From NCBI RefSeq assembly GCF_023935105.1, contig NZ_CP096040.1, positions 2,480,001 to 2,544,000 of the forward strand: a stretch of DNA of 64,000 nt. Reading direction: 5' to 3'. This stretch comes from Caulobacter segnis (GTDB taxonomy: Bacteria > Pseudomonadota > Alphaproteobacteria > Caulobacterales > Caulobacteraceae). The notes under the pieces were generated by a model. It was not told where the DNA came from. It saw nothing but the letters and a program-made list of their open reading frames with translations, and made no database searches. The position numbers and the translations under genes were made by a program. Shown here piece by piece: positions 1 through 64,000 of the stretch. Numbering within the stretch: the stretch's first letter is position 1; every line of letters begins with the position of its first letter.

Positions 1-138
1 ATGGGCCAGTGCGCCGCCTTGTTCGGCAAGGGCAAGGTCGCCTCGGTGGAGATCGTCAAGCAGATCCCCCGCCAGCAGCTGATGCCGCCCCAGCCGAACG
101 CCGCCCAGTCGGCCGACTCGGGACCTTTGAACCCCTGA
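1..138 (+). CDS. C-terminal end of an unidentified protein (partial)
   Basis: Frame 1 is open from the first base and stops with TGA at 136-138, giving 45 residues. The tail is proline- and glutamine-rich and ends PLNP. The first codon is ATG, but with no upstream sequence visible it may be an internal methionine rather than a start. The composition fits the tail of a small exported or lipoprotein-like protein, but no family motif is visible and I do not assign a function. It precedes hppA on the same strand, separated by 246 nt that contain two hairpins. Confidence 0.5.
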   Translation: MGQCAALFGKGKVASVEIVKQIPRQQLMPPQPNAAQSADSGPLNP

Positions 139-153
139 TCTCGCTCCAATAGC

Positions 154-246
154 CAAGCCTTGCCCTTGAAAAGGCTTGCGCCGACGCGGGTTGCGCGCCT
201 CTCGGCCATCTGACAGTCTCATTCGGATGACGCTGTTCAGCGTCAT
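154..246 (+). terminator. Two hairpins between the first gene and hppA
   Basis: CAAGCCTT (154-161) pairs with AAGGCTTG (171-178). ATGACGCTG (227-235) pairs with CAGCGTCAT (238-246) and is followed by TTTCC. Both hairpins are seen directly. Ending transcription of the upstream gene is an inference, since the T tract is short. The second stem could equally sit in the hppA leader. Confidence 0.35.
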
Positions 247-384
247 TTCCAGGGAGCATGTCGAGGGGGTACGAGGCCAAAAGGCCCGCCCGTCGATCCG
301 GGCGATGGTTTGACCTGCGTCATTCCGCCGCCGACGGGACCGGCGTCCCCTCGTGATTTGAAGCGCGAAGGGGCGAAGAACCTA

Positions 385-2523
385 ATGAGTCTTTGGCTTA
401 ATCTGGCTATCGGGGCCGGGCTGCTGGCGGTGCTGTACGGCGCCATACAGTCAGCCAGTCTGATGCGGGCCTCGGCCGGCAACGCACGCATGCAGGAGAT
501 CGCCGCGGCGATCCAGGAAGGGGCTCAGGCCTATCTGAACCGCCAGTACACGACGATCGGCGTCGTCGGCGTGGTGGTGATCGCCATTCTGGCGTTCTTC
601 TTTAAATCCTGGGAGCAGCCGGTCGGCTTCGCCCTGGGCGCGCTTCTCTCGGGCGCCGCCGGTTTCGCCGGCATGCTGATCTCGGTCCGCGCCAATGTCC
701 GCACGGCCCAGGCCTCGTCGGAGAGCCTGGCCAAGGGCCTGTCGATGGCCTTCACCTCCGGCGCCGTCACCGGCATGCTGGTGGCCGGCTTCGCCCTGCT
801 CGGCGTGGCGGGCTACTACTACGTGCTGCTGTCGACCGGTCATGCCGGCACCGATCGCGTGGTCGTCGACTCGCTGGTGGCCCTGGGCTTCGGCGCCTCG
901 CTGATCTCGATCTTCGCCCGCCTGGGCGGCGGCATCTTCACCAAGGGCGCCGACGTGGGCGGCGACCTGGTCGGCAAGGTCGAGGCCGGCATTCCCGAGG
1001 ATGACCCCCGCAACGCCGCCACCATCGCCGACAACGTCGGCGACAACGTCGGCGACTGCGCCGGCATGGCCGCCGACCTGTTCGAGACCTATGCGGTGAC
1101 CACGGTCGCCACCATGGTCCTGGCGGCGATCTTCTTCGGCGGCACCGACGTCGTCGGTTCGATGATGATCATGCCGCTGGCCATCTGCGCCGTCTGCATC
1201 GTCACCTCGATCATCGGCGCCTTCTTCGTCCGCCTGGGCAAGAAGAACAACATCATGGGCGCCCTGTACCAGGGCCTGATCGTCACCGGCCTGCTGTCGA
1301 TCCCGGCGGTCTGGTGGGTGATCCATCAGCTGATGCCGGACGCGGTCGAGCTGGATGGCCGGCTGTTCACCGCCGACAACCTCTTCTATTGCGGCCTGGC
1401 CGGCTTGGCGGTCACCGCCCTGATCGTCCTGATCACCGAGTACTACACCGGCACCAACTTCCGCCCGGTGAAGTCGGTGGCCCAGGCCAGCGTCTCGGGT
1501 CACGGGACCAACGTGATCCAGGGCCTGGCCATGTCGCTGGAATCCACGGCTCTGCCGGCCCTGACCATCATCGTCGGCATCGTGGTCACCTATAACCTGG
1601 CGGGCCTGTTTGGCATCGCCATCGCCACCACGACCATGCTGTCCCTGGCCGGCTTTATCGTCGCCCTGGACGCCTTCGGTCCGGTCACCGACAACGCCGG
1701 CGGCATCGCCGAGATGGCGGGCCTGCCCCCGGAAGTCCGCGTCACCACCGACGCCCTGGACGCCGTGGGCAACACCACCAAGGCCGTCACCAAGGGCTAC
1801 GCCATCGGTTCGGCCGGCCTGGGCGCCCTGGTGCTGTTCGCCGCCTATACCGAGGATCTGAAGTTCTTCTCGGCCAATGCGGCCCCGGGCAGCTTCTTCG
1901 ACGGCATGGGCGCGGTGACTTTCGACCTGTCGAACCCGTATGTCGTGGTCGGCCTGTTGTTCGGCGGCCTGCTGCCGTTCCTGTTCGGCGGTCTCTCCAT
2001 GACCGCCGTCGGCCGCGCGGCCGAGTCGGTCGTGGCCGAGGTACGCCGTCAGTTCCGCGAGAACCCGGGCATCATGACCGGCGAGGTCAAGCCCGAGTAC
2101 GGCAAGGCCGTCGACATCCTGACCAAGGCCGCCATCCGCGAGATGATCGTGCCCAGCCTGCTGCCGGTGGTTTCGCCGGTGGTGCTGTTCTTCGTGATCC
2201 AGGCCATCGCCGGCAAGGTCGACGCCTTTGCGGCGTTGGGCGCAATGCTGATGGGCGTGATCGTCACCGGTCTGTTCGTCGCCATCTCGATGACCAGCGG
2301 CGGCGGCGCCTGGGACAACGCCAAGAAGGTCATCGAGGAAGGCTTCACCGACAAGAACGGCGTTCTGCACAAGAAGGGCGGCGACACCCACAAGGCCGCC
2401 GTCACCGGCGACACCGTCGGCGACCCCTACAAGGACACCTCGGGTCCGGCCGTGAATCCGATGATCAAGATCACCAATATCGTGGCCCTGCTGCTGCTGG
2501 CGGTGCTGGCCCACGGCGTCTGA
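385..2523 (+). CDS. hppA: K+-independent proton-translocating membrane pyrophosphatase
   Basis: This is a membrane H+-pyrophosphatase that couples pyrophosphate hydrolysis to proton export across the inner membrane. The protein has 712 residues with about 16 hydrophobic segments, the normal size. The substrate-binding signature [19 protein letters not shown] is intact and followed by the [19 protein letters not shown] stretch, which supplies the Mg/PPi-binding aspartates. The [10 protein letters not shown] segment has lysine where K+-dependent enzymes carry alanine, so the K+-independent subfamily is expected. I chose ATG 385 because it directly precedes the first membrane helix ([11 protein letters not shown]) and follows a GAAGGGGCGAAG purine stretch; an in-frame upstream codon at 310 would add 25 polar residues. 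A strong terminator follows. Confidence 0.97.
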
Positions 2524-2546
2524 TCTCGGTCAGCGCCTGAAACTGG

Positions 2547-2576
2547 AACGCCCCGGAGGAGACTCCGGGGCGTTTT
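2547..2576 (+). terminator. Intrinsic terminator of hppA
   Basis: A perfect 12-bp stem, AACGCCCCGGAG (2547-2558) with CTCCGGGGCGTT (2563-2574), encloses a GAGA tetraloop and is followed by a T run. It lies 24 nt past the hppA stop. It can also act in reverse on the convergent response-regulator gene. Confidence 0.9.
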
Positions 2577-2609
2577 GTTATGGGGACGTTCGTTACGGGG
2601 GCCGAGGCC

Positions 2610-3152
2610 CTAGTAGACGTCCTCGAGATCCATTTCGGACAGTGCGTCCTGGATCTCGATCTGCGGCGCCCCGCGGCGCTCGACGCCCTGGAAGTCGTGG
2701 TCGATCTTCCGGCGGCGACAGGGGCCGAAATACTCACTGGCCCGCACGAAGGGACGGGGGTTGTTCACGATCTCATTGATGCGGTGCATGACCCCGCGCG
2801 CCGTCAGCGGCTTGGCCAGGAACTCGGTGACCCCGGCCATGCGGGCGTCGTTCAGCGTGCGCTGGGTGGCGTGGCCGGTCATCATGATCACCGGCACATA
2901 GGGGTTGGGGCTTGCCGTCGAGGTGCGGATCCAGCGGATGAACGCCAGGCCGTCGACCGGATGCATCATCAGGTCGGTGAAGATCAGGTCGATCTCTTGC
3001 GCCTGAAAGATCTTCAGCGCCTCCAGGCCGTCGCTGGCCTCGCGGATCTTGCGCACGCCGGCGGCCTTCAGAATCTGGCTCACGACCCTGCGCATGTTCG
3101 CGTTGTCGTCGACGAGCAGGATGGCCACGTCGCGAAGATCCATTCCCTCCAC
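2610..3152 (-). CDS. Receiver-domain response regulator with short C-terminal tail
   Basis: This CheY-like two-component receiver has 180 residues. The REC domain covers about residues 9-130, with acidic pair D15/D16, phospho-acceptor D60 (FTDLM), T92 (MMTGHA) and K114 (LAKPL). The remaining 50 residues are polar and arginine-rich (GPCRRRKIDHDF), with no DNA-binding or enzymatic output domain. It probably acts by protein-protein contact or phosphotransfer. I chose GTG 3152 because GGGAGG lies 6 nt upstream; the ATG at 3143 would have its purine stretch too close. The gene is convergent with hppA and downstream of bamE on the same strand, but a terminator separates it from bamE. Its cognate kinase is not in the window. 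Confidence 0.9.
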   Translation of the reverse strand: MEGMDLRDVAILLVDDNANMRRVVSQILKAAGVRKIREASDGLEALKIFQAQEIDLIFTDLMMHPVDGLAFIRWIRTSTASPNPYVPVIMMTGHATQRTLNDARMAGVTEFLAKPLTARGVMHRINEIVNNPRPFVRASEYFGPCRRRKIDHDFQGVERRGAPQIEIQDALSEMDLEDVY

Positions 3153-3190
3153 AGTGCGCCTCCCGTCTCTATGGTGAATTCACCCGCCGA

Positions 3191-3240
3191 AAACTTGGGT
3201 GACCAAGGTTATGAGTTTGGGCAAACTTGGGTTTATGAAA
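3191..3240. promoter_or_regulatory. Repeated ACTTGGGT element upstream of the response regulator
   Basis: ACTTGGGT occurs twice within about 35 bp, with GAGTTTGGGC between the copies, in the AT-richer leader of the minus-strand response regulator. Repeated half-sites here may bind a regulator. No consensus I know matches, and no clear -35/-10 pair is visible. Confidence 0.25.
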
Positions 3241-3350
3241 TGTTTAGGCTTTGAACTTCTGTCGCGGGAAAGAAGGTCAATTTCAAATTTACTGTAAACA
3301 CGGTGCGCTACACTGAATGGATGTGGCTGGTCGGCTGGATGGCGCGCACG

Positions 3351-3382
3351 AAAAAGCCGCCCACCTCGCGGCGGACGGCTTT
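3351..3382 (-). terminator. Terminator of bamE
   Basis: On the minus strand a 13-bp stem (two G-T wobbles) pairs 3370-3382 with 3353-3365 around a 4-nt loop and runs into a T stretch (AAAAA at 3351-3355 on the plus strand). It lies just past the bamE stop and insulates the response-regulator gene. Confidence 0.85.
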
Positions 3383-3412
3383 GGAAGGCTGTCGAATTGT
3401 CGACGAGAGGCG

Positions 3413-3898
3413 CTAGCGGCGATCGCCCGGACGCTGGCCCGGCGCCTCGTCGTCCTGCGGGAGCATGCCGCCACGACCGACGTTGCCCAGCAGCTGTTCG
3501 AGGATGGTCATCTCGCGGCCGCGGGTCGGGGTCTCACGACCGTTGTAGGCGATGACCTTGCCGTCCTTCAGCGTGTAGGTGTTCACCGAGGCGACCTTTT
3601 CGTCGGCCGGGTTGAACTTGATGGCCACGACATCGCGCTTGATCACGCGCGGCATGTAGAAGGCCACCCGGTCGGTGGTCTGCGAGATGTAGTACCAGGT
3701 GTTGTTGTCGAAGGTCGAAACCGCCGACGGCGAGCCCAGCTTTTCCATCAGGGTCGACTTGCTGTCCTCGCCGACCTTCATGTCGGCGGGCTTGGCCTCG
3801 ATGGCCTGAAAGCCGGAGTAGCTGGTCAGCGGCGTGCAGGCGGAAGTGGCGATCGCCAGGCCCAGAGCGGCGGCGGCGAAAACGGCGGGGCGAGACAT
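3413..3898 (-). CDS. bamE: Outer-membrane assembly lipoprotein BamE (SmpA/OmlA)
   Basis: This is a BamE-family lipoprotein of the BAM complex, which inserts beta-barrel proteins into the outer membrane. It has 161 residues, longer than the E. coli protein and typical of alphaproteobacteria. The N-terminus is a hydrophobic signal ending in a TSAC lipobox (Cys21), followed by the SmpA/OmlA fold with GEDSKSTLMEKLGSPSA and TWYYISQ. The C-terminal 25 residues are polar and rich in Gly, Arg and Asp. ATG 3898 is preceded by GGAG at 5 nt; the preceding TTG codon is unnecessary. It diverges from the cytochrome bc1 chaperone gene. Confidence 0.92.
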   Translation of the reverse strand: MSRPAVFAAAALGLAIATSACTPLTSYSGFQAIEAKPADMKVGEDSKSTLMEKLGSPSAVSTFDNNTWYYISQTTDRVAFYMPRVIKRDVVAIKFNPADEKVASVNTYTLKDGKVIAYNGRETPTRGREMTILEQLLGNVGRGGMLPQDDEAPGQRPGDRR

Positions 3899-4018
3899 CA
3901 AGGCTCCGAACCGGAAAAATGCAGACTTTGACCTATCGCCCGCGGGAGCTTAGTTCAATGCCCGCGTGAAAGCGGACCCCGCGTCTAGCGGGATGTCGCG
4001 GCGAAATCGAGGCGTTTC

Positions 4019-4549
4019 ATGTTTCTGGATCGGTGGCTCAAGCCCAGGCCCGCGAAGGCGGCGGGCGCCAAGCTCTATGCTGGAGCCGTCGGCCAGGCGC
4101 GGTCCGCGACCTTTTATCGTGACTTCGGCGTTCGCGACTCGATGGAGGGGCGCTTCGAGCTGTTCAGCCTGCACGTCATTCTCCTGATCGAGCGACTGAA
4201 GGGGCAGGGCGAGGCGGCGGCCGAGACCTCGCAGGCGGTGTTCGATTCCTACGTGAAGGGCCTGGATGACGCCTTCCGCGAGATCGGCGTGTCCGACACC
4301 TCGGTCGGCAAGAAGATGAAGAAGCTGGCCGGCGCCTTCTACGGCCGCCTGAAAGCCTATGACGAAGCGGTCGCTAGCCTGCCCGAGGCGACCGGCGTGG
4401 CCGATTTCCTGGCCCGCACAGCGTTCGAGGAGCGCGGCGAGGGTGATGTGGCGGCCCTGACCGCCTATGTGATCAAGACGCGCGCGGCGCTGGCGGAACA
4501 GCCGCTGGACGCCTTGCTGCAAGGAGATGTGACGTGGCCGAACCCGTGA
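4019..4549 (+). CDS. Ubiquinol-cytochrome c chaperone (CBP3 family)
   Basis: This is a homologue of mitochondrial CBP3/UQCC1, which assists cytochrome b biogenesis for the bc1 complex. The 176 residues match the family (PF03981): FYRDFGVRDSMEGRFE near residue 30, LHVILLIERLKGQG, and FREIGVSDTSVGKKMKKL. It is soluble with no signal peptide, consistent with action in the cytoplasm or at the membrane surface. ATG 4019 has GAGG about 6 nt upstream. The yceD start lies inside its last codons (16-nt overlap), so the two are translationally coupled. This pairing is frequent in alphaproteobacteria. Confidence 0.9.
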   Translation: MFLDRWLKPRPAKAAGAKLYAGAVGQARSATFYRDFGVRDSMEGRFELFSLHVILLIERLKGQGEAAAETSQAVFDSYVKGLDDAFREIGVSDTSVGKKMKKLAGAFYGRLKAYDEAVASLPEATGVADFLARTAFEERGEGDVAALTAYVIKTRAALAEQPLDALLQGDVTWPNP

Positions 4550-5067
4550 CCGCCGCCTGGCCCTGCGAGATCCCGCTGGCTCAGGTCGACCGCGGCGCCG
4601 TGAAACTGCGGCTGGAGCCGACGGCGGATCAGCGCAAGGCGATCGCCAAGCAATTGGGTCTGGTGAGCCTGGAGGCGCTGAGCGCCGAGGTCTATCTGAC
4701 CTCGTGGCTGGACGGCGCCGAGGTGTCGGGCCTGCTTCGCGCCCGCGTGATCCAGACCTGCAGCGCGACGGCCGACGATTTCGAGACCCCGATCGACGCC
4801 CGCTTCGACCTGCGCGTCCTGCCGGCCAACAGCCAGAACGCGCCGCAGGAAGAGTTCGGCGACCTGGGCGCCGATCCCGACGGCGACGATCCGCCGGACG
4901 TGCTGGAGGGCGAGAAGATCGACGTCTCGGGCTATGTGGTCGAGCATCTGGCCCTGGAGCTGGATCCGTTCCCGCGCAAGCCGGGCGCGGTGTTCGTCCA
5001 GCCGCCAGAGCCGGGCGAAATCTCTCCGTTCGCGGCGCTCAAGAGCCTGAAATCGTCGGACGAATAG
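4534..5067 (+). CDS. YceD family protein (DUF177)
   Basis: This is a DUF177/YceD protein of 177 residues with the family core (RARVIQTCSATADDFETPID) and an acidic centre (GDLGADPDGDDPPD). E. coli YceD sits beside rpmF and has been linked to 23S rRNA and ribosome biogenesis. Here rpmF is absent and plsX follows, the usual alphaproteobacterial arrangement. GTG 4534 is preceded by AAGGAG at a 7-nt spacing, overlapping the end of the chaperone gene. The exact role in this organism is not shown by the sequence. Confidence 0.88.
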   Translation: MAEPVTAAWPCEIPLAQVDRGAVKLRLEPTADQRKAIAKQLGLVSLEALSAEVYLTSWLDGAEVSGLLRARVIQTCSATADDFETPIDARFDLRVLPANSQNAPQEEFGDLGADPDGDDPPDVLEGEKIDVSGYVVEHLALELDPFPRKPGAVFVQPPEPGEISPFAALKSLKSSDE

Positions 5068-5093
5068 GCCGAAGACGCCCGACTCGACCGCTT

Positions 5094-5108
5094 GCGTGAT
5101 ATTCACGC
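5094..5108. promoter_or_regulatory. Perfect palindrome upstream of plsX
   Basis: GCGTGATATTCACGC is a perfect 6-3-6 inverted repeat, located 62 nt before the plsX start and 27 nt after the yceD stop. It overlaps a possible promoter: TTGCGT at 5092 and TATCGT about 16 nt further on. It could be an operator for a lipid-responsive regulator of plsX-fabH. No regulator is identified. Confidence 0.4.
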
Positions 5109-5169
5109 GGATGTATCGTCCGCCGCCTTGAGGGCGACGGATGCCGCCTGCCGGAGCTCTAAGCGCCAC

Positions 5170-6240
5170 GTGTCCCAATCCGTAGTCATCTCGGTCGACG
5201 CCATGGGTGGCGACCACGGTCCCTCCATCGTCGTGCCCGGCGTCGCCCTGGCGGCCCAGGCCCTTCCCGGAGTGCGGTTCCTGCTGCATGGCGACGGGGC
5301 GTTGATCGAGGCGGAGCTGGCCAAGCACCCCGCCGCCAAGGCGGTGAGCGAGGTCCGCCACTGCGACAAGGCCATCGGCATGGACGAAAAGCCCGCCCAG
5401 GCCATGCGCCGTGGCAAGGGCTCGTCGATGTGGAACACCATCGAGGCCCTGCGCGAGAACCAGGCCCACGCCTGCGTCTCGGCCGGCAACACCGGCGCCC
5501 TGATGGCCATCTCCAAGCTGATCCTGCGCATGGGCGCGGACCTGGAGCGGCCGGCCATCGTCGCCAACTGGCCGACGATGAAGGGGGTGACCGCGGTGCT
5601 GGACGTCGGCGCCAATGTCGAGAGCGACGCGGACCAGCTGGTCGAGTTCGCGATTATGGGCGCGGCCTTCCACCACGCCGTGCATGGCTCCAAGCGCCCG
5701 ACCGTGGGCCTGCTGAACGTCGGCTCGGAAGAGCAGAAGGGGCACGAGGAAGTGCGGGAGGCCCACGCCATCCTGCGCGAGGCCAAGCTGGACTTCGACT
5801 ATCACGGGTTCGTCGAGGGCAACGACATCGCCTATGGCACGGTGGACGTGGTGGTCACCGACGGTTTCACCGGCAACGTGGCCCTGAAGACCGCCGAGGG
5901 CCTGGCGCGCTTCTTCTCCAACGAGATCAAGTCGACCCTGACCTCGACGCCGCTGGCCATGCTGGGCGCGGCGATCGCCTCGGGCGCGCTGAAGAAGATG
6001 CGCCAGCGGCTGGATCCGGGCCGGGTGAACGGCGGGCCGCTTCTGGGCCTGAACGGAATCGTGGTGAAGAGCCACGGCGGCGCGGACGCGGGCGGCTTCG
6101 CCTCGGCGATCCGGGTCGCCACCAACCTCGCGCGCAGCGATTTCCGCGCCGAGATCGACAGAAATCTGAAGCGCCTGACCGCCGCCGCGGCCAAGGACGA
6201 GGCCCCGGGGCAGGGCCAGGATCAGGGAGCGGCCGAGTGA
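5170..6240 (+). CDS. plsX: Phosphate acyltransferase PlsX
   Basis: PlsX makes acyl-phosphate from acyl-ACP for PlsY in phospholipid synthesis and acts at the inner membrane surface. The protein has 356 residues. The family start ISVDAMGGDHGPS lies at residues 7-19 from GTG 5170; later motifs include SAGNTGALMA, LDVGANVE, VGLLNVGSEEQKG, DVVVTDGFTGNVALK and GVVVKSHG-type IVVKSHGGAD. GTG 5170 was chosen because it places the conserved strand at the usual distance from the N-terminus; its ribosome site is weak. An upstream TTG at 5092 would add 26 residues that do not look conserved. The last codons overlap the fabH start by 4 nt. Confidence 0.95.
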   Translation: MSQSVVISVDAMGGDHGPSIVVPGVALAAQALPGVRFLLHGDGALIEAELAKHPAAKAVSEVRHCDKAIGMDEKPAQAMRRGKGSSMWNTIEALRENQAHACVSAGNTGALMAISKLILRMGADLERPAIVANWPTMKGVTAVLDVGANVESDADQLVEFAIMGAAFHHAVHGSKRPTVGLLNVGSEEQKGHEEVREAHAILREAKLDFDYHGFVEGNDIAYGTVDVVVTDGFTGNVALKTAEGLARFFSNEIKSTLTSTPLAMLGAAIASGALKKMRQRLDPGRVNGGPLLGLNGIVVKSHGGADAGGFASAIRVATNLARSDFRAEIDRNLKRLTAAAAKDEAPGQGQDQGAAE

Positions 6241-7214
6241 GCGTGACTCGTAGCGTAGTGACCGGCGTAGGCGCCTATCTGCCGCCGAAGGTCGTGACCA
6301 ATGACGACCTGGCCAAGTTCGTCGACACCAGCGACGAATGGATCGTCGAGCGTACGGGCATTCGCCAGCGCCACCAGGCCGCCGACGACCAGCCGGTCTC
6401 GGACCTGGCCGTCGAAGCCGCCAGGGAGGCCCTGGAGGCCGCCGGCAAGACCGCCGCCGATGTCGACCTGATCATCGTCGCCACCACCACGGCCGACCTG
6501 ACCTTTCCCGCCGTCGCCACCATGGTCCAGCGCAAGCTGGGCGCGCCGGTCGGCATCGCCTTCGACGTCCAGGCCGTCTGCTCGGGCTTCGTCTACGCCC
6601 TGAGCGTCGCCGACGGCTTCGTGGCGCGGGGCCACGCCAAGTGCGCCCTGGTCATCGGGGCCGAGACCATGACGCGCCTAATGGACTGGAGCGATCGCGG
6701 CACCTGCGTGCTGTTCGGCGACGGCGCCGGCGCCGTTGTTCTCGAGCCCAAGGAAGGCGAGGGGACCACGGCCGACCAGGGCATGCTGGGCTTCGCGTTG
6801 CGCGCCGACGGGACCAAGCAGGACCTGCTGTATGTCGACGGCGGCGTCTCGACGACCGGCACGGTCGGCAAGCTGCGCATGCTGGGCAACCAGGTCTTCA
6901 AGCACGCCGTGGTCAACATCTCCGAGGCCATCCACGCGGCCGCCGCCAAGGCCGGCGTCGCGGTGGCGGACGTCGACTGGTTCATTCCGCACCAGGCCAA
7001 CCAGCGCATCCTGGCCGGCGTGGCCCACCGCTGCGGCATCGACGAGGAGAAGGTGATCTCGACGGTCGCCATCCACGCCAACACCTCGGCCGCTTCGATC
7101 CCGCTGGCCTTCGCCCACGGCGTCAAGGACGGTCGAATCAAGAAGGGCGACCTCTTGCTGCTGGAAGCCATGGGCGGCGGTCTGACCTGGGGCGCCTGCG
7201 TTCTGCGCCTTTAA
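6237..7214 (+). CDS. fabH: 3-oxoacyl-ACP synthase III (KAS III)
   Basis: FabH condenses acetyl-CoA with malonyl-ACP to start fatty-acid synthesis. It has 325 residues, normal for the family. The catalytic triad is complete: C115 (AVCSGF), H252 (IPHQAN) and N282 (HANTSAAS). Other marks are DEWIVERTGIRQR near the N-terminus and GDGAGAVVL. GTG 6237 shares its GTGA with the plsX stop and has AGGGAG 7 nt upstream, so it is coupled to plsX. IHF-alpha follows after about 200 nt with its own promoter. Confidence 0.96.
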   Translation: MSVTRSVVTGVGAYLPPKVVTNDDLAKFVDTSDEWIVERTGIRQRHQAADDQPVSDLAVEAAREALEAAGKTAADVDLIIVATTTADLTFPAVATMVQRKLGAPVGIAFDVQAVCSGFVYALSVADGFVARGHAKCALVIGAETMTRLMDWSDRGTCVLFGDGAGAVVLEPKEGEGTTADQGMLGFALRADGTKQDLLYVDGGVSTTGTVGKLRMLGNQVFKHAVVNISEAIHAAAAKAGVAVADVDWFIPHQANQRILAGVAHRCGIDEEKVISTVAIHANTSAASIPLAFAHGVKDGRIKKGDLLLLEAMGGGLTWGACVLRL

Positions 7215-7258
7215 CGATCAAGCTGCGCAGGCTTGCGCACGGGCATGAACTCCTGACG

Positions 7259-7285
7259 TTGAGTCTTTGACTTCATGCGATAATC
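7259..7285 (+). promoter_or_regulatory. Candidate sigma-73 type promoter for ihfA-merR
   Basis: TTGAGTC (7259-7265) and GCGATAATC (7277-7285) are 11 nt apart. This resembles the Caulobacter housekeeping pattern TTGACGS-N10-14-GCTANAWC. It lies about 125 nt before the ihfA start. It is a visual match only. Confidence 0.45.
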
Positions 7286-7410
7286 GCGGCATGTGGTCGT
7301 CGGTGAAGTCGGGCGCGGCCAGTTGAGGGCGGTCGCATCAAGTTCGGGTTCGCCGCCAGTACTCCATCGTAGGCGGCCCAGGCCGCCAAGATACGCGTGA
7401 AGGGGGTTGC

Positions 7411-7713
7411 ATGAAGGGCGCTACTTTGACCCGAGCCGACCTGTGCGAGGCGGTTCATGAAGAGGTCGGACTGACCCGTCAGGACTGCGCCGGACTTGTC
7501 GAGCGCACCCTGGATCTCGTGGCCGAGGCGCTCGAGAACAGCGAAACCGTCAAGCTTTCCGGATTCGGCGTCTTCCAGGTCCGTTCCAAGCGGGCCCGCA
7601 TGGGGCGCAATCCCAAGACCGGCGAGCCGGCCGAGATCGAACCCCGTCGGGTGATCGGCTTCCGCGCTTCCCAGGTCATGAAGGCGCGAATCGATCGCGC
7701 GCTGGGCGGCTAG
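7411..7713 (+). CDS. ihfA: Integration host factor subunit alpha
   Basis: IHF-alpha binds and sharply bends DNA as a heterodimer with IHF-beta and acts in transcription, replication and recombination. The 100 residues match the family throughout: [16 protein letters not shown] at the N-terminus, [11 protein letters not shown], and the DNA-contacting beta-arm [12 protein letters not shown] containing the intercalating proline. ATG 7411 follows a GGGGG stretch. The merR gene begins 12 nt downstream and is probably cotranscribed, an arrangement common in alphaproteobacteria. Confidence 0.97.
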
Positions 7714-7725
7714 GGAATCAAAGCG

Positions 7726-8151
7726 GTGGCGAAGGGGCCGAACGCCTTCCGCACGATTTCCGAGGCAGCCGACGAGCTGGGCGTGCCGCAGCACGTCCTG
7801 CGCTTCTGGGAAACCAAGTTCTCCTTCATCCGCCCGATGAAACGGGCCGGCGGGCGACGCTTCTATCGTCCGCAGGACGTGGCCGTGCTGAACGGCGTCC
7901 GCACCCTGCTGCACAGCGAAGGCCTGACCATCAAGGGCGTGCAGAAGCTGCACCGCGACCAGGGCCTGGCCCAGGTGATCGCCGCGGGAATCGGCTCGAA
8001 CGGTTCGGCCAGCCTTGATCTGGACGTGGACTATGAAGCGCCCGCCGCGGGCGCCCGACGGCTGGGCGGTGAAACACGCGATCGCCTGGCCTTCGCATTG
8101 GATGATCTGACCGCCATCAAGTCGCGTCTCGACGGACTTCTGGCGCGCTGA
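7726..8151 (+). CDS. MerR family transcriptional regulator
   Basis: This is a MerR-type DNA-binding protein of 141 residues. The winged helix-turn-helix is at residues 9-75 ([22 protein letters not shown], then [14 protein letters not shown]). The C-terminal part is short, with alanine-rich linkers and a final helix ([15 protein letters not shown]). There are no metal-binding cysteines, so a metal sensor is unlikely. GTG 7726 is 12 nt after ihfA, with purines in the gap. The target genes are not evident from the sequence. Confidence 0.88.
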
Positions 8152-8155
8152 AACC

Positions 8156-8171
8156 GCCCGCGATCGCGGGC
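8156..8171. terminator. GC palindrome after merR
   Basis: GCCCGCGATCGCGGGC is a perfect 16-bp palindrome, 4 nt past the merR stop. No T tract follows, so termination would be weak. It may instead stabilise the 3' end of the message. Confidence 0.35.
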
Positions 8172-8205
8172 GTCTCGCTCCGCCGATTTTCGTCCGAAAT
8201 CGCTG

Positions 8206-8244
8206 TTGCCCAACGAAGGAGCGGCGCCTATAAGGGCGCTCCTT
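8206..8244 (+). promoter_or_regulatory. Promoter of tRNA-Pro(GGG), with overlapping inverted repeat
   Basis: TTGCCC (8206-8211), a 17-nt spacer and TATAAG (8229-8234) form a clear housekeeping promoter, 17 nt before the tRNA. AAGGAGCG (8216-8223) and CGCTCCTT (8237-8244) make an 8-bp inverted repeat around the -10 box. Confidence 0.6.
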
Positions 8245-8250
8245 CCGCGT

Positions 8251-8327
<77 letters not shown>

Positions 8328-8354
8328 TTTCCTTCGAGGAAATAGCGGAAGACG

Positions 8355-8383
8355 AAAGGCCGCCCTTCGGGGCGGCCTTTTTC
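8355..8383. terminator. Bidirectional terminator between tRNA-Pro and the DUF2842 gene
   Basis: AAAGGCCGCCC (8355-8365) pairs with GGGCGGCCTTT (8370-8380) around a TTCG tetraloop and is followed by Ts. A runs on the other side let it serve the convergent minus-strand genes as well. Confidence 0.9.
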
Positions 8384-8385
8384 AT

Positions 8386-8637
8386 TTAGCGCTGCCCGAC
8401 GTCCAGCGGCTTGTCGGCCTTGCCCATCCACGAGATCAGCGGGATCACGGGCAGGATCCAGCCCATGCCCAGCGCCACGAAGTAGATCAGGTGCACCAAG
8501 CGGTTCTGCGGCAAGCGATCGTAGAGGCTGGTGAACGCCCAGATCCAGGCGAACAGGACCGCCAGGACGGCGAACGAGCCGATCAGCTTGCGCCATCTCG
8601 CGGGAATCAGGCGGGGCGGGGTGCGAGGAGCGCTCAC
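8386..8637 (-). CDS. DUF2842 small membrane protein
   Basis: This 83-residue alphaproteobacterial protein (DUF2842 type) has a basic N-terminus (PRLIPARWRKLIG) and two hydrophobic helices, near residues 20-37 and 47-68, separated by YDRLPQNRLVH. Its function is unknown. GTG 8637 overlaps the stop of the upstream GlsB-type gene as GTGA, so translation is probably coupled. The recognition rests on architecture and the WRKLIG...LPxNR pattern; another small membrane family is possible. Confidence 0.7.
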   Translation of the reverse strand: MSAPRTPPRLIPARWRKLIGSFAVLAVLFAWIWAFTSLYDRLPQNRLVHLIYFVALGMGWILPVIPLISWMGKADKPLDVGQR

Positions 8638-8885
8638 GCGGGTCTCCGGATGAGGCCGAGCACGGCCAGGAACAGGACGGCGCCCACGCTGGAGACGACG
8701 ATCTCGCCAAGGAAGCCGGCGGGACGCAGCTCGACGCGCGAGGCGACGAACGCTCCGATGAACGAGCCGATCACGCCGATCAAGAGCTTGATGAACAGCG
8801 AATGGCGGCCCGCCAGTATCAGGTCGGCGATCCAGCCGGCCAGGATGCCGATCACCGCCGCCGCGAATACGCCCATGCCGCTCAT
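8634..8885 (-). CDS. GlsB/YeaQ/YmgE family membrane protein
   Basis: This is a small inner-membrane protein of the transglycosylase-associated family, usually stress-induced. Its 83 residues form three glycine-rich helices with family marks GILAGWIADLIL, LLIGVIGSFIGAF and GEIVVSSVGAVLFL. ATG 8885 has GGAG 6 nt upstream. It precedes and overlaps the DUF2842 gene in a two-gene unit. The function is not established; the family name is historical. Confidence 0.85.
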   Translation of the reverse strand: MSGMGVFAAAVIGILAGWIADLILAGRHSLFIKLLIGVIGSFIGAFVASRVELRPAGFLGEIVVSSVGAVLFLAVLGLIRRPA

Positions 8886-9029
8886 CGTCTTCTCCGTCCC
8901 GGCGCGCCCGTTTTTCTCACGAACACGCCGCGCGCTCAGGGTGAGCCACAGAAACATTGATGCGCGCAAGCGGCGGGCGTAGGGAGGTCGCGCCGCATTT
9001 CGGCCCACAAGTGACGCTTTTCCGATCCC

Positions 9030-10061
9030 ATGACGTCTTTTCTGCGTTCCGACCGTTCGCGCGCCGTCGCGATCTGGCTCTTCATCGTCGCCGCCATGGT
9101 CTTCGCCATGGTCGTCGTCGGCGGGGCGACCCGCCTGACGGACTCGGGCCTCTCGATCACCCAGTGGAAACCGATCATGGGCGCGCTGCCGCCGATGTCG
9201 GACCAGGCCTGGCGCGAGAGCTTCGAACTCTACAAGAAGATCCCCCAGTACCAGCTGGTGAACCCCGACATGACCCTCGAAGGGTACAAGGGCATCTTCT
9301 GGTGGGAGTGGGCGCACCGCCTGCTGGGGCGCACGGTGGGCATGGTGTTCGCCATTCCGTTCGTGGTCTTCCTGATCCGCCGCGATATCCCGCGCCGCCT
9401 GATCTGGCGCTGCGCCATCATGCTGGGCCTGGGCGGCCTGCAGGGCCTGGTCGGCTGGTGGATGGTGTCCAGCGGCCTTTCCGAACGCGTGTCGGTCGCG
9501 CCCGAGCGGCTGATGATCCATCTGGGCCTGGCCCTGGCCCTGTTCGTCGTCCTGATCTGGACCGCCCTGGACGCCTGGAGCGGCTCGCCGCGAGTCGAGG
9601 AGCGTTCGGCCTGGAAGGGCTGGGCGCTGGCCTTCCTGGGCGCGGTGTTCTTCCAGAGCCTGCTGGGCGCCTTGGTCGCCGGCAACCATGCGGGCTTCGT
9701 CTACAACGACTGGCCGCTGATGAACGGCCGCTTCTTCCCCGCCGACTATGTCGGCAAGAGCTTCTGGGGCACGCTGGCCCACAGCCAGGGCGCGGTGCAG
9801 CTGCACCATCGCCTGGTCGCCTACGCGTTGTTCGTGGCCGGGATCGTCATCGGCGTCCTGGCGCGTCGCGATCGGCCGCTGGCGGCCGGCAGCAAGGGCG
9901 CGGCGCTGGCGGTGATGGTCGCCGTCATCCTGCAGGCGAGCCTGGGCGTCTGGACGCTGATGGCCGGCGTGCCGATCGCCCTGGGCGTGCTGCACCAGGC
10001 CGGCGCGGCGCTGTTGCTGGCTACGGCCACGGTCTTCGCCTGGCGTGTCCGCCGGCCCTGA
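9030..10061 (+). CDS. ctaA: Heme A synthase (CtaA/COX15)
   Basis: This membrane enzyme oxidises heme O to heme A for cytochrome aa3 oxidase. It has 343 residues with eight predicted helices in the COX15 arrangement of two four-helix halves. Conserved features are [18 protein letters not shown] after helix 1, the heme-ligand histidines in [11 protein letters not shown] and MIHLGLA, and the second set in LHHRLVAY and LHQAGAALL. The length and N-terminal motif fit the proteobacterial/mitochondrial COX15 type rather than the shorter Gram-positive CtaA. It stands alone on the plus strand, about 100 nt before the phosphatase gene. Confidence 0.95.
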
Positions 10062-10160
10062 TTTTCGCGAGGCTCGATTTTCCGGGAGGCCGTGACCAAG
10101 GGCCGGAACAACTGTCACACGCCGGGCGCAAACGGGGCCGATTCCTCATGGAGCTTGGCC

Positions 10161-11657
10161 TTGATCCGCTCGTTTGTTCTCGCCCCCGTTCTGGCTTTTG
10201 TCGCGTCCGTCGCCGTTCCCGCCATGGTCTTGGCCCAGGTTCCCGCCTCGGCCAGCGCCAACGACCCCTACTACAAGGCCGGCGAGGCCGCCCTGGCGCG
10301 CCAGATCGCCGTGGTCCCGAACACGGGCAAGGCCAAGAACGTCATCCTGTTTCTGGGCGACGGCATGGGCATTTCGACGGTCACGGCCGGCCGCATCTAT
10401 GATGGCCAGCAAAAGGGCGTCGACGGCGAGTCCAACTCGCTGGCCTTCGAGAAGCTGTCCTATTCGGCGCTGTCCAAGACCTACAGCCACGACACCCAGG
10501 TCACCGACAGCGCCGCCGGCATCACCGCGATCATGACCGGCGTGAAGACCCGCAACAAGATCATCGGCCTGACCGGCGCGGCGATCGGCGAGAAGTGCGA
10601 GACCGAGAAGGGCCACAGCGTCGAGACCCTGGCCGAGCTGGCCAAGGCCAACGGTCGCGCGGCGGGCGTCGTCACCACCACCCGCGTCACCCACGCCACC
10701 CCGGCCGGCGCCTATGCCCACACCGCCTATCGCGACTGGGAAGGCGACAGCGATATGCCGGTCGAAGCGATCCAGGGCGGCTGCAAGGACATTGCTCGCC
10801 AGCTGATCGAGGCGCCCGACGCTCTGCGGCTGGACGTGGTCATGGGCGGCGGCCGTTCGCGCTTCCTGCCCGACGGCAAGGAGGTGGGCAAGCGCGCCGA
10901 CGGCCGTGACCTGACCGCCGAATGGCTGAAGGCCGAGGGCGCGAATTCGTCCTACGTCACCACGGTCGACCAACTGAAGGCGATCCCCGCCGACACCCGG
11001 CATGTGCTGGGCCTCTTCGCTCCCGAGCATCTGCCCTACGAGGTCGAGCGGCCGGTGCTGGGGCAGGGCGTGCCGACCCTGGCGCAGATGGCCACGTCGG
11101 CCATCGACGTGCTGTCGAAGAACCCGAACGGCTACTTCCTGCTGGTCGAGGGCGGCAAGATCGACATGGGCAGCCACCTAGGCAACGCCAAGCGGACACT
11201 GACCGAGACCGTGGAGTTCTCCAAGGCGATCGAGGCCGTGCTGGCCAAGGTCGATCTGAAGGACACCCTGGTCGTCGTCACGGCCGACCACAGCCACGGC
11301 CTTGTGATTTCGGGCTACGCCGCCCGCAACGCTCCGATCCTGGGCTTGGCCGGCAACGAGGGCGAACCGATCCTGGCCGGCGACGGCAAGGCCTACACGA
11401 CCCTGATGTTCGCCACCGGTCCCGGTGGTCCGGAAGGCGCCGACACGCGCCGCGATCCGGCCAAGGAGGACGTGGACGACATCGACTACCACCAGCAAGC
11501 CGTGGCGAACCTGCCCAGCGCCGCGCACTCGGGCGAAGACGTGGGCGTGTTCGCCGACGGCCCGCAGGCCTTCCTGCTGCGCGGCGTGGTCGAGGAGAGC
11601 TACATCTTCCAGGTCATGCGCCACGCGTTCGGGTTCGATGCGCCGAAGAAGCGCTGA
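10161..11657 (+). CDS. phoA: Secreted alkaline phosphatase, PhoA type
   Basis: This periplasmic phosphomonoesterase has about 498 residues. The signal is IRSFVLAPVLAFVASVAVP ending at VLAQ. Catalytic features are LFLGDGMG (metal-binding Asp), the nucleophilic serine in TDSAAGITAIMTG, VTTTRVTHATPAG, EGGKIDMGSH, VTADHSHG and AHSGEDV (zinc-binding His). I prefer TTG 10161 because GGAG lies 7 nt upstream and it gives a compact signal peptide. An in-frame GTG at 10092 would add 23 polar residues and has its Shine-Dalgarno only 2 nt away. It converges with the PhoX-type phosphatase, so two unrelated phosphatases share one locus. A clear Pho box was not found. Confidence 0.92.
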   Translation: MIRSFVLAPVLAFVASVAVPAMVLAQVPASASANDPYYKAGEAALARQIAVVPNTGKAKNVILFLGDGMGISTVTAGRIYDGQQKGVDGESNSLAFEKLSYSALSKTYSHDTQVTDSAAGITAIMTGVKTRNKIIGLTGAAIGEKCETEKGHSVETLAELAKANGRAAGVVTTTRVTHATPAGAYAHTAYRDWEGDSDMPVEAIQGGCKDIARQLIEAPDALRLDVVMGGGRSRFLPDGKEVGKRADGRDLTAEWLKAEGANSSYVTTVDQLKAIPADTRHVLGLFAPEHLPYEVERPVLGQGVPTLAQMATSAIDVLSKNPNGYFLLVEGGKIDMGSHLGNAKRTLTETVEFSKAIEAVLAKVDLKDTLVVVTADHSHGLVISGYAARNAPILGLAGNEGEPILAGDGKAYTTLMFATGPGGPEGADTRRDPAKEDVDDIDYHQQAVANLPSAAHSGEDVGVFADGPQAFLLRGVVEESYIFQVMRHAFGFDAPKKR

Positions 11658-11688
11658 TTGTCTGGACGGGGGCTTGCAGGCTGAGACA

Positions 11689-11806
11689 ATCCTCCCCCTA
11701 GCGGGGGAGGTGGCGCGAAGCGCCGGAGGGGGAAGTGCTGCTGACCCTGCCTCTTCCCCCTCCGTCGCCGCTTCGCGTCGACACCTCCCCCGCTAGGGGG
11801 AGGATT
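11689..11806. repeat. Nested palindromic intergenic repeat
   Basis: This 118-bp element has near-complementary arms of about 48-54 nt (11689-11735 and 11753-11806). Each outer end is itself a palindrome, CCTCCCCCTAGCGGGGGAGG. The inner parts (CGCGAAGCG, GGAGGGGGAAG) pair with CGCTTCGCG and CTTCCCCCTCC. The whole can fold as one long hairpin or two separate ones. Its form is that of a dispersed intergenic mobile repeat; it begins 31 nt after the alkaline phosphatase stop and may also end transcription. Confidence 0.85.
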
Positions 11807-12376
11807 TACGGGGATTGAGCGGGCTGAATGATCCGTGTTCGCGAGATCGAAGCCAGCGAAATCAAGCGCTTGTCGATTTTAGACGCCGCTGAATGATCAG
11901 CGTTGAATCCTGTCGCCATACTAACTGCACCTGATGGCTTGGAAGGGACGTCCGGCCGGCGATCGAGACGGCTGTCAGGGGTGGTCGAGCGGGAAGCGCT
12001 CGCCGGGTCTCTCTCGGGAGGCTCGTCTTCGCGACGGATCCAGATGCGGGCTCCCTGAAACATCGGGACGAAGCCCCAGATCCTTCCCTTAGGGGGCGGC
12101 GAAGATCAGGCGAACGCGGCAGGTCCGGGCTGAAATCGCCCGGGCGTTCCGGGACCGGGGTCGTCGCCCTGGCCCGCCCGTCGGGGGCCTCTCGTGGGAG
12201 CGGGTTAAGACCCCGCCGCCTCGCGGGCTCACCGGATAACGAACCACGCGGAGCGTCCTGGCTTCGTCGAAACGGTATTCACTCTCCAAACCTCCGGACG
12301 GATGTCCGGCGCTCCGCGTCCCTTTCCATCCCTTCAGCGGTCAGCCGCGTGAGGACGACGACGCATGACTCCCGTT
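11807..12376. other. 570-nt gap with strong secondary-structure potential; candidate non-coding RNA
   Basis: No convincing gene lies here; two minus-strand frames (11806-12063, 12089-12289) are open but have no ribosome site or recognisable motif. On the minus strand GACGAAGCC (12268-12260) can pair with GGCTTCGTC (12075-12067), closing about 200 nt that contain further stems, such as GCGGG/CCCGC around a GTCTTAA loop. Just upstream is CCGGAC-GGAT-GTCCGG (12294-12309). On the plus side GCTGAATGATC occurs twice (about 11823 and 11889). The size and single closing stem recall 6S-type RNAs, but I cannot confirm the family. Confidence 0.3.
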
Positions 12377-13777
12377 CTAAGCCCTTACGCTGGCCCAGGG
12401 CCCCGTGATCGCCAGGGTGATCCCCGGGTTCTGGACGTTGACGAACATCGTGCCGCCGTCGGGCGAGAAGCAGGCCCCGGCGAACTCGGAATTGCCGGTG
12501 AAGACGTTACGGCCCAGCGTGTAGACCTTGCCCTGGGGCGTCACCCCGCGCAGATGGTTGCGCAGGGTGTCCGAATAGCGGTCCTCGCAGACGATCACGT
12601 GGCCCCAGGGGGCGACCACAAGGTTGTCGGCATAGTCCAGCACCCGGTCGTTCTGGCTCTCGACGAACAGTTGCAGCTTGCCCGGCTGATCCTTCTCGCC
12701 GACCTGGCCTTCGGCGGGCGAGGGGGCATAGCGGAAGATCTGGCCCGAGCCGGCCGCGCCGCCGGCCGTGCAGGCGAAATAGAGCTCGCCCTGGCCGAAG
12801 AACACGCCCTCGCCCCGGCAGAACACCGCCGCGCCCTTGGCGTGGCCGCGCCGGCGCAGGTCGTCATAGGGATTGTCGACGCCGTCCAGGTCGATCCAGC
12901 GCACGGCCTTGGCGCTTCCGATCGGAAAGGTCTTCTCCTCCTGGTTGCGGGTGTCGCCGCCCTCGGGCGCGTCGACCAGGCCCAGGGCCTGCAACCGTCC
13001 GCCGGCGGCCAGGTCGCGACGGTCGTTGGGCAGGAAGCGGTAGAAGAGACCGTCGGCGACGTCCTCGGTCAGATAGACGACGCCCGTGCTGGGATCGATG
13101 CAGGCGGCCTCGTGCTTGAAGCGGCCCAGGCCCTTCAGGGCGACCGGCTGGACGAGGCCGACATGGGCGGCGGGCACTTCGAAGACCCAGCCGTGGTCCT
13201 TGCCGACCTCCAGGCCGCGTTCCAGCGTCGTCTCCTCGCAGGTCAGCCACGCGCCCCAGGGCGTGACGCCGCCGGCGCAGTTGACCAGGGTGCCGGCCAG
13301 GCTGAGGTGCTGGCGCTCGGTCTGGCGGGTCTTGAGATTGTAGAGCTGGGTCGTGGTGCCGCCGGGCAGGGGGCGCTGGCTGTTGTGGAAGTCCCAGACC
13401 TTGGCGCGGTCGATGCGGTCGACCAGGCGCTCGCTCAGACCAAAGGCGCCGTTGTGGATGTCGTTCACCGACAGTTCGTGGTTGCGGACCAGCAGCACGC
13501 GGTCGGCGTCGACGGGGAAGCACCCCATACCGTCGGCCTTGCCGGGCACGAGGAAGCCGTCGCTCATCGTCTCGCCGGCCTGGGAGATGACCTGGTAGCG
13601 AAAGCCCGCCGGCAGATCGAGCAGGCCCTTGGGATCGGGGACCAGCGGGCCGTAGCCCTCGACCTCGTTCAGATAGGTCTCGGCCTGGACCGCCTCGTCC
13701 TGGGCGCGGGCCGAGAAGGCGGTGAAGGCCAGGCTGGTGGCGGCGGCGCCGAGGAAGCGTCTACGGGAAAAGGACAT
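12377..13777 (-). CDS. PhoX-like phosphatase (DUF839), Tat-exported
   Basis: This is a PhoX/DUF839-family protein of 466 residues. PhoX enzymes are Ca/Fe-dependent periplasmic phosphatases with a beta-propeller. It begins with a twin-arginine signal, MSFSRRRFLGAAATSLAFTA, cut near ARAQ. Family marks are GLLDLPAGFRYQVIS, DGMGCFPVD, LLVRNHEL, GGVTPWGAWLTCEE, GRFKHEAACIDPSTGVVYLTED and FAGACFSPDGGTMFVNVQNPG. I use ATG 13777 because it places the RR motif 5 residues in; 22 upstream codons are open but look like leader. It is convergent with the PhoA-type gene and diverges from rplM. Phosphatase activity is inferred from the family; some members act on other substrates. Confidence 0.88.
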   Translation of the reverse strand: MSFSRRRFLGAAATSLAFTAFSARAQDEAVQAETYLNEVEGYGPLVPDPKGLLDLPAGFRYQVISQAGETMSDGFLVPGKADGMGCFPVDADRVLLVRNHELSVNDIHNGAFGLSERLVDRIDRAKVWDFHNSQRPLPGGTTTQLYNLKTRQTERQHLSLAGTLVNCAGGVTPWGAWLTCEETTLERGLEVGKDHGWVFEVPAAHVGLVQPVALKGLGRFKHEAACIDPSTGVVYLTEDVADGLFYRFLPNDRRDLAAGGRLQALGLVDAPEGGDTRNQEEKTFPIGSAKAVRWIDLDGVDNPYDDLRRRGHAKGAAVFCRGEGVFFGQGELYFACTAGGAAGSGQIFRYAPSPAEGQVGEKDQPGKLQLFVESQNDRVLDYADNLVVAPWGHVIVCEDRYSDTLRNHLRGVTPQGKVYTLGRNVFTGNSEFAGACFSPDGGTMFVNVQNPGITLAITGPWASVRA

Positions 13778-13850
13778 GGAGCGCGCTCTTCGAAGGGGAA
13801 CCTGCATGGCGGCTATGCCCGTCGTTGATGACGGTTCGAACACGGGATTG

Positions 13851-13866
13851 CGGTATTATGATACCG
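13851..13866. promoter_or_regulatory. Inverted repeat CGGTAT-TATG-ATACCG upstream of the PhoX gene
   Basis: A perfect 6-bp inverted repeat with a 4-nt centre lies 74 nt upstream of the PhoX-type start, in an AT-rich stretch between divergent PhoX and rplM genes. It looks like an operator for a dimeric regulator. It does not match a Pho box. Confidence 0.45.
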
Positions 13867-13921
13867 TATCACCTATCTCGTTGTATTTAATAAGTTTTGT
13901 AAGTTTTTCGCATCACTATTG

Positions 13922-13950
13922 TTGACAGTGCGCGAACCCTCCCGTACATG
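13922..13950 (+). promoter_or_regulatory. Promoter of rplM-rpsI
   Basis: TTGACA (13922-13927), a 17-nt spacer and TACATG (13945-13950) lie 66 nt before rplM. The AT-rich run upstream (about 13870-13915) resembles an UP element, as expected for a ribosomal protein operon. Confidence 0.6.
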
Positions 13951-14016
13951 CCGCGCCTCACACGGACGAAACCGGATTTCTCGGGGTCGGACGCCTAGAA
14001 ATTACGGATCAATCCC

Positions 14017-14490
14017 ATGCAGAAGATCACGGCTTCCTTGAAGCCAGCCGAGGTCGAGAAGAAGTGGATCGTGGTCGACGCCGAGAACGCCGTTGTCGGC
14101 CGTCTGGCGACGTTCATCGCCATGCGTCTTCGCGGCAAGCACCGTCCTGACTATACCCCGCACGTCGACTGCGGCGACTTCGTCGTCGTGATCAACGCCG
14201 ACAAGGTGAAGTTCACCGGCAAGAAGCTGGACGACAAGGTCTATTACCGTCACACCGGTCACCCGGGCGGCGTCAAGGAAACCACCCCCCGCAAGGTGCT
14301 GGGCGGCAAGTTCCCGGAACGCGTCCTGGAGAAGGCCGTCGAGCGCATGCTGCCCAAGGAGAGCCCGCTGGCTCGCAAGCAGCTGACCCACCTGCTCATC
14401 TACAACGCCGGTGAGCACCCGCACCAAGCGCAAAACCCCGAAGTCGTCGACTTCGCGGGCCGCAACGCCAAGAACATCCGGAGCCTCTAA
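14017..14490 (+). CDS. rplM: 50S ribosomal protein L13 (uL13)
   Basis: Ribosomal protein L13 binds 23S rRNA early in large-subunit assembly. It has 157 residues with the full family pattern: [38 protein letters not shown], the [10 protein letters not shown] loop and a C-terminal [13 protein letters not shown]. It forms the standard pair with rpsI, whose ATG is 3 nt after the stop. Its own promoter is visible upstream. Confidence 0.98.
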
Positions 14491-14493
14491 GCT

Positions 14494-14967
14494 ATGACTG
14501 ACGCTCAAGGCTTTGAAGCGCTGGCCAGCCTGTCCAGCAACCCGGAAACCGCCGCTCCGGCCGAACCCAAGATCGACGCCCAAGGCCGCGCCTACGCGAC
14601 CGGCAAGCGCAAGAACGCGATCGCTCGCGTCTGGATCAAGCCGGGCAAGGGCTCGATCACGATCAACGGTCGTGACCAGGAAGTCTATTTCGCCCGTCCG
14701 GTGCTGCGCATGATGATCGCCCAGCCGCTGGAAGTCACCGACCGTCTGGGTCAGTTCGACGTCATCGTGACGGTCGAAGGCTCGGGTCTGTCGGGTCAAG
14801 CCGGCGCCATCCGCCACGGCCTGTCCAAGGCCCTGACCCACTACGAGCCCGGCCTGCGCCCGGTCCTGAAGCCGCACGGCTTCCTGACCCGCGACAGCCG
14901 CGTCGTCGAGCGTAAGAAGTACGGCAAGGCCAAGGCCCGCCGCAGCTTCCAGTTCTCGAAGCGCTAA
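14494..14967 (+). CDS. rpsI: 30S ribosomal protein S9 (uS9)
   Basis: Ribosomal protein S9 reaches the P-site tRNA through its C-terminal tail. It has 157 residues. An alanine/proline-rich N-terminal extension of about 30 residues, common in alphaproteobacteria, precedes the core ([35 protein letters not shown]). It ends in FSKR, the basic tail that contacts the tRNA. It is cotranscribed with rplM and followed by a strong terminator. Confidence 0.98.
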
Positions 14968-14991
14968 GCGCGGTTCATCCGCGTTTGGAAG

Positions 14992-15024
14992 AGGGCGCTT
15001 CGGGTCTCCGAAGCGCCCTTTTTC
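14992..15024 (+). terminator. Terminator of rplM-rpsI
   Basis: AGGGCGCTTCGG (14992-15003) pairs perfectly with CCGAAGCGCCCT (15008-15019) around a GTCT loop and is followed by TTTTC. Confidence 0.92.
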
Positions 15025-15132
15025 TTGGTCTTTTCTCGGGTCTGATCGGGCCCGACAGGCATGCGTCGGTCACACGACGCGGCGAAACTGGACATCCCGG
15101 GTCCCTGGCGGTCCAGGTCGAGGAGTAGGCAG

Positions 15133-16086
15133 ATGGCGAACGCCCCCAAGGTCTTCATCGACGGCGAAGCCGGCACCACCGGCCTGCAGATCCGCGAACG
15201 CCTGGTCGGCCGCAAGGACCTGCAACTGGTCTCGATCGATCCCGACAAGCGCAAGGACGCCGACGCCCGCGCCGAGATGCTGAACGGCGCCGACGCCGTG
15301 ATCCTGTGCCTGCCCGACGACGCGGCCAAGGAGGCCGTGTCGCTGGTCACCAATCCCGACACGGTGATCATCGACGCCTCCACCGCCTATCGGACCGCCG
15401 AGGACTGGGCCTACGGCTTCGCCGAGCTGGACAAGGAGCAGCGCGGCAAGATCGCCGCATCCAAGCGCATCTCCAATCCGGGCTGCTATCCGACCGGCGC
15501 CATCGCCATGACGCGGCCGCTGGTCTCGGCGGGGATCCTGCCGGCCGAGCTGCCGGTCTCGTACAACGCGGTCTCGGGCTACAGCGGCGGCGGCAAGGCC
15601 ATGATCGCCGAGTTCGAGGACGAGAGCGCCAGCAACTTCACCAAGGTCCCGTACCGGATCTACGGCCTCTCCATGGCCCATAAGCACGTGCCGGAGATGC
15701 AGAAGCACGGCGGCCTGCTGAGCCGGCCGATCTTCATGCCGGCCGTCGGGCGCTACCTGCAGGGCATGATCGTCGAGATGCCGCTACACTTCGCGACCCT
15801 GAACAGCGCGCCGTCGCTGGGCGACATCCACGCCGCCCTGGCCAAGCACTACAAGGGCGAGAAGTTCGTCGAGGTCGCGTCGCTAGACGAGGCCAAGAGC
15901 CTGACGACCCTGGACCCCGAGGGGCTGAACGGCACCAACCGCTTGAAGCTCTTCGTGTTCGGCTCGGACACCAGCGGCCAGGCGCGTCTGGTGGCCCTGC
16001 TCGACAACCTGGGCAAGGGCGCCTCGGGCGCGGCGGTGCAGAACCTGAACATCGCCCTGGGCCTGAAGGAAGACGCGGGCCTCTGA
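15133..16086 (+). CDS. argC: N-acetyl-gamma-glutamyl-phosphate reductase, short type
   Basis: ArgC catalyses the NADPH-dependent reduction of N-acetylglutamyl phosphate in arginine synthesis. Its 317 residues match the shorter type-2 subfamily. It has a nucleotide-binding start ([19 protein letters not shown]), active-site C118 in [10 protein letters not shown], and [14 protein letters not shown] 15133 has AGGAG 7 nt upstream; an earlier open codon at 15061 lacks this. It stands alone between the ribosomal terminator and a convergent DUF1287 gene. Confidence 0.95.
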
Positions 16087-16095
16087 GGCCTCGTT

Positions 16096-16731
16096 CTAGA
16101 CCCGCCAGCGATAGTGGCCTGCGGGCTTGTGCAGCTTGAACATCCACAGCGGCTCCTCGCGGACGCCCTGGCCGATGTTATGCGCTATCCGCACGGTGCG
16201 TGGGCCGTCGACCACGACGCCCAGGTGCGGCCGTCCGCCGCCGGCCAACCGCCAGGTCACGATGTCGCCGGCCTGCGGCGTCGCGAAGGCGTCGCCGCCC
16301 AGCACGCCGGACGAGGGCAGGGGCAGGCGAGCCTTCTGTCTTTCCAGGAAGGTCTCGAGGTTCAGGACGCGGCGATGGTCGATATTGGCGTCCGGCTTGG
16401 TCAGGCCCCAAGCCCGGCGCGACGGATAGGCCTCGAAGGCCCGGGCCATGTCCTCGTGCACTCGCCGCTGCAGGTCGATATCCCAAGCGTCGCGAGCGGC
16501 GCGGATCAGCACGTCGGAGCAGACGCCGCTGGTGCGCAGCACGTCGCCGTTGGGATACCCGATCGAGCGATAGCTGGGATCATAATCGATCGTGACGCCG
16601 ATCTGCCCACGGGCCGCCGCGGCCAGCTTCAGCCCGGCGTTCGGGATCAACGCATGGCTCACTTCGGCGTCCGCCACGAAAGGCGTGGCGGCAAGCATTC
16701 CCAGGGCTGTTCGGCGATCAAGCGTAAGCAT
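16096..16731 (-). CDS. DUF1287 domain protein, exported
   Basis: This 211-residue protein belongs to the DUF1287 family (E. coli YijF relatives). It begins with a signal-like segment (LDRRTALGMLAATPFVADA). The family core is then clear: YDPSYRSIGYPNGDVLRTSGVC with a conserved Cys, SDVLIRAARDAWDIDLQ, RRVLNLETFLERQ, AGDIVTWRLAGGGRPHLGVVVD and HNIGQGVREEPLW. The Cys plus His arrangement recalls NlpC/P60-like hydrolases, so a wall-related hydrolase is possible, but no activity is established. ATG 16731 was chosen as the start of the signal segment. It follows phaC on the same strand with about a 70-nt gap, and its 3' end faces argC. Confidence 0.8.
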   Translation of the reverse strand: MLTLDRRTALGMLAATPFVADAEVSHALIPNAGLKLAAAARGQIGVTIDYDPSYRSIGYPNGDVLRTSGVCSDVLIRAARDAWDIDLQRRVHEDMARAFEAYPSRRAWGLTKPDANIDHRRVLNLETFLERQKARLPLPSSGVLGGDAFATPQAGDIVTWRLAGGGRPHLGVVVDGPRTVRIAHNIGQGVREEPLWMFKLHKPAGHYRWRV

Positions 16732-16799
16732 GCGCCTAAGTTTCGTCGCGATCCGGGCGACTTTTGGGCGAACGTTGGTCTTCGGCGCGGCGAAGCGCT

Positions 16800-18788
16800 T
16801 TAAGTCTGCGACTTTACGAGCACGAAGCTGCCCGGCGCGTCTTCCAGGGGCTTCAGCTTGCCCTTGGCGGGATCGCGCGCCGGAACGTCGCCGCCCGACC
16901 GCGCCCTGAGCCAGGCGGCCCAGTGCGGCCACCACGAGCCCGGGTGCTCGCTTGCCCCAGTGATCCACGCGCCGACGTCGCCAGGCAGGGCCTCGTTGGT
17001 CCAGTGCTGGTACTTCCGGGCGTCCGGATGGTTGATCACTCCGGCGATGTGGCCCGAGCCGGCCATGGTGAAGGTCACCGGTCCGCCGAAAGCCTTGGCC
17101 CCGCGATAGACGCTGCGATAGGGCGCGATGTGATCGTCCTTGGACGACTGGACGTAGATCGGGATCTTGACCTTGGAGAGGTCCAGGTGCTCGCCGCCCA
17201 GGTCCAGCTTGCCCGTCGTCAGGGCGTTATCCTTGTAGAAGTTGCGCAGATAGAACAGGTGCAGCGCCTTGGGCATCCGCGTCTGGTCGGCGTTCCAGAA
17301 CAGCAGGTCGAAGGGGCGGGGCTCCTTGCCCATCAGATAGTTGCTGACGAAGAACGACCAGATCAGGTCGTTGCCGCGCAGGGCGTTGAAGGTGTCGGCC
17401 ATCGACTGGCTGGGCAGGAAGCCGCCCGCGGCGTCCATCTGCTGCTCGATCGACTGCAGCCACTCTTCATTGGTGAACAGCAGGAGATCGCCGGCCTCGG
17501 CGAAATCCTGCTGCGCGGCGAAGAAGGTGGCCGAGTTGATCCGCTTGTCGCCTCGCGCCGCCATGTGAGCCAAGGCGACCGACAGCAGGGTGCCGCCGAT
17601 GCAGTAGCCGACCGTGTTGACCTTATCGACGCCGCACTGGGTCATGACCTGCTGGGTGGCGTCGTAGACGCCTTCCAGCATGTAGTCCTCGAAGGTCTTG
17701 GCGGCGAGCTGCTGGTCGGGATTGACCCACGAGGCGACGAACACCGTGAAGCCCTGGCCGGTCAGCCAGCGGATCATCGAATTCTCGGGGCGAAGATCGA
17801 GAATGTAGAACTTGTTGATCCAAGGCGGGAAGATCAGCAGCGGGATCTCACTGACCTTGTCCGTGGTCGGATCGAACTGCAGCAGCTGCAGGATATCGTT
17901 CTGATAGACGACCTTGCCGGGCGCGGTGGCGACGTTCTCGCCGACCTTGAACTTGGCCAGGTCCGTCTGGCTGATCGCCAACTGGCCGCCGCCACGCTCC
18001 AGGTCGGCGGCGAAGTTCTCCATGCCGCGCACCAGGCTCTGGCCTTGAGTCTGCACCACCTCGCGCAGGGCCGCGGGGTTGGACATCAGGAAGTTCGACG
18101 GCGAGAAGGCGTCGGTCAGCATCTTGGTGAAGAACTCGACCCGGCGCTTGGTGGCCGGATCCACGCCCTCGACCTCGGCGATCAGGCCGTTCAGCCAGTT
18201 CGACGACAGCAGGTAGGACTGCTTCATCAGGTCGAACATCGGGTTCGACGCCCAGTCCGGATCGTTGAAGCGCTTGTCGCCGGCGGCCGGCGCCACGACG
18301 GGCGCGACCTCCTCGCCGGCGGCGCGGCGGGCGGCCGACTGCCACAGCTCCATGTATTGGCCGAACAGATCGGCCTGGGCCCGCATCAGCCGGTCGGGCT
18401 GAGCGGCGAGGCGGGTCATCACCTCGTTCAGGGCGGGGGCGACGTGAAACGGGTCGGGCGTCAGGGCCGCTGGACGGTCCGCCTGCCGCAGCGCCGCCTC
18501 GGCGATCGCGCCCTGGGCGGTGACCGCCGCGCGAGCCAGATTGGCCGAGAGGGTCTCGACCATCTTCAGCTGGTCGGGCGAGAGCATGCCCTCGAACGGC
18601 GGGAAGGGCGGGGCGCTGGCGTCGGCGTGGGCGCCCGCCGAAGCCTGACCAGCCGATTCGGCCTTGGGCGGCGGCTCAACGGTTTCGGGTTTGGTGTTGG
18701 CCTTGGTCTTCGCCGCCTTGGGTTCGGTTGTCGCGGCCTTGGCGGAGGTCTTCTTCCGAGGCTTGGGGGCGGCCTTCGCCGTGGCCAT
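16800..18788 (-). CDS. phaC: Class I poly(3-hydroxyalkanoate) synthase
   Basis: PhaC polymerises (R)-3-hydroxyacyl-CoA into PHA at the granule surface. It has 662 residues, longer than typical because of a Lys/Ala/Pro-rich N-terminal extension (residues 1-60). The catalytic triad is present: C396 in the lipase-like GYCIGG box, Asp in SKDDHIAPYRS and His in GSGHIAGVINHP. PPWINKFYILDL and the PhaC N-domain WQSAARRA segment are also clear. ATG 18788 has GGAGG 7 nt upstream. No phasin or phaAB is adjacent. A 3-hydroxybutyrate oligomer hydrolase-like gene occurs 44 kb away at the window end but shows no visible link. Confidence 0.95.
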   Translation of the reverse strand: MATAKAAPKPRKKTSAKAATTEPKAAKTKANTKPETVEPPPKAESAGQASAGAHADASAPPFPPFEGMLSPDQLKMVETLSANLARAAVTAQGAIAEAALRQADRPAALTPDPFHVAPALNEVMTRLAAQPDRLMRAQADLFGQYMELWQSAARRAAGEEVAPVVAPAAGDKRFNDPDWASNPMFDLMKQSYLLSSNWLNGLIAEVEGVDPATKRRVEFFTKMLTDAFSPSNFLMSNPAALREVVQTQGQSLVRGMENFAADLERGGGQLAISQTDLAKFKVGENVATAPGKVVYQNDILQLLQFDPTTDKVSEIPLLIFPPWINKFYILDLRPENSMIRWLTGQGFTVFVASWVNPDQQLAAKTFEDYMLEGVYDATQQVMTQCGVDKVNTVGYCIGGTLLSVALAHMAARGDKRINSATFFAAQQDFAEAGDLLLFTNEEWLQSIEQQMDAAGGFLPSQSMADTFNALRGNDLIWSFFVSNYLMGKEPRPFDLLFWNADQTRMPKALHLFYLRNFYKDNALTTGKLDLGGEHLDLSKVKIPIYVQSSKDDHIAPYRSVYRGAKAFGGPVTFTMAGSGHIAGVINHPDARKYQHWTNEALPGDVGAWITGASEHPGSWWPHWAAWLRARSGGDVPARDPAKGKLKPLEDAPGSFVLVKSQT

Positions 18789-18878
18789 GAGGTTTCCTCC
18801 GCTTGTCCAAAGCCAGTTCGCGAAAAGCGACGTTGAACGCCTTTCGCTCGCCGCGATCATCGCATAAGACCAGAACCA

Positions 18879-19316
18879 ATGAACGGCGAAACCCGCAAAA
18901 TCGTGCGTCTTGCTTTGATCGTCGGCCTCGCGGCCGGCGCGACCGCCTGCGCGAACCCGTTCAAGACCGCTCAAGTCGATCCCAGCTCATCGATCGCGGC
19001 CGAGGCCGCCGCGGCCGCGAAGGCCAAGGCGCCGCGCCGCAAGTTCTCGGACATTCCGGCGCTTCCGAACGACGTGCCGACCGCCGACCAGGTTCGCGCG
19101 GCCGTCGTGCAGCAGCAGCGCGCTGGCGAGGCCCTGGCCGCCGCCGTCGCGCCCAACACCTGGGAACTCAAGGACACCGACGCGTACGTCAACAAGGCCC
19201 GTCGTGACGTCAAGGCGCCGGCCTTCGAGGCGCCGACCGACGCCGACCGCGCCGACACCGCCGCCTTCGCCCGCGCAGCCCGCGGCCGAGCTAGCGCGCC
19301 TCCGTCACAGCCCTAG
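18879..19316 (+). CDS. Putative lipoprotein of unknown function
   Basis: This 145-residue protein has a hydrophobic N-terminal signal (KIVRLALIVGLAAGATAC) with a possible lipobox at Cys24 (ATAC; the -3 residue is unusual). The rest is Ala/Arg-rich and helical (IAAEAAAAAKAKAPRRK, DVPTADQVRAAVVQQQRAGEALAAAV). I recognise no domain. ATG 18879 was taken as the only start giving a signal sequence. It diverges from phaC (90 nt apart), and its stop lies inside a hairpin. Confidence 0.7.
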   Translation: MNGETRKIVRLALIVGLAAGATACANPFKTAQVDPSSSIAAEAAAAAKAKAPRRKFSDIPALPNDVPTADQVRAAVVQQQRAGEALAAAVAPNTWELKDTDAYVNKARRDVKAPAFEAPTDADRADTAAFARAARGRASAPPSQP

Positions 19317-19330
19317 TCGGGCGACGGAGG
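19299..19330 (+). terminator. Hairpin spanning the lipoprotein stop codon
   Basis: CCTCCGTC (19299-19306) pairs with GACGGAGG (19323-19330), enclosing the TAG stop at 19314. The T run is absent, so this is a possible weak terminator or mRNA stabiliser. Confidence 0.4.
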
Positions 19331-19428
19331 CATAATCTTCCTTGAACTGGCTTGGCTTGACCCCGCGTGGGGTCTATCCATGCCCGACTTTTCGCTCCCA
19401 GAGCGCCGAAGCGGCGCACAGAGCCCTC

Positions 19429-20649
19429 ATGAGCACCGATTTTCACCGTATCCGCCGCCTGCCGCCGTACGTTTTCGAAGAGGTCAACAAGATCAAGGCG
19501 CGTCTCCGCGCCGAGGGGACCGACATCATCGACTTCGGCATGGGCAACCCGGACATGCCCACGCCCCAGCACATCGTCGACAAGCTGATCGAGACGGCGC
19601 GTGATCCCAAGGCGGGCCGCTATTCCGCCTCGAAGGGCATCCCCGGCCTGCGCAAGGCCATGGCCAACTACTACGGCCGCCGCTTCGGCGTGAAGCTGAA
19701 CCCCGACACCGAGGTGATCGCCACCCTCGGCTCCAAGGAAGGCTTCGCCAACCTGGCCCAGGCCCTGACCGGTCCTGGCGACGTGATCATCTGCCCGAAC
19801 CCGGCCTATCCGATCCATGCCTTCGGCTTTATCATGGCCGGCGGCATCATCCGCCACGTGCCGGCCCTGTCGCCGGAGGAATATCTCTCCAACATCAGCC
19901 GCGCGGTGAAGCACTCGGTGCCGCCGCCCAGCGTGCTGATCCTGTCCTACCCGTCGAACCCAACCGCCCAGTGGGTGGATCTGGACTTCTACAAGGACGC
20001 CATCGCGCTGGCCAAGAAGCACGACCTGCTGGTCATCAGCGACGTGGCCTATGGCGAGATCTATTTCGACAACAACCCGCCGCCGTCGGTGCTGCAGGTC
20101 GACGGCGCCAAGGACATCGCCGTCGAGGTCAACTCGCTGTCGAAGACCTACGCCATGGCCGGCTGGCGCGTGGGCATGGTCGTCGGCAACAGCCGCATCT
20201 GCTCGGCCCTGGCCCGCGTGAAGTCGTATCTGGACTACGGCGCCTATACGCCGGTTCAGGTCGCCGCGGCCACGGCGCTGAACGGTCCGCAGGACTGCGT
20301 CGACGAGATCCGCGCCATCTACAAGAGCCGCCGCGACACCCTGATCAAGTCGATGAAGGGGGCGGGCTGGGACATCCCCAATCCGCCGGCCTCGATGTTC
20401 GCCTGGGCCAAGATCCCCGAACAGTACCGCGAGGCCGGCTCGATGCTGTTCTCGCGCCTGCTGATCGAGGAGGCCGGCGTCGCCGTCGCCCCCGGCATCG
20501 GTTTCGGCGAGTACGGCGAGGGCTATGTGCGGATCGGCCTCGTGGAGAACGAGCACCGCATCCGCCAGGCGGCGCGCAACGTGAAGAAATTCATCGCCAA
20601 CGCCGACTCCATCCTGGCCAAGGCCCACAACAAGATGGAACAGGCTTAA
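19429..20649 (+). CDS. Class I/II aminotransferase upstream of hom
   Basis: This is a PLP-dependent fold-type I aminotransferase of 406 residues. It has FGMGNPDMPTP at the N-terminal arm, YSASKGIPGLRKAM, PNPAYPIHAFG, SYPSNPTAQW, K239 as Schiff-base lysine in SLSKTYAMAGWRVG, and GEGYVRIGLVEN near the end. The sequence type is that of the AlaA/LL-DAP aminotransferase-like group. The position directly before homoserine dehydrogenase suggests a role in aspartate-family or alanine metabolism, but substrate choice cannot be read from sequence. ATG 19429 was taken because homologues start with this short polar segment before FHRIRRLPPYVF. Confidence 0.85.
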   Translation: MSTDFHRIRRLPPYVFEEVNKIKARLRAEGTDIIDFGMGNPDMPTPQHIVDKLIETARDPKAGRYSASKGIPGLRKAMANYYGRRFGVKLNPDTEVIATLGSKEGFANLAQALTGPGDVIICPNPAYPIHAFGFIMAGGIIRHVPALSPEEYLSNISRAVKHSVPPPSVLILSYPSNPTAQWVDLDFYKDAIALAKKHDLLVISDVAYGEIYFDNNPPPSVLQVDGAKDIAVEVNSLSKTYAMAGWRVGMVVGNSRICSALARVKSYLDYGAYTPVQVAAATALNGPQDCVDEIRAIYKSRRDTLIKSMKGAGWDIPNPPASMFAWAKIPEQYREAGSMLFSRLLIEEAGVAVAPGIGFGEYGEGYVRIGLVENEHRIRQAARNVKKFIANADSILAKAHNKMEQA

Positions 20650-20675
20650 GGCCGGTTCACCCGAGGATTCGTAAG

Positions 20676-21965
20676 ATGACGAAGAAGACCTGGCGCATCG
20701 GCGTCGCGGGCCTGGGCACCGTCGGCGGCGGCCTGCTGCAGTTCCTGGCCGAGCGTCCGGACTTCGCGCCGGCCGGCGACCGAGCGGTGATCACCGCCGT
20801 CTCGGCCCGCAACAAGTCGCGCGCCCGCACCGTCGACATCTCGAACCTGGCCTGGTTCGACGATCCGGTGGCCCTGGCCGGCTCGCCGGACATCGACCTG
20901 TTCGTCGAACTGGTCGGCGGCAGCGACGGCCCGGCCAAGGTGGCGGTCGAGACCGCGCTGAAGGCCGGCAAGCCCGTGGTCACGGCCAACAAGGCGCTGA
21001 TCGCCGTGCATGGCGCGGAGCTGGCCGCCCTGGCCGAATCCCAGGGCGTGCCGCTGTTGTTCGAAGCCGCCGTCATGGGCGGTACGCCGGCGGTCAAGAT
21101 GCTGCGCGAGGCCATGGTCGGCGACGACGTGATCTCGGTGGCGGGCATCCTCAACGGCACCTGCAACTTCATCCTTTCGGAGATGGAGAAGACCGGCCGC
21201 TCGTTCGCCGACGTGCTGCGCGAGGCCCAGGGCCTGGGTTACGCCGAGGCTGATCCGACCACCGACGTCGGCGGTTTCGACGCCGGTCACAAGATCAGCA
21301 TCCTGGCCGCCCTGGCCTTCGGCTGCGCGCCGAACTTCGAAGCCGCCGAGATCGAGGGCATCAGCGATGTCGAGCTGCTCGACATCAAGCTGGCCAAGGA
21401 TCTGGGCTACCGCATCAAGCTGATCGCCGGCGCGGCCAAGGCAGACGGCGGCGTGGCGGTGAAGGTGCATCCGTCGCTGGTTCCGCTGGACCATCCGCTG
21501 GCCCAGGCCGGCGGCGCGCTGAACGCGCTCTTCATCGAGGGCACGCGCATCGGTCGGATCTTCATCCAGGGCGCCGGCGCCGGCGCGGGGCCGACGGCCG
21601 CCGCCGTGGCCGCCGACATCGCCGACGTCATGACCAAGGCCGTGCGTCCGGTGTTCCAGGCCCCGGCCGGCGACCTCGCGCCGTTCATCGCGATCGACCC
21701 GGCTCGCGCCGTGGGCAAGGCCTATCTGCGGGTCATGGTCCAGGACCAGCCCGGCGTGATCGCCGCGATCTCGGAAACCCTGGCCGAATGCGGTGTTTCG
21801 ATCGACAGCTTCCTCCAAAAGCCCGTCGAGGGCGCGGGTGGCGTACCGATCGTGCTCGTTACTCATGCGACGCCCGAATCGAAGCTGCTGGATGCGATTA
21901 GCCGCATCGAAAAGCTGCAGACCGTGCTAGAGCGTCCCCGCCTTCTGCGCGTCGCGCGCATCTGA
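20676..21965 (+). CDS. hom: Homoserine dehydrogenase
   Basis: This enzyme reduces aspartate semialdehyde to homoserine for threonine and methionine synthesis. It has 429 residues. The NAD(P)-binding start is IGVAGLGTVGGGLLQFL; catalytic-domain marks are VTANKALIAVHG, FEAAVMGGTPAVK, ILNGTCNFILSEME and GYAEADPTTDVGGFDAGHK. The C-terminal ACT domain (AYLRVMVQDQPGVIAAISETLAE, about residues 345-425) implies feedback control by an amino acid, usually threonine. It lies 26 nt after the aminotransferase gene and starts a plausible hom-glpX-fbp-recJ series. Confidence 0.96.
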   Translation: MTKKTWRIGVAGLGTVGGGLLQFLAERPDFAPAGDRAVITAVSARNKSRARTVDISNLAWFDDPVALAGSPDIDLFVELVGGSDGPAKVAVETALKAGKPVVTANKALIAVHGAELAALAESQGVPLLFEAAVMGGTPAVKMLREAMVGDDVISVAGILNGTCNFILSEMEKTGRSFADVLREAQGLGYAEADPTTDVGGFDAGHKISILAALAFGCAPNFEAAEIEGISDVELLDIKLAKDLGYRIKLIAGAAKADGGVAVKVHPSLVPLDHPLAQAGGALNALFIEGTRIGRIFIQGAGAGAGPTAAAVAADIADVMTKAVRPVFQAPAGDLAPFIAIDPARAVGKAYLRVMVQDQPGVIAAISETLAECGVSIDSFLQKPVEGAGGVPIVLVTHATPESKLLDAISRIEKLQTVLERPRLLRVARI

Positions 21966-22040
21966 CGACCAAGAAAACTCGGCGTTGAGGGTGACATTGG
22001 GAACAAGGCCGCCTTCTTCCGGGGCGGTCGGGAGAGACGG

Positions 22041-22994
22041 ATGAGTTCGAACACCCTGGACCGTTCGCTGGTCCTGGACGCCGTTCGCGTTACCGAAGCC
22101 GCCGCCATCGCCTCGTGGACGATGCTGGGTCGCGGCGACGAGATGGCCGCCGACCAGGCGGCCGTCGACGCGATGCGCAATGCTCTGAATGAGCTGAACA
22201 TCGACGGCGAGATCGTCATTGGCGAAGGCGAGCGCGACGAGGCGCCGATGCTCTACATCGGCGAGAAGGTCGGCAGGGGGAAAGGCCCCAAGGTCGACAT
22301 CGCTCTCGACCCGCTGGAAGGCACGACCCTGGCGGCCAAGGCCCAGCCCAACGCCCTGACGGTGATGGCCTGGGCGCCCAAGGGCACGCTGCTGAACGCG
22401 CCCGACACCTATATGGACAAGATCGCCTGTGGTCCGGGCCTGCCGGCCGGCGTGATCGATCTCGACAAGTCTCCCGCCGACAACATCAAGGCCTTGGCCG
22501 AGGCCAAGGGCGTCGCTCCGACCGAGATCACGGTCTGTGTGCTGGATCGTCCGCGTCACGCCGAGATCATCGCCAAGGTCCGGGCGGCGGGCGCCCGCAT
22601 CCATCTGATCACGGACGGCGACGTGGCCGGGGTGATCAACACCACCGATCCGTCGACCGGCATCGACCTCTATCTCGGCTCGGGCGGCGCGCCGGAAGGC
22701 GTCCTGGCCTGCGCGGCCTTGAAGTGCGTCGGTGGTCAGTTCCAGGGGCGCCTGCTGTTCCGCAACGGCGACGAGCGCGCCCGCGCCGCGCGCTGGGGCA
22801 TCACCGACCTGGACAAGAAGTACGACCTGCACGAGATCGTCCGCGACGAGGCGATCTTCGCGGCCACGGGCGTGACGCGCGGCGGCTTGGTGGACGGCGT
22901 CGTCTATCGTGACGGCTGCGTGCACACCCACACCCTGGTCATGAACTCGTCGACGGGCACCGTCCGCGAAGTGCGCATGAAGCGGAAGGTCTGA
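22041..22994 (+). CDS. glpX: Class II fructose-1,6-bisphosphatase GlpX
   Basis: GlpX removes the C1 phosphate of fructose-1,6-bisphosphate in gluconeogenesis (some members also act on sedoheptulose-1,7-bisphosphate). It has 317 residues, normal length. Family marks are [20 protein letters not shown], the metal-binding [11 protein letters not shown] and [23 protein letters not shown], and the late [27 protein letters not shown] precedes ATG 22041. It is directly followed by the unrelated class I enzyme, so both folds for the same reaction are encoded side by side. Confidence 0.96.
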
Positions 22995-23006
22995 GATCTT
23001 CCTGTC

Positions 23007-23030
23007 ACGGCCGTCTTATAGGGCGGCCGT
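23007..23030 (+). terminator. Hairpin between glpX and fbp
   Basis: ACGGCCG (23007-23013) pairs with CGGCCGT (23024-23030) and is followed by TCTATTC. This is a weak terminator or attenuator that may set the ratio of the two bisphosphatases. Confidence 0.45.
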
Positions 23031-23055
23031 TCTATTCTCCGGTTTGAGGTTTCGA

Positions 23056-24030
23056 ATGACCACCTTTGTCGACTTGGCCGCCTGGCTCGCGGCGGAGCCG
23101 GCCGACGCCGCGCTCAAGGACGTCGTCACGACCATCGCCGAGACCTGCGCCGGGATCAGCCGCGTCGTCGCCTCGGGCGCCCTGTCGGGCAGCCTGGGCG
23201 TGGCCGGCACCACCAACGTGCAGGACGAGGAGCAGAAGAAGCTCGACGTCATCACCAACGACATGCTGAGCGACGCCCTGAAGGGCTGCGCCCCTGTCGC
23301 GGGCCTGGCGTCGGAGGAGCTGGAAGAGATCGAGCCCACCGGCCGGGTCGGCGGCTATCTCGTGACCTTCGATCCGCTGGACGGCTCCAGCAACATCGAC
23401 GTCAACGTCTCGGTCGGGACGATCTTCTCGGTGCTGCCCGCGCCGGCCGGTCATGCGCCGGCGGAGGCCGACTTCCTGCAGCCGGGCCGCAACCAGGTCG
23501 CCGCCGGCTATGCCGTTTACGGTCCGCAGACGATGCTGGTCCTGACCCTGGCCAGCGGCGTCAACGCCTTCACCCTCAGCGCCGACGGGCAATGGCTGCT
23601 GACCCATCCGGCCGTGACCGTGAAGGCCGATACCGCTGAATTCGCGATCAACATGTCGAACCAGCGCCACTGGGCCGCGCCGGTGCAGCGCTATATCGAC
23701 GGCTGCCTGCAGGGCAAGGACGGCCCGCGCGGCAAGAACTTCAACATGCGCTGGATCGCGTCGATGGTGGCCGACGTGCACCGCATCATGATGCGTGGCG
23801 GCGTCTTCATGTATCCGTGGGACAGCCGCGAGCCCGGCAAGCCGGGCAAGTTGCGCCTGATGTACGAGGCCAACCCGATGGGCCTGGTCGTCGAGCGGGC
23901 CGGGGGCAAGGCCACCGACGGCGTGACCGACATCCTCGATATCCAGCCGGCCAAGCTGCACCAGCGCGTGCCGGTGGTGCTGGGCTCGGCCAACGAGGTC
24001 GAGGTCGTGCGGGCGGAGATGCGCGCCTAG
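23056..24030 (+). CDS. fbp: Class I fructose-1,6-bisphosphatase
   Basis: This class I bisphosphatase acts on the same reaction as GlpX but with a different fold. Its 324 residues include the signature [33 protein letters not shown], the active-site LASEELEEI and YMYPxD-like [25 protein letters not shown] 23056 is used because GAGG lies 6 nt upstream; the frame is open 12 nt further. It lies 61 nt after glpX and 72 nt before recJ. Two adjacent isozymes may serve gluconeogenic growth on aromatic or acetate-like substrates under different regulation (inference). Confidence 0.95.
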
Positions 24031-24102
24031 CGTTCGTTGCGTCCGGGATTGTCGCGGCGGCGTCGCATGGAGCGAATCCATACGAACGAGTAGTCTGCCG
24101 CG

Positions 24103-25920
24103 ATGGCCGATGGTGTTTCCAATATCGTCTCCGACGCCTTCCTGGGCGTCGAGCGCTCGCTGAGCGGCCGCGCTTGGCGCGAGCGTCCCGCCGACATGGC
24201 GGTGGTGCGTGATATCCAGCAACGTCACGGCCTGACCGAGCCGCTGGCCCGGGCTCTGGCCTCGCGCGGCGTGTCGCTGGAGCAGGCCGAGCACTATCTG
24301 CGTCCGACCCTGAAGGCGCTGTTCCCCGACCCGTCCAGCTTCACCGACATGGACCGGGCCGCCGAGATCCTGATCGACGCCCTGGAGCAAGGGCGGCCGA
24401 CCATGGTCTTCGCCGACTACGACGTCGACGGCGCCACCAGCGCCGCCCAGCTGGTCCGCTGGTATCGCCACATGGGCGTCGAGCTGCCCATCTACATTCC
24501 CGACCGCTTGACCGAGGGCTATGGCCCCAGCCCGGCGGCGTTCCGCAAGATCCGCGAGGGCGGGGCCGAACTGGTCGTGACCCTGGACTGCGGCGCGGCG
24601 GCCTATGATGCCATCGCCAGCGCCGCCGAGATCGGCCTGGAGGTCGTGGTCATCGACCACCACCTGATGCGCGAGGATCCGCCTGCGGCCGCCGCCGTGG
24701 TCAATCCGAACCGTCCAGGCTGCCAGAGCGGGCAGGGCGTCCTGGCCGCCGCCGGCGTCACCTTCGTTCTGCTGGCCGCCCTGAACCGCGAGGCGCGCAA
24801 GCGCGGCCTGTTCACTAAAGAGCGCCCGCAGCCGGACCCGCGCCAGTGGCTCGACCTGGTGGCCCTGGGCGAGGTCTGCGACGTCACCCAGCTGGTCGGC
24901 TTCAATCGGGCCCTGACGACCTTGGGTCTGCGCACCATGGGCGCTTGGGCCAATCCGGGGCTGAAGGCGCTGTTCGAGGTCGGCAAGGGCTCGGGTGAGC
25001 CGTCCGTGTTCCACGCGGGCTTCATCCTGGGCCCGCGCATCAACGCCGGCGGCCGCATCGGTCGTTCCGATCTCGGCGCCAAGCTGCTGGCCACGGACGA
25101 CCCGCTGGAGGCCCGCGCCCTGGCCGAGGAGCTGGACGGCCTCAACACCGAACGCAAGGCCGTCGAGGCCGCCGTGGTGGAGGAAGCCGCGGCGATGCTG
25201 GAACGCGGCAGCAACTTCAATCCCGATGCGCCGGTGATCGTGGTCGCGGGCGAGGACTGGCATCCGGGCGTCATCGGCATCGTCGCCGGTCGCCTGCGCG
25301 AGCGTTATCGCAAGCCCGTTGTGGTGATCGGCGTCGACCGCGCCGCCAATGTCGGCAAGGGCTCGGGCCGTTCTCAGCCCGGCGTGAACCTGGGCAGGGC
25401 GATCCAGGCGGCGTTCGAGACGGGATTGCTGATGGCTGGCGGCGGTCACGCCATGGCCGCGGGCCTGTCGATCCGTCCCGACGCGATTCCCGAGTTCCGG
25501 GCTTTCCTCGAGGAGCGCCTGGCCGGCGAAATGGAGGCGGTCGGGATCGAGGCGGTCGAGATCGACGCGCTGGTCCAGCCGCGCGCGGCGAATCGCGCGT
25601 TGCTCGACGACTTCCAGCGGCTGGCGCCGTTCGGTCCCGGCAATCCCGAGCCGCTGTTCGCCCTGACCCAGGTGCGGCCAGATCGGATGTCGGCCCTGAA
25701 GGGCGGCCATGTGCGGCTGGATCTCGTCGGGCCCACGGGCGACCGCATCAAGGCGATCAGCTGGCGCAGCGCCGAGACGCCGCTGGGCCAGCGCCTGCTG
25801 GCCGGGGGCGGGGCGCTGGACGTCGTCGGCAAGCTGAAGCCGGACGATTACATGGGGCGCAACGGCGTCCAACTGGAGATCGAGGACGCCCACGATCCCA
25901 GAGCCCGGTACGGATCCTGA
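24103..25920 (+). CDS. recJ: Single-stranded-DNA-specific exonuclease RecJ
   Basis: RecJ is a 5'-3' ssDNA exonuclease used in recombination, mismatch and base-excision repair. It has 605 residues with all domains: DHH phosphoesterase motifs FADYDVDGATSA, TLDCGAAAY and VIDHHLM; DHHA1 with GAGG-like MAGGGHAMAAGLSI; and a C-terminal OB region with FGPGNPEP and GRNGVQLEIEDA. ATG 24103 fits the family N-terminus (SLSGRAWRERPAD). It is the last gene before the tRNA cluster. Confidence 0.96.
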   Translation: MADGVSNIVSDAFLGVERSLSGRAWRERPADMAVVRDIQQRHGLTEPLARALASRGVSLEQAEHYLRPTLKALFPDPSSFTDMDRAAEILIDALEQGRPTMVFADYDVDGATSAAQLVRWYRHMGVELPIYIPDRLTEGYGPSPAAFRKIREGGAELVVTLDCGAAAYDAIASAAEIGLEVVVIDHHLMREDPPAAAAVVNPNRPGCQSGQGVLAAAGVTFVLLAALNREARKRGLFTKERPQPDPRQWLDLVALGEVCDVTQLVGFNRALTTLGLRTMGAWANPGLKALFEVGKGSGEPSVFHAGFILGPRINAGGRIGRSDLGAKLLATDDPLEARALAEELDGLNTERKAVEAAVVEEAAAMLERGSNFNPDAPVIVVAGEDWHPGVIGIVAGRLRERYRKPVVVIGVDRAANVGKGSGRSQPGVNLGRAIQAAFETGLLMAGGGHAMAAGLSIRPDAIPEFRAFLEERLAGEMEAVGIEAVEIDALVQPRAANRALLDDFQRLAPFGPGNPEPLFALTQVRPDRMSALKGGHVRLDLVGPTGDRIKAISWRSAETPLGQRLLAGGGALDVVGKLKPDDYMGRNGVQLEIEDAHDPRARYGS

Positions 25921-25993
25921 CTCTCCGATCCGCGCGCCAAACCCTGTTTGGCGAAGGCGGTGTAGGCGGACTGAAAAAATGACTTTCGGCGGC

Positions 25994-26022
25994 TTGCGCA
26001 CCCCAGAGGTCGCGGCTATACA
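25994..26022 (+). promoter_or_regulatory. Promoter of the tRNA-Glu pair
   Basis: TTGCGC (25994-25999), an exact 17-nt spacer and TATACA (26017-26022) lie 21 nt before the first tRNA-Glu. The second copy has no comparable element in its 45-nt leader, so both are probably on one transcript. Confidence 0.6.
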
Positions 26023-26043
26023 CCCGCTTCCTCGCGGGGCCGT

Positions 26044-26118
26044 GGTCCCTTCGTCTATCGGTTAGGACGCCAGATTTTCAATCTGGAGAGAGGGGTTCGA
26101 CTCCCCTAGGGACTGCCA
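26044..26118 (+). tRNA. tRNA-Glu (anticodon TTC), copy 1
   Basis: This is a 75-nt cloverleaf. The acceptor GGTCCCT pairs with AGGGACT, the anticodon stem CCAGA/TCTGG encloses TTTTCAA (TTC), the T arm is GGGGTTCGACTCCCC, and CCA is encoded. It is identical to the copy 120 nt downstream. Confidence 0.97.
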
Positions 26119-26163
26119 CCCGCGAGGCCATATATCGACGATGTTCCGCTCCGGCGGCGACGT

Positions 26164-26238
26164 GGTCCCTTCGTCTATCGGTTAGGACGCCAGATTTTCA
26201 ATCTGGAGAGAGGGGTTCGACTCCCCTAGGGACTGCCA
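26164..26238 (+). tRNA. tRNA-Glu (anticodon TTC), copy 2
   Basis: It is identical to copy 1 over the whole tRNA. The identity extends three bases upstream (26041-26118 equals 26161-26238) and stops at the base after CCA, so the duplicated unit is essentially the mature gene. Confidence 0.97.
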
Positions 26239-26330
26239 TCCTCGGCTGTATTTCAGAATTGTTTCCGTCCTGTAGCTGCGGCGAAATGTCGCGGATCGCG
26301 TTCGCGCGCGGTTTTGACGCGATTTCGTCA

Positions 26331-26355
26331 TTGACGGTTCTCGTTACGCGAGAAC
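26331..26355. promoter_or_regulatory. TTGACG box overlapping inverted repeat upstream of cspD
   Basis: TTGACG (26331-26336) is followed directly by GTTCTCG (26337-26343) and its complement CGAGAAC (26349-26355). This could be the -35 box with an operator or a leader hairpin of the cold-shock gene, whose ATG is 55 nt further on. It is not a GTTC-N7-GTTC SOS box. Confidence 0.4.
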
Positions 26356-26410
26356 ACTGTTCGCGTAGTGCTCGCTCCGATGGGCTGATTGGGCGAGCCA
26401 GAGGGGTGGG

Positions 26411-27001
26411 ATGTCTGGTTATGATTTCGAGGACGCTGCGGCGCACGAAGAGTTCGTGCGCATCAGCGGGAGGGTGAAGTGGTTCGACGCCGGCAAGGGC
26501 TATGGGTTCATCGTCCCCGATGATCCCGGCCAGACCGGGCTGAAGGACGTGCTTCTGCATGTGACGTCGCTGCGCAACTGTGGTCGCGAAACGGCCATGG
26601 AGGGGGCAATGATCGTGTGTGACGTGGTCCGAAGGCCCAAAGGCTGGCAGGTCAGCGAGGTCGTCAATCTCGACGAGACCTCAGCGCCGGCGCCGCTCGA
26701 GCGCCAGAGACGCACATTCGCCGAGGGACCGCCGCGCCGCGATGTCTTGCGGGAAGGCCACGGGCGTCATGCCCTGGAGCCCGAGGGACCGCCTGAACAC
26801 GCCAAGGTCAAGTGGTTCAACCGCACCAAGGGCTATGGCTTCGTGATCCGCGACGCCGAGCCGGGCGACATCTTCGTGCATATCGAGACGCTCCGCCGGG
26901 GTGGGCTCGAGGACCTGCAGCCGGGCGACGACGTCCTGGTGCGGTTCGCGCGGGGGCCCAAGGGCCTGGTGGTCGCGGAGATCACGGCCGGCGACGCCTG
27001 A
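26411..27001 (+). CDS. cspD: Cold-shock protein with two CSD domains (CspD-like)
   Basis: This RNA/ssDNA-binding protein has 196 residues and two cold-shock domains. Domain 1 (about 18-85) has [17 protein letters not shown] and DVLLHVTSL; domain 2 (about 128-195) has [30 protein letters not shown] charged, arginine-rich linker (residues 90-125) joins them. Double-CSD proteins are typical of Caulobacter and relatives, where CspC/CspD are associated with stationary phase rather than cold. Domain 1's RNP2-like motif reads VLLHVT instead of IFVHI, so the two domains may bind differently. ATG 26411 follows GAGGGGTGGG. Confidence 0.92.
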
Positions 27002-27063
27002 CTTTCGCCGCCTCGGCGCGGAAGCTAGTCTCCTGAAGGGGCTGGCTTTCGGCGAGGTGTCGC

Positions 27064-27546
27064 GTGGCGGAACGGATGATCGAGAGGCGGGCCTTGCTCG
27101 CCGCGCTGGTGCTCGGCTCGTGCGCCGGGGGCGTTGGCGTGAGTCGCGCCGTATTGGCCGCGCCCAGGCTGGAGACGGTCGAGATCGTCACCACTCGCGG
27201 TCGACCGCGCTTCCTGGTCGAGATCGCCGCCACGCGCGCCGAGCAGGCGCGTGGGCTGATGTTCCGCAAGTCCCTGGCCCCCGATCGGGGAATGCTTTTC
27301 ATCTACAAGCAGCCGCAGCCTGCCGCCTATTGGATGAAGAACACGCTCGTTCCGTTGGATATTCTCTACATCCAGCCGAATGGCAGAATCCTCTCGATCG
27401 TCCGCAACGCGCGACCCCACGACGAGACGCCGCTGCCGTCGGGCGGCTTGGTGCTGGGCGTGCTGGAGCTGGCGGGCGGTCGCGCGGCCCAACTGGGCGT
27501 CCTTCCAGGCGACCGCGTCTTGCATCGAATCTTCCCGAAAGAATGA
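27064..27546 (+). CDS. DUF192 family exported protein
   Basis: This 160-residue DUF192 protein has an N-terminal signal (RRALLAALVLGSCAGG) that could be a lipoprotein signal (LGSC, Cys20) or be cut near VLAAP. The family core follows: VEIAATRAEQARGLMFRKSL, GMLFIYKQPQPAAYWMKNTLVPLDILYI and VLELAGGRAAQLGVLPGDRV. DUF192 proteins form small beta barrels; the function is unknown. It starts with GTG 27064, 62 nt after cspD, and may be cotranscribed with it. Confidence 0.88.
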   Translation: MAERMIERRALLAALVLGSCAGGVGVSRAVLAAPRLETVEIVTTRGRPRFLVEIAATRAEQARGLMFRKSLAPDRGMLFIYKQPQPAAYWMKNTLVPLDILYIQPNGRILSIVRNARPHDETPLPSGGLVLGVLELAGGRAAQLGVLPGDRVLHRIFPKE

Positions 27547-27622
27547 TTGGCGCTCAAGATGATTGAGGCCAGTCGTTGATCCGCGCTTCGAACCCCTGTA
27601 GAGCACGCGCCTGCCGATGTTT

Positions 27623-27699
27623 CGGAGCGTAGCGCAGCCTGGTAGCGCATCTGTTTTGGGAGCAGAGGGTCGCAGGTTCGAATCCTGCCGCTCCGACCA
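27623..27699 (+). tRNA. tRNA-Pro (anticodon TGG)
   Basis: This is a 77-nt cloverleaf with acceptor CGGAGCG/CGCTCCG, anticodon loop TTTGGGA (TGG), T arm GGTTCGAATCC and encoded CCA. It is similar in its acceptor and T arms to tRNA-Pro(GGG) at 8251. Confidence 0.97.
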
Positions 27700-27724
27700 T
27701 CGGTAAGGTACTTTGGAGAGGTCC

Positions 27725-28030
27725 ATGCTGGCCCGCATCTATCGCCCCGCCAAGAACGCCATGCAGTCCGGCAAGGCCAAGACCAAGGATTGGGTGCTGG
27801 AGTTCGAACCGGCCTCGGCTCGCAAGCCCGACCCGCTGATGGGCTGGACCCAATCCAGTGACATGAATGGCCAGGTCCGCCTGACGTTCGAAACCCGCGA
27901 TGAAGCCGTGGCCTACGCTCAGCGCCACGAGATTTCGTTCCAACTGTTCGAGCCCAAGACGCCTAAGCGGATCATTAAGGCCTACGCCGACAACTTCGCC
28001 GCCAACCGCAAGCAGCCCTGGACGCACTAG
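27725..28030 (+). CDS. NADH dehydrogenase accessory subunit, NDUFS4/ETC_C1-like
   Basis: This 101-residue protein is the bacterial form of the complex I 18-kDa accessory subunit (NDUFS4 type, PF04800). Family marks are ARIYRPAKNAMQSGKAKTKDWVLEFEP, PLMGWTQSSDM, VRLTFETRDEAVAYAQR and YADNFAANRKQPWTH. It occurs in alphaproteobacteria and mitochondria as a peripheral subunit near the NADH module. ATG 27725 has GGAG 7 nt upstream. It sits between two tRNA genes. Confidence 0.92.
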   Translation: MLARIYRPAKNAMQSGKAKTKDWVLEFEPASARKPDPLMGWTQSSDMNGQVRLTFETRDEAVAYAQRHEISFQLFEPKTPKRIIKAYADNFAANRKQPWTH

Positions 28031-28058
28031 GGCCTTCGCGGGCTAGGTCGGCCAGCGC

Positions 28059-28135
28059 GCGCCCTTAGCTCAGCTGGATAGAGCACTCGCCTTCTAAGCG
28101 AGCGGTCGCAGGTTCGAATCCTGCAGGGCGCGCCA
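28059..28135 (+). tRNA. tRNA-Arg (anticodon TCT)
   Basis: This is a 77-nt cloverleaf with acceptor GCGCCCT/AGGGCGC, anticodon stem CTCGC/GCGAG with loop CTTCTAA (TCT), T arm GGTTCGAATCC and encoded CCA. It marks the boundary between the conserved housekeeping block and the catabolic region. No second copy of its 3' end was seen in the window. Confidence 0.97.
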
Positions 28136-28192
28136 GCGGCTTCGCAAGTCGCTGACGGCTGCTGGCGCAGAAACCTCTAGCACCCAGAACGC

Positions 28193-29182
28193 TTAGCGTG
28201 ACCGTCCGCGGGCATCGCGTTTTGACGCTGCCGTGTGGTCCGCCTCGCGCAGCCGGCGATGGATGTCGGTCGCGGCGATAGCCGCCTCGGCCGTCGCCAC
28301 GGCGATTTGATTGAGACCCCTCACTACATCGCCCGCGGCGTAGACGTCATCGATCGAGGTGCGCTGGTGAGCATCGACCACGAGATTTCCTTCCGCGTCG
28401 TGCCTTGCGCCCCATCGCAGGGCCAGCCGGCTCTGCATCTCACAGCCGAGCGCCAAGTAGACGCAGTCGAAAGCCCGCGCGTCCGAGGCGGTGCGGAGCA
28501 CCACTCTGTCCTCGAGAGAAAGATCCCCCAAATCGATCCGCGCAACCTCGACCCCACTGACGCGCAGGGCGTCTAGATCTAAATCATCCGACGAGCCCAT
28601 GTGCAGGAGCGTGACCCGGTCGGAATAGGTCCGGAGGAACATCGCCTCGCGCGCGCCCAGCGGTCCGTCGCCAAGCACGGCGATCGCCTTGTCGATGGCT
28701 TCGAAGGCGTCACAGATCGGGCATATGCGGACCAACGCCCGGCGGATTGCGTCATCGAGACCGGCGAGGTCGGGCTTTCTATCCACCACACCCGTGGCCA
28801 ACAAGACGTAAGGCGCTTGGATGGCCACCGACTGCTCCCCGGCAAGCTTGAAGGTGAAGAGCTCACCCTGTCGCACCAGCTCCTCGGCTTGGGCCGGAAG
28901 GAACTGGGCGCCATAGAGACTTGCTTGCGCGCGCATTCGCTCCAGCAGGGCCGGGCCAGAGACGCCTTGCGGAAAACCCGGGGTGTTGTGACTTTCGGGA
29001 ATCCAGCTCGCGCGTGGCACGCCGCCATCAAGCACCAGGACGCGGCGGCGGAACCGGCCAAGATAAGTCGCCGCGGTGAGACCGGCCGGACCCGCGCCGA
29101 CAATGACCGCATCAAAAGTCCGGGCTTGCCCATCCGGGGTTGGAGCCGCGCCGGGCGCGAGTTTAGGGTCGCTGATGGTCAT
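28193..29182 (-). CDS. FAD-dependent thioredoxin-reductase-like oxidoreductase
   Basis: This is a pyridine-nucleotide-disulfide family protein of 329 residues. An FAD-binding GxGxxG motif (AVIVGAGPAGLTAATYLG) lies at about residues 25-44, a redox pair C154-P-I-C157 in the position of the thioredoxin reductase CATC, an NAD(P) site (VLGDGPLGAREA), and a C-terminal FAD motif DDVYAAGDVV. It lacks the length and spacing of classical TrxB and is better called TrxB-like. It has a polar C-terminus. No thioredoxin gene is adjacent. The GC3 looks less extreme than in neighbours (impression), so it may be an accessory gene beside tRNA-Arg. Confidence 0.82.
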   Translation of the reverse strand: MTISDPKLAPGAAPTPDGQARTFDAVIVGAGPAGLTAATYLGRFRRRVLVLDGGVPRASWIPESHNTPGFPQGVSGPALLERMRAQASLYGAQFLPAQAEELVRQGELFTFKLAGEQSVAIQAPYVLLATGVVDRKPDLAGLDDAIRRALVRICPICDAFEAIDKAIAVLGDGPLGAREAMFLRTYSDRVTLLHMGSSDDLDLDALRVSGVEVARIDLGDLSLEDRVVLRTASDARAFDCVYLALGCEMQSRLALRWGARHDAEGNLVVDAHQRTSIDDVYAAGDVVRGLNQIAVATAEAAIAATDIHRRLREADHTAASKRDARGRSR

Positions 29183-29232
29183 GCGCTCAACAACACCTTC
29201 GCGCGCTGGAAAGTTCGCCCTGCTTTCACGAA

Positions 29233-29287
29233 CGGCCGGGGAGGGGCGCTCGAAACTCCGCGCGGAGGGGTGTTACGTCCCCGGCCG
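29233..29287. terminator. Long inverted repeat between the pca operon and the TrxB-like gene
   Basis: CGGCCGGGG (29233-29241) pairs with CCCCGGCCG (29279-29287). An inner palindrome, CTCCGCGCGGAG, lies at 29256-29267. It lies 46 nt after the pcaDC stop on the minus strand and can end or stabilise the nine-gene message. No T run follows. Confidence 0.5.
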
Positions 29288-29332
29288 ATCGCGTCTTGGG
29301 GCCGTCGGACAGCGTCGGTTGGGCGATCGCGA

Positions 29333-30526
29333 TCAGCCTGGCGCGACGCCGAGATCGGCCATGACCTCGGAGGCCTCGGCGAAGGCCGTGTTGGCGGCCG
29401 GCACACCGGCGTAGATCGCCGTCTGCATCAGCGTCTCCTTGAGCTCGTCGACGGTGAAGCCGCCTTGCTCCAGTCCCGCGCGAACATGCAGGCGGAACTC
29501 TTCCCAGCGCGCCAGGGATGCGCAGATGGCCAGCACCAGCAGGCGCCGGGTGCGGTGATCCAGGCCCGGCCGTCGCCAGATCTCGTTCCAGGCATAGCGC
29601 GTGATCATGGCTTGATAGTCGGCCGTGAAAGCCGTTCGTCCGGCGAGAGACTTTTCCACCCAGGCGTCGCCCAGCACCGCCCGCCGGGTGACGAGGCCGG
29701 CCTCGAACAGCGTGTCCCGAGCTTCGCGCGCGGCGGATCCGTTCAGGACTTCGCCGATGAATGTCCGCACCGCGCCGGCGAGGGCGGCCGGAGCCTCCAG
29801 GCTGGGCAGGTGGGCCCCGCCGATCTGGAGGTGGCGCGCGCCGGTCACGGCGGCGACGATGCGTTCGCCATGACCTTCGTAGGGTGTCGCGGCGTCCTGG
29901 GCGCCGGTGACGACCAGGGTCGGGGCGGTGATGGCGGACAGACGCTCCAGCAAGGCCATGTCGCGGATCGCCGCGCCGCAGCCAGCATAGCCGTCCGGAT
30001 TTTGGGCCAGCATGCCGGCGCGCACGGTCTCGACGACCTCGGGATGCCGGACGCGAAAGCCTTCGGAGAAGAAACGCGCCATCACGGGTTCGACCAGCGG
30101 CGCCATGCCTTCGGCACGGATCAGGGCCAGCCGCTGGTCCCAGACCGACGGGTCCATGGCGGGGGAGGTGCAGGCCAGAACCAGCGCTTCGATCCGCTCG
30201 GGCGCCTTGGGGGCCAGGGCCATGGCGATCATCGCGCCCAGCGACGTCCCGACCAGGCTGGCCTTGGCGACGTTCGCGGCATCCATCACCGCCAGCACGT
30301 CTTCGGCCAGCAGATCCAGGCTGTAGTCGCCGGCCGGCGCGTCGGAAGCGCCATGGCCGCGCGTGTCCATCCGCAGCACGCGGAAGTCCGGCGTCAGCAA
30401 CGGCACGACCGGGTCGTACAGGGACAGGTCCGTGCCGATCGAGGTCAGCAGCACGACCGCCGGCTTGTCGGCCGCGCCGTCGGCCCGCCAGTAGATCCTG
30501 GCGCCGTGCGAGGTGGCGAAGGGCAT
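29333..30526 (-). CDS. pcaL: Fused 3-oxoadipate enol-lactonase / 4-carboxymuconolactone decarboxylase
   Basis: This 397-residue fusion catalyses two successive steps of the protocatechuate branch. Residues about 1-260 are PcaD, an alpha/beta hydrolase with nucleophile motif GTSLGAM, MDTRGHGASDAP and the late histidine in GGAHLPSLEAP. Residues about 270-397 are PcaC: GDAWVEKSLAGRTAFTADYQ, RYAWNEIWRRPGLDHRTR, HVRAGLEQGG and QTAIYAGVPAANTAF. In many proteobacteria these are separate genes; fused forms are called PcaL. ATG 30526 shares a base with the pcaB stop (TAATG). It is the last gene of the operon. Confidence 0.95.
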   Translation of the reverse strand: MPFATSHGARIYWRADGAADKPAVVLLTSIGTDLSLYDPVVPLLTPDFRVLRMDTRGHGASDAPAGDYSLDLLAEDVLAVMDAANVAKASLVGTSLGAMIAMALAPKAPERIEALVLACTSPAMDPSVWDQRLALIRAEGMAPLVEPVMARFFSEGFRVRHPEVVETVRAGMLAQNPDGYAGCGAAIRDMALLERLSAITAPTLVVTGAQDAATPYEGHGERIVAAVTGARHLQIGGAHLPSLEAPAALAGAVRTFIGEVLNGSAAREARDTLFEAGLVTRRAVLGDAWVEKSLAGRTAFTADYQAMITRYAWNEIWRRPGLDHRTRRLLVLAICASLARWEEFRLHVRAGLEQGGFTVDELKETLMQTAIYAGVPAANTAFAEASEVMADLGVAPG

Positions 30527-31674
30527 TAGCGGTCCTTTCGATGGTGGGCGAGGGCGCGCGTCACCAGCGCCTCGGACTCCCCGGTGTCGGTTCCGACACC
30601 CGCCGCGGTCAGGTTCCGGGCCATGCGATCGGTGTCGACATCCAGGCCCTCGACGACCGGCGCCATGGCGGACAGGGCGCCGTGGGCCAGCTGGAAAAGG
30701 TCGGCCAGCACCGGCGCTTCGGCCTGCCAGCCGCCTAGTCCGCGCTCGTGCGCTTGTGGCAGGGTGGAGACGATGGTGGCGGCCAGGTGCGGCGCGCGTG
30801 TCGCGGCGGTCAGGGCGACTTGGCAACCGGTCGGATTGCGCTTGTGCGCCATCGCCGAGGAGCCGCCGCGCCCGGCGACCCGCGGCTCGAAGGCCTCGGC
30901 GACCTCGTTCTGGGCCAGCAGGGCGATGTCGCCGGCGATCTTGCCGACCGCGCCGGTCAGGATGGCGAGACTGGAGGCCAGGCCCGCCAAACCCTCGCGC
31001 CGCGAATGCCAAGGGGTCTCGGCTGCCGGTAGGTCCAGTAGGGCGGCCAGGTGTTCGGTCACGGCGCGGGCCTGGCCGCCCAGCCCGGCCAGCGACCCGG
31101 TCGCCCCGCCGAGTTGCAGCTGGATGGCGGCGGTCTCGCGCCGGAACCGGGACAGGGCGCCGTCTATCCCCTGCAGCCAGCCGGCGACCTTCAGGCCGAA
31201 CGTGATCGGCAGGGCGCCTTGCAGCAGGGTGCGGCCCAGCATGGGCGCGGCCACGTGGCGCTCGGCCAGGGCGACCAGGGCGCTGGTGAGGCGCAGGGTC
31301 TCCTCGACGACCAGGGCTGCGCCGGCCTTGGCCTGCAGCATCAGGGCCGTATCGGCCAGATCCTGGCTGGTCGCGCCTTTGTGGACGTGTAGGTTGATCT
31401 CTGGGTCGTTGATCCGCTCACGGATCATGGCGACCAGCGGAATGGCCAAGGTTCCGGCGTGGGCGGCTTCGTCGGCCAGGATCTCGATGTCCGGAAGCTC
31501 GACGCAGGCGGCGGCGATCGCGTCCGCGGCCGAGGCGGGGATCAGCCCGATCTCGGCTTGCGCGCGGGCCAGCATGGCCTCGAAGGTCAGGGCCGCGCGC
31601 AGCAGGGCCTCGTCGCCGAACACGGCCAGCATTGCTGGCGTGGAGGTCGCGCGGTCGCGGATCAGTGACGGCAA
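30526..31674 (-). CDS. pcaB: 3-carboxy-cis,cis-muconate cycloisomerase
   Basis: PcaB lactonises 3-carboxymuconate, the ring-cleavage product of protocatechuate. It belongs to the fumarase/aspartase superfamily and has 382 residues. Marks are INLHVHKGATSQDLADTA, QLQLGGATGSLAGL and the signature GRGGSSAMAHKRNP. Start TTG 31674 is preceded by GGGAG at 7 nt; no better ATG exists before the conserved N-terminus. It is 21 nt downstream of pcaG and overlaps pcaL by one base. Confidence 0.95.
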   Translation of the reverse strand: MPSLIRDRATSTPAMLAVFGDEALLRAALTFEAMLARAQAEIGLIPASAADAIAAACVELPDIEILADEAAHAGTLAIPLVAMIRERINDPEINLHVHKGATSQDLADTALMLQAKAGAALVVEETLRLTSALVALAERHVAAPMLGRTLLQGALPITFGLKVAGWLQGIDGALSRFRRETAAIQLQLGGATGSLAGLGGQARAVTEHLAALLDLPAAETPWHSRREGLAGLASSLAILTGAVGKIAGDIALLAQNEVAEAFEPRVAGRGGSSAMAHKRNPTGCQVALTAATRAPHLAATIVSTLPQAHERGLGGWQAEAPVLADLFQLAHGALSAMAPVVEGLDVDTDRMARNLTAAGVGTDTGESEALVTRALAHHRKDR

Positions 31675-31695
31675 GCGGCGACTCCCGGCTTGAGT

Positions 31696-32382
31696 TCAGA
31701 CATCGAAGAAGACGGTTTCCGCGGCGCCTTGCAAGACGATGTCGAACCTCCAGGCGCCGTCGACCTCGCGGGCCATCAGGGTCTCGCGCCGTTCGGCCGG
31801 GACCAGCGCCAGGATCGGATCCGCGGCGTTCTCGGGGGCGCCTTCGAAATAGATCCGCGTGACCAGCCGTTTGATCAGGCCGCGCCCGAAGACGCCGACG
31901 GCGATGTGGGGCGCTTGCCGACTGTCGCCAGGGCCAGGCACGGGACCCGGGCGCACGGTCCTGAAGCGATAGAGGCCGTCTTCGCTGGTCGAGGCGCGGC
32001 CGAAGCCGATGAAGCCCTCGTCTAGCGGGATCTGGGTTCGGTCGTCGTCGGGACTGGCGTAGCGTCCGGCGGCGTTCGCCTGCCAGATCTCGATCATGGC
32101 GTCGGGCACGGGCTTGCCGTCGGCGTCATAGACCACGCCCTCCAGGGTGATCACCTGGCCGGCGACCGCGCCCTTCGGCGGCGACAGGTTCAGGACGTAG
32201 TGCTCTTCCGGGAACAGCTCGGGGCGCGCGCCCATGTCGGATTGGCCGACCAGGTCCGCGCCGCCCTTCCAGGGCAGGCCGTAGTGGAAGAACGGGCCCA
32301 CCGTCTGGGACGGGGTCTGGCCGAATAGTCCCGGATCCTGATTGTCCAGGCGCGGCGCGGGATTGGCGGGCTCAGTGGTCAT
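31696..32382 (-). CDS. pcaG: Protocatechuate 3,4-dioxygenase alpha subunit
   Basis: This is the alpha chain of the intradiol dioxygenase that opens protocatechuate. It has 228 residues. Family marks are [41 protein letters not shown] and an iron-site-like region APHIAVGVFGRG that lacks the paired HxH, as expected for the non-catalytic alpha chain. Its start overlaps the end of pcaH by 11 nt. Both chains form the alpha-beta protomer. Confidence 0.95.
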   Translation of the reverse strand: MTTEPANPAPRLDNQDPGLFGQTPSQTVGPFFHYGLPWKGGADLVGQSDMGARPELFPEEHYVLNLSPPKGAVAGQVITLEGVVYDADGKPVPDAMIEIWQANAAGRYASPDDDRTQIPLDEGFIGFGRASTSEDGLYRFRTVRPGPVPGPGDSRQAPHIAVGVFGRGLIKRLVTRIYFEGAPENAADPILALVPAERRETLMAREVDGAWRFDIVLQGAAETVFFDV

Positions 32383-33085
32383 GCGGATCCTCTGTCGGGG
32401 TCTGCTCGCGGCCGCGCAGCACGATGTCGAACAGATAGCCCAGCGCCCAGTTGGGCCGGGTCGTCTGGATATCGAAGCGCGACACCATCCGCTGGCGGTA
32501 GGGCAGGGGTGTGGCGTTGGCGATAGGGTCGATCTCGATCAGCGGATCATCGGGGAAGTACATCTGGGTGACGATGCGGGTGGCGAAGGCCGGACCCAGC
32601 AGCGACAGGTGGATGTGCGACGGCCGCCAGGCGTTGTGGTGGTTGCCCCACGGATAGGCTCCGGGCCGAACGGTGACGTATTGGTAGCGGCCCTCCGTGT
32701 CGGTGATCACCCGACCAGCGCCGGTGAAGTTGGGGTCGAGCGGGGCGTCCCACTGGTCCTTCTTATGGATGTAACGGCCAGCGGCGTTGGCCTGCCAGAT
32801 CTCCATCACGGTGTTGGGAACGGGGCGGCCGTTCTCGTCCAGCACGCGGCCGGAGACGATGATCCGCTGGCCCTGCGGCATGGCCTTGTGCTGGGTGGTA
32901 AGGTCGGCCAGCGAGGACCCCATAAGGTTCTCCCAGCAACCGGCCGGGCCTGTGGTCTCGGTCAGGGTGTGAGGAATCCTGACCAGCGGCTGACGCGGCG
33001 AGCGGGCCACGGTCGAGGCGTAGGGCGCGTGCAGCGACGGCGGCTGGCCGGCGTCCTCGCGGCTATACGGCAGGATCAGGCTCAT
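32372..33085 (-). CDS. pcaH: Protocatechuate 3,4-dioxygenase beta subunit
   Basis: This is the catalytic beta chain carrying the non-heme Fe(III). It has 237 residues. The intradiol signature [22 protein letters not shown] is present, and the iron ligands are visible as tyrosines in GRYQY/PGAYPW and the histidine pair in SHIHLSL. ATG 33085 overlaps the pcaJ stop (ATGA), giving tight translational coupling. Confidence 0.96.
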
Positions 33086-33732
33086 GACGTGAAGGCTCCC
33101 GCGTCGAAATCTGCCTCGGTCTTGGCCTTGATCTCGTCCAGCGTGACGCCCGGCGCCAGTTCGACGAGCTTCAAGCCGCCACCCTTTCGATCCAGGTCGA
33201 ACACGCAGAGGTCGGTGATCACCATGTCGACACAGGCCGCGCCGGTCAGAGGCAGGGCGCATCGCTTGAGCACCTTGCTCTGGCCGGCCTTGTTGGCGTG
33301 GTCCATGACGACGATGACGCGCTTGACGCCGGCGACCAGGTCCATGGCCCCGCCCATGCCCTTCACCATCTTGCCGGGGATCGTCCAGTTGGCGATGTCG
33401 CCGTTCTGGGCCACCTCCATGGCGCCCAGTACCGTCAGGTCGATGTGGCCGCCACGGATCATGGCGAAACTCTGGGCGCTGTCGAAGAAGCTGGAGGTCG
33501 GCAGCTTGGTGATGGTCTGCTTGCCAGCGTTGATCAGGTCCGGGTCCGCCTCGCCTTCATAGGGGAAGGGGCCCATGCCCAGCATGCCGTTCTCGCTTTG
33601 CAGGGTAACGTGGACGCCCTCGGGAATGTGGTTGGCGACCAGGGTCGGGATGCCGATGCCCAGATTGACGTAGAAACCGTCCTTCAGCTCGCGGGCGGCG
33701 CGGGCCGCCATCTCATCGCGGGTCCAGGCCAT
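33082..33732 (-). CDS. pcaJ: 3-oxoadipate CoA-transferase subunit B
   Basis: This is the B subunit of the succinyl-CoA:3-oxoadipate CoA-transferase. It has 216 residues. The catalytic glutamate is in [29 protein letters not shown] and [20 protein letters not shown] are family marks. Its start overlaps the pcaI stop by one base, and its stop overlaps the pcaH start. The closest alternative is acetoacetate transferase (ScoB), but the operon settles the substrate. Confidence 0.94.
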
Positions 33733-34442
33733 TACACAGTCTCCCGAGGACGCGTGGTCAGCTTCTCGATCCGCTTTTCGTTGATCGTCGAGCGGATGAT
33801 GCGATCGACATAGATGCCCGGCGTGTGAATGGCGTTGGCGTCGAGTTCGCCGGCCTCGACGATCTCCTCGACCTCGACGATGGTGACCTTGCCAGCCGCG
33901 GCCATCACCGGATTGAAGTTGCGGGCGGTCATCCGGAACATCAGGTTGCCCTCGGGATCGGCCTTCCAGGCCTTGATGATCGCCACGTCGGCGCGCAACC
34001 AGGTCTCGCGGACATAGGGCTCACCCTCGAAGGTCTCGACTGGCTTGCCCTCGGCCACCACCGTCCCGACGCCGGTCTTGGTATAGAAGGCCGGGATGCC
34101 GGCGCCGCCCGCCCGGATGCGCTCGGCCAATGTGCCCTGCGGGTTCAGTTCCAGCTCCAGTTCGCCGGACAGATAGAGCTGCTCGAACAGCTTGTTCTCG
34201 CCGACATAGCTGGAGATCATCTTCTTGATCTGACCGTTGTTCAGCAGCATCCACAGTCCGAAGCCGTCGGCCCCGCAATTGTTGCTGATTACCGTCAGGC
34301 CCTTCACGCCCGTGTCCTTGACGGCCGGGATCAAGGTCTCGGGATTGCCCGAGAGGCCAAAGCCCCCGGACATCAAGGTCATGCCGTCGAAGACGACGCC
34401 CTCCAGCGCCGCGGCGGCGCTCTCGTAGATCTTGCTCTTCAT
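33732..34442 (-). CDS. pcaI: 3-oxoadipate CoA-transferase subunit A
   Basis: This is the A subunit of the CoA-transferase, 236 residues. It has [19 protein letters not shown], the [12 protein letters not shown] segment and a glycine-rich [16 protein letters not shown] loop. It activates 3-oxoadipate to its CoA ester for thiolytic cleavage. The thiolase PcaF that should follow is not in the window. It lies 18 nt downstream of pobA. Confidence 0.94.
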
Positions 34443-34460
34443 GGGACGCTCCTGGACCTC

Positions 34461-35636
<1,176 letters not shown>

Positions 35637-36707
35637 CTAGCCGGGCCTCCGCTCTCGCGTCGCGATTTGCTCGGCCGCCACGGCGCGTTCGATTATGCGC
35701 CGCGAATGGACGCCGCCCGCGTCGATGTTCAGCTTCAGCAGGCCGCGGTCGGGATGGCGCAGCAGATTGGCTTGCTGCGCCTCCAGCACGGCCAGATCCT
35801 CGCTGAAGATGCCGCGCTGGCCGTCACGGATCGAGGCGGTCAGAGCCTCGTCATCCGGGGCGAAGCCGCGCGCCATGCCCCAGAAGTACCAGTGGGAGGT
35901 CTCGGTCTCGGGCGTCATGAAGTCGACGACGATGCTGGAGGCCTTCAGCGCGGCCGGCGCGTCGTAGCCGCCATGGCCGGCCAGGGCGACGCCGACCTCG
36001 ATCATCACGTGTCCCGGCGGCGAGAAGCGGCAGATCTGCCAGCGGTCGACGAGAGCGTTCTCGTCCAGGCCGGCCCCGCGCAAGGCCATGCGCCAGAAAG
36101 GCGGCGCGTGGATGCCGGTCATGCGCCGGCTGGTCACCACCTCGCCGCCGTCCAGATGGGTCTCGACCGGGGCCTCGTCGATTTCCTTCTGGCCGATGCT
36201 GCCCGCGTGGACATAGGTCTCGTGGGTGAGATCCATCAGGTTGTCGATCATCAGGCGGTAGTCGCTGCGCACATGGAAGAAGCCGCCGCCATAGGCCCAG
36301 TTCGGATCCTCGGCCCAGGCCAGGCGCGGCGGCTCGGTTCCCTGGGCCGCCTCGGCGTCGCCCGGCCAGACCCAGATGAAACCGTGGCGCTCGACGACCG
36401 GGAAGGCGCGGATGCGGGGAAAGCGCTCGACGTTCTGACTGGGCATGCCGACGGCGCGACCGTCGCAGCCCATGGCCAGGCCGTGATAGCCGCAGACCAG
36501 GTGACCATCGCGCAGAAAGCCCAGGGACAGGCGCGCGCCGCGATGCGGACAGAAGTCCTCGACCGCGTGAGCCTGGCCGGCCGCATCTCGGAAGAAGGCC
36601 ATCGGCTCGCCGCAGATCTGGCGACCCAGCGGCTTGTCGGTCAATTCGTCGGGCGTGGCGGCGACGTACCAGGCGTTCCGAATCCACGAGGACGGGGGCG
36701 CGGACAT
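35637..36707 (-). CDS. vanA: Vanillate O-demethylase oxygenase subunit (Rieske)
   Basis: This is the oxygenase component that demethylates vanillate to protocatechuate. It has 356 residues. The Rieske [2Fe-2S] ligands C53-x-H55 and C72-xx-H75 are intact (FCPHRGARL, VCGYHG). The mononuclear iron site is in DNLMDLTHETYVH. GGGAGG precedes ATG 36707. Its partner reductase VanB is normally adjacent but absent here, so electrons must come from a reductase encoded elsewhere. The alternative is a related O-demethylase acting on another methoxybenzoate; the context favours vanillate. Confidence 0.88.
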   Translation of the reverse strand: MSAPPSSWIRNAWYVAATPDELTDKPLGRQICGEPMAFFRDAAGQAHAVEDFCPHRGARLSLGFLRDGHLVCGYHGLAMGCDGRAVGMPSQNVERFPRIRAFPVVERHGFIWVWPGDAEAAQGTEPPRLAWAEDPNWAYGGGFFHVRSDYRLMIDNLMDLTHETYVHAGSIGQKEIDEAPVETHLDGGEVVTSRRMTGIHAPPFWRMALRGAGLDENALVDRWQICRFSPPGHVMIEVGVALAGHGGYDAPAALKASSIVVDFMTPETETSHWYFWGMARGFAPDDEALTASIRDGQRGIFSEDLAVLEAQQANLLRHPDRGLLKLNIDAGGVHSRRIIERAVAAEQIATRERRPG

Positions 36708-36723
36708 GAGATCCTCCCGGGGT

Positions 36724-37989
36724 CTAGGCGTGGAGCGCGCGCTGGGCGCGAGCCATCAGGGCGGCCAGCAGCACGATCGCCAGGGCCGAGAGCAACATGG
36801 TGGGCGCCATGAACGTCAGCACCTCGCTGGGCGTGCGACCCACGCCCAGCAGGGCGCCGGCCAACAGCGGCCCGGCGGCCGAGCCCAGGCGGCCCACGGC
36901 GACGGCCGCGCCGACGCCGGTGCCGCGAATAGCGGTCGGATAGTTGGCCGGGGTCACCGCGTAGAGCAGGGCCTGGGTCGCCGACATGGTGCCGCCCACG
37001 ATGGCCCCGCTGATCAGGCAGGCGACCAGATGGGGCGGCGTGACGGCCAGCAGCACCAGACCGCCGATGGCGAGCAGGAAGGTCGCCGTGGTCATGGTCC
37101 GCAGGTTGGTCCGGTCCATCAGGTTGCCCGTGACGATGCTGGCCAGGGCGCCCATGACGTTGAACGCCACCTGCACCAGGGCCGCGTCCGGGCGGGGCAG
37201 GCCGCGGCCGATCAGCAGGGTGGGAAGCCAGTTGAGCAGCAGGTAGAAGGTCAGCAGCGCCAGGAAGAAACCCAGCCATAGCAGCAGTGTCCGCGCCGCC
37301 CGGCCTTCGCCCAGCAGGGTGAAGGCCACGCCTGCGGGACGCAGCGCGCCCTCGGCCGCCTTGGCGTCGGCCTGCTGGCGCGAGTCCGGCAGCAGCAGGG
37401 CCAGCACCGGCGCGGCGACCAGAGGGGCTACGCCGCCGACGATGAAGATCTCCTGCCAGTTGTCGTGGCGGCCCAGCAGGCTGATCAGGCTGGCCGTGGC
37501 GCCGCCGGTGGGCAGGCCGGCATAGAGCAGGCCGACGGCGGCGTTCTTGCGCTCGGGTGGGGCGTTCTCAACCACCAGGGCGACCAGGTTGGGCAGGGCG
37601 CCGCCGAGGCCGACGCCGGTCAGGAACCGGGTCAGCACCAGAATCTCCAAGTTTGGCGAGAAGGCTGTGGCCAGCGACAGCAGGCCGAAGACGACGACCG
37701 ACGCCACCAGCACGGCCTTGCGGCCAAAGCGATCCGAAAGCCGGCCGCCGATCGCCGCGCCCAGCATCAGGCCAAAGGTGCTGGCCGAGAAGAACCAACC
37801 CAGTTGATCCGATGACAGACCCATGGCCGGCGCCAGCTTTGGCGCCGCGACCCCCGCCGCCTGCAGGTCCAGGCCCTCGAGGGCGGCGACTAGATAGCAG
37901 AGGGCCGCGGTCAGGACGGTTGTGCGCCTGGCCGACGTGCGTTGGGCGCTCGCCTCTCTAATGGTCGGGCCGCGTGCCGGATCGGACAT
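36724..37989 (-). CDS. MFS aromatic acid transporter (AAHS/PcaK type)
   Basis: This is a major-facilitator transporter of 421 residues with 12 predicted helices. It has the AAHS-family pattern: acidic helix 1 (ALEGLDLQAAGVAAP), loop GGRLSDRFGRKAVL, TRFLTGVGLGGALPNLVALVVE, and a second-half loop MDRTNLRTMTT. Relatives carry 4-hydroxybenzoate, vanillate or hydroxycinnamates with H+. ATG 37989 was chosen; 32 upstream codons are open but overlap the operator region. It is the first gene of the minus-strand operon, 17 nt before vanA. Confidence 0.88.
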   Translation of the reverse strand: MSDPARGPTIREASAQRTSARRTTVLTAALCYLVAALEGLDLQAAGVAAPKLAPAMGLSSDQLGWFFSASTFGLMLGAAIGGRLSDRFGRKAVLVASVVVFGLLSLATAFSPNLEILVLTRFLTGVGLGGALPNLVALVVENAPPERKNAAVGLLYAGLPTGGATASLISLLGRHDNWQEIFIVGGVAPLVAAPVLALLLPDSRQQADAKAAEGALRPAGVAFTLLGEGRAARTLLLWLGFFLALLTFYLLLNWLPTLLIGRGLPRPDAALVQVAFNVMGALASIVTGNLMDRTNLRTMTTATFLLAIGGLVLLAVTPPHLVACLISGAIVGGTMSATQALLYAVTPANYPTAIRGTGVGAAVAVGRLGSAAGPLLAGALLGVGRTPSEVLTFMAPTMLLSALAIVLLAALMARAQRALHA

Positions 37990-38061
37990 GGAGTTCCTTC
38001 GGGTTTCCTCGGGGCGCGGCGGCTTATGCTGCTCGCTTGATGGGCCGTCCTGGAGTGTATG

Positions 38062-38092
38062 TTGACGACACTGTTTATGATGCATACAGTTT
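38062..38092. promoter_or_regulatory. Divergent promoter and MarR operator
   Basis: For the plus strand, TTGACG (38062-38067), a 17-nt spacer and TACAGT (38085-38090) form a promoter. Over it lies a palindrome with ends ACTGT (38070-38074) and ACAGT (38086-38090). On the minus strand TTGTTT (38105-38100) with ATCATA about 17 nt further could drive the MFS operon through the same site. One regulator bound here would shut both operons. The minus-strand form of 38070-38092 recurs upstream of the TonB and carboxylesterase genes. Confidence 0.65.
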
Positions 38093-38120
38093 TTGAGAAA
38101 ACAAGACCTGGGAGGTCCGC

Positions 38121-38591
38121 TTGGACGAGCTATCAGCCTTTGGCGAACTGGGCGCGCGGCTGGGCTTTCTTCTGCATTACGCCGACGTCGCCGCGATGGC
38201 GGGGCTATATGAGCGGCTCGCCGATCTCGACATGACCCCCGTCCGCGCGACCGCTGTCGTCTATGTCGGTCTGCACGAGGGCTGCGATCAGATGGCGTTG
38301 GGCCGAGCCCTGGGCGTCAACCGGGCCCGGGCCATGAAGGTCGTCGACGAGCTGGAGGCGCGGGGCGCGGTGGAGCGCCGCAGTGGCCGCGACCGCCGCA
38401 GCAACGCCCTGCACCTGACCCCAGCCGGTGCGGCCCTGCGCGTCCGCATCGAGGATGCCACCCTAAAGCACGACGAAGTGTTCTTCGGCGCCCTGACGGT
38501 CAAGGAACGCGACGACCTTCGCGCGCTGCTGGCCAAGTTGCGCGACGCGGCGCCGGACGTTGTCGAGCGCGATCTGGCGACGACCCTGTAG
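38121..38591 (+). CDS. MarR family regulator of hydroxycinnamate catabolism
   Basis: This is a winged-helix MarR protein of 156 residues. The DNA-binding part is LDMTPVRATAVVYVGLHEGCDQMALGRAL with recognition helix NRARAMKVVDEL and wing RRSGRDRRSNALHLTPAG. It heads the vdh-ech-fcs operon and diverges from the MFS-van-pob-pca operon. Characterised regulators in this context (FerC/FerR and HcaR/CouR types) are MarR repressors released by hydroxycinnamoyl-CoA; the same is inferred here. TTG 38121 has GGAGG 5 nt upstream and is the only codon with a good ribosome site. Confidence 0.85.
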   Translation: MDELSAFGELGARLGFLLHYADVAAMAGLYERLADLDMTPVRATAVVYVGLHEGCDQMALGRALGVNRARAMKVVDELEARGAVERRSGRDRRSNALHLTPAGAALRVRIEDATLKHDEVFFGALTVKERDDLRALLAKLRDAAPDVVERDLATTL

Positions 38592-38609
38592 GCCATTCGA
38601 GGACGACCC

Positions 38610-40013
38610 ATGACAGACACATTCACGCGCCTCGATCCCATCACCGGCGAGGTCGCCAGCACCAGCGCGGCGATGACGATCACCCAGGTCAACGCCGTCG
38701 CCGACAAGGCCCAGGCCGCGCTGCCGGGCTGGAGCGCCCTGGGTCCCAACGCCCGCCGCGCCTTGCTGTCCAAGGCCGCTGACGCCTTGGAGGCCCGGGC
38801 CGACGCCTTCGTCGACGCCATGCAGCGCGAGATCGGCGCCACCGAGGGCTGGGCGCGCTTCAACATCATGCTGTCGGCCTCGATGATCCGCGAGGCGGCC
38901 GCCCTGACCACCCAGATCGGCGGGGAGGTGATCCCCTCGGACAAGCCCGGCTGCCTGGCCATGGCCGTGCGCGAGCCGGCGGGCGTTGTCCTGGGCGTCG
39001 CGCCCTGGAACGCGCCGATCATCCTGGGCGTAAGGGCCGTGGCGACGCCCTTGGCGTGCGGCAACACCGTGATCCTCAAGGCGTCCGAGACCTGCCCGCG
39101 CACCCATGGCCTGATCGTCGAGGCCTTCGCCGCTGCTGGCCTGCCGGAGGGCGTGGTCAATGTGGTCACCAACGCGCCCGCCGACGCCGGCGAGATCGTC
39201 GGCGCGCTGATCGACCATCCGGCTGTGCGCCGCATCAGCTTCACCGGTTCGACGGCGGTGGGACGGATCATCGCCCGCCGCGCGGCCGACAATCTGAAGC
39301 CCGTGCTGCTGGAACTGGGCGGCAAGGCGCCGCTGATCGTGCTGGAGGACGCCGATCTGGACGAAGCCGTGAAGGCCGCCGCCTTCGGCGCCTTCATGAA
39401 CCAGGGCCAGATCTGCATGTCGACCGAGCGGATCATCGTGGTCGACGCCGTGGGCGACGCCTTCGTCGAGAAGTTCCGCGCCAAGACCGCGACTCTGGCC
39501 GTTGGCGATCCGCGCGAGGGCAAGACGCCTCTTGGCGCGGTGGTCGATCCCAAGGCGGTAGCTCATGTCGAGGCCCTGGTCGCCGAGGCCCTCGCGGCCG
39601 GCGCCGTCCAGGTCAATGGCGGCCCCGCCGACGGCGTGCTGATGCCGGCCACGGTGATCGACAAGGTCACGCCGACCATGAAGCTGTTCCGTGACGAGAG
39701 CTTCGGTCCCGTGGTCGGCGTCGTCCGCGCCCGCGACGAGGCTCACGCGATCGCACTGGCCAACGACACCGAATACGGCCTGTCGGCTTCGGTCTTCACC
39801 CGCGACATCGCGCGAGGCCTCAAGGTAGCGCGTCAGATCAAGTCGGGCATCTGCCACGTCAACGGTCCCACGGTGCACGACGAGGCCCAGATGCCGTTCG
39901 GCGGGGTCAAGGCCTCGGGCTACGGCCGTTTCGGCGGCAAGGCCGGGATCGACGCCTTCACAGAGCTGCGCTGGATCACCGTCGAGACGCAGTCCGGCCA
40001 CTACCCCATCTGA
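38610..40013 (+). CDS. vdh: Vanillin / 4-hydroxybenzaldehyde dehydrogenase
   Basis: This NAD(P)-dependent aldehyde dehydrogenase has 467 residues. It has the fold marks APWNAPIILGVRAVATPLACGNTVILKASE, FTGSTAVGR, the general base in LELGGKAPLIVLEDADLDEA and the catalytic cysteine in NQGQICMSTERI. Its position between marR and ech and its resemblance to the Vdh group support vanillin to vanillate and 4-hydroxybenzaldehyde to 4-hydroxybenzoate. It lies 18 nt after marR and 43 nt before ech. Confidence 0.9.
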   Translation: MTDTFTRLDPITGEVASTSAAMTITQVNAVADKAQAALPGWSALGPNARRALLSKAADALEARADAFVDAMQREIGATEGWARFNIMLSASMIREAAALTTQIGGEVIPSDKPGCLAMAVREPAGVVLGVAPWNAPIILGVRAVATPLACGNTVILKASETCPRTHGLIVEAFAAAGLPEGVVNVVTNAPADAGEIVGALIDHPAVRRISFTGSTAVGRIIARRAADNLKPVLLELGGKAPLIVLEDADLDEAVKAAAFGAFMNQGQICMSTERIIVVDAVGDAFVEKFRAKTATLAVGDPREGKTPLGAVVDPKAVAHVEALVAEALAAGAVQVNGGPADGVLMPATVIDKVTPTMKLFRDESFGPVVGVVRARDEAHAIALANDTEYGLSASVFTRDIARGLKVARQIKSGICHVNGPTVHDEAQMPFGGVKASGYGRFGGKAGIDAFTELRWITVETQSGHYPI

Positions 40014-40056
40014 CCCGGCCCTGAGCCGGCTCCCGAGTTTCCACGAAAGATCAAGA

Positions 40057-40887
40057 ATGACCGAGGTCAACAACACCGCCACCTACGTCGTCGAGAACCG
40101 CATCGCCTGGGTGAAGTTCAATCGGCCCGAGAAGCGCAACTGCATGAGCCCGCGCCTGAACCAGCGGATGATGGAGGTGCTGGACGAACTGGAATATCGC
40201 GACGACGTCGGCGTCCTCATCCTGACGGGCGAGGGCACGGCCTGGTCAGCCGGCATGGACCTGAAGGAATACTTCCGCGAGACCGAGGCCAAGGGCCTGG
40301 GCGCGGTGCGCCAGGCCCAGCGCGAGTCCTACGGCTGGTGGCGGCGCCTGCGCTGGTACAACAAGCCGACGATCGCCATGGTCAACGGCTGGTGCTTCGG
40401 CGGCGGCTACGGCCCGCTGTTCGCTTGCGACCTGGCCTTCGCGGCCGAAGAGGCGCAGTTCGGCCTTTCCGAGATCAACTGGGGCATCCTGCCGGGCGGC
40501 GGGGCGACCAAGGTGGCCGTCGAGCTGCTGTCGATGCGCGATGCGATGTACCACGCGCTGATGGGCGAGAACATCGACGGCAAGAAGGCCGCCGAGTGGA
40601 AGCTGGTCAACGAGGCCGTGCCGCTTGAGCGCCTGAAGGACCGTGTCACCGAGGTGGCCAACGTCCTGCTCAAGAAGAACCCCGTGGCGCTGAAGGCGAC
40701 CAAGGACGCCGTCCGCCGCGTGGGCGAGATGACCTACGACAATGCCGAGGACTACCTGGTCCGGGCGCAGGAAGCGGCCAACTCGTTCGACAACGACGGT
40801 CGCAAGGAAGGCATCAAGCAGTTCATCGACGACAAGACCTACAAGCCCGGCCTGGGCAGCTACGACGTGGCCGCCAGCCCGGGCTAG
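40057..40887 (+). CDS. ech: Hydroxycinnamoyl-CoA hydratase-lyase (feruloyl-CoA hydratase/lyase)
   Basis: This crotonase-superfamily enzyme hydrates feruloyl-CoA and cleaves it to vanillin and acetyl-CoA. It has 276 residues. Oxyanion-hole segments are SAGMDLKEY and NGWCFGGGYGPL; the catalytic glutamate is E139 in LSEINWG. The C-terminal KQFIDDKTYKPGLGSYD is typical of the HCHL group and distinguishes it from beta-oxidation hydratases. By hand alignment from memory, the positions of Pseudomonas HCHL Ser123 and Tyr239 are Gly and Val here. It lies between vdh and fcs. Confidence 0.9.
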   Translation: MTEVNNTATYVVENRIAWVKFNRPEKRNCMSPRLNQRMMEVLDELEYRDDVGVLILTGEGTAWSAGMDLKEYFRETEAKGLGAVRQAQRESYGWWRRLRWYNKPTIAMVNGWCFGGGYGPLFACDLAFAAEEAQFGLSEINWGILPGGGATKVAVELLSMRDAMYHALMGENIDGKKAAEWKLVNEAVPLERLKDRVTEVANVLLKKNPVALKATKDAVRRVGEMTYDNAEDYLVRAQEAANSFDNDGRKEGIKQFIDDKTYKPGLGSYDVAASPG

Positions 40888-40930
40888 GACCCCTTCGACC
40901 GTCAGCGCCAACCATAAAAAAGGGGAGGAC

Positions 40931-42421
40931 ATGAGCGCTTCAGTCGACCATCTGGGCCTTCAGGCCCGTCTTCAGCCGACCCGCCTGGCCGCTGTCGATT
41001 TGGCCAGCGGGCGGCGCTGGACCTATGCGGCCCTGGACCTGGCCGTGGGCCGCTGCGTGCGGTTGCTAACCGACTACGGCTGCCAGCCAGGCGACCGGGT
41101 GGCCAGCCTGGCGCGCAACAGTGTCGACCTGGCCGTCCTGCATCTGGCCTGTGCGCGGACGGGCCTGATCTATGTTCCGCTGAACTGGCGTCTGAGCCCG
41201 GCCGAGATCCGGGACCTGATCGACGACGCCGAGCCGCGCCTGGTCTTTGGCGACGCCGAGCTGGCGCGGGCGGGAGTCAACGGCCTGTCGATCACCGAAC
41301 TAGCGGAGGCGCTAGAGCGGGGCGAGCCGCGCGCGACCGACCCGATCGATCGCGGCCGTCCATCGTTGATCCTCTACACCTCGGGCACCTCGGGCCGGCC
41401 CAAGGGCGTTCTGCTCAGCGAGCGCAACCTCGATCAGACCGCGCTCAATTTCGGCCGCCTGGGACGGGTAACGCACGACAGCGTGTTCCTGAACGACGCG
41501 CCGATGTTCCACGTCATCGGCCTGATCACCTCCATCCGGCCGCCGCTGCTGCACGGTGGGGCGTTCCTGGTCTCGGACGGCTTCGACCCGGCCCGGACGC
41601 TGAGGCGCATGGAGGATACGACCCTGGCGGTCAGCCACTATTTCTGCGTCCCGCAGATGGCCGCGGCCCTGCGGAGCCAACCGAGCTTCGCGCCCGAGAA
41701 ACTGGGTGGGCTGACGGCGATCTTCACTGGCGGCGCACCGCATCCCGCGGCTGACATCCGCGCCTGGCTGGACGATGGCTTGGCTATCGTCGACGGCTTC
41801 GGCATGAGCGAGGCGGGCACGGTGTTCGGCATGCCGATCGATCGCGAGGCGATCGCCGCTCGCGCCGGTTCGGCGGGGGTGGCCATGCCTGGCGTGGCCT
41901 CGCGCATCGTCGACGGCGAGGGCGGAGACTGTTCGCCCGGCCAGGCCGGCGAGCTGCTGCTGAAGGGCGAGAACGTCTTCTCGGCCTATTGGCGCCGTCC
42001 GGCCGAGACCCAGTCGGCCTTCACCGAGGATGGCTGGTTCCACACCGGCGACATCGCCGTACGCGACGAAGACGGCTTCCATTGGCTGATCGATCGCAAG
42101 AAGGACATGTTCATCTCGGGTGGTGAGAACGTCTATCCGGCCGAGATCGAAGCGGCGTTGGCCGGCCATCCCCTGATCGCCGAATGCGCCGTCGTCGGCA
42201 TGCCCGACGCGCGCTGGGGCGAGGTGGGCTGTCTGGTCATCGTGCCGAGACCGGGCGCCCTGGTCGTCCACGCCGAGATCATCGCCCACCTGGAGCCGCG
42301 CCTGGCCCGCTACAAGCTGCCCAAGGAGACCTGCCTGGTCGCGGCCCTGCCGCGCACCGGGACGGGCAAAATCCAGAAGGGCCAATTGAAGGACATGCTG
42401 CTCCAGAGGGCCGCGTCGTGA
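40931..42421 (+). CDS. fcs: Feruloyl-CoA / hydroxycinnamoyl-CoA synthetase
   Basis: This adenylate-forming enzyme activates ferulate, p-coumarate or caffeate with ATP and CoA. It has 496 residues. Motifs are LILYTSGTSGRPKGVLLSE (P-loop), DGFGMSEAGTVFG, DGWFHTGDIAVRDEDGF, LIDRKKDMFISGGENVYPAEIE and the C-terminal lysine in PRTGTGKIQKGQL. GGGGAGGAC precedes ATG 40931. It overlaps the next gene by GTGA. Confidence 0.9.
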   Translation: MSASVDHLGLQARLQPTRLAAVDLASGRRWTYAALDLAVGRCVRLLTDYGCQPGDRVASLARNSVDLAVLHLACARTGLIYVPLNWRLSPAEIRDLIDDAEPRLVFGDAELARAGVNGLSITELAEALERGEPRATDPIDRGRPSLILYTSGTSGRPKGVLLSERNLDQTALNFGRLGRVTHDSVFLNDAPMFHVIGLITSIRPPLLHGGAFLVSDGFDPARTLRRMEDTTLAVSHYFCVPQMAAALRSQPSFAPEKLGGLTAIFTGGAPHPAADIRAWLDDGLAIVDGFGMSEAGTVFGMPIDREAIAARAGSAGVAMPGVASRIVDGEGGDCSPGQAGELLLKGENVFSAYWRRPAETQSAFTEDGWFHTGDIAVRDEDGFHWLIDRKKDMFISGGENVYPAEIEAALAGHPLIAECAVVGMPDARWGEVGCLVIVPRPGALVVHAEIIAHLEPRLARYKLPKETCLVAALPRTGTGKIQKGQLKDMLLQRAAS

Positions 42422-42951
42422 GCGGGCCCAGCCGCCGCGCGCTGGGAACCGGAGCGCTGGGCCTGCTGGCGACGAGCCCGGCGCTGGCGGGCGGGCTCGC
42501 CGCGCCACCGCTGACCCACGTCTTCGACCTTGAGGTGCTGGTTGGGTCGGATCAGGAGTTGGGCGAGATCGGCGGTGGTCGTCGACGGGACATTCCCATC
42601 ACCGGCGGGACGCTGTCGGGACCCGGCCTGACGGGGCAGGTGCTGGCCGGCGGCGCCGACTGGCAGACCCTGCGAGCGGACGGCGTGACGCTGCTGCAGG
42701 CGCGCTACACGATCCGGATGAGCGACGGCGCTGTGATCGGGATCGTCAACACCGGGGTCCGCCGCGCTTCGCCCGAAATCGCGCGACGCCTGACGGCCGG
42801 GGAGACGGTGGATCCCACCCTCTACTATTTCCGGGCCACACCGGTGTTCGAGGCCTCGGGTCCGCACCAGTGGCTGACCGAGAGCGTGTTCGTCAGCGCC
42901 GGCGAACGGTTGCCGGACCGGGTCAGGCTGCGGGTCTATCGGTTCGACTAG
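42418..42951 (+). CDS. DUF3237 protein with signal sequence
   Basis: This 177-residue DUF3237 protein begins with a twin-arginine-like signal (SRRALGTGALGLLATSPALA). The family core follows: LTHVFDLEVLVG, GRRRDIPITGGTLSGPGLTGQVLAGGADWQTLRADGV, ARYTIRMSDGAVIGIVNTGVR and YYFRATPVFEASGPHQWL. The function is unknown. DUF3237 proteins form beta-barrels and often occur with aromatic or steroid catabolism genes. GTG 42418 overlaps the fcs stop (GTGA), so it is the last gene of the operon. Its 3' end runs 29 nt into the convergent feruloyl esterase gene. Confidence 0.85.
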   Translation: MSGPSRRALGTGALGLLATSPALAGGLAAPPLTHVFDLEVLVGSDQELGEIGGGRRRDIPITGGTLSGPGLTGQVLAGGADWQTLRADGVTLLQARYTIRMSDGAVIGIVNTGVRRASPEIARRLTAGETVDPTLYYFRATPVFEASGPHQWLTESVFVSAGERLPDRVRLRVYRFD

Positions 42952-44485
42952 CCGGCCGGCGGCACTGGAAGCTCTCGGCGCGGTCCGGCGGTCCGACCCC
43001 GTCGTGGACGGCGACCTGCGGGAACGGACACAACGGACGGCCGAAGCCGACGCCAGCCACGCCGCCGGTCGCGCGTCGGGCCTCCAGGCGCGCGGGCGGC
43101 ACATCCTGCTCGACCCAGGCCTCAATGCGGGTCTGGAGGTCGATGGGGGCCGGTCCCAGGCCGCCTTGGCAGTGTTCCACGCCCGGCGCGAGGAACAGGC
43201 GATAGAAGGTCTCGGCCTCGTGGCCGCGCTTCGCCTGATCTGCGGCGGCGCGCTGGTAGTAGGCGATCGAGTCCTCGAACGGTACGACGGGATCGGCCGC
43301 GCCGTGCCACTGGATCAGCTTGCCGCCGCGCCGGCGGAAGACCTCCAGATCTGGATCGACGGCGTCGATCGTCTTCGACAGCCGCGCCAGGGCCCGGGTC
43401 GCGTCACGGTCGAAGTCGAAGGTCCGCCAGTCCCAGGCCGAGCCGAAACCGGCCCAGTCCCGCCAGAAGTCCGACCGCGCCGGCTCGCTGGGTTTCGCCG
43501 GATCGGCCCAGTAGAGGTTCCAGCCGCCAAAGCCGCCGGCCGAGGCCTCGCTGCCGCGCGGCCAGCCGACATAAAGCTGTGCGCCGGTGCGAGGATCGCG
43601 CGCGCCAGCGTACATCGCCTTCAGCGCCGCGACGTGATCCTGCGTCAGGCAGTCGGGGCGGTCCTGGTCCGGACATCTCAGCGCGACCGGATCGAAGCCG
43701 CAGGCCAGGGGCGCGTTCAGGTACGGATCCGATGGCAAGCCGCCGACGTCCGGATCGCCGTTGCGTCCACGACAGGCGGCGAGTGCCGCGTCGCGGATCA
43801 TCGGCAGCTTGCTCGCTGGCAGGATCAGGCGCGGATCGGCGTCGCGGGTGTGGTTCTGAACGAACTGCCACAGGAAGCCGATGTTGAGCCGGGTCCGATT
43901 GGCTCCAGGCGCGCCGGCCACGACGCCGTCGAAGTCGTCGGGATGGCGTTGGACCTCCGTAAGGGCCTGATGACCGCCGGTCGAGCAGCCCTGGAAATAG
44001 GCATGGGCGGCTGGGCGACCGTAGTAGGCGGCGGTGATCGCCTTGGCCCTGACGACCGACTCGTGGACCGCGTGCTCGGCCCAGTCGGCGATGGCCTGGG
44101 GGCGCTCGCGGGCGAAGTCGGGGCCGTCACCGTCGTGGCCGGTGTCGGTGGCGACGACCACGTAGCCCAAGGCGGCGAAGTGTTTCATCGGACCCAGGGG
44201 GAGGGCGGAGCTGTAGCCGCCATTACCCAGCATCAGGATGCGGCCGTTCCAGGCGGCGCGGGGCGTCCATACCTCGAAGCCGATCCGCGAGCCTTCGCGC
44301 GGCTCCGACCGGCCGACGATGCGGCATGCGACAGGATCGCCCGGCTCGGCCGCCGTTGTCTTCAGCGTGGTGCGGTTCAGGGGCGGTGGCGCGAAGTTGT
44401 CGCAGGATGCGGCGGCGGCAGGGACGGCGGCGAAGGCGGCGATGGCCAGAGCGCTGGCGCCCCACAGAAGTCTCAAGCTGAACAC
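42923..44485 (-). CDS. Tannase/feruloyl esterase family protein, secreted
   Basis: This exported esterase has 520 residues with a signal peptide (LRLLWGASALAIAAFAAVPAAAA). It belongs to the tannase/FaeB family that releases ferulate, p-coumarate or gallate from esters. The CS-D-HC motif is complete: C167-S168 in QGCSTGGHQ, Asp in HGAADPVVP and H438-C439 in GVEHCQGG, the cysteines forming the family disulfide. The C-terminal RPLCPFPQVAVHDG is also typical. GTG 44485 has GGGAG 6 nt upstream. It diverges from the TonB receptor and converges with DUF3237. Its products would feed fcs. Confidence 0.92.
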   Translation of the reverse strand: MFSLRLLWGASALAIAAFAAVPAAAASCDNFAPPPLNRTTLKTTAAEPGDPVACRIVGRSEPREGSRIGFEVWTPRAAWNGRILMLGNGGYSSALPLGPMKHFAALGYVVVATDTGHDGDGPDFARERPQAIADWAEHAVHESVVRAKAITAAYYGRPAAHAYFQGCSTGGHQALTEVQRHPDDFDGVVAGAPGANRTRLNIGFLWQFVQNHTRDADPRLILPASKLPMIRDAALAACRGRNGDPDVGGLPSDPYLNAPLACGFDPVALRCPDQDRPDCLTQDHVAALKAMYAGARDPRTGAQLYVGWPRGSEASAGGFGGWNLYWADPAKPSEPARSDFWRDWAGFGSAWDWRTFDFDRDATRALARLSKTIDAVDPDLEVFRRRGGKLIQWHGAADPVVPFEDSIAYYQRAAADQAKRGHEAETFYRLFLAPGVEHCQGGLGPAPIDLQTRIEAWVEQDVPPARLEARRATGGVAGVGFGRPLCPFPQVAVHDGVGPPDRAESFQCRRPASRTDRPAA

Positions 44486-44586
44486 TGCCGTCTCCCCGAT
44501 CTTAAGCCGGATTGAGCCAGCCGCCGCGCGGCCGCGCCAATCGAGAAAGCTGATCGTCTGATAGCGCCAATGAATGGATTGCGCGG

Positions 44587-44697
44587 TCAGTCGATGTAAG
44601 CGCGCCGCCGGAAACCGATGGAGGCCGCCAGTTCCGTTTCGGAATAGCGGGCGGAGAAAGCGTCTTCGTAGGCCAAGACCTTGGCCTTCATGGCCAT
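44587..44697 (-). pseudogene. Possible 3' remnant of a gene (36 codons)
   Basis: A minus-strand frame with coding-like third-position GC reads AYEDAFSARYSETELAASIG and ends FRRRAYID. The frame stays open upstream to 44787, but no ribosome site or start fits. It may be the tail of a lost gene or a small protein. I do not recognise it. It sits between the feruloyl esterase and the operators of the TonB gene. Confidence 0.25.
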
Positions 44698-44786
44698 CTC
44701 GCGATCATACTGTTTTCGTTCGTTCTTTTGACGAGTGCGGATCGTGCGCCCAGCCCTCGACGGCCCGGGTGATCGCGCTGTTTCCA

Positions 44787-44809
44787 AAACTGTATACCTC
44801 GCAAATTGT
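44787..44809. promoter_or_regulatory. MarR-type element upstream of the TonB receptor gene
   Basis: These 23 bases match the minus-strand form of the marR operator (38092-38070) at about 16 positions, including AAACTGTAT at the start and AAA at positions 17-19. They lie just before TTGACT/TTGACG at 44812-44822, which may be the promoter. Confidence 0.5.
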
Positions 44810-44840
44810 TCTTGACTTGACGCATTGTCGCGCGGAAGTC

Positions 44841-44856
44841 TGTGATAACGTTGTCA
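44841..44856. promoter_or_regulatory. LacI-type operator O1 of the TonB receptor gene
   Basis: TGTGATAACGTTGTCA is a near-perfect palindrome centred on CG, the form bound by LacI-family regulators. Its exact reverse complement occurs at 50251-50266 before the carboxylesterase operon. It lies about 20 nt downstream of the likely -35 box, where binding would block transcription. Confidence 0.75.
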
Positions 44857-44894
44857 TCTAGAATGCCGCCTTCATGGAGGTGTCCATTCCGAGA

Positions 44895-44908
44895 TGTTAG
44901 CGTTGTCA
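44895..44908. promoter_or_regulatory. LacI-type operator O2 of the TonB receptor gene
   Basis: TGTTAGCGTTGTCA differs from the O1 core at two positions. Its centre is 52 bp from that of O1, close to five helical turns, so two dimers would lie on the same face. Confidence 0.55.
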
Positions 44909-45086
44909 TTTCGCGATGGCGAAGTGATCGCCGAGGGCTCGTCAGAAGCTCCGGCGCCTAGGGAGTGAGAAAGTCCAGGAGCTTTCCACGCCAACCAGAC
45001 TGCGTCGGGTCCCCCTGGGGCCCGCGACGGCGGCCGTGCGCCTGAACGTCGGCCGCGGGGTGAGAAACAAAAGGAAGGGGAGTGGA

Positions 45087-47969
45087 ATGGTGTTTTTCTC
45101 AGATCGGCGTGGCGTCGCGCGACGCCTGACGGCGGGCGCTTCGGTGCTCGCGATTGGTCTCGCGACCGCGGGCCAGGCCTTCGCCCAGGCCGAAAAAACC
45201 AAGGAAAGCAACGACAGCACCGTGGAGGAGGTCGTCGTCGTCGCCACCGGCACGAATATCGCCGGCGTGAAGGCTGTCGGCAGCGAGACGGTCACCATGA
45301 CCGCCGACGACATCAAGGCTACCGGCCTGACCGACATCCATCAGGTGCTGAAATCGATCCCGCAGATCCAGAGCACGCCGAACGCGGGCGGAGCGGGCCA
45401 GAACTATCGCGAGGGCGGCACCACCGGTTACGGCGGCAACTCCACCCAGGGCACGGCGGTCAACATCCGCGGCATCGGCTACGGCGCCACCCTGACTCTT
45501 GTCGACGGTCGGCGGATCGCGCCCAGCGGCGCTTCGGACGCCTATACTGAAGCAATTCAGGTGCCGATCGCGGCGCTGGAGCGGGTCGACGTCATCGCCG
45601 ACGGCGCGTCGGCCATCTATGGCGCGGATGCGGTCAGCGGCGTCATCAACTACGTCTTGCGCAAGAACTTCGACGGCGCCGAGGCCACCGCCCGCGCCAC
45701 CACCCACCGCTTCTCGACCGAGGTCGGCGGCTCGTTCACCATCGGCCGGCAGTGGGACAACCGACTGGGCCACGGCAACGTCATCCTGACCGCCGACGTC
45801 ATGCATCGTACGCGCGGCAAGCGCTCGGAAAGCCCGTTGCTGATGCAGGACCTGCGGCGCTTCGGCGGCGAGGACAATCGCCAGCTGAACGGGGCGATCT
45901 CGTCGGGCGGGGTGGGCAATCTGGTGGTCAGTGCGAACGGCGCGTCTGGCACGACCTATACCTACTACGGGCTGCCGACCAACGCGGGCGTGAACCCCAC
46001 GGCCAGTCAGCTAACCGGGACCAACCTGGTCGATACGGCCAACTACAACGACTATCTGCCGGATGTGAAGCGTCGCCAGCTGGCGCTGTTCTTCAACCAG
46101 GAGCTCAACGACTGGCTGTCGGTCTACTACGAGGGTTTCTACACCCATCGAAAGACCTCGACCTACCAGTACGACCCCAATACCGGCAGCAGTATCAACG
46201 TCTGCGCGGGCACGCCGTACTATGTCTCGGGCGTGGCGGGCACGCCAGGTTCGGCCTCGACGACCTGCCCCGGCGGCGGCGAGACCTTCGACCTCAACTT
46301 CCACCGCTATATCGGCCTGACCGAGACGACCAATCCCGACAAGGCCTTCACCCAGACCATCGGTCTATCGGCCAACCTGCCGGTCGCCGGCTGGAGGGGC
46401 GAGGCCTACTATACCAACGGCGCGGACCGGACCTGCGGCATTTGCAATATCGGCAAGAATGTCAACCTGGACGCCGTCGCGGCCCAGGTGAACGCCGGCA
46501 CGCTGAATCCCTTCAGCACGGCGGGGCTCGGCCAGTCGCAGATCGCCAGCTTCACCGGCTCGAACGTCCAGTACAGCCGCAACATCATGGACGACGCGGT
46601 CATCAAGTTTAACGGCCCGCTGTTCAGCCTGCCGGGCGGCACGGTTCGCGCGGCCTTCGGCGGCGAGTACTCGCGCCAGCACGAGACCCTGACCAACGGG
46701 GCCAACCGCGGCGCGACCAATGTGTTCGGCATCGACAACGTCTCCGACGAGCGCCGCAAGGTGAAGTCGCTGTTCGCCGAGCTCTACGTGCCGATCTTCG
46801 GGTCGGGCAACGCTCTGCCGCTGGTCCAATCCCTGGCGGTCGACGTGGCCGCCCGCTACGACGACTATTCGGACTTCGGCGACACCACCAACCCCAAGAT
46901 CGGCTTGACCTGGGCCGTCAACGACGCCTTGTCGTTCCGAGGCTCGGCGGGCAAGTCGTTCCGCGCCCCGACCCTGACCGACAAGAGCCCGGTGGTGTTC
47001 TCGGCCGAACTGGTCGGCGTGCCCACGGCCAACAACTCCGGCGACAGCAACATCGGCAACCTGTTCCCGGGCTTCACCAGCGCGCTGGTCGCCCTGGGCA
47101 ACAATCAGGACCTGCAGCCGGAGACCGCCGACACCCTGTCGGTGGGCTTCGACTTCTCGCCGCCGTCCGTGCGCGGTCTGAAGATCTCGGGCACCTACTA
47201 CAAGATCGACTACCAGAACCAGATCTCGAGCCCAAACCGCGATCTCTATCTGGCCAGCGCCGCCAATCGCGCGGCGTTCGCCAACTACATCACGCCGATC
47301 CACAACCCGGCGACCTGCGTACCGGGCAACACCGCGACCTACGACCCGGTGCTGCGCGACTATCTGGCCGGCCGCATCGCCGACTACGTCGTGCCGGTGG
47401 TGGGCACCTACTGCCAGGTCAATGTGATCCTGGACGCGCGGAAGACCAACCTGGCCTCGACGGTCCAGGATGGCGTCGACCTGCAGGCCAGCTACTTGTT
47501 CGAGACCCCCGCGGGTCGCTGGAACGTGGGTGGGTCGGTGACCAAGATCCTGCACAACAAGGTGCAGGCCTCGCCGAACGTCGCCGAGGTGGATCGCCTG
47601 GATCAGCTATACTATCCGGTCAGTCTGCGTGGTCGCGCGAACCTGGGCTGGAGCAAGGGTCCGTGGAGCGCCAATCTGTTCGTCAACTATACGGGCGACT
47701 ACACCAACACCATCCCGCTCACCGTCGGCGGGGTCGTGGTGGGCAAGAGCAAGGTGCCCAGCTGGACCACTTTCGACCTGGGCCTGAGCTACATGGTTCC
47801 GGCGATGACCGGGCCCGCGTGGTTGAAGGGCGTCCGCGCCTCGCTCAATGTCCAGAACGTCGCCGACAAGGATCCGCCGGTGGTGCTGACCACGGGCAGC
47901 GCCTTCGACGGCAATGTCCACAACGTGCTCGGCCGTGTCTGGTCGCTGCAGGTCACGAAGTCGTTCTGA
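45087..47969 (+). CDS. TonB-dependent outer-membrane receptor
   Basis: This is an outer-membrane barrel of 960 residues for energy-dependent uptake of a large substrate. The signal peptide ([17 protein letters not shown]) is followed by a plug domain (about 55-190) with [61 protein letters not shown], then a beta-barrel ending in VTKSF with terminal Phe. Caulobacterales use many such receptors for plant sugars and phenolics. The context (feruloyl esterase, beta-glucosidase, LacI control) points to phenolic glycosides or feruloylated oligosaccharides. ATG 45087 follows GGAAGGGGAG; an upstream open codon at 45036 precedes no signal. The 600-nt leader holds three operator-like sites. Confidence 0.92.
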
Positions 47970-47993
47970 TCCCTCGAACGGCTTTAACCGCAA

Positions 47994-48024
47994 CCCGCCG
48001 CCGGCTCTTCGGGCTGGCGGCGGG
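47994..48024 (+). terminator. GC hairpin after the TonB receptor gene
   Basis: CCCGCCGCC (47994-48002) pairs with GGCGGCGGG (48016-48024), 24 nt past the stop and before lacI. It has no T tail, so readthrough into the regulator gene is possible. Confidence 0.45.
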
Positions 48025-48080
48025 CATGCCCTCGACGCGGCGACGTGGACGGATCGTTCACGCCGCCGTAACAGAGGGGC

Positions 48081-49115
48081 ATGTCCGTTCGTCCGCCGAC
48101 CATCAAGGATGTGGCGCTCGCCGCCGAGGTCTCGTTCAAGACCGTGGCGCGCGTGCTCAACAATGAACCGGGTGTCCGCGAGGCCCTCAAGGTTCGGGTG
48201 CAGGCGGCCGTCGAGAAACTCGGCTACACACCGAATATCTCGGCGCGAGGGCTCAGCGGGGCCGGCTCGCGGATGATCGTGCTGATCAGCAACGCCCCCC
48301 CGGAGCCGTTTCGCCAGAACTACGACTACATGGCCACGGTTCAGGCGGCGGTCGTGCGCGCGTGCCGCCTGCACGGGTATCACGTCGCCATCGAGGTCGC
48401 GCCCGACGGCGCGGGGCTGGCCAAGGCGATCGACGCGGCCCGAGCCCTGGCCCCTGAAGGGGTGCTGGTCATCCCGCCGATCTGCGACAACCCCGCGCTG
48501 CTGGACGCCATCGTCCGGGGCGAGGTGGCCGCTGTGCGGATCGCGCCCACGATCCAGACCGATCTTGGCTGGTCCGTGCGCATGGACGACAAGGCCGCGG
48601 CGGTCGCCATGACCCGTCATCTTCTCGACCTGGGCCACACCGACATCGCCTTCATCGAAGGTCACCCCGGACACGGCGCCAGCGTGTTGCGCCTGGAGGG
48701 CTTCCGTCAGGCGATGGCCGAGGCGGGGCTGGGGGGAAAGGCTCTTCGCGTCGAATCCGGCAACTTCACCTTCGCGTCGGGGCGCGCGGCGGGATTGCGT
48801 CTGCTGGCGCGGGCCGAGCAGCGCCCGACGGCGATCTTCGCCGCCAACGATCTGACCGCGCTGGGCGTGATCGGCGCGGCGGCGGAGTTGGGGCTCAAGC
48901 CGCCGGAGGATGTCTCGGTCGCGGGCTTCGACGACACCAACGCCGCGCGCATGGTCTGGCCGGACCTGACCAGTATTCGCCAGCCGCTGGAGGGGTTCGC
49001 CGAGGCCGCGGTCGAGCTGGTGATCGCCGGCGGGAAGGGCGAAACCGAGCGCTGGATCGGGTTCGAGTTGATGGCGCGGGGCTCGACCGCGCCGCCGCGT
49101 CGCGCGCCGGTCTAG
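48081..49115 (+). CDS. LacI family transcriptional regulator 1
   Basis: This LacI/GalR repressor has 344 residues. The HTH is at residues 6-28 (PTIKDVALAAEVSFKTVARVLNN without break), with hinge ISARGLSGAGS. The sugar-binding core has PEGVLVIPPICDN, RMDDKAAAVAMTRHLLDLGH, FIEGHPGHGAS, FAANDLTALGVIGAAAELGL and VAGFDDTNAARM. The ligand is unknown; for this local cluster it would be a sugar or glycoside released by the esterases or GH3 enzyme. ATG 48081 follows AGAGGGGC. The last 4 nt overlap the convergent second lacI. Confidence 0.92.
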   Translation: MSVRPPTIKDVALAAEVSFKTVARVLNNEPGVREALKVRVQAAVEKLGYTPNISARGLSGAGSRMIVLISNAPPEPFRQNYDYMATVQAAVVRACRLHGYHVAIEVAPDGAGLAKAIDAARALAPEGVLVIPPICDNPALLDAIVRGEVAAVRIAPTIQTDLGWSVRMDDKAAAVAMTRHLLDLGHTDIAFIEGHPGHGASVLRLEGFRQAMAEAGLGGKALRVESGNFTFASGRAAGLRLLARAEQRPTAIFAANDLTALGVIGAAAELGLKPPEDVSVAGFDDTNAARMVWPDLTSIRQPLEGFAEAAVELVIAGGKGETERWIGFELMARGSTAPPRRAPV

Positions 49116-50125
49116 ATCGGCGGCGCGACGGTGCTGCGCGAGACCAGCTCGAAGCCGAAGGTCCGGCCCAGGGGCGCGTAGGCGGTCTTGGGCGGATTGA
49201 TCAGGAAGCCGATCGTCGCGGCGGCCATCGCGGTCATCGAATAGCGGATGCTGGTCAGCGGTGGGAACGACATCGACGCGGCGTCGCTGTCGCCGAACCC
49301 GGCCATCGACAGGTCGGTGGGGACCTTCAGGCCCAGGCCGCGCGCGGCGTCCAGGGCCGCCAGGGCGATCTCGTCCGTGGCCGCCACCAGGGCGGTGGGG
49401 CGGTTCGGCGTCTCCATCAATGTCCAGACGCACTGGCGCGCCGCCGCAAAGCCTTTCGCCGTCGAGGTGATGGCGGCCGGCGCCAGACCCCTGGCGTCCA
49501 AGGCGGAGTGGAAACCTTCCAGCCGAAGCGCCGATAGGCCGTCGGTAGCGCCCACGAAGGCGACCCGGCGGTGGCCGGCCGCCAGGATATGGTCGGTGAT
49601 CGCGCGGGCCGCGCCGATCTCATCGGCTCCGACGCGCGGGCCTTCGCCCATCCGTGACGGCGAGAACCGCACGAACGGCGCGCCAAGCTGTTCCAGCAGC
49701 GCCAGGATCTCGGGCGAGTCGCAGAGGGGCGGACAGACGATGACGCCGTCTGGCCGCAGGGCGGCCAGGCGCGCGGCGATGGCCCGCAGGGCGTCATCGT
49801 CGCCGTCCGCCGGCGTGCTGTCGACCACCAGGTGATAGCCGGCCTCGCGGCAATGCTCGATCATGCAACGCTGGAGCTCGGCCGTGGCGGCCGACGCCGT
49901 GTCGTCGATCAGGGTCGCGACCAGGAATGACCGGGCGCCGGGGAGGGCGCGGGCGAAGACGTTGGGTCGATAGCCGAGGGCGGTCGCGGCGGCCTCGACG
50001 CGTTCCCGCGCCTCGTCGCTGGCGTAACCCGTGCGATTGAGGACGCGCGAGACGGTCATCAGCGACACGCCCGCTCGCGTGGCGACGTCCTTGATCGTGG
50101 CCCTGTCGGCTGCCTTCGCGCGCAT
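49112..50125 (-). CDS. LacI family transcriptional regulator 2
   Basis: This second LacI/GalR protein has 337 residues. The HTH is RATIKDVATRAGVSLMTVSR (about 8-27) with hinge VFARALPGARS. The core has RPDGVIVCPPLCDSPE, GADEIGAARAITDHILAAGHRRVAF, SALRLEGFHSAL and DLSMAGFGDSDAAS. It is related to regulator 1 in layout (CPPLCDSP against IPPICDNP) and is probably an old paralogue. It diverges from the carboxylesterase operon; its start is 125 nt from the LacI operator. Which of the two binds which operator cannot be read from sequence. Confidence 0.92.
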   Translation of the reverse strand: MRAKAADRATIKDVATRAGVSLMTVSRVLNRTGYASDEARERVEAAATALGYRPNVFARALPGARSFLVATLIDDTASAATAELQRCMIEHCREAGYHLVVDSTPADGDDDALRAIAARLAALRPDGVIVCPPLCDSPEILALLEQLGAPFVRFSPSRMGEGPRVGADEIGAARAITDHILAAGHRRVAFVGATDGLSALRLEGFHSALDARGLAPAAITSTAKGFAAARQCVWTLMETPNRPTALVAATDEIALAALDAARGLGLKVPTDLSMAGFGDSDAASMSFPPLTSIRYSMTAMAAATIGFLINPPKTAYAPLGRTFGFELVSRSTVAPPI

Positions 50126-50202
50126 CAGAACGAAGTGAAGGGGCGCGGCGAAGACGTCAATCGCTGTTTGCCGGACGCGTGTCGGTCAAGAAGGTCCGAT
50201 AC

Positions 50203-50225
50203 AAACTGTATGCATTAAAAACAAT
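50203..50225. promoter_or_regulatory. MarR-type element upstream of the carboxylesterase operon
   Basis: These 23 bases match the marR operator read on the minus strand (38092-38070) at 20 of 23 positions, including the unbroken AAACTGTATGCAT. They lie 25 nt before the LacI operator in the gap between lacI 2 and the esterase gene. This is a clear sequence match; MarR binding is inferred. Confidence 0.65.
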
Positions 50226-50249
50226 TAAGGAAGCGGGTGGTGATTGGAA

Positions 50250-50278
50250 TTGACAACGTTATCACATCGGACTGGTAT
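50250..50278 (+). promoter_or_regulatory. Promoter of the carboxylesterase operon with LacI operator
   Basis: TTGACA (50250-50255), a 17-nt spacer and TGGTAT (50273-50278) form a promoter. The LacI operator TGACAACGTTATCACA (50251-50266) covers the -35 box and is the exact reverse complement of O1 before the TonB gene. Confidence 0.7.
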
Positions 50279-50354
50279 GCACTTGCTCGCGACCGGCATG
50301 ATCGGCGCGTCGAATAATCCAGAAGATCGCCGGGATACGGCGGGGGAGGAAACG

Positions 50355-51962
50355 ATGAAGAGATCGCTATGGCTCGCCACGGCGTGCGCCTTGCTGCTGG
50401 GCGCCGGTAGCGCCGTCGCCGCGCCGGCCGCCGACACCGCCACCCTGGCCTCTGGCAAGATCCAGGGCACCGTCACCGATGGCGTCCTGTCGTTCAAGGG
50501 TGTGCCGTTCGCCCGGCCGCCGGTAGGCGAGCTGCGCTGGCGCGCGCCCCAGCCGGCCAAGCCGTGGACGGGCGTGCGCCCGGCCAAGGCGTACGGCCAC
50601 GACTGCATGCAGAAGCCGTTCCCCAGTGACGCCGCGCCCCTGGGCACGGAGCCCGCCGAGGACTGTCTGGTCGCCAATGTCTGGCGGCCGGCCGAGGCCT
50701 CAGCCAAGAAACTGCCGGTGATGGTCTGGATCTACGGCGGCGGCTTCGTCAACGGCGGCTCGTCGCCCGCTGTTTACGCCGGCGACCAGTTCGCCAAGCA
50801 GGGCATCGTCTTCGTCAGCTTCAACTATCGGGTCGGCCGTTTCGGCTTCTTTGGCCATCCGGCTCTGACCGCCGCCAACGCCGATGGCGGACGCCTGGGC
50901 AACTACGGCTACATGGACCAGATCGCCGCCCTGAAGTGGGTGAAGGAGAACGCCGCGGCGTTCGGTGGCGACCCGGACAACATCACCGTCTTCGGCGAGT
51001 CGGCCGGCGGTGGCTCGGTGCACATGCTGCTGACCTCGCCCGAGTCCAAGGGCCTGTTCCAGAAGGCCGCCATCATGTCCGGCGGCGGCCGCGGCAGCCT
51101 GATGGGGCCGCGTCGCCTCAGCCAGGACCAGCCGGGCGCGCCGTCGGCCGAGTCCATCGGTGTCAACTTCGCCAAGTCGGTCGGCATCGAAGGGACGGGT
51201 CCCGAAGCCCTGAAGGCTCTGCGCGCCCTGAGCGCCGAGCAGGTCACCGCCGGTCTTAACATGGCGGCGATGTTCAATCCCTCGGGCCCGCAGACCTACG
51301 GCGGTCCGATGCTGGACGGCAAGATCGTGGTCGCCGATCCCGAGGTCGCCTATCGCGCCGGGACCCAGGTGAAGGGGCCGGTCATGGTCGGCGCCACCAG
51401 CGCCGACATCGGTTTCGGCTTCGCGCAGAACAAGGATCAGGTGTTCGACCCGTTTGGCCCGCTGAAGGCCCAGGCCCAGGCCGCCTATGATCCCAAGGGG
51501 GACGCCGATGTCCGCTTGGTCGCCTACACCGTGGCCATGGACAAGATGATGGTCGAACCCGCCCGCTTCGTGGCGCAGGTGATCTCGGCCCAGGGCGTTC
51601 CGGCCTACGAGTACCGTTTTTCCTACGTCGCGGACTCCATGCAGGGCGAATGGAAGATGGGCGCGCCGCACGCGACAGACATCCCCTACGTCTTCGACAC
51701 CGTGAAGGCCAAGTATGGCGACGCCCTGACGGCCAAGGACGCCGCGATCGCCAAGGCGGCCAACGCCTATTTCGCCAACTTCGCCAAGACCGGAAACCCG
51801 AATGGTCCGGGCCTGCCGCAATGGCCGGCCTACGACGCCAAGGCCGACGTGCTGATGGACTTTGGCGCCGACGGCGCGGCGCTGGCCAAGCCCGAACCCT
51901 GGAAGGCCCGCATGGAGGTCACGGCCGCCTCGGCCAAGCCGTCCGGCGGTGGGGCTCAGTAG
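50355..51962 (+). CDS. Type B carboxylesterase, secreted (copy 1)
   Basis: This alpha/beta-hydrolase of the carboxylesterase/para-nitrobenzyl esterase family has 535 residues. The signal peptide is LWLATACALLLGAGSAVAAP. Motifs are GVPFARPPVGELRWRAPQP, EDCLVANVWRP, the oxyanion hole VWIYGGGFVNGGS, the nucleophile S216 in FGESAGGGSV, and a late histidine in GAPHATDIPYVF. It probably removes acyl or aromatic ester groups from carbohydrate. GGGGGAGGAAACG precedes ATG 50355. It begins a co-directional run (esterase, GH3, CE1-like, broken esterase, tannase 2). Confidence 0.9.
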   Translation: MKRSLWLATACALLLGAGSAVAAPAADTATLASGKIQGTVTDGVLSFKGVPFARPPVGELRWRAPQPAKPWTGVRPAKAYGHDCMQKPFPSDAAPLGTEPAEDCLVANVWRPAEASAKKLPVMVWIYGGGFVNGGSSPAVYAGDQFAKQGIVFVSFNYRVGRFGFFGHPALTAANADGGRLGNYGYMDQIAALKWVKENAAAFGGDPDNITVFGESAGGGSVHMLLTSPESKGLFQKAAIMSGGGRGSLMGPRRLSQDQPGAPSAESIGVNFAKSVGIEGTGPEALKALRALSAEQVTAGLNMAAMFNPSGPQTYGGPMLDGKIVVADPEVAYRAGTQVKGPVMVGATSADIGFGFAQNKDQVFDPFGPLKAQAQAAYDPKGDADVRLVAYTVAMDKMMVEPARFVAQVISAQGVPAYEYRFSYVADSMQGEWKMGAPHATDIPYVFDTVKAKYGDALTAKDAAIAKAANAYFANFAKTGNPNGPGLPQWPAYDAKADVLMDFGADGAALAKPEPWKARMEVTAASAKPSGGGAQ

Positions 51963-51992
51963 GCATCAACGACAGGAACAGGAGGGGGCGTC

Positions 51993-54245
51993 ATGTTTCG
52001 TAGGACCCTGATGAACGGCGCGATCGCGTTCGCGGTCGTCGCCTTGGCCGGCGCCGTCCAGGCCCAGACCGCGCCAGCCGATCGGCCGTGGATGAACACC
52101 AAGCTTTCGGCCGACGAGCGTGCCAAGCTGCTGGACCAGGCCCTGACCGACGACGAGCGTTACGGCCTGCTGCACGGGATCATGCCGATCCCGTTCTTCC
52201 CCAACGCCAAGATCCCCGAGGAGGCCATTCCCGGGGCGGGTTACGTCGCCGGCATTCCGCGCCTCGGCGTGCCGGCGCTGTACGAGACCGACGCCAGCCT
52301 GGGGGTGACCAACCCGATGAACGTCCGCAAGGGCGACATCGCCACGGCCCTTCCATCGGGCCTGGCGCTGGGCGCGACCTGGAACCCGGCCCTGGCCTAC
52401 ATGGGTGGGGCGGTCGTCGGCGAGGAGGCGGCCAAGAAGGGCTTCAACGTCCTGCTGGGCGGCGGCATGAACCTGACCGCCGAGCCGCGCAACGGCCGCA
52501 ACTTCGAGTATCTGGCCGAGGATCCGCTGCTGGCCGGCGTCCTCGCCGGCGAGGCCGTGCGCGGCACGCAGGACCAGAAGGTCATCTCGACGGTCAAGCA
52601 CTTCGCCCTCAACGACCAGGAGACCGGTCGCAACGTCGTCGACGCCACGATCGGTGAGCAGGGCTTCCGCCAGGGTGAACTGCTGGCCTTCCAGTTCGCG
52701 ATCGAGAAGGGCAAGCCCGGCTCGGTGATGTGCGCCTACAACAAGATCAACGGTCACTACGCCTGCGACAACGACTTCCTACTGAACAAGGTGTTGAAGG
52801 GCGACTGGGCCTGGCCGGGCTGGGTGATGTCCGACTGGGGCGCGGTCCCTGGCGTCAGCGCCGCAGTCAACGGCCTTGATCAGCAGTCGGGCGCGCAGCT
52901 GGACCGCCAGGTCTGGTTCGACAAGCCGCTGAAGGAAGCCGTGGCCAAGGGCGAGGTCCAGCAGGCCCGGGTCAACGACATGTCGCGCCGCATCCTGCGC
53001 TCGATGTTCGCGGTCGGCGTGTTCGACACGCCCTTGCGCAAGGGCCAGGCGATCGACTACGACGCCGGCGCGGCCGCCTCCAAGACGGTGGCCCAGCAAG
53101 GCATCGTCCTGCTGAAGAACGACAAGAACCTCCTGCCGCTGCTGAAGACCGCCAAGTCGATCGTGGTGGTCGGTGGTTATGCCGACAAGGGCGTCCTGTC
53201 GGGCGGCGGCTCGTCGCAGGTGACCACGGGAACCGGCCATGCCGCATCCATTCCCGTGGGCGGCGACGGCCCGATGGTGGCCTGGGCCAGCCAAGTCTAT
53301 CACCCGTCCTCGCCGCTCAAGGCGATCAAGGACAAGGCTCCGGGCGCGAACGTGCGGTTCTCCGACGGTCGCTATCCGTCGGAGGCCGCGGCCCTGGCCA
53401 AGGACGCCGAGGTGGCGGTGGTGTTCGCCACGCAATGGAACATGGAGAGCATCGACGCGGGCGACATGTCCCTGCCGCAAGGCCAGGATCAGTTGATCGC
53501 CGCCGTCGCCGCCGCCAACCCGAATACGATCGTGGTCCTGGAGACTGGCAACCCCGTGCTGATGCCGTGGCTGACCTCCGTGCCGGCCGTGGTCGAGGCC
53601 TGGTATTCCGGGGCCAAGGGCGGTGAGGCGATCGCCGACGTGCTGTTCGGCGACGTCAACCCGTCGGGCCGCCTGCCCATCACCTTCCCAGCCTCCGAGG
53701 ACCAGCTTCACGACCGCCAGATCGCGGGCTTTGGCTATGTCGGTCCGGGCTTCGGTGACTCACCCGAGGTGCTGGCCGAGAAGGGCAAGGGCTTCGAGGC
53801 CAGCCATCCGGAGGGCTCGGACATCGGCTACCGCTGGTATGCGCGCAAGGGCTTCAGGCCGCTGTTCCCGTTCGGTTACGGCCTGTCCTACACCAGCTTC
53901 AAGTACGGAGGCTTGAAGGTCTCTGGCGGCGACACGATCACGGCCAGCTTCGACGTGACCAACACAGGCGCCAAGGCCGGGGCGGATGTGCCGCAGGTCT
54001 ATTTGACCGCCCGCTCGGGCGCGCCGGAACTGCGCCTGCTGGGCTGGAACCGGGTCGAGCTGGCGCCGGGCGAGACCAAGCGCGTGACCGTCACCGCCGA
54101 CCGCCGCCTGTTGGCTGATTTCGACGTCAAGGCCCGCAAGTGGCGGATCGACGCCGGGACCTACGACGTCGCTGTCGGCGCCTCGGCGACGGCGCTGGAC
54201 GCCAAGGCCTCGGCCAAGGTCAAGGCCGGCGCGCTTAAACCGTAG
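51993..54245 (+). CDS. Glycoside hydrolase family 3 beta-glucosidase, secreted
   Basis: This is a GH3 enzyme of 750 residues. The signal peptide is GAIAFAVVALAGAVQAQ. The (beta/alpha)8 domain (about 40-350) has VPALYETDASLGVTNP, LLGGGMNLTAEPRNGRNFEY, TVKHFALNDQE and nucleophile D281 in GWVMSDWGAV. The alpha/beta sandwich domain (about 370-580) has GIVLLKNDKNLLPL and a C-terminal FnIII-like domain (about 640-735). It would remove glucose or xylose from phenolic glycosides or oligosaccharides. It lies 30 nt after the esterase, and a large hairpin follows. Confidence 0.92.
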   Translation: MFRRTLMNGAIAFAVVALAGAVQAQTAPADRPWMNTKLSADERAKLLDQALTDDERYGLLHGIMPIPFFPNAKIPEEAIPGAGYVAGIPRLGVPALYETDASLGVTNPMNVRKGDIATALPSGLALGATWNPALAYMGGAVVGEEAAKKGFNVLLGGGMNLTAEPRNGRNFEYLAEDPLLAGVLAGEAVRGTQDQKVISTVKHFALNDQETGRNVVDATIGEQGFRQGELLAFQFAIEKGKPGSVMCAYNKINGHYACDNDFLLNKVLKGDWAWPGWVMSDWGAVPGVSAAVNGLDQQSGAQLDRQVWFDKPLKEAVAKGEVQQARVNDMSRRILRSMFAVGVFDTPLRKGQAIDYDAGAAASKTVAQQGIVLLKNDKNLLPLLKTAKSIVVVGGYADKGVLSGGGSSQVTTGTGHAASIPVGGDGPMVAWASQVYHPSSPLKAIKDKAPGANVRFSDGRYPSEAAALAKDAEVAVVFATQWNMESIDAGDMSLPQGQDQLIAAVAAANPNTIVVLETGNPVLMPWLTSVPAVVEAWYSGAKGGEAIADVLFGDVNPSGRLPITFPASEDQLHDRQIAGFGYVGPGFGDSPEVLAEKGKGFEASHPEGSDIGYRWYARKGFRPLFPFGYGLSYTSFKYGGLKVSGGDTITASFDVTNTGAKAGADVPQVYLTARSGAPELRLLGWNRVELAPGETKRVTVTADRRLLADFDVKARKWRIDAGTYDVAVGASATALDAKASAKVKAGALKP

Positions 54246-54259
54246 AAGAGACAAGTCCT

Positions 54260-54324
54260 TGGGGGAGGGCTTGGGCCTTCGACCGCGTCCGCGTGGGGCG
54301 CGCGCGGTCGAAGGCCATCCCCCA
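54260..54324 (+). other. Large intercistronic hairpin
   Basis: TGGGGGA (54260-54266) pairs with TCCCCCA (54318-54324), and inside it GGCCTTCGACCGCG (54274-54287) pairs perfectly with CGCGGTCGAAGGCC (54303-54316). It fills most of the 109-nt gap between the GH3 and CE1-like genes. There is no T tract after it, so it more likely acts as a processing or stabilising element than as a terminator. Confidence 0.65.
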
Positions 54325-54354
54325 GACTATAAAAGAATCGGACGGGAGGCCGAC

Positions 54355-55554
54355 ATGACCCTCAAGCGTGACCTGATCGGAGCGGCCGCGGCCGCCTTGC
54401 TGCTGGCGCCGTTCGCGGCCCAAGCCCAAACGCCGCCGGCTCAGGGACAGGCGGCCAGCTGCCTGCCGCGCGGCTTCTTCGCCGGCCCGGCGGCCTACAA
54501 GTCGGTGGAGCAGCTGCCCGACGGCCGCGTCACCTTCCGCCTGTGCGCGCCGGAGGCCCAGGCCGCCATGGTGACCAGCACCGACAACGCCGATGTCATC
54601 CCGATGGGCTTCGGCGGCGGGCCGCGCGGCCTGGCCATGACCAAGGACGCCTCGGGCCTGTGGAGCGTCACGACCGACAAGCCGGTCGCGGCCGACACCT
54701 ACCGCTTCAACTTCAACGTCGATGGCGCGCGCGTGCCTGATCCGCAGGGGACGCGGTTCTCTGAAGAGCGCGTCGGGGTCAACAGCACCTTCGAGGTCAT
54801 GGGCCCGGCCGGCGCCTTCCAGACCTTCGACAAGGCCGTGCCGCATGGCGTGGTCTCGACGGTGGAGTACTGGTCTGGATCGCTGAACGTGCGCCGCCGC
54901 GCCCACGTCTACACGCCGCCCGGCTACGAGAAGGGCAAGGGCGTCTATCCGGTGCTCTATCTGGTCCACGGCGCCGGCGACAGCGACGACAGCTGGACCT
55001 CGGTCGGCCACGCCCAATACATCCTCGACAACCTGATCGCGGCCGGGAAGGCCAAGCCGATGATCATCGTCATGCCCGCCGGCCATACGCCTGATCGGCC
55101 TGGCGCGAACATGCTGGTCAACACCGACTTCGGCGACGATTTCCTCAAGGACCTGATCCCGTACGTCGACGCCCGTTACCGCACGAGCGCCAAGGCCGAC
55201 GCACGGGCGATGGCCGGCCTGTCGATGGGCGGCGCGCACACCATTCAGAACGGCCTGACCCATCCGGAGCTCTTCCACTACATCGGGATCTTCAGCATGG
55301 GCTTGCAATCGTCCGAGCAGGCGACCGAGTACGCGACCCGCAATGACGCGGCGCTGACGCAGGGCGCCAAGGCGTTCAAGCTGGTCTACTACGCCATGGG
55401 CAAGGACGACTTCCTGCACGGGACCGTCGCCTCGACCCGCGCGACGCTGGACAAGTACGGGATCGCCCACGTCTATAACGAGAGCGGCGGAGGCCACACC
55501 TGGATCAACTGGCGCCGCTACCTGGCCGATTTCGCGCCGCGCCTGTTCAAGTAG
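54355..55554 (+). CDS. CE1-like esterase with N-terminal beta-sandwich domain
   Basis: This is a secreted esterase of 399 residues with a signal peptide (GAAAAALLLAPFAAQAQ). An early-set/CBM48-like domain (about 45-145) has GRVTFRLCAPEAQAAMV and TYRFNFNVDGARVPDPQG. The esterase D/CE1 domain follows with RRRAHVYTPPGYEKGKGVYPVLYLVHG, nucleophile S290 in MAGLSMGGAHT, and the final histidine in ESGGGHTWINWRRYL. This architecture is known from feruloyl and acetyl xylan esterases in xylan loci. GGGAGG precedes ATG 54355. Confidence 0.88.
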   Translation: MTLKRDLIGAAAAALLLAPFAAQAQTPPAQGQAASCLPRGFFAGPAAYKSVEQLPDGRVTFRLCAPEAQAAMVTSTDNADVIPMGFGGGPRGLAMTKDASGLWSVTTDKPVAADTYRFNFNVDGARVPDPQGTRFSEERVGVNSTFEVMGPAGAFQTFDKAVPHGVVSTVEYWSGSLNVRRRAHVYTPPGYEKGKGVYPVLYLVHGAGDSDDSWTSVGHAQYILDNLIAAGKAKPMIIVMPAGHTPDRPGANMLVNTDFGDDFLKDLIPYVDARYRTSAKADARAMAGLSMGGAHTIQNGLTHPELFHYIGIFSMGLQSSEQATEYATRNDAALTQGAKAFKLVYYAMGKDDFLHGTVASTRATLDKYGIAHVYNESGGGHTWINWRRYLADFAPRLFK

Positions 55555-55565
55555 GAGCGCCAGCC

Positions 55566-57136
55566 ATGGCTCGAATGCTTCCGGCCTTCGCCCTCGCGCT
55601 AGGTCTGCTGTCCCTGAGCCAGCCCGCTAGCGCCCAGCTCCTGAACACCGCCAGGGTGACGCAGGGCGTGTTGGAAGCCGGGCCGCCCGAAAAGGGCGTG
55701 GCCGTCTTCAAAGGCGTGCCGTTCGCCGCGCCGCCCGAAGGCGACCTGCGCTGGCGCGCCCCAAGGCGCCCGCCGCCTGGAGCGGCGTGCGAAAGGCCGG
55801 CCACTTCGGCGCCAACTGCATGCAAACGGGCGGAGGCGGCAAGGGCTTCGGGCCCTGGACCACCGAGTATATCATCCAGGACCCGGTCGCCGAGGACTGC
55901 CTCTATCTGAACGTCTGGACCCCGGCCAGGACGGTGGGCGACAAGCTGCCGGTGCTGGTGTGGATCCACGGCGGCGGCTTCAGCAGCGGCTCGGGCTCGG
56001 TGCCGATCTACGACGGCGCGGCCTTCGCCGCGCGCGGTGTCGTGATGGTGACCCTCAACTATCGCGTCGGCGTGTTCGGCTTCCTGGCGCATCCGGCTTT
56101 CACGGCCGAGGCGGGGACCTCGGGCAATTACGGCCTGATGGATCAGGTCGAGGCCCTGAAGTGGATCAAGGCGAACATCGCCGCATTCGGTGGCGACCCG
56201 GCCAAGGTCACCATCGCCGGCCAGTCGGCGGGCGCGGCCTCGGTGCACGAACTGATCGCCGCACCCTCGGCCAAGGGCCTGTTCGCTCGCGCCATCGCCC
56301 AGAGTGGTTCGGGCATGGGGCTTGGGACCACGCCGCGTGCGGCGGCCGAGGTCGACGGCGTCCGCTTCGCGAGCCAGGCCGGCGCCGCCTCCCTCTCGGA
56401 CCTGCGGGCCATGCCGGCCGAGACACTGTTGGCGGTGCGCGGCGAGGGCGGTGGCCTGCGCTTCGCCCCGATCATTGATGGCGTGTTCATCCCCGGCGAC
56501 CCGAACGATCCTGCCAAGGTCGCGTCCAACGTACCGATGCTGACCGGCCTTACCGCCGACGAGGCTAGCGGCATGGTCCCCAACTACGGCCGCGCCAGCG
56601 CCGCCGAGCTGAAGGGGCAGCTGTCTCGCGCGTTCGGCGCCTTGAGCGACCGCGCGACGGCGCTCTATCCGGCCGCCGACGACGCAGAGGCGGGCTTGGT
56701 CAACTGCCGCTGGGCGCGCGAGCGCGGCCTGGCCTCGACCGTGCTGTGGGCGGCGCAGCGGCAGAAGGCCGGCGGTCAGCCGACCTTCGTCTACCAGTTC
56801 ACCCACGTCGAGCCCGGCCCCGACGCGCCGCGCTACGGCGCGTTCCATTCGTCCGAGATCCCCTACGTCTTCCAGACGCTGGACAAGTCGCCGGATCGAC
56901 CATTCACCGCCGCCGACCGAGCGCTGTCAGAACAGATGGCGACCTATTGGGTCAACTTCGTGAAGGCTGGCGATCCCAACGGCTCGGGCCTGCCGGCCTG
57001 GCCGCGCTTCGACGCCACCGAAGGGCGGATCCTGGAAATCGGCGAGCACACCGGTGCGCGCGAGGCTTTGCCGCCGGCCACCCTGTCGCTCTATCGCGAC
57101 CTGGCGGCGCAGGGCGGCCGGATGAGCATCTTCTAG
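55566..57136 (+). pseudogene. Type B carboxylesterase (copy 2) interrupted by a one-base frameshift
   Basis: Two frames together encode one carboxylesterase. The first, from ATG 55566 (GGAG 8 nt upstream), gives a signal peptide and GVPFAAPPEGDLRWRAP. The second continues with WSGVRKAGHFGANCMQ, EDCLYLNVWTPA, VWIHGGGFSSGSG, the nucleophile in AGQSAGAASV and the late SSEIPYVFQTL. The switch is at the C run 55759-55762: one added base would restore a continuous protein of about 523 residues, similar to copy 1. Both parts keep normal GC3. It is either a recent null mutation, a phase-variable tract, or a sequencing error. Confidence 0.85.
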
Positions 57137-57158
57137 GCCAGAGACAGGGGAGCGGGAC

Positions 57159-58727
57159 TTGATCGAGGCAATGGTGGCCCTGGCGATGGCGGCCACGCCC
57201 GCGGGGCAGTCGCCCAAGACCGCGTGCGGCGACCTGGCCGGCTTCACGGTCGAAGCGGCGCGGATCGGCTTGCCGACCACCGGCGCGAAGGTCACCAGCG
57301 CCTCGGCCGATCCGGCTGGAGTCTGCGTGGTCAAAGGCGCGATCGCCCCCGTCGACCCCGCGGCGCCGCCGATAAACTTCCAGATCAACCTGCCGGCCGC
57401 CTGGAATGGCAAGGCGGTGCAGATCGGCGGCGGCGGCTATGACGGCTTCCTGGTCTCCGGCCGCAGCCCAAGTTTCCTGCCCAAGGACAAGGAGCGGGTC
57501 GCGACGGGCTATGCGACCTTCGGCTCGGATTCCGGTCACCAGGGCGGCGGTGGGGACCCGCGGCTAGCGGTGGGCGACGCGTCCTTCGCGATGAACGAGG
57601 AAGCCTGGATCAACTTCGGCCACGCCCAGATCAAGAAGACGCGCGACGTCGCCGTGGCGGTCATGGGCCGTTTCTACGGGACGGGACCGCGTCGGCTCTA
57701 TTTCTACGGCAACTCGCAGGGCGGCCATGAAGGTCTGATCGCCGCCCAGCGTTTCCCGGCCGACTACGATGGCGTGGTGGCCATCCACCCGGCCTACAAT
57801 TTCACGGCCCTGCAGCTGTCGGGCCTGAACCTGGCGAAACATCTCTACGCGCCGGGCGCCTGGATCAGCCCGGCCAAGACGCGGCTGATCGGCGACGCGG
57901 TCGTGGCCAAGTGCGATGGCCTCGACGGATTGATGGACGGCGTGGTCTCGAACGTCGCCGCCTGCCGCGCCGCCTTCGACGTGCGGACCCTGCGGTGCCC
58001 TGGCGACTCCGAGAGCGACGGATGCCTGACGAGCGCCCAGGTGAAGGCGGCCATCGCCATCTCGCAACCCACACGGTTCGGCATGGTGATCAGCGGTGGC
58101 GACACGTTCGGCGGCTGGCCGATCCTGGAAGGCGCGTTCGGCAAGGGCAGCTTCTTCGGCCTGGGCTTCCGGTCCGTCCCGGGCAAGCCGCCGACCGGTC
58201 AGGACGCGTTCGGTTTCCTGATGGCCGACCAGGGCGTGCGCTACATGATGGTCCGCGATCCGGCCTACGACTCGCTGGCCTTCGAGCCCACCCAGCACCG
58301 CGCGGCGGTGGCGCGCTCGGCCGAGCTGGTCGACGCCAGCAGCACCGACCTGGATCCCTTCCGGGCGCGGGGCGGCAAGCTGCTGCTGATGCACGGCACG
58401 GTCGACATGGCCATCCCACCCAGCAACTCGATCGCCTACTACCAGCGCCTGAGCGCGCGGTACGGAACGGCCCTGCCGGGCTTCCTTCGATTCTATATCG
58501 CGCCTGGCTTCGGCCATGGCGACGGACCGTTCCCGGTGTCGTGGAATTCGCTGGAGGCGCTCGACCATTGGGTCGAGGCCGGACAGGCGCCGGGTCCGCA
58601 GACGATCGCCGACACCTCGCCGGATGGCGGCGGACGCGCGCGGCCATTGTGCGAGTTTCCGCGCTGGCCACGCTACGACGGCAAGGGCGATCCGAACCGC
58701 GCCGACAGCTTCGCCTGCGTGAACTGA
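57159..58727 (+). CDS. Tannase/feruloyl esterase family protein 2, lacking the CS-D-HC cysteines
   Basis: This tannase-family hydrolase has 522 residues. Family marks are INFQINLPAAWNGKAVQIGGGGYDG, GYATFGSDSGHQ, FYGNSQGGHEGLIAAQRFPADYDG split by no gap, DGLDGLMDGVVSN and RPLCEFPRWPRYDGKGDPN. Serine S186, D416 and H453 are in place. But the residue before Ser is N185 and the one after His is G454, so both disulfide cysteines of the usual motif are missing together. TTG 57159 has GGGGAG 6 nt upstream; the N-terminus (VALAMAATPAGQ) is only a weak signal sequence. It ends the esterase run. Confidence 0.88.
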   Translation: MIEAMVALAMAATPAGQSPKTACGDLAGFTVEAARIGLPTTGAKVTSASADPAGVCVVKGAIAPVDPAAPPINFQINLPAAWNGKAVQIGGGGYDGFLVSGRSPSFLPKDKERVATGYATFGSDSGHQGGGGDPRLAVGDASFAMNEEAWINFGHAQIKKTRDVAVAVMGRFYGTGPRRLYFYGNSQGGHEGLIAAQRFPADYDGVVAIHPAYNFTALQLSGLNLAKHLYAPGAWISPAKTRLIGDAVVAKCDGLDGLMDGVVSNVAACRAAFDVRTLRCPGDSESDGCLTSAQVKAAIAISQPTRFGMVISGGDTFGGWPILEGAFGKGSFFGLGFRSVPGKPPTGQDAFGFLMADQGVRYMMVRDPAYDSLAFEPTQHRAAVARSAELVDASSTDLDPFRARGGKLLLMHGTVDMAIPPSNSIAYYQRLSARYGTALPGFLRFYIAPGFGHGDGPFPVSWNSLEALDHWVEAGQAPGPQTIADTSPDGGGRARPLCEFPRWPRYDGKGDPNRADSFACVN

Positions 58728-58800
58728 GCCCGGACCGGCTTGCGGGGCGCCGGCCAGCCGGCTTTAAGGTCCGGAGCGCCTGGGGAGGTCGCGTCACGTC

Positions 58801-59712
58801 ATGCACATCACGCTGGGTCAGATCCGCGCCTTCGTCACGGTTGCCTCGACGAACAGCTTCACGCGCGCGGCCGAGGTCCTGGCGCTGTCGCAGCCGGCCC
58901 TGACCAACCGCGTTCGTCAGTTCGAGGAGGCGCTGGGCCTGCGCCTGTTCGACCGTAACACCCGCTCGGTCGAGCTGACCCATGTTGGCCGGGAGCTGCT
59001 GCCGATTTTCCTGCGCACGATCACCGAGTTCGAGGGGGCGGTGGTCAACGCCCGCGATTTCGTCTCCAAGACCAAGGGGTTGGTCCGCCTGGCCTGCCTG
59101 CCGTCGTGCGCGGCGACCATGCTCCCCGAGCTGATCGCCCGCTTCCAGCTCGACCACCCCAACGTCACGTTTGAGGTCGAGGACGCGTTGAACAGCGCCA
59201 TCGCCACTCTGGTGCGCGAGGACCGCGTCGACTTCGGCATCGGCATGGCCGACGCCAACGACGACGACCTCGAGCAGATCAAGCTGTTCGACGACGCCAT
59301 GATGCTGGTTCATCCCGAGGGACACCCGGTCGCCGACGCGCCGACGATTTCGGTCGAAACTCTGGCGACCTATCCGCTGATCCTGATGAACCGAGGCAGC
59401 AGCGTGCGCGACCTCGTCGACGGAGCCTTCATCGCGGCCGGCCGCACGGCGACGCCGGCCTGCCAGGTTCGCTACATGTCGACGGCTGTGGCCCTGGTCC
59501 GGGCCGGGCTGGGTTTGGCGATCCTGCCGTCGACCGCCGTCGAGTTCCGCAGCCAGGCCAATGTTCGGGCCCGGCGGATTCAGGACCCGGCCTTTACCCG
59601 CACGATTGTGCTGATGCGGCGCCGGCATTCGCCCGTCCGACCGGTCGTGCAAACGTTTATCGATAGTATCTGCGTGGCTGCTGGATCCGTTTCATGCGGA
59701 TTTATCGAGTAA
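58801..59712 (+). CDS. LysR family transcriptional regulator
   Basis: This LysR regulator has 303 residues. The N-terminal HTH is LGQIRAFVTVASTNSFTRAA continuing with LSQPALTNRVRQFEEALGLRLFDR; the effector domain (about 92-295) has LVRLACLPSCAATMLPELI and SVRDLVDGAFIAAG. It lies upstream of, and in the same direction as, the CitMHS-AtuA operon and is the likely regulator. Its ligand would be a carboxylate or an intermediate. Three ATCGA boxes lie at its 3' end and in the gap. Confidence 0.9.
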   Translation: MHITLGQIRAFVTVASTNSFTRAAEVLALSQPALTNRVRQFEEALGLRLFDRNTRSVELTHVGRELLPIFLRTITEFEGAVVNARDFVSKTKGLVRLACLPSCAATMLPELIARFQLDHPNVTFEVEDALNSAIATLVREDRVDFGIGMADANDDDLEQIKLFDDAMMLVHPEGHPVADAPTISVETLATYPLILMNRGSSVRDLVDGAFIAAGRTATPACQVRYMSTAVALVRAGLGLAILPSTAVEFRSQANVRARRIQDPAFTRTIVLMRRRHSPVRPVVQTFIDSICVAAGSVSCGFIE

Positions 59713-59726
59713 GGCTATTAATCGAT
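59659..59726. promoter_or_regulatory. Three ATCGA boxes before the CitMHS operon
   Basis: ATCGAT at 59659 and 59721 and ATCGA at 59704, each with AT-rich flanks (TTTATCGA, TTAATCGA), lie across the lysR stop and the 99-nt gap before the transporter. They may be LysR half-sites. The last two are 17 bp apart. Confidence 0.35.
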
Positions 59727-59811
59727 CCAAACTTCCGTTTTGTGCGCGGGCTTCGGGGATCGGCATATACGCCTGACAAGCTGACACAGCGTCCAGGAAG
59801 AAACGCCCCTC

Positions 59812-61113
59812 ATGCTCGCTCTCATAGGCGTCTTGGCGATCCTCGCACTGACCGCGGCGATCCTGTCCAATCGCGCCTCGCCCGTCGCGGCGTTGATCCT
59901 CATACCTTTGGCGGCCGCGATCGCGATCGGCCAGGGCGCCCAGGCCCCGGCCATGATGGTGGCGGGCATCGGCAAGATCGCGCCGGTGGCGGCGATGTTC
60001 GTCTTCGCCATCCTGTTCTTCGGCGTGATGACCGACGCGGGCCTCTTGGATCCGATCGTTCGCCGCATCCTCAAGGCCGTGGGCCGCCGTCCCAGCCGGA
60101 TCACAGTGGGCACGGCGCTGCTGGCCCTGATCATCCACCTCGACGGTTCGGGCGCGGTTTGTTTCCTGGTGGCGATCCCGGCCATGCGGCCGCTGTACGA
60201 CACCCTGGGCATGGACCGCCGGATCCTGGCCTGCGTGGCGTCGCTGGCGGCCGGGGTGAACTTCCTGCCGTGGACGGGCCCGACGGTGCGCGCGGCCTCG
60301 GCGCTGCACATCCCGGTGCTGGACATCTTCAAGCCGATGATCGGGGTGCAACTGGCGGGCCTGGCTTTCGTCTTCGTCGTCAGCTGGTGGCTAGGCAAGC
60401 GCGAGGAGAAGCGTCTCGGCCTGGTGGAGGCCGCCGCCGATGGCGCGCCGACGCTGGACATTCCCGAGCACGGCGCCGAGCCGGGCTTGGCGCGGCCCGG
60501 TCTGTTCTGGCTGAACCTGGCCTTGACCCTGGTAGCCATGGGTATGCTGGTCGCGGGTGTGGCCCCGCCGGCCGTGGTGTTCATGGTCGCCTTCGCCGCG
60601 GCCCTGCTGATCAACTATCCCAAGGTGGCGGACCAGCGGGCCCGGATCGACGCCCACGCCCGTTCGGCGCTGCTGATGGCCTCGGTGCTGATCGCGGCCG
60701 GCGCCTTTACCGGTGTGATGGGCGGGGCGGGTTTCCTGAAGGCCATGGCCGACGCGGCGGTCGCCAATGTCCATCCCGACAGCGGCCGGCACATTCCGTT
60801 CGTCCTGTCGCTGCTGGCCATGCCGCTGAGCATGGTCTTCGATCCGGACTCCTTCTATTTCGGCGTCCTGCCGGTGATCGCCGAGACCCACGCCCGCCTG
60901 GGCGGCGCGCCGGTCCAGGTGGCCCAGGCCGCTCTCGTCGGCCAGATGACGGCGGGCTTCCCCGTCAGCCCGCTGACGCCGGCGACTTTCCTGGTGGCGG
61001 GCCTGGCCGGGGTCGAGCTGTCGGCCCACCAGAAGTTCGCCTTCCCGTTCCTCTACGGCGCGTCGCTGGTCATGGCGGTCGCTTGCCTGCTGCTGGGGTT
61101 GTTTCCGCTTTGA
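59812..61113 (+). CDS. CitMHS family carboxylate transporter
   Basis: This is a CitMHS-type secondary transporter of 433 residues with 11-12 predicted helices. Family marks are LFFGVMTDAGLLDPIVRRI, LIIHLDGSGAVCFLVAIPAM, FLPWTGPTVRAAS, and the late FDPDSFYFGVLPVI and MTAGFPVSPLTPATFLVAG. Characterised members carry metal-citrate complexes; others take different di- or tricarboxylates. Here the substrate is likely the organic acid used by the downstream AtuA/hydrolase genes. The last bases overlap the next start (TTGA). Confidence 0.9.
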   Translation: MLALIGVLAILALTAAILSNRASPVAALILIPLAAAIAIGQGAQAPAMMVAGIGKIAPVAAMFVFAILFFGVMTDAGLLDPIVRRILKAVGRRPSRITVGTALLALIIHLDGSGAVCFLVAIPAMRPLYDTLGMDRRILACVASLAAGVNFLPWTGPTVRAASALHIPVLDIFKPMIGVQLAGLAFVFVVSWWLGKREEKRLGLVEAAADGAPTLDIPEHGAEPGLARPGLFWLNLALTLVAMGMLVAGVAPPAVVFMVAFAAALLINYPKVADQRARIDAHARSALLMASVLIAAGAFTGVMGGAGFLKAMADAAVANVHPDSGRHIPFVLSLLAMPLSMVFDPDSFYFGVLPVIAETHARLGGAPVQVAQAALVGQMTAGFPVSPLTPATFLVAGLAGVELSAHQKFAFPFLYGASLVMAVACLLLGLFPL

Positions 61114-62468
61114 CGTCCTCTCCTGAACCTCGTGTCGTTCGCATCGGCGCCGGCGCCGGTTTCGCCGGCGACCGCATCGAGCCGGCCATCGAACTGGTCC
61201 GCGAAGGGCGGCTCGACTACCTGGTGTTCGAGTGCCTGGCCGAGCGCACCATCGCCTTGGCCCAGCGCGCGCGCCTGGGGGATCCGAGCGGCGGCTACGA
61301 CCCGCTGCTGGAGTCGCGGATGCGCGCGGTGCTGCCGCTGTGCGTCGAGAAAGGCGTGCGCATCGTTTCGAACATGGGCGCGGCCAATCCGGCCGCCGCC
61401 GCCGCCCGCATCGCCGAGTTGGCCGCTGACCTGCGGCTTCCAGGCTTGAAGATCGCCGCCGTCGTTGGCGACGACGTGCTGGATGTAGTGGCGGGATCGA
61501 CCCGGCCCCTGCTGGAGGTTGGCGGTGACGTCGCCAGCCTGGGCGACAGCCTGATCTCGGCCAACGCCTATCTGGGCTGTGAGCCGATCGTCCAGGCCTT
61601 GGCCGGCGGCGCTCAGGTCGTGGTCACCGGTCGCGTCGCCGATCCGTCCCTTTTTCTGGCGCCCCTGGTCCATGAGTTCGGCTGGGCGCCGGACGACTGG
61701 GAGCGCCTGGGACGAGGCACCGTCGTGGGCCATCTGCTGGAATGCGCCGGCCAGGTCACCGGCGGCTATTTCGCCGACCCCGACGTCAAGATGGTGCCTG
61801 ACCTGGCGCGACTGGGTTTCCCGCTGGCCGAGGTGTCCGCCGACGGCTCGGCGGTGATCACCAAGGTCGAGGGCTCGGGCGGTCGCGTCGACGTGGCCAC
61901 CTGCACCGAGCAACTGCTGTACGAGCTGCACGACCCCACGCAGTACTTGACGCCCGACGTCACCGCCGACTTCTCGACCGTGCGGTTCGAGGCTGTCGGT
62001 CCGGACCGCGTCGCCGTGCGCGGCGGGGGCGGCCGGCCGCGTCCCGCCCAGCTGAAGGTCTCGCTGGGTCGCAAGGAAGGCTTCATCGGCGAGGGGGCGA
62101 TTTCGTACGCCGGCTCCAGCGCCGTCGCGCGCGGACGCCTGGCCCTGGACATCATAGCCGAGCGCTTCCGCCTGACCGGCCTGGCGCCCGAGGAAACGCG
62201 GTTCGAGTTGATCGGCGTCGACGCCGTGGCGCCCGAGAGCCTGGTGTCGGCCTTCGCGCCGATGGAGGTCCGGGCCCGGGTCGTGGCCCGCACGCGCACG
62301 CTGGGCGAAGCCGAACGCATCGGCCGCGAGGTCGAAGCCCTCTATACCAACGGACCGGCCGGCGGCGGCGGGGCCACGCGACTGGTGACCCCGGTCATCG
62401 GCGTGGTCTCGACCCTGATCGAGCGCGAGCTGGTCCAGCCCCACGTGATCTTCGAGGCAGCGTTATGA
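61110..62468 (+). CDS. AtuA family protein (DUF1446)
   Basis: This is a DUF1446/AtuA-type protein of 452 residues. Family marks are VRIGAGAGFAGDRIEPAIELV, DYLVFECLAERTIALAQ, GVRIVSNMGAANPAAAA, SANAYLGCEPIVQAL, VVTGRVADPSLFLAPLVHEFGW, LLECAGQVTGGYF and TCTEQLLYELHDPTQYLTPDV. AtuA is named from acyclic terpene utilisation in Pseudomonas, but its chemistry is unknown. No atuC/atuF carboxylase is nearby, so terpene use is not supported. TTG 61110 overlaps the transporter stop; the end overlaps the next gene as ATGA. Confidence 0.88.
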   Translation: MTSSPEPRVVRIGAGAGFAGDRIEPAIELVREGRLDYLVFECLAERTIALAQRARLGDPSGGYDPLLESRMRAVLPLCVEKGVRIVSNMGAANPAAAAARIAELAADLRLPGLKIAAVVGDDVLDVVAGSTRPLLEVGGDVASLGDSLISANAYLGCEPIVQALAGGAQVVVTGRVADPSLFLAPLVHEFGWAPDDWERLGRGTVVGHLLECAGQVTGGYFADPDVKMVPDLARLGFPLAEVSADGSAVITKVEGSGGRVDVATCTEQLLYELHDPTQYLTPDVTADFSTVRFEAVGPDRVAVRGGGGRPRPAQLKVSLGRKEGFIGEGAISYAGSSAVARGRLALDIIAERFRLTGLAPEETRFELIGVDAVAPESLVSAFAPMEVRARVVARTRTLGEAERIGREVEALYTNGPAGGGGATRLVTPVIGVVSTLIERELVQPHVIFEAAL

Positions 62469-62779
62469 AGCTGCGCGACCTGGCGCATGCCCGCAGCGGC
62501 GACAAGGGTGATGTCTCCAACATCTCAGTCATCGCCTACGGTCCAGACGCCTATGACCGCGTGCGGCGGGCCCTGACGCCCGAACGGGTCAAGACGCACC
62601 TGCGCGACATCGTGCGCGGCGAGGTTCGCCGTTACGACCTGCCGGACCTGATGGCTCTGAACTTCGTGTTGAACGGGGCTCTGGGCGGCGGCGTGACGCG
62701 GTCGCTGGCGCTGGACGCTCATGGCAAGTGCCTGAGCGGGCTGCTGCTGGAGCTGGATATCGAGGAGACGTCGGTATGA
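62465..62779 (+). CDS. Separate AtuA-like C-terminal domain protein
   Basis: This 104-residue protein matches the ferredoxin-fold domain often fused to the C-terminus of AtuA. It has KLRDLAHARSGDKGDVSNIS, a mid-region with PERVKTHLRDIV and RRYDLPDLMALNFVLNGALGG, and LDAHGKCLSGLLLELDI. Here it is encoded separately and coupled to AtuA (ATGA) and the hydrolase (ATGA). It is presumably a small subunit of an AtuA complex (inference). Confidence 0.85.
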   Translation: MKLRDLAHARSGDKGDVSNISVIAYGPDAYDRVRRALTPERVKTHLRDIVRGEVRRYDLPDLMALNFVLNGALGGGVTRSLALDAHGKCLSGLLLELDIEETSV

Positions 62780-64000
62780 CCCTGCGCAAGGCGCTTTGCC
62801 TGGGCGCGGCCCTGGCCTCGACACTGGCTGCTCCGGCGGTCGCGGCGCAGGCGCCCAAGGGCGTCACGGTGCTGCGCCATCTGAGCTTCGATGGCGTCAC
62901 CGACGACCTGGTCGGTCTGGCCGCCAAGCCCGCTGCCTACGCCGATCCGCTGCATCCGAACGCCGCCGAACTGCGTCGGGCGACCATGGCGGTCCGGCCG
63001 GACCCTGCCTCGGGCTGGGGACGTCTGTTCGGGCCGACGATCGACGCGGCGACGGGCCAGCCCTATCCGGACGGCGGCCGCGTGGCCGGCGAAGAGTACC
63101 TGGCCTATACGCACGGTCCCGGCGGCGGGAAGAGCGCTGTCCTGCTGCAAGTCCCCGCCAAGCTGTCGCGCGTGCAGCGCTGCATCCTGGCCGTGCCGCA
63201 GGCGGGCTCGTTCGGGATCTATCATGACATCTCCACGACCGGCTTCTGGGGCCTGCAGCGCGGCTGCGCGGTGGTCTACAGCGACAAAGGCCACGGCACG
63301 GGCGCGCACGACCTTTCGAGCGACACCGTCACCCTGATCGATGGGACCACCGCCAAGGCCTCCGAGGCCGGAGCGCTGTCGCATTTCACCGCGCCACTGT
63401 CGGCCAAGGCCCGCGCCGCCTTTCTAGCCCGTTGGCCGCACCGCATCGCCTTCAAGGCCGCCCATTCGCGGCTCAATCCCGAGAGCCAGTGGGGCGAGGA
63501 CGTGCTGCGCGCCATCCGCTACGCCTTCTGGCAGCTGAACGATCGCGACGGCGGCGGCTGGACCTCGGACAACACGATCGTCATCGTCGCCGGTAACTCC
63601 AACGGCGGCGGCGCGACACTTTACGCGGGCGAAAAGGACCACGAAGGTCTGATCGACGGACTGGTGGCGGGCGAGCCTCAGGTCCAGGTGCGCGGCGATC
63701 CCGAGATCCGGGTGCTGCGCGGCGACAAGGCGCGGGCCAATGGCGCGCGCACGCTGCTGGACTACTTCACCTTCGCCAACCTTTACGAGCCCTGCGCGGT
63801 GCTAGCCATGACGGACGCGCCATGGGCCGACCGTGTGACCCACGCCGCCGACCGCTGCGCCTCGCTGAAGCAGACCGGCCTGCTGGATGCTGGCGACCTG
63901 ACCGGTCAGGCGCGTGAGTCCCAGGACAAGCTGCTGGCCTATGGCTTCGATCCCGAGACCGAAGTGCTCAACGCCGCCGGCTACCTGATCGGCCCCGACG
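62776..64000 (+). CDS. 3-hydroxybutyrate-oligomer-hydrolase-like secreted protein (partial)
   Basis: The gene starts at ATG 62776 (ATGA with the previous stop) and is open to the window end: 408 codons, with the C-terminus missing. A signal peptide (ALCLGAALASTLAAPAVAAQ) precedes a 3HBOH-family sequence: FGIYHDISTTGFWGLQRGC, VVYSDKGHGTGAHDL, NPESQWGEDVLRAIRYAF and serine S275 in GNSNGGGATLYAGE. Family members hydrolyse linear 3-hydroxybutyrate oligomers. In this operon, with a carboxylate transporter and AtuA, another hydroxy-acid ester may be the substrate. Confidence 0.85.
   Translation, partial: MTLRKALCLGAALASTLAAPAVAAQAPKGVTVLRHLSFDGVTDDLVGLAAKPAAYADPLHPNAAELRRATMAVRPDPASGWGRLFGPTIDAATGQPYPDGGRVAGEEYLAYTHGPGGGKSAVLLQVPAKLSRVQRCILAVPQAGSFGIYHDISTTGFWGLQRGCAVVYSDKGHGTGAHDLSSDTVTLIDGTTAKASEAGALSHFTAPLSAKARAAFLARWPHRIAFKAAHSRLNPESQWGEDVLRAIRYAFWQLNDRDGGGWTSDNTIVIVAGNSNGGGATLYAGEKDHEGLIDGLVAGEPQVQVRGDPEIRVLRGDKARANGARTLLDYFTFANLYEPCAVLAMTDAPWADRVTHAADRCASLKQTGLLDAGDLTGQARESQDKLLAYGFDPETEVLNAAGYLIGPD

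Follow-up and report, generated by a model that had tools for sequence, protein, structure and literature searches.

Gene content and layout of the locus

The window, a 64,000-nucleotide stretch of contig NZ_CP096040.1 of Caulobacter segnis, runs at its downstream end into a gene set in the order LysR, CitMHS, AtuA, small protein, 3HBOH-family hydrolase, and TonB-dependent receptor. The first-pass annotation had described four genes with 4-nt overlaps downstream of LysR, and these overlaps were read in the sequence as TTGA at 61110, ATGA at 62465, and ATGA at 62776.

The LysR-type gene (58801..59712, + strand; PF00126 and PF03466) lies on the same strand as the other genes and is probably their regulator. 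In the phylum sample, a related LysR gene was the neighbor of AtuA at 29 of 34 loci, but the class sample had this arrangement at 5 of 40. The short gap between LysR and CitMHS (59713..59811, + strand), partly conserved in Caulobacter sp. Root343 in a pairwise alignment with locus L006, is a candidate site for this regulator.

The CitMHS-family carboxylate importer (59812..61113, + strand) matched PF03600 with 87 bits and TIGR00784 (citrate:proton symporter) with 366.6 bits, above the curated cut-off of 259.7 bits, which places it among the CitMHS symporters. The AtuA large subunit (61110..62468, + strand) begins with a TTG start inside the TTGA overlap and is a full-length family member, matching PF07287 over residues 10-446 with 525 bits against a curated cut-off of 22.8. 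It is followed by the split AtuA small subunit (62465..62779, + strand), which carries the AtuA_ferredoxin domain (PF23544, 124 bits). The last gene of the window, which ends at 64000, encodes an alpha/beta hydrolase (62776..64764, + strand) that belongs to the 3HBOH family by its 688 bits on PF10605 (curated cut-off 27) and has a hydrophobic, signal-like N-terminus. The TonB-dependent receptor gene follows past the window end. No CoA-transferase, CoA ligase, or carboxylase was found in the window operon.

Immediately upstream of LysR lies a gene for a tannase/feruloyl-esterase family protein (57159..58727, + strand; PF07519, 393 bits), possibly a further esterase of the same system. Relatives of it occurred near AtuA and the small protein elsewhere, on the same strand in L128 and L172 and on the opposite strand in L123 and L176. 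The closely spaced genes before it (50244..57136, + strand), taken here as context, encode by their Pfam matches a carboxylesterase, a GH3 glycosidase, a PF00756 esterase, and a second carboxylesterase with an interrupted frame. No counterpart of this block was found within 22 kb around the Root343 set, and the esterase block at 50-58.7 kb was therefore rejected as a fixed part of the set. GH3 was present in only one of 15 loci scanned for such neighbors, that of S. parapaucimobilis.

A second AtuA locus of the same genome, near 742 kb, combines CitMHS, AtuA, and DUF4387, with a tartrate dehydrogenase gene close by. Its CitMHS scored 519 bits on TIGR00784, while that of the window was lower with 367 bits. 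Abhydrolase_10 was not found in the C. segnis genome by a search whose control likewise gave no match.

Recurrence of the gene set

The complete set was found in the same order in Caulobacter sp. Root343, where AtuA, the small protein, and the hydrolase shared 89, 83, and 81% identity with their window counterparts, respectively. This common order indicates that the arrangement is more than chance and, together with recurring esterase-importer-AtuA combinations, bears out the first-pass view that the genes form a unit. Confinement to this genome, named beforehand as speaking against that view, was rejected, since the set recurs in Root343 and in further AtuA-3HBOH loci; Microvirga and Pseudomonas luteola have AtuA and the small protein with a hydrolase of the same subfamily. 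PF07287 and PF23544 are common families: 62 of the 398 genomes sampled from the phylum had a relative of this AtuA, while a scan of viral contigs found none.

All five members found of this hydrolase subfamily (two from Caulobacter, two from Microvirga, and one from Pseudomonas luteola) stood beside AtuA and the small protein, as opposed to none of 19 other 3HBOH proteins within the flanking stretches examined (1.5 kb on each side for 15, 10 kb for three, and 7 kb for one). The 3HBOH gene as a chance neighbor was rejected on these counts. In those sampled genomes of unlinked 3HBOH proteins that had an AtuA, it lay on a different contig or at a distance above 100 kb, with contig breaks in draft genomes as a possible cause of hidden neighbors. 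Among plasmid records retrieved by the hydrolase query, three of four carried adjoining AtuA and small-protein genes. The five AtuA-linked hydrolases formed one clade with a support of 1.000 and shared the motifs G[NS]SNGG and HFG, whereas in the 19 others the serine motif is preceded by a different residue and the histidine motif reads H[FL]D. The AtuA proteins linked to 3HBOH fell in three separate branches of their tree, so the pairing was not passed on as one inherited block.

Esterase and importer families at related loci

Neighborhoods of AtuA were surveyed in a phylum sample (the best 34 of 69 places), a class sample (40 of 59), and a plasmid set (15 of 84 records, hand-picked for diversity). 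L098, L171, and L172 were selected via the hydrolase and counted apart; L006 and L098 are the same locus, and L121 and L130 probably are. The small protein adjoined AtuA in 92 of 92 loci counted, and a six-frame search placed PF07287 and PF23544 on separate open reading frames in all 93 rows. CitMHS and the 3HBOH subfamily co-occurred with AtuA, with esterase and importer families swapping between loci. The slot of 3HBOH was held in other loci by an Abhydrolase_10 or tannase-family esterase: Abhydrolase_10 occupied the equivalent place in L100, L101, L103, L110, L116, L123, and L176 (the 65-bit match in L106 fell below the applied cut of 100), and in L128 a tannase immediately followed the small protein. 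The importer likewise varied among CitMHS, TctC, TRAP, and ABC types.

Same-strand esterases of the three families were present at 5 of 34 loci in the phylum sample, 1 of 40 in the class sample, and 3 of 15 in the plasmid set, and most AtuA and small-protein pairs do without one. The esterase-importer-AtuA unit thus looks real, but its esterase accompanies a minority of the pairs. An importer of the families sought was absent from 26 of 40 class-sample loci, and 8 of 40 had a CaiB-type CoA-transferase nearby; for the latter members CoA-ester substrates would fit. Downstream of its AtuA and small-protein genes, L095 carries same-strand genes for acetate CoA-transferase alpha (NF007394, 388 bits, cut-off 315), for 3-oxoacid CoA-transferase B, and for a thiolase resembling acetyl-CoA acetyltransferase, an in-line arrangement seen in 1 of 93 rows.

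Relation to known systems

We know of no settled function for PF07287 and PF23544 proteins, nor of any function for PF20091 or the AtuA-linked 3HBOH subfamily. Among related arrangements is that of CmlA/CmlB, an enzyme of solved structure (PDB 9ERQ and 9EVF) with tandem genes for an AtuA-family large subunit and a subunit of about 100 aa; 9ERQ was named citramalate lyase by its depositors. The window pair has the same tandem of homologous large and small subunits, although its small subunit belongs to PF23544 and not to DUF4387 (PF14330). The AtuA profile matched 9ERQ chain A (CmlA) with 38.8 bits (E 3.5e-9), and hhalign related the AtuA family to the CmlA-like family at 99.5% (E 2.7e-22). The small protein was related to the DUF4387/CmlB-like family at 78% (E 1.8e-5); the controls, which covered the small subunit, gave 0.1%. 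Searched to E 10, the small-subunit profile did not match the CmlB chain. Judged from these profile comparisons, the window pair is distantly homologous to the two subunits of 9ERQ. The window AtuA alone matched CmlA weakly (24.5 bits, E 1.2e-4) compared with 251 bits for the second AtuA of the genome, which sets it apart from an orthologue of CmlA. Predicted models of AtuA and the small protein, built from two-sequence alignments, had mean pLDDT values of 37.8 and 47.3, respectively, and were set aside as too poor. No publication on CmlAB was found among the open-licence papers searched.

AtuA of acyclic terpene utilization also combines PF07287 and PF23544, but fused in a single chain of some 600 aa, whereas the window type is split into two overlapping genes and lacks this fusion. 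In a tree that included ten fused AtuA proteins, the split window type grouped beside them in a separate clade with a support of 0.989. Geranyl-CoA carboxylase and citronellol genes were not found among the family-scanned proteins between 42.9 kb and the TonB receptor, the other flanking open reading frames having been read by eye. A pairing of AtuA with CitMHS was not listed in the open-licence literature searched.

The hydrolase matched the family of D-(-)-3-hydroxybutyrate oligomer hydrolase (PF10605) over its whole chain and retained the SNGG serine and catalytic-type histidine motifs, yet it belongs to the distinct subfamily described above, with 34-49% identity to the 19 others aligned.

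Proposed pathway and alternative substrates

From the directly observed gene order, recurrence, and homology, an enzyme activity and a substrate were predicted. There is about an even chance that the gene set is a catabolic cassette that uses an organic acid in ester form, with an acetate-releasing AtuA lyase. Judging from its family, N-terminus, and recurrence, the exported 3HBOH-family hydrolase would free a polycarboxylic hydroxy acid from its ester, CitMHS would take up the freed acid, and the TonB-dependent receptor may carry the ester across the outer membrane. The first-pass sequence of hydrolysis outside the cytoplasm, acid import, and an AtuA complex is the best fit to the recurring secreted esterases (3HBOH, Abhydrolase_10, and tannase) and carboxylate importers. 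Together, AtuA and the small protein would be the two subunits of a lyase that works without CoA and releases acetate from an acid whose tertiary hydroxyl lies beta to a carboxylate, a reading drawn from the homology to CmlA/CmlB of 9ERQ and a tentative role of AtuA as acetate lyase in terpene breakdown. A review gives the acetate-lyase role in the Atu pathway to LiuE, not to AtuA (PMC4097962). Given the weak CmlA match, the lack of a CmlB match, and the 78% hhalign value, the pair may catalyze a different reaction.

Acids that would suit such a lyase are 3-hydroxy-3-methylglutarate, citrate, and citramalate. The first of these, which would yield acetate and acetoacetate, is favored by the in-line acetate/acetoacetate CoA-transferase and thiolase of L095 and is tentatively put forward as the likeliest acid. 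No relevant paper on the degradation of its esters was found among the open-licence literature.

The same cassette and lyase chemistry might instead serve citrate or citramalate, giving acetate and oxaloacetate or pyruvate; this we consider rather unlikely. The CitMHS and TctC families carry citrate or tricarboxylate names, 9ERQ is named for citramalate, and in Salipiger (L168) CoA-transferase, MaoC, and CoA-ester-lyase genes lie upstream of the AtuA unit, a set which we take to resemble C5-dicarboxylate pathways. Parishins, citrate esters of a glucoside, illustrate how such an acid could be presented. They occur in plants (PMC9822251). However, a dedicated lyase is less needed for citrate, which feeds into the TCA cycle without one, the second AtuA of the genome, nearer to CmlA, is the better candidate for a citramalate lyase, and L095 indicates acetoacetate.

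It is improbable that the AtuA pair, like its terpene-pathway counterpart, uses a CoA ester, with the free acid activated elsewhere beforehand. In the Atu pathway, a CoA ester is the tentative substrate of AtuA (PMC4847356), and CaiB-type CoA-transferase genes lay near AtuA in 11 of 93 rows, but none of these 11 had a same-strand esterase, the window operon lacks the activating and carboxylating genes named above, and the name CmlAB implies a free acid.

Both ordinary 3-hydroxybutyrate oligomer use and the acids suggested by the first-pass annotation are less likely than an acetate lyase. Were the hydrolase to act on PHB oligomers and CitMHS to import 3-hydroxybutyrate, with AtuA as an auxiliary, the family match and retained motifs of the hydrolase would be accounted for, and the CoA-transferase and thiolase of L095 would also handle acetoacetate from 3-hydroxybutyrate. 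This has little probability, as the hydrolase subfamily is separate and tied to AtuA, unrelated esterase families replace it in sister loci, and no 3-hydroxybutyrate dehydrogenase or PHB gene was recognized in the stretch read, which was partly family-scanned. Past 64000 there were the TonB-dependent receptor and other genes with no recognizable PHB genes, and the second finding named beforehand as speaking against the first-pass view thus did not come about either. Quinate, malate, or tartrate from hydroxycinnamoyl esters, proposed at first, are unlikely as well: tannase/feruloyl-esterase genes beside this set and near AtuA in four other loci, and the tartrate dehydrogenase gene of the second locus, would suit them, but they fit poorly with an acetate-releasing lyase as suggested by 9ERQ homology, since quinate lacks a carboxymethyl group that could leave as acetate and neither malate nor tartrate has a tertiary alcohol, and no quinate or tartrate genes were found in the annotated AtuA-3HBOH loci.

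In its most far-reaching form, the proposal would be an undescribed route for 3-hydroxy-3-methylglutaric acid esters, in which an outside esterase, an importer, and a CoA-free 3-hydroxy-3-methylglutarate:acetate lyase of split AtuA subunits act together and the esterase and importer are exchanged between lineages; in this full form it is still rather doubtful. If true, acetate release would be the chemistry shared across the AtuA superfamily. Were the proposed working of the cassette borne out, the reaction of a large family could be settled and functions provided for three esterase groups. The related sets with swapped parts in distant bacteria make the function of this poorly understood family testable.

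Gene set and upstream neighbours

The window covers bases 2480001-2544000 of the 5.69 Mb, single-contig genome of C. segnis, and the set under study lies on the forward strand at its right end. Family scans assigned a LysR regulator (58801-59712), a CitMHS importer (59812-61113), AtuA (61110-62468) and a 3HBOH-family hydrolase (62776-64764, crossing the window end at 64000). Between the last two lies a protein of 104 residues (62465-62779) that matches PF23544, the domain fused to the large one in terpene-type AtuA. A TonB-dependent receptor comes next after the hydrolase, past the window end. The gene names given in the first-pass annotation agree with these scans, and the three 4-nt overlaps it reported are present in the sequence. 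By hydropathy only, a signal-peptide-like hydrophobic stretch was seen at the N-terminus of the hydrolase, and none in AtuA or the small protein.

Five closely spaced forward-strand genes at 50244-58727 encode a carboxylesterase, a GH3 glycosidase, a PF00756 esterase, an interrupted carboxylesterase, and a tannase. This block stands next to two LacI regulator genes and a TonB receptor gene (45036-47969), and has the appearance of an operon devoted to a glycosylated phenolic ester. The second carboxylesterase (55566-57136) is split into two overlapping frames (55566-55910 and 55787-57136). As the family match of the second frame starts only at profile position 56, the reading frame seems to have been interrupted by mutation or sequencing error.

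Linkage of the hydrolase and AtuA

The 3HBOH genes were uncommon: they occurred in 2 of the 199 genomes of the family sample and in 15 of the 398 of the phylum sample. Caulobacter sp. Root343 carries the gene order of the window, receptor included, with identities of 81% for the hydrolase, 89% for AtuA, and 83% for the small protein. A search with the window hydrolase retrieved four plasmid records, and AtuA and the small protein adjoin the hydrolase in three (Microvirga ossetica, Microvirga sp. VF16, and Pseudomonas luteola), while in Paraburkholderia phymatum AtuA lies half a megabase away. Among 18 further genomes or records, AtuA was present in 11 and stood beside the hydrolase only in Root343.

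Of the 24 hydrolases placed in a tree, the five linked to AtuA formed one clade with a support of 1.000 and shared the motifs G[NS]SNGG and HFG. In the 19 unlinked hydrolases, the residues preceding the serine motif differ and H[FL]D takes the place of HFG; neither AtuA nor the small protein was found within the stretches examined around them. The AtuA tree, in which several inner supports were low, placed the five linked AtuA proteins in three distinct branches, arguing that the pairing is not one inherited block. As two pairs among the five loci are closely related, they represent about three events.

Proposed enzyme chemistry and candidate acids

The sole solved relative of AtuA is 9ERQ/9EVF, named citramalate lyase by its depositors (subunits CmlA and CmlB), and CmlAB is the closest known system for the AtuA and small-protein enzyme, as 3HBOH is for the hydrolase. 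Window AtuA is distant from CmlA, scoring 24.5 bits on its own and 38.8 bits when used as a profile. When its profile was compared with that of CmlA-like sequences, the match scored 99.5% across 323 columns (E 2.7e-22), and the GR.xDP, LECA, and LYExxDP motifs were in register. The small protein matched the DUF4387/CmlB-like family with 78% over 98 columns (E 1.8e-5), and two controls against an unrelated small family gave 0.1%. CmlB was not found when the small protein was used directly as a profile query.

At about 735.7-743.4 kb of the contig, a second AtuA locus encodes a closer CmlAB relative (CmlA 251 bits, CmlB 43 bits), a candidate citramalate lyase of C. segnis. The locus comprises the close relative of CmlA, a DUF4387 protein, and a CitMHS importer (TIGR00784, 519 bits), and ~3 kb upstream is a gene of the tartrate dehydrogenase family (TIGR02089, 576 bits).

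In the terpene (Atu) pathway, the acetate-lyase step has been tentatively assigned to AtuA (PMC4847356), while the review PMC4097962 gives it to LiuE. If the AtuA assignment is right, AtuA and CmlAB would perform the same chemistry, which we propose is the release of acetate from a substrate whose tertiary hydroxyl lies beta to a carboxylate. The quinate, malate, and tartrate suggested by the first-pass annotation fit this chemistry poorly.

At one locus (L095, AtuA 57% identical), AtuA and the small protein are followed after ~156 nt by a same-strand CoA-transferase pair and a thiolase. The CoA-transferase alpha subunit scored 388 bits against a cut-off of 315 for the acetate CoA-transferase model; the thiolase was nearest to acetyl-CoA acetyltransferase models, under the strict cut-offs and over that of the general model. 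These genes provide a way to process acetoacetate, which 3-hydroxy-3-methylglutarate would be expected to yield. A similar trio at L115 is on the opposite strand, and with one trio in line and one opposite among 93 rows, this acid is a lead rather than proof. Plants contain 3-hydroxy-3-methylglutaryl flavonoid glycosides, although the title of PMC11044239 calls the acid rare. Alternative candidates are citrate, in view of CitMHS and TctC, and citramalate, in view of 9ERQ.

Exchange of esterases and importers

The neighbourhood survey comprised 93 rows, two pairs of which represent the same locus. The small protein followed AtuA in all loci of the phylum (34/34; best 34 of 69), class (40/40), named-plasmid (15/15; hand-picked for diversity), and hydrolase-chosen (3/3) sets. 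Same-strand importers in the phylum sample were CitMHS (13), TctC (10), TRAP (5), and ABC (2), with none at 4 loci; the named plasmids had 7, 3, 3, and 1, respectively, with none at 1. Among the families sought, the class sample had TRAP at 8 loci, ABC at 3, TctC at 2, CitMHS at 1, and none at 26.

Same-strand esterases of three families (3HBOH, Abhydrolase_10, and tannase) occurred at 5/34 phylum, 1/40 class, and 3/15 plasmid loci. Abhydrolase_10 accompanied AtuA at L100, L101, L103, L110, L116, and L123, and a tannase lay straight after the small protein at L128, with others in the window and at L172 of the hydrolase-chosen set. Sphingomonas parapaucimobilis and two Novosphingobium plasmids retain the window order from LysR through CitMHS, AtuA, small protein, and esterase to TonB receptor, with Abhydrolase_10 replacing 3HBOH. 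A window-like GH3 glycosidase adjoins the S. parapaucimobilis set, the only one of 15 loci scanned.

Other contexts were also observed. M20-family peptidase/amidohydrolase genes downstream of the pair (L088:10081-11490 and L114:9497-10954) possibly free an acid from an amide, not an ester. CaiB-type CoA-transferases lay near split AtuA at 8/40 class loci (L136, L137, L138, L145, L147, L148, L154, and L160), often with DctP/DctM-type TRAP genes, and represent a second kind of context for the enzyme pair, perhaps with CoA-ester substrates. On Salipiger abyssi plasmid pPABY7 (L168, 33-8622), CoA-transferases, a MaoC dehydratase, and a CoA-ester lyase lie directly upstream of TAXI-TRAP, AtuA, and small-protein genes on one strand. 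In Sphingobium sp. TomTYG64 (L118, 6998-8335), the AtuA gene bears the annotation of an ABC transporter substrate-binding protein, with which its family match disagrees; genes for a thiolase and for a beta-keto acid cleavage enzyme are nearby.

We know of no description of an esterase-importer-AtuA combination with exchangeable esterases, and searches of open-licence papers returned none. The majority of AtuA and small-protein loci lack such an esterase, and at many class-sample loci no importer of the families sought is present, which counts against a unit. However, unrelated esterases and importers are swapped around a fixed AtuA and small protein, the pattern expected of a unit for substrate release, import, and attack. 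The outline of the first-pass annotation, with an esterase outside the cytoplasm, import of the acid, and AtuA inside, is better supported than it could know.
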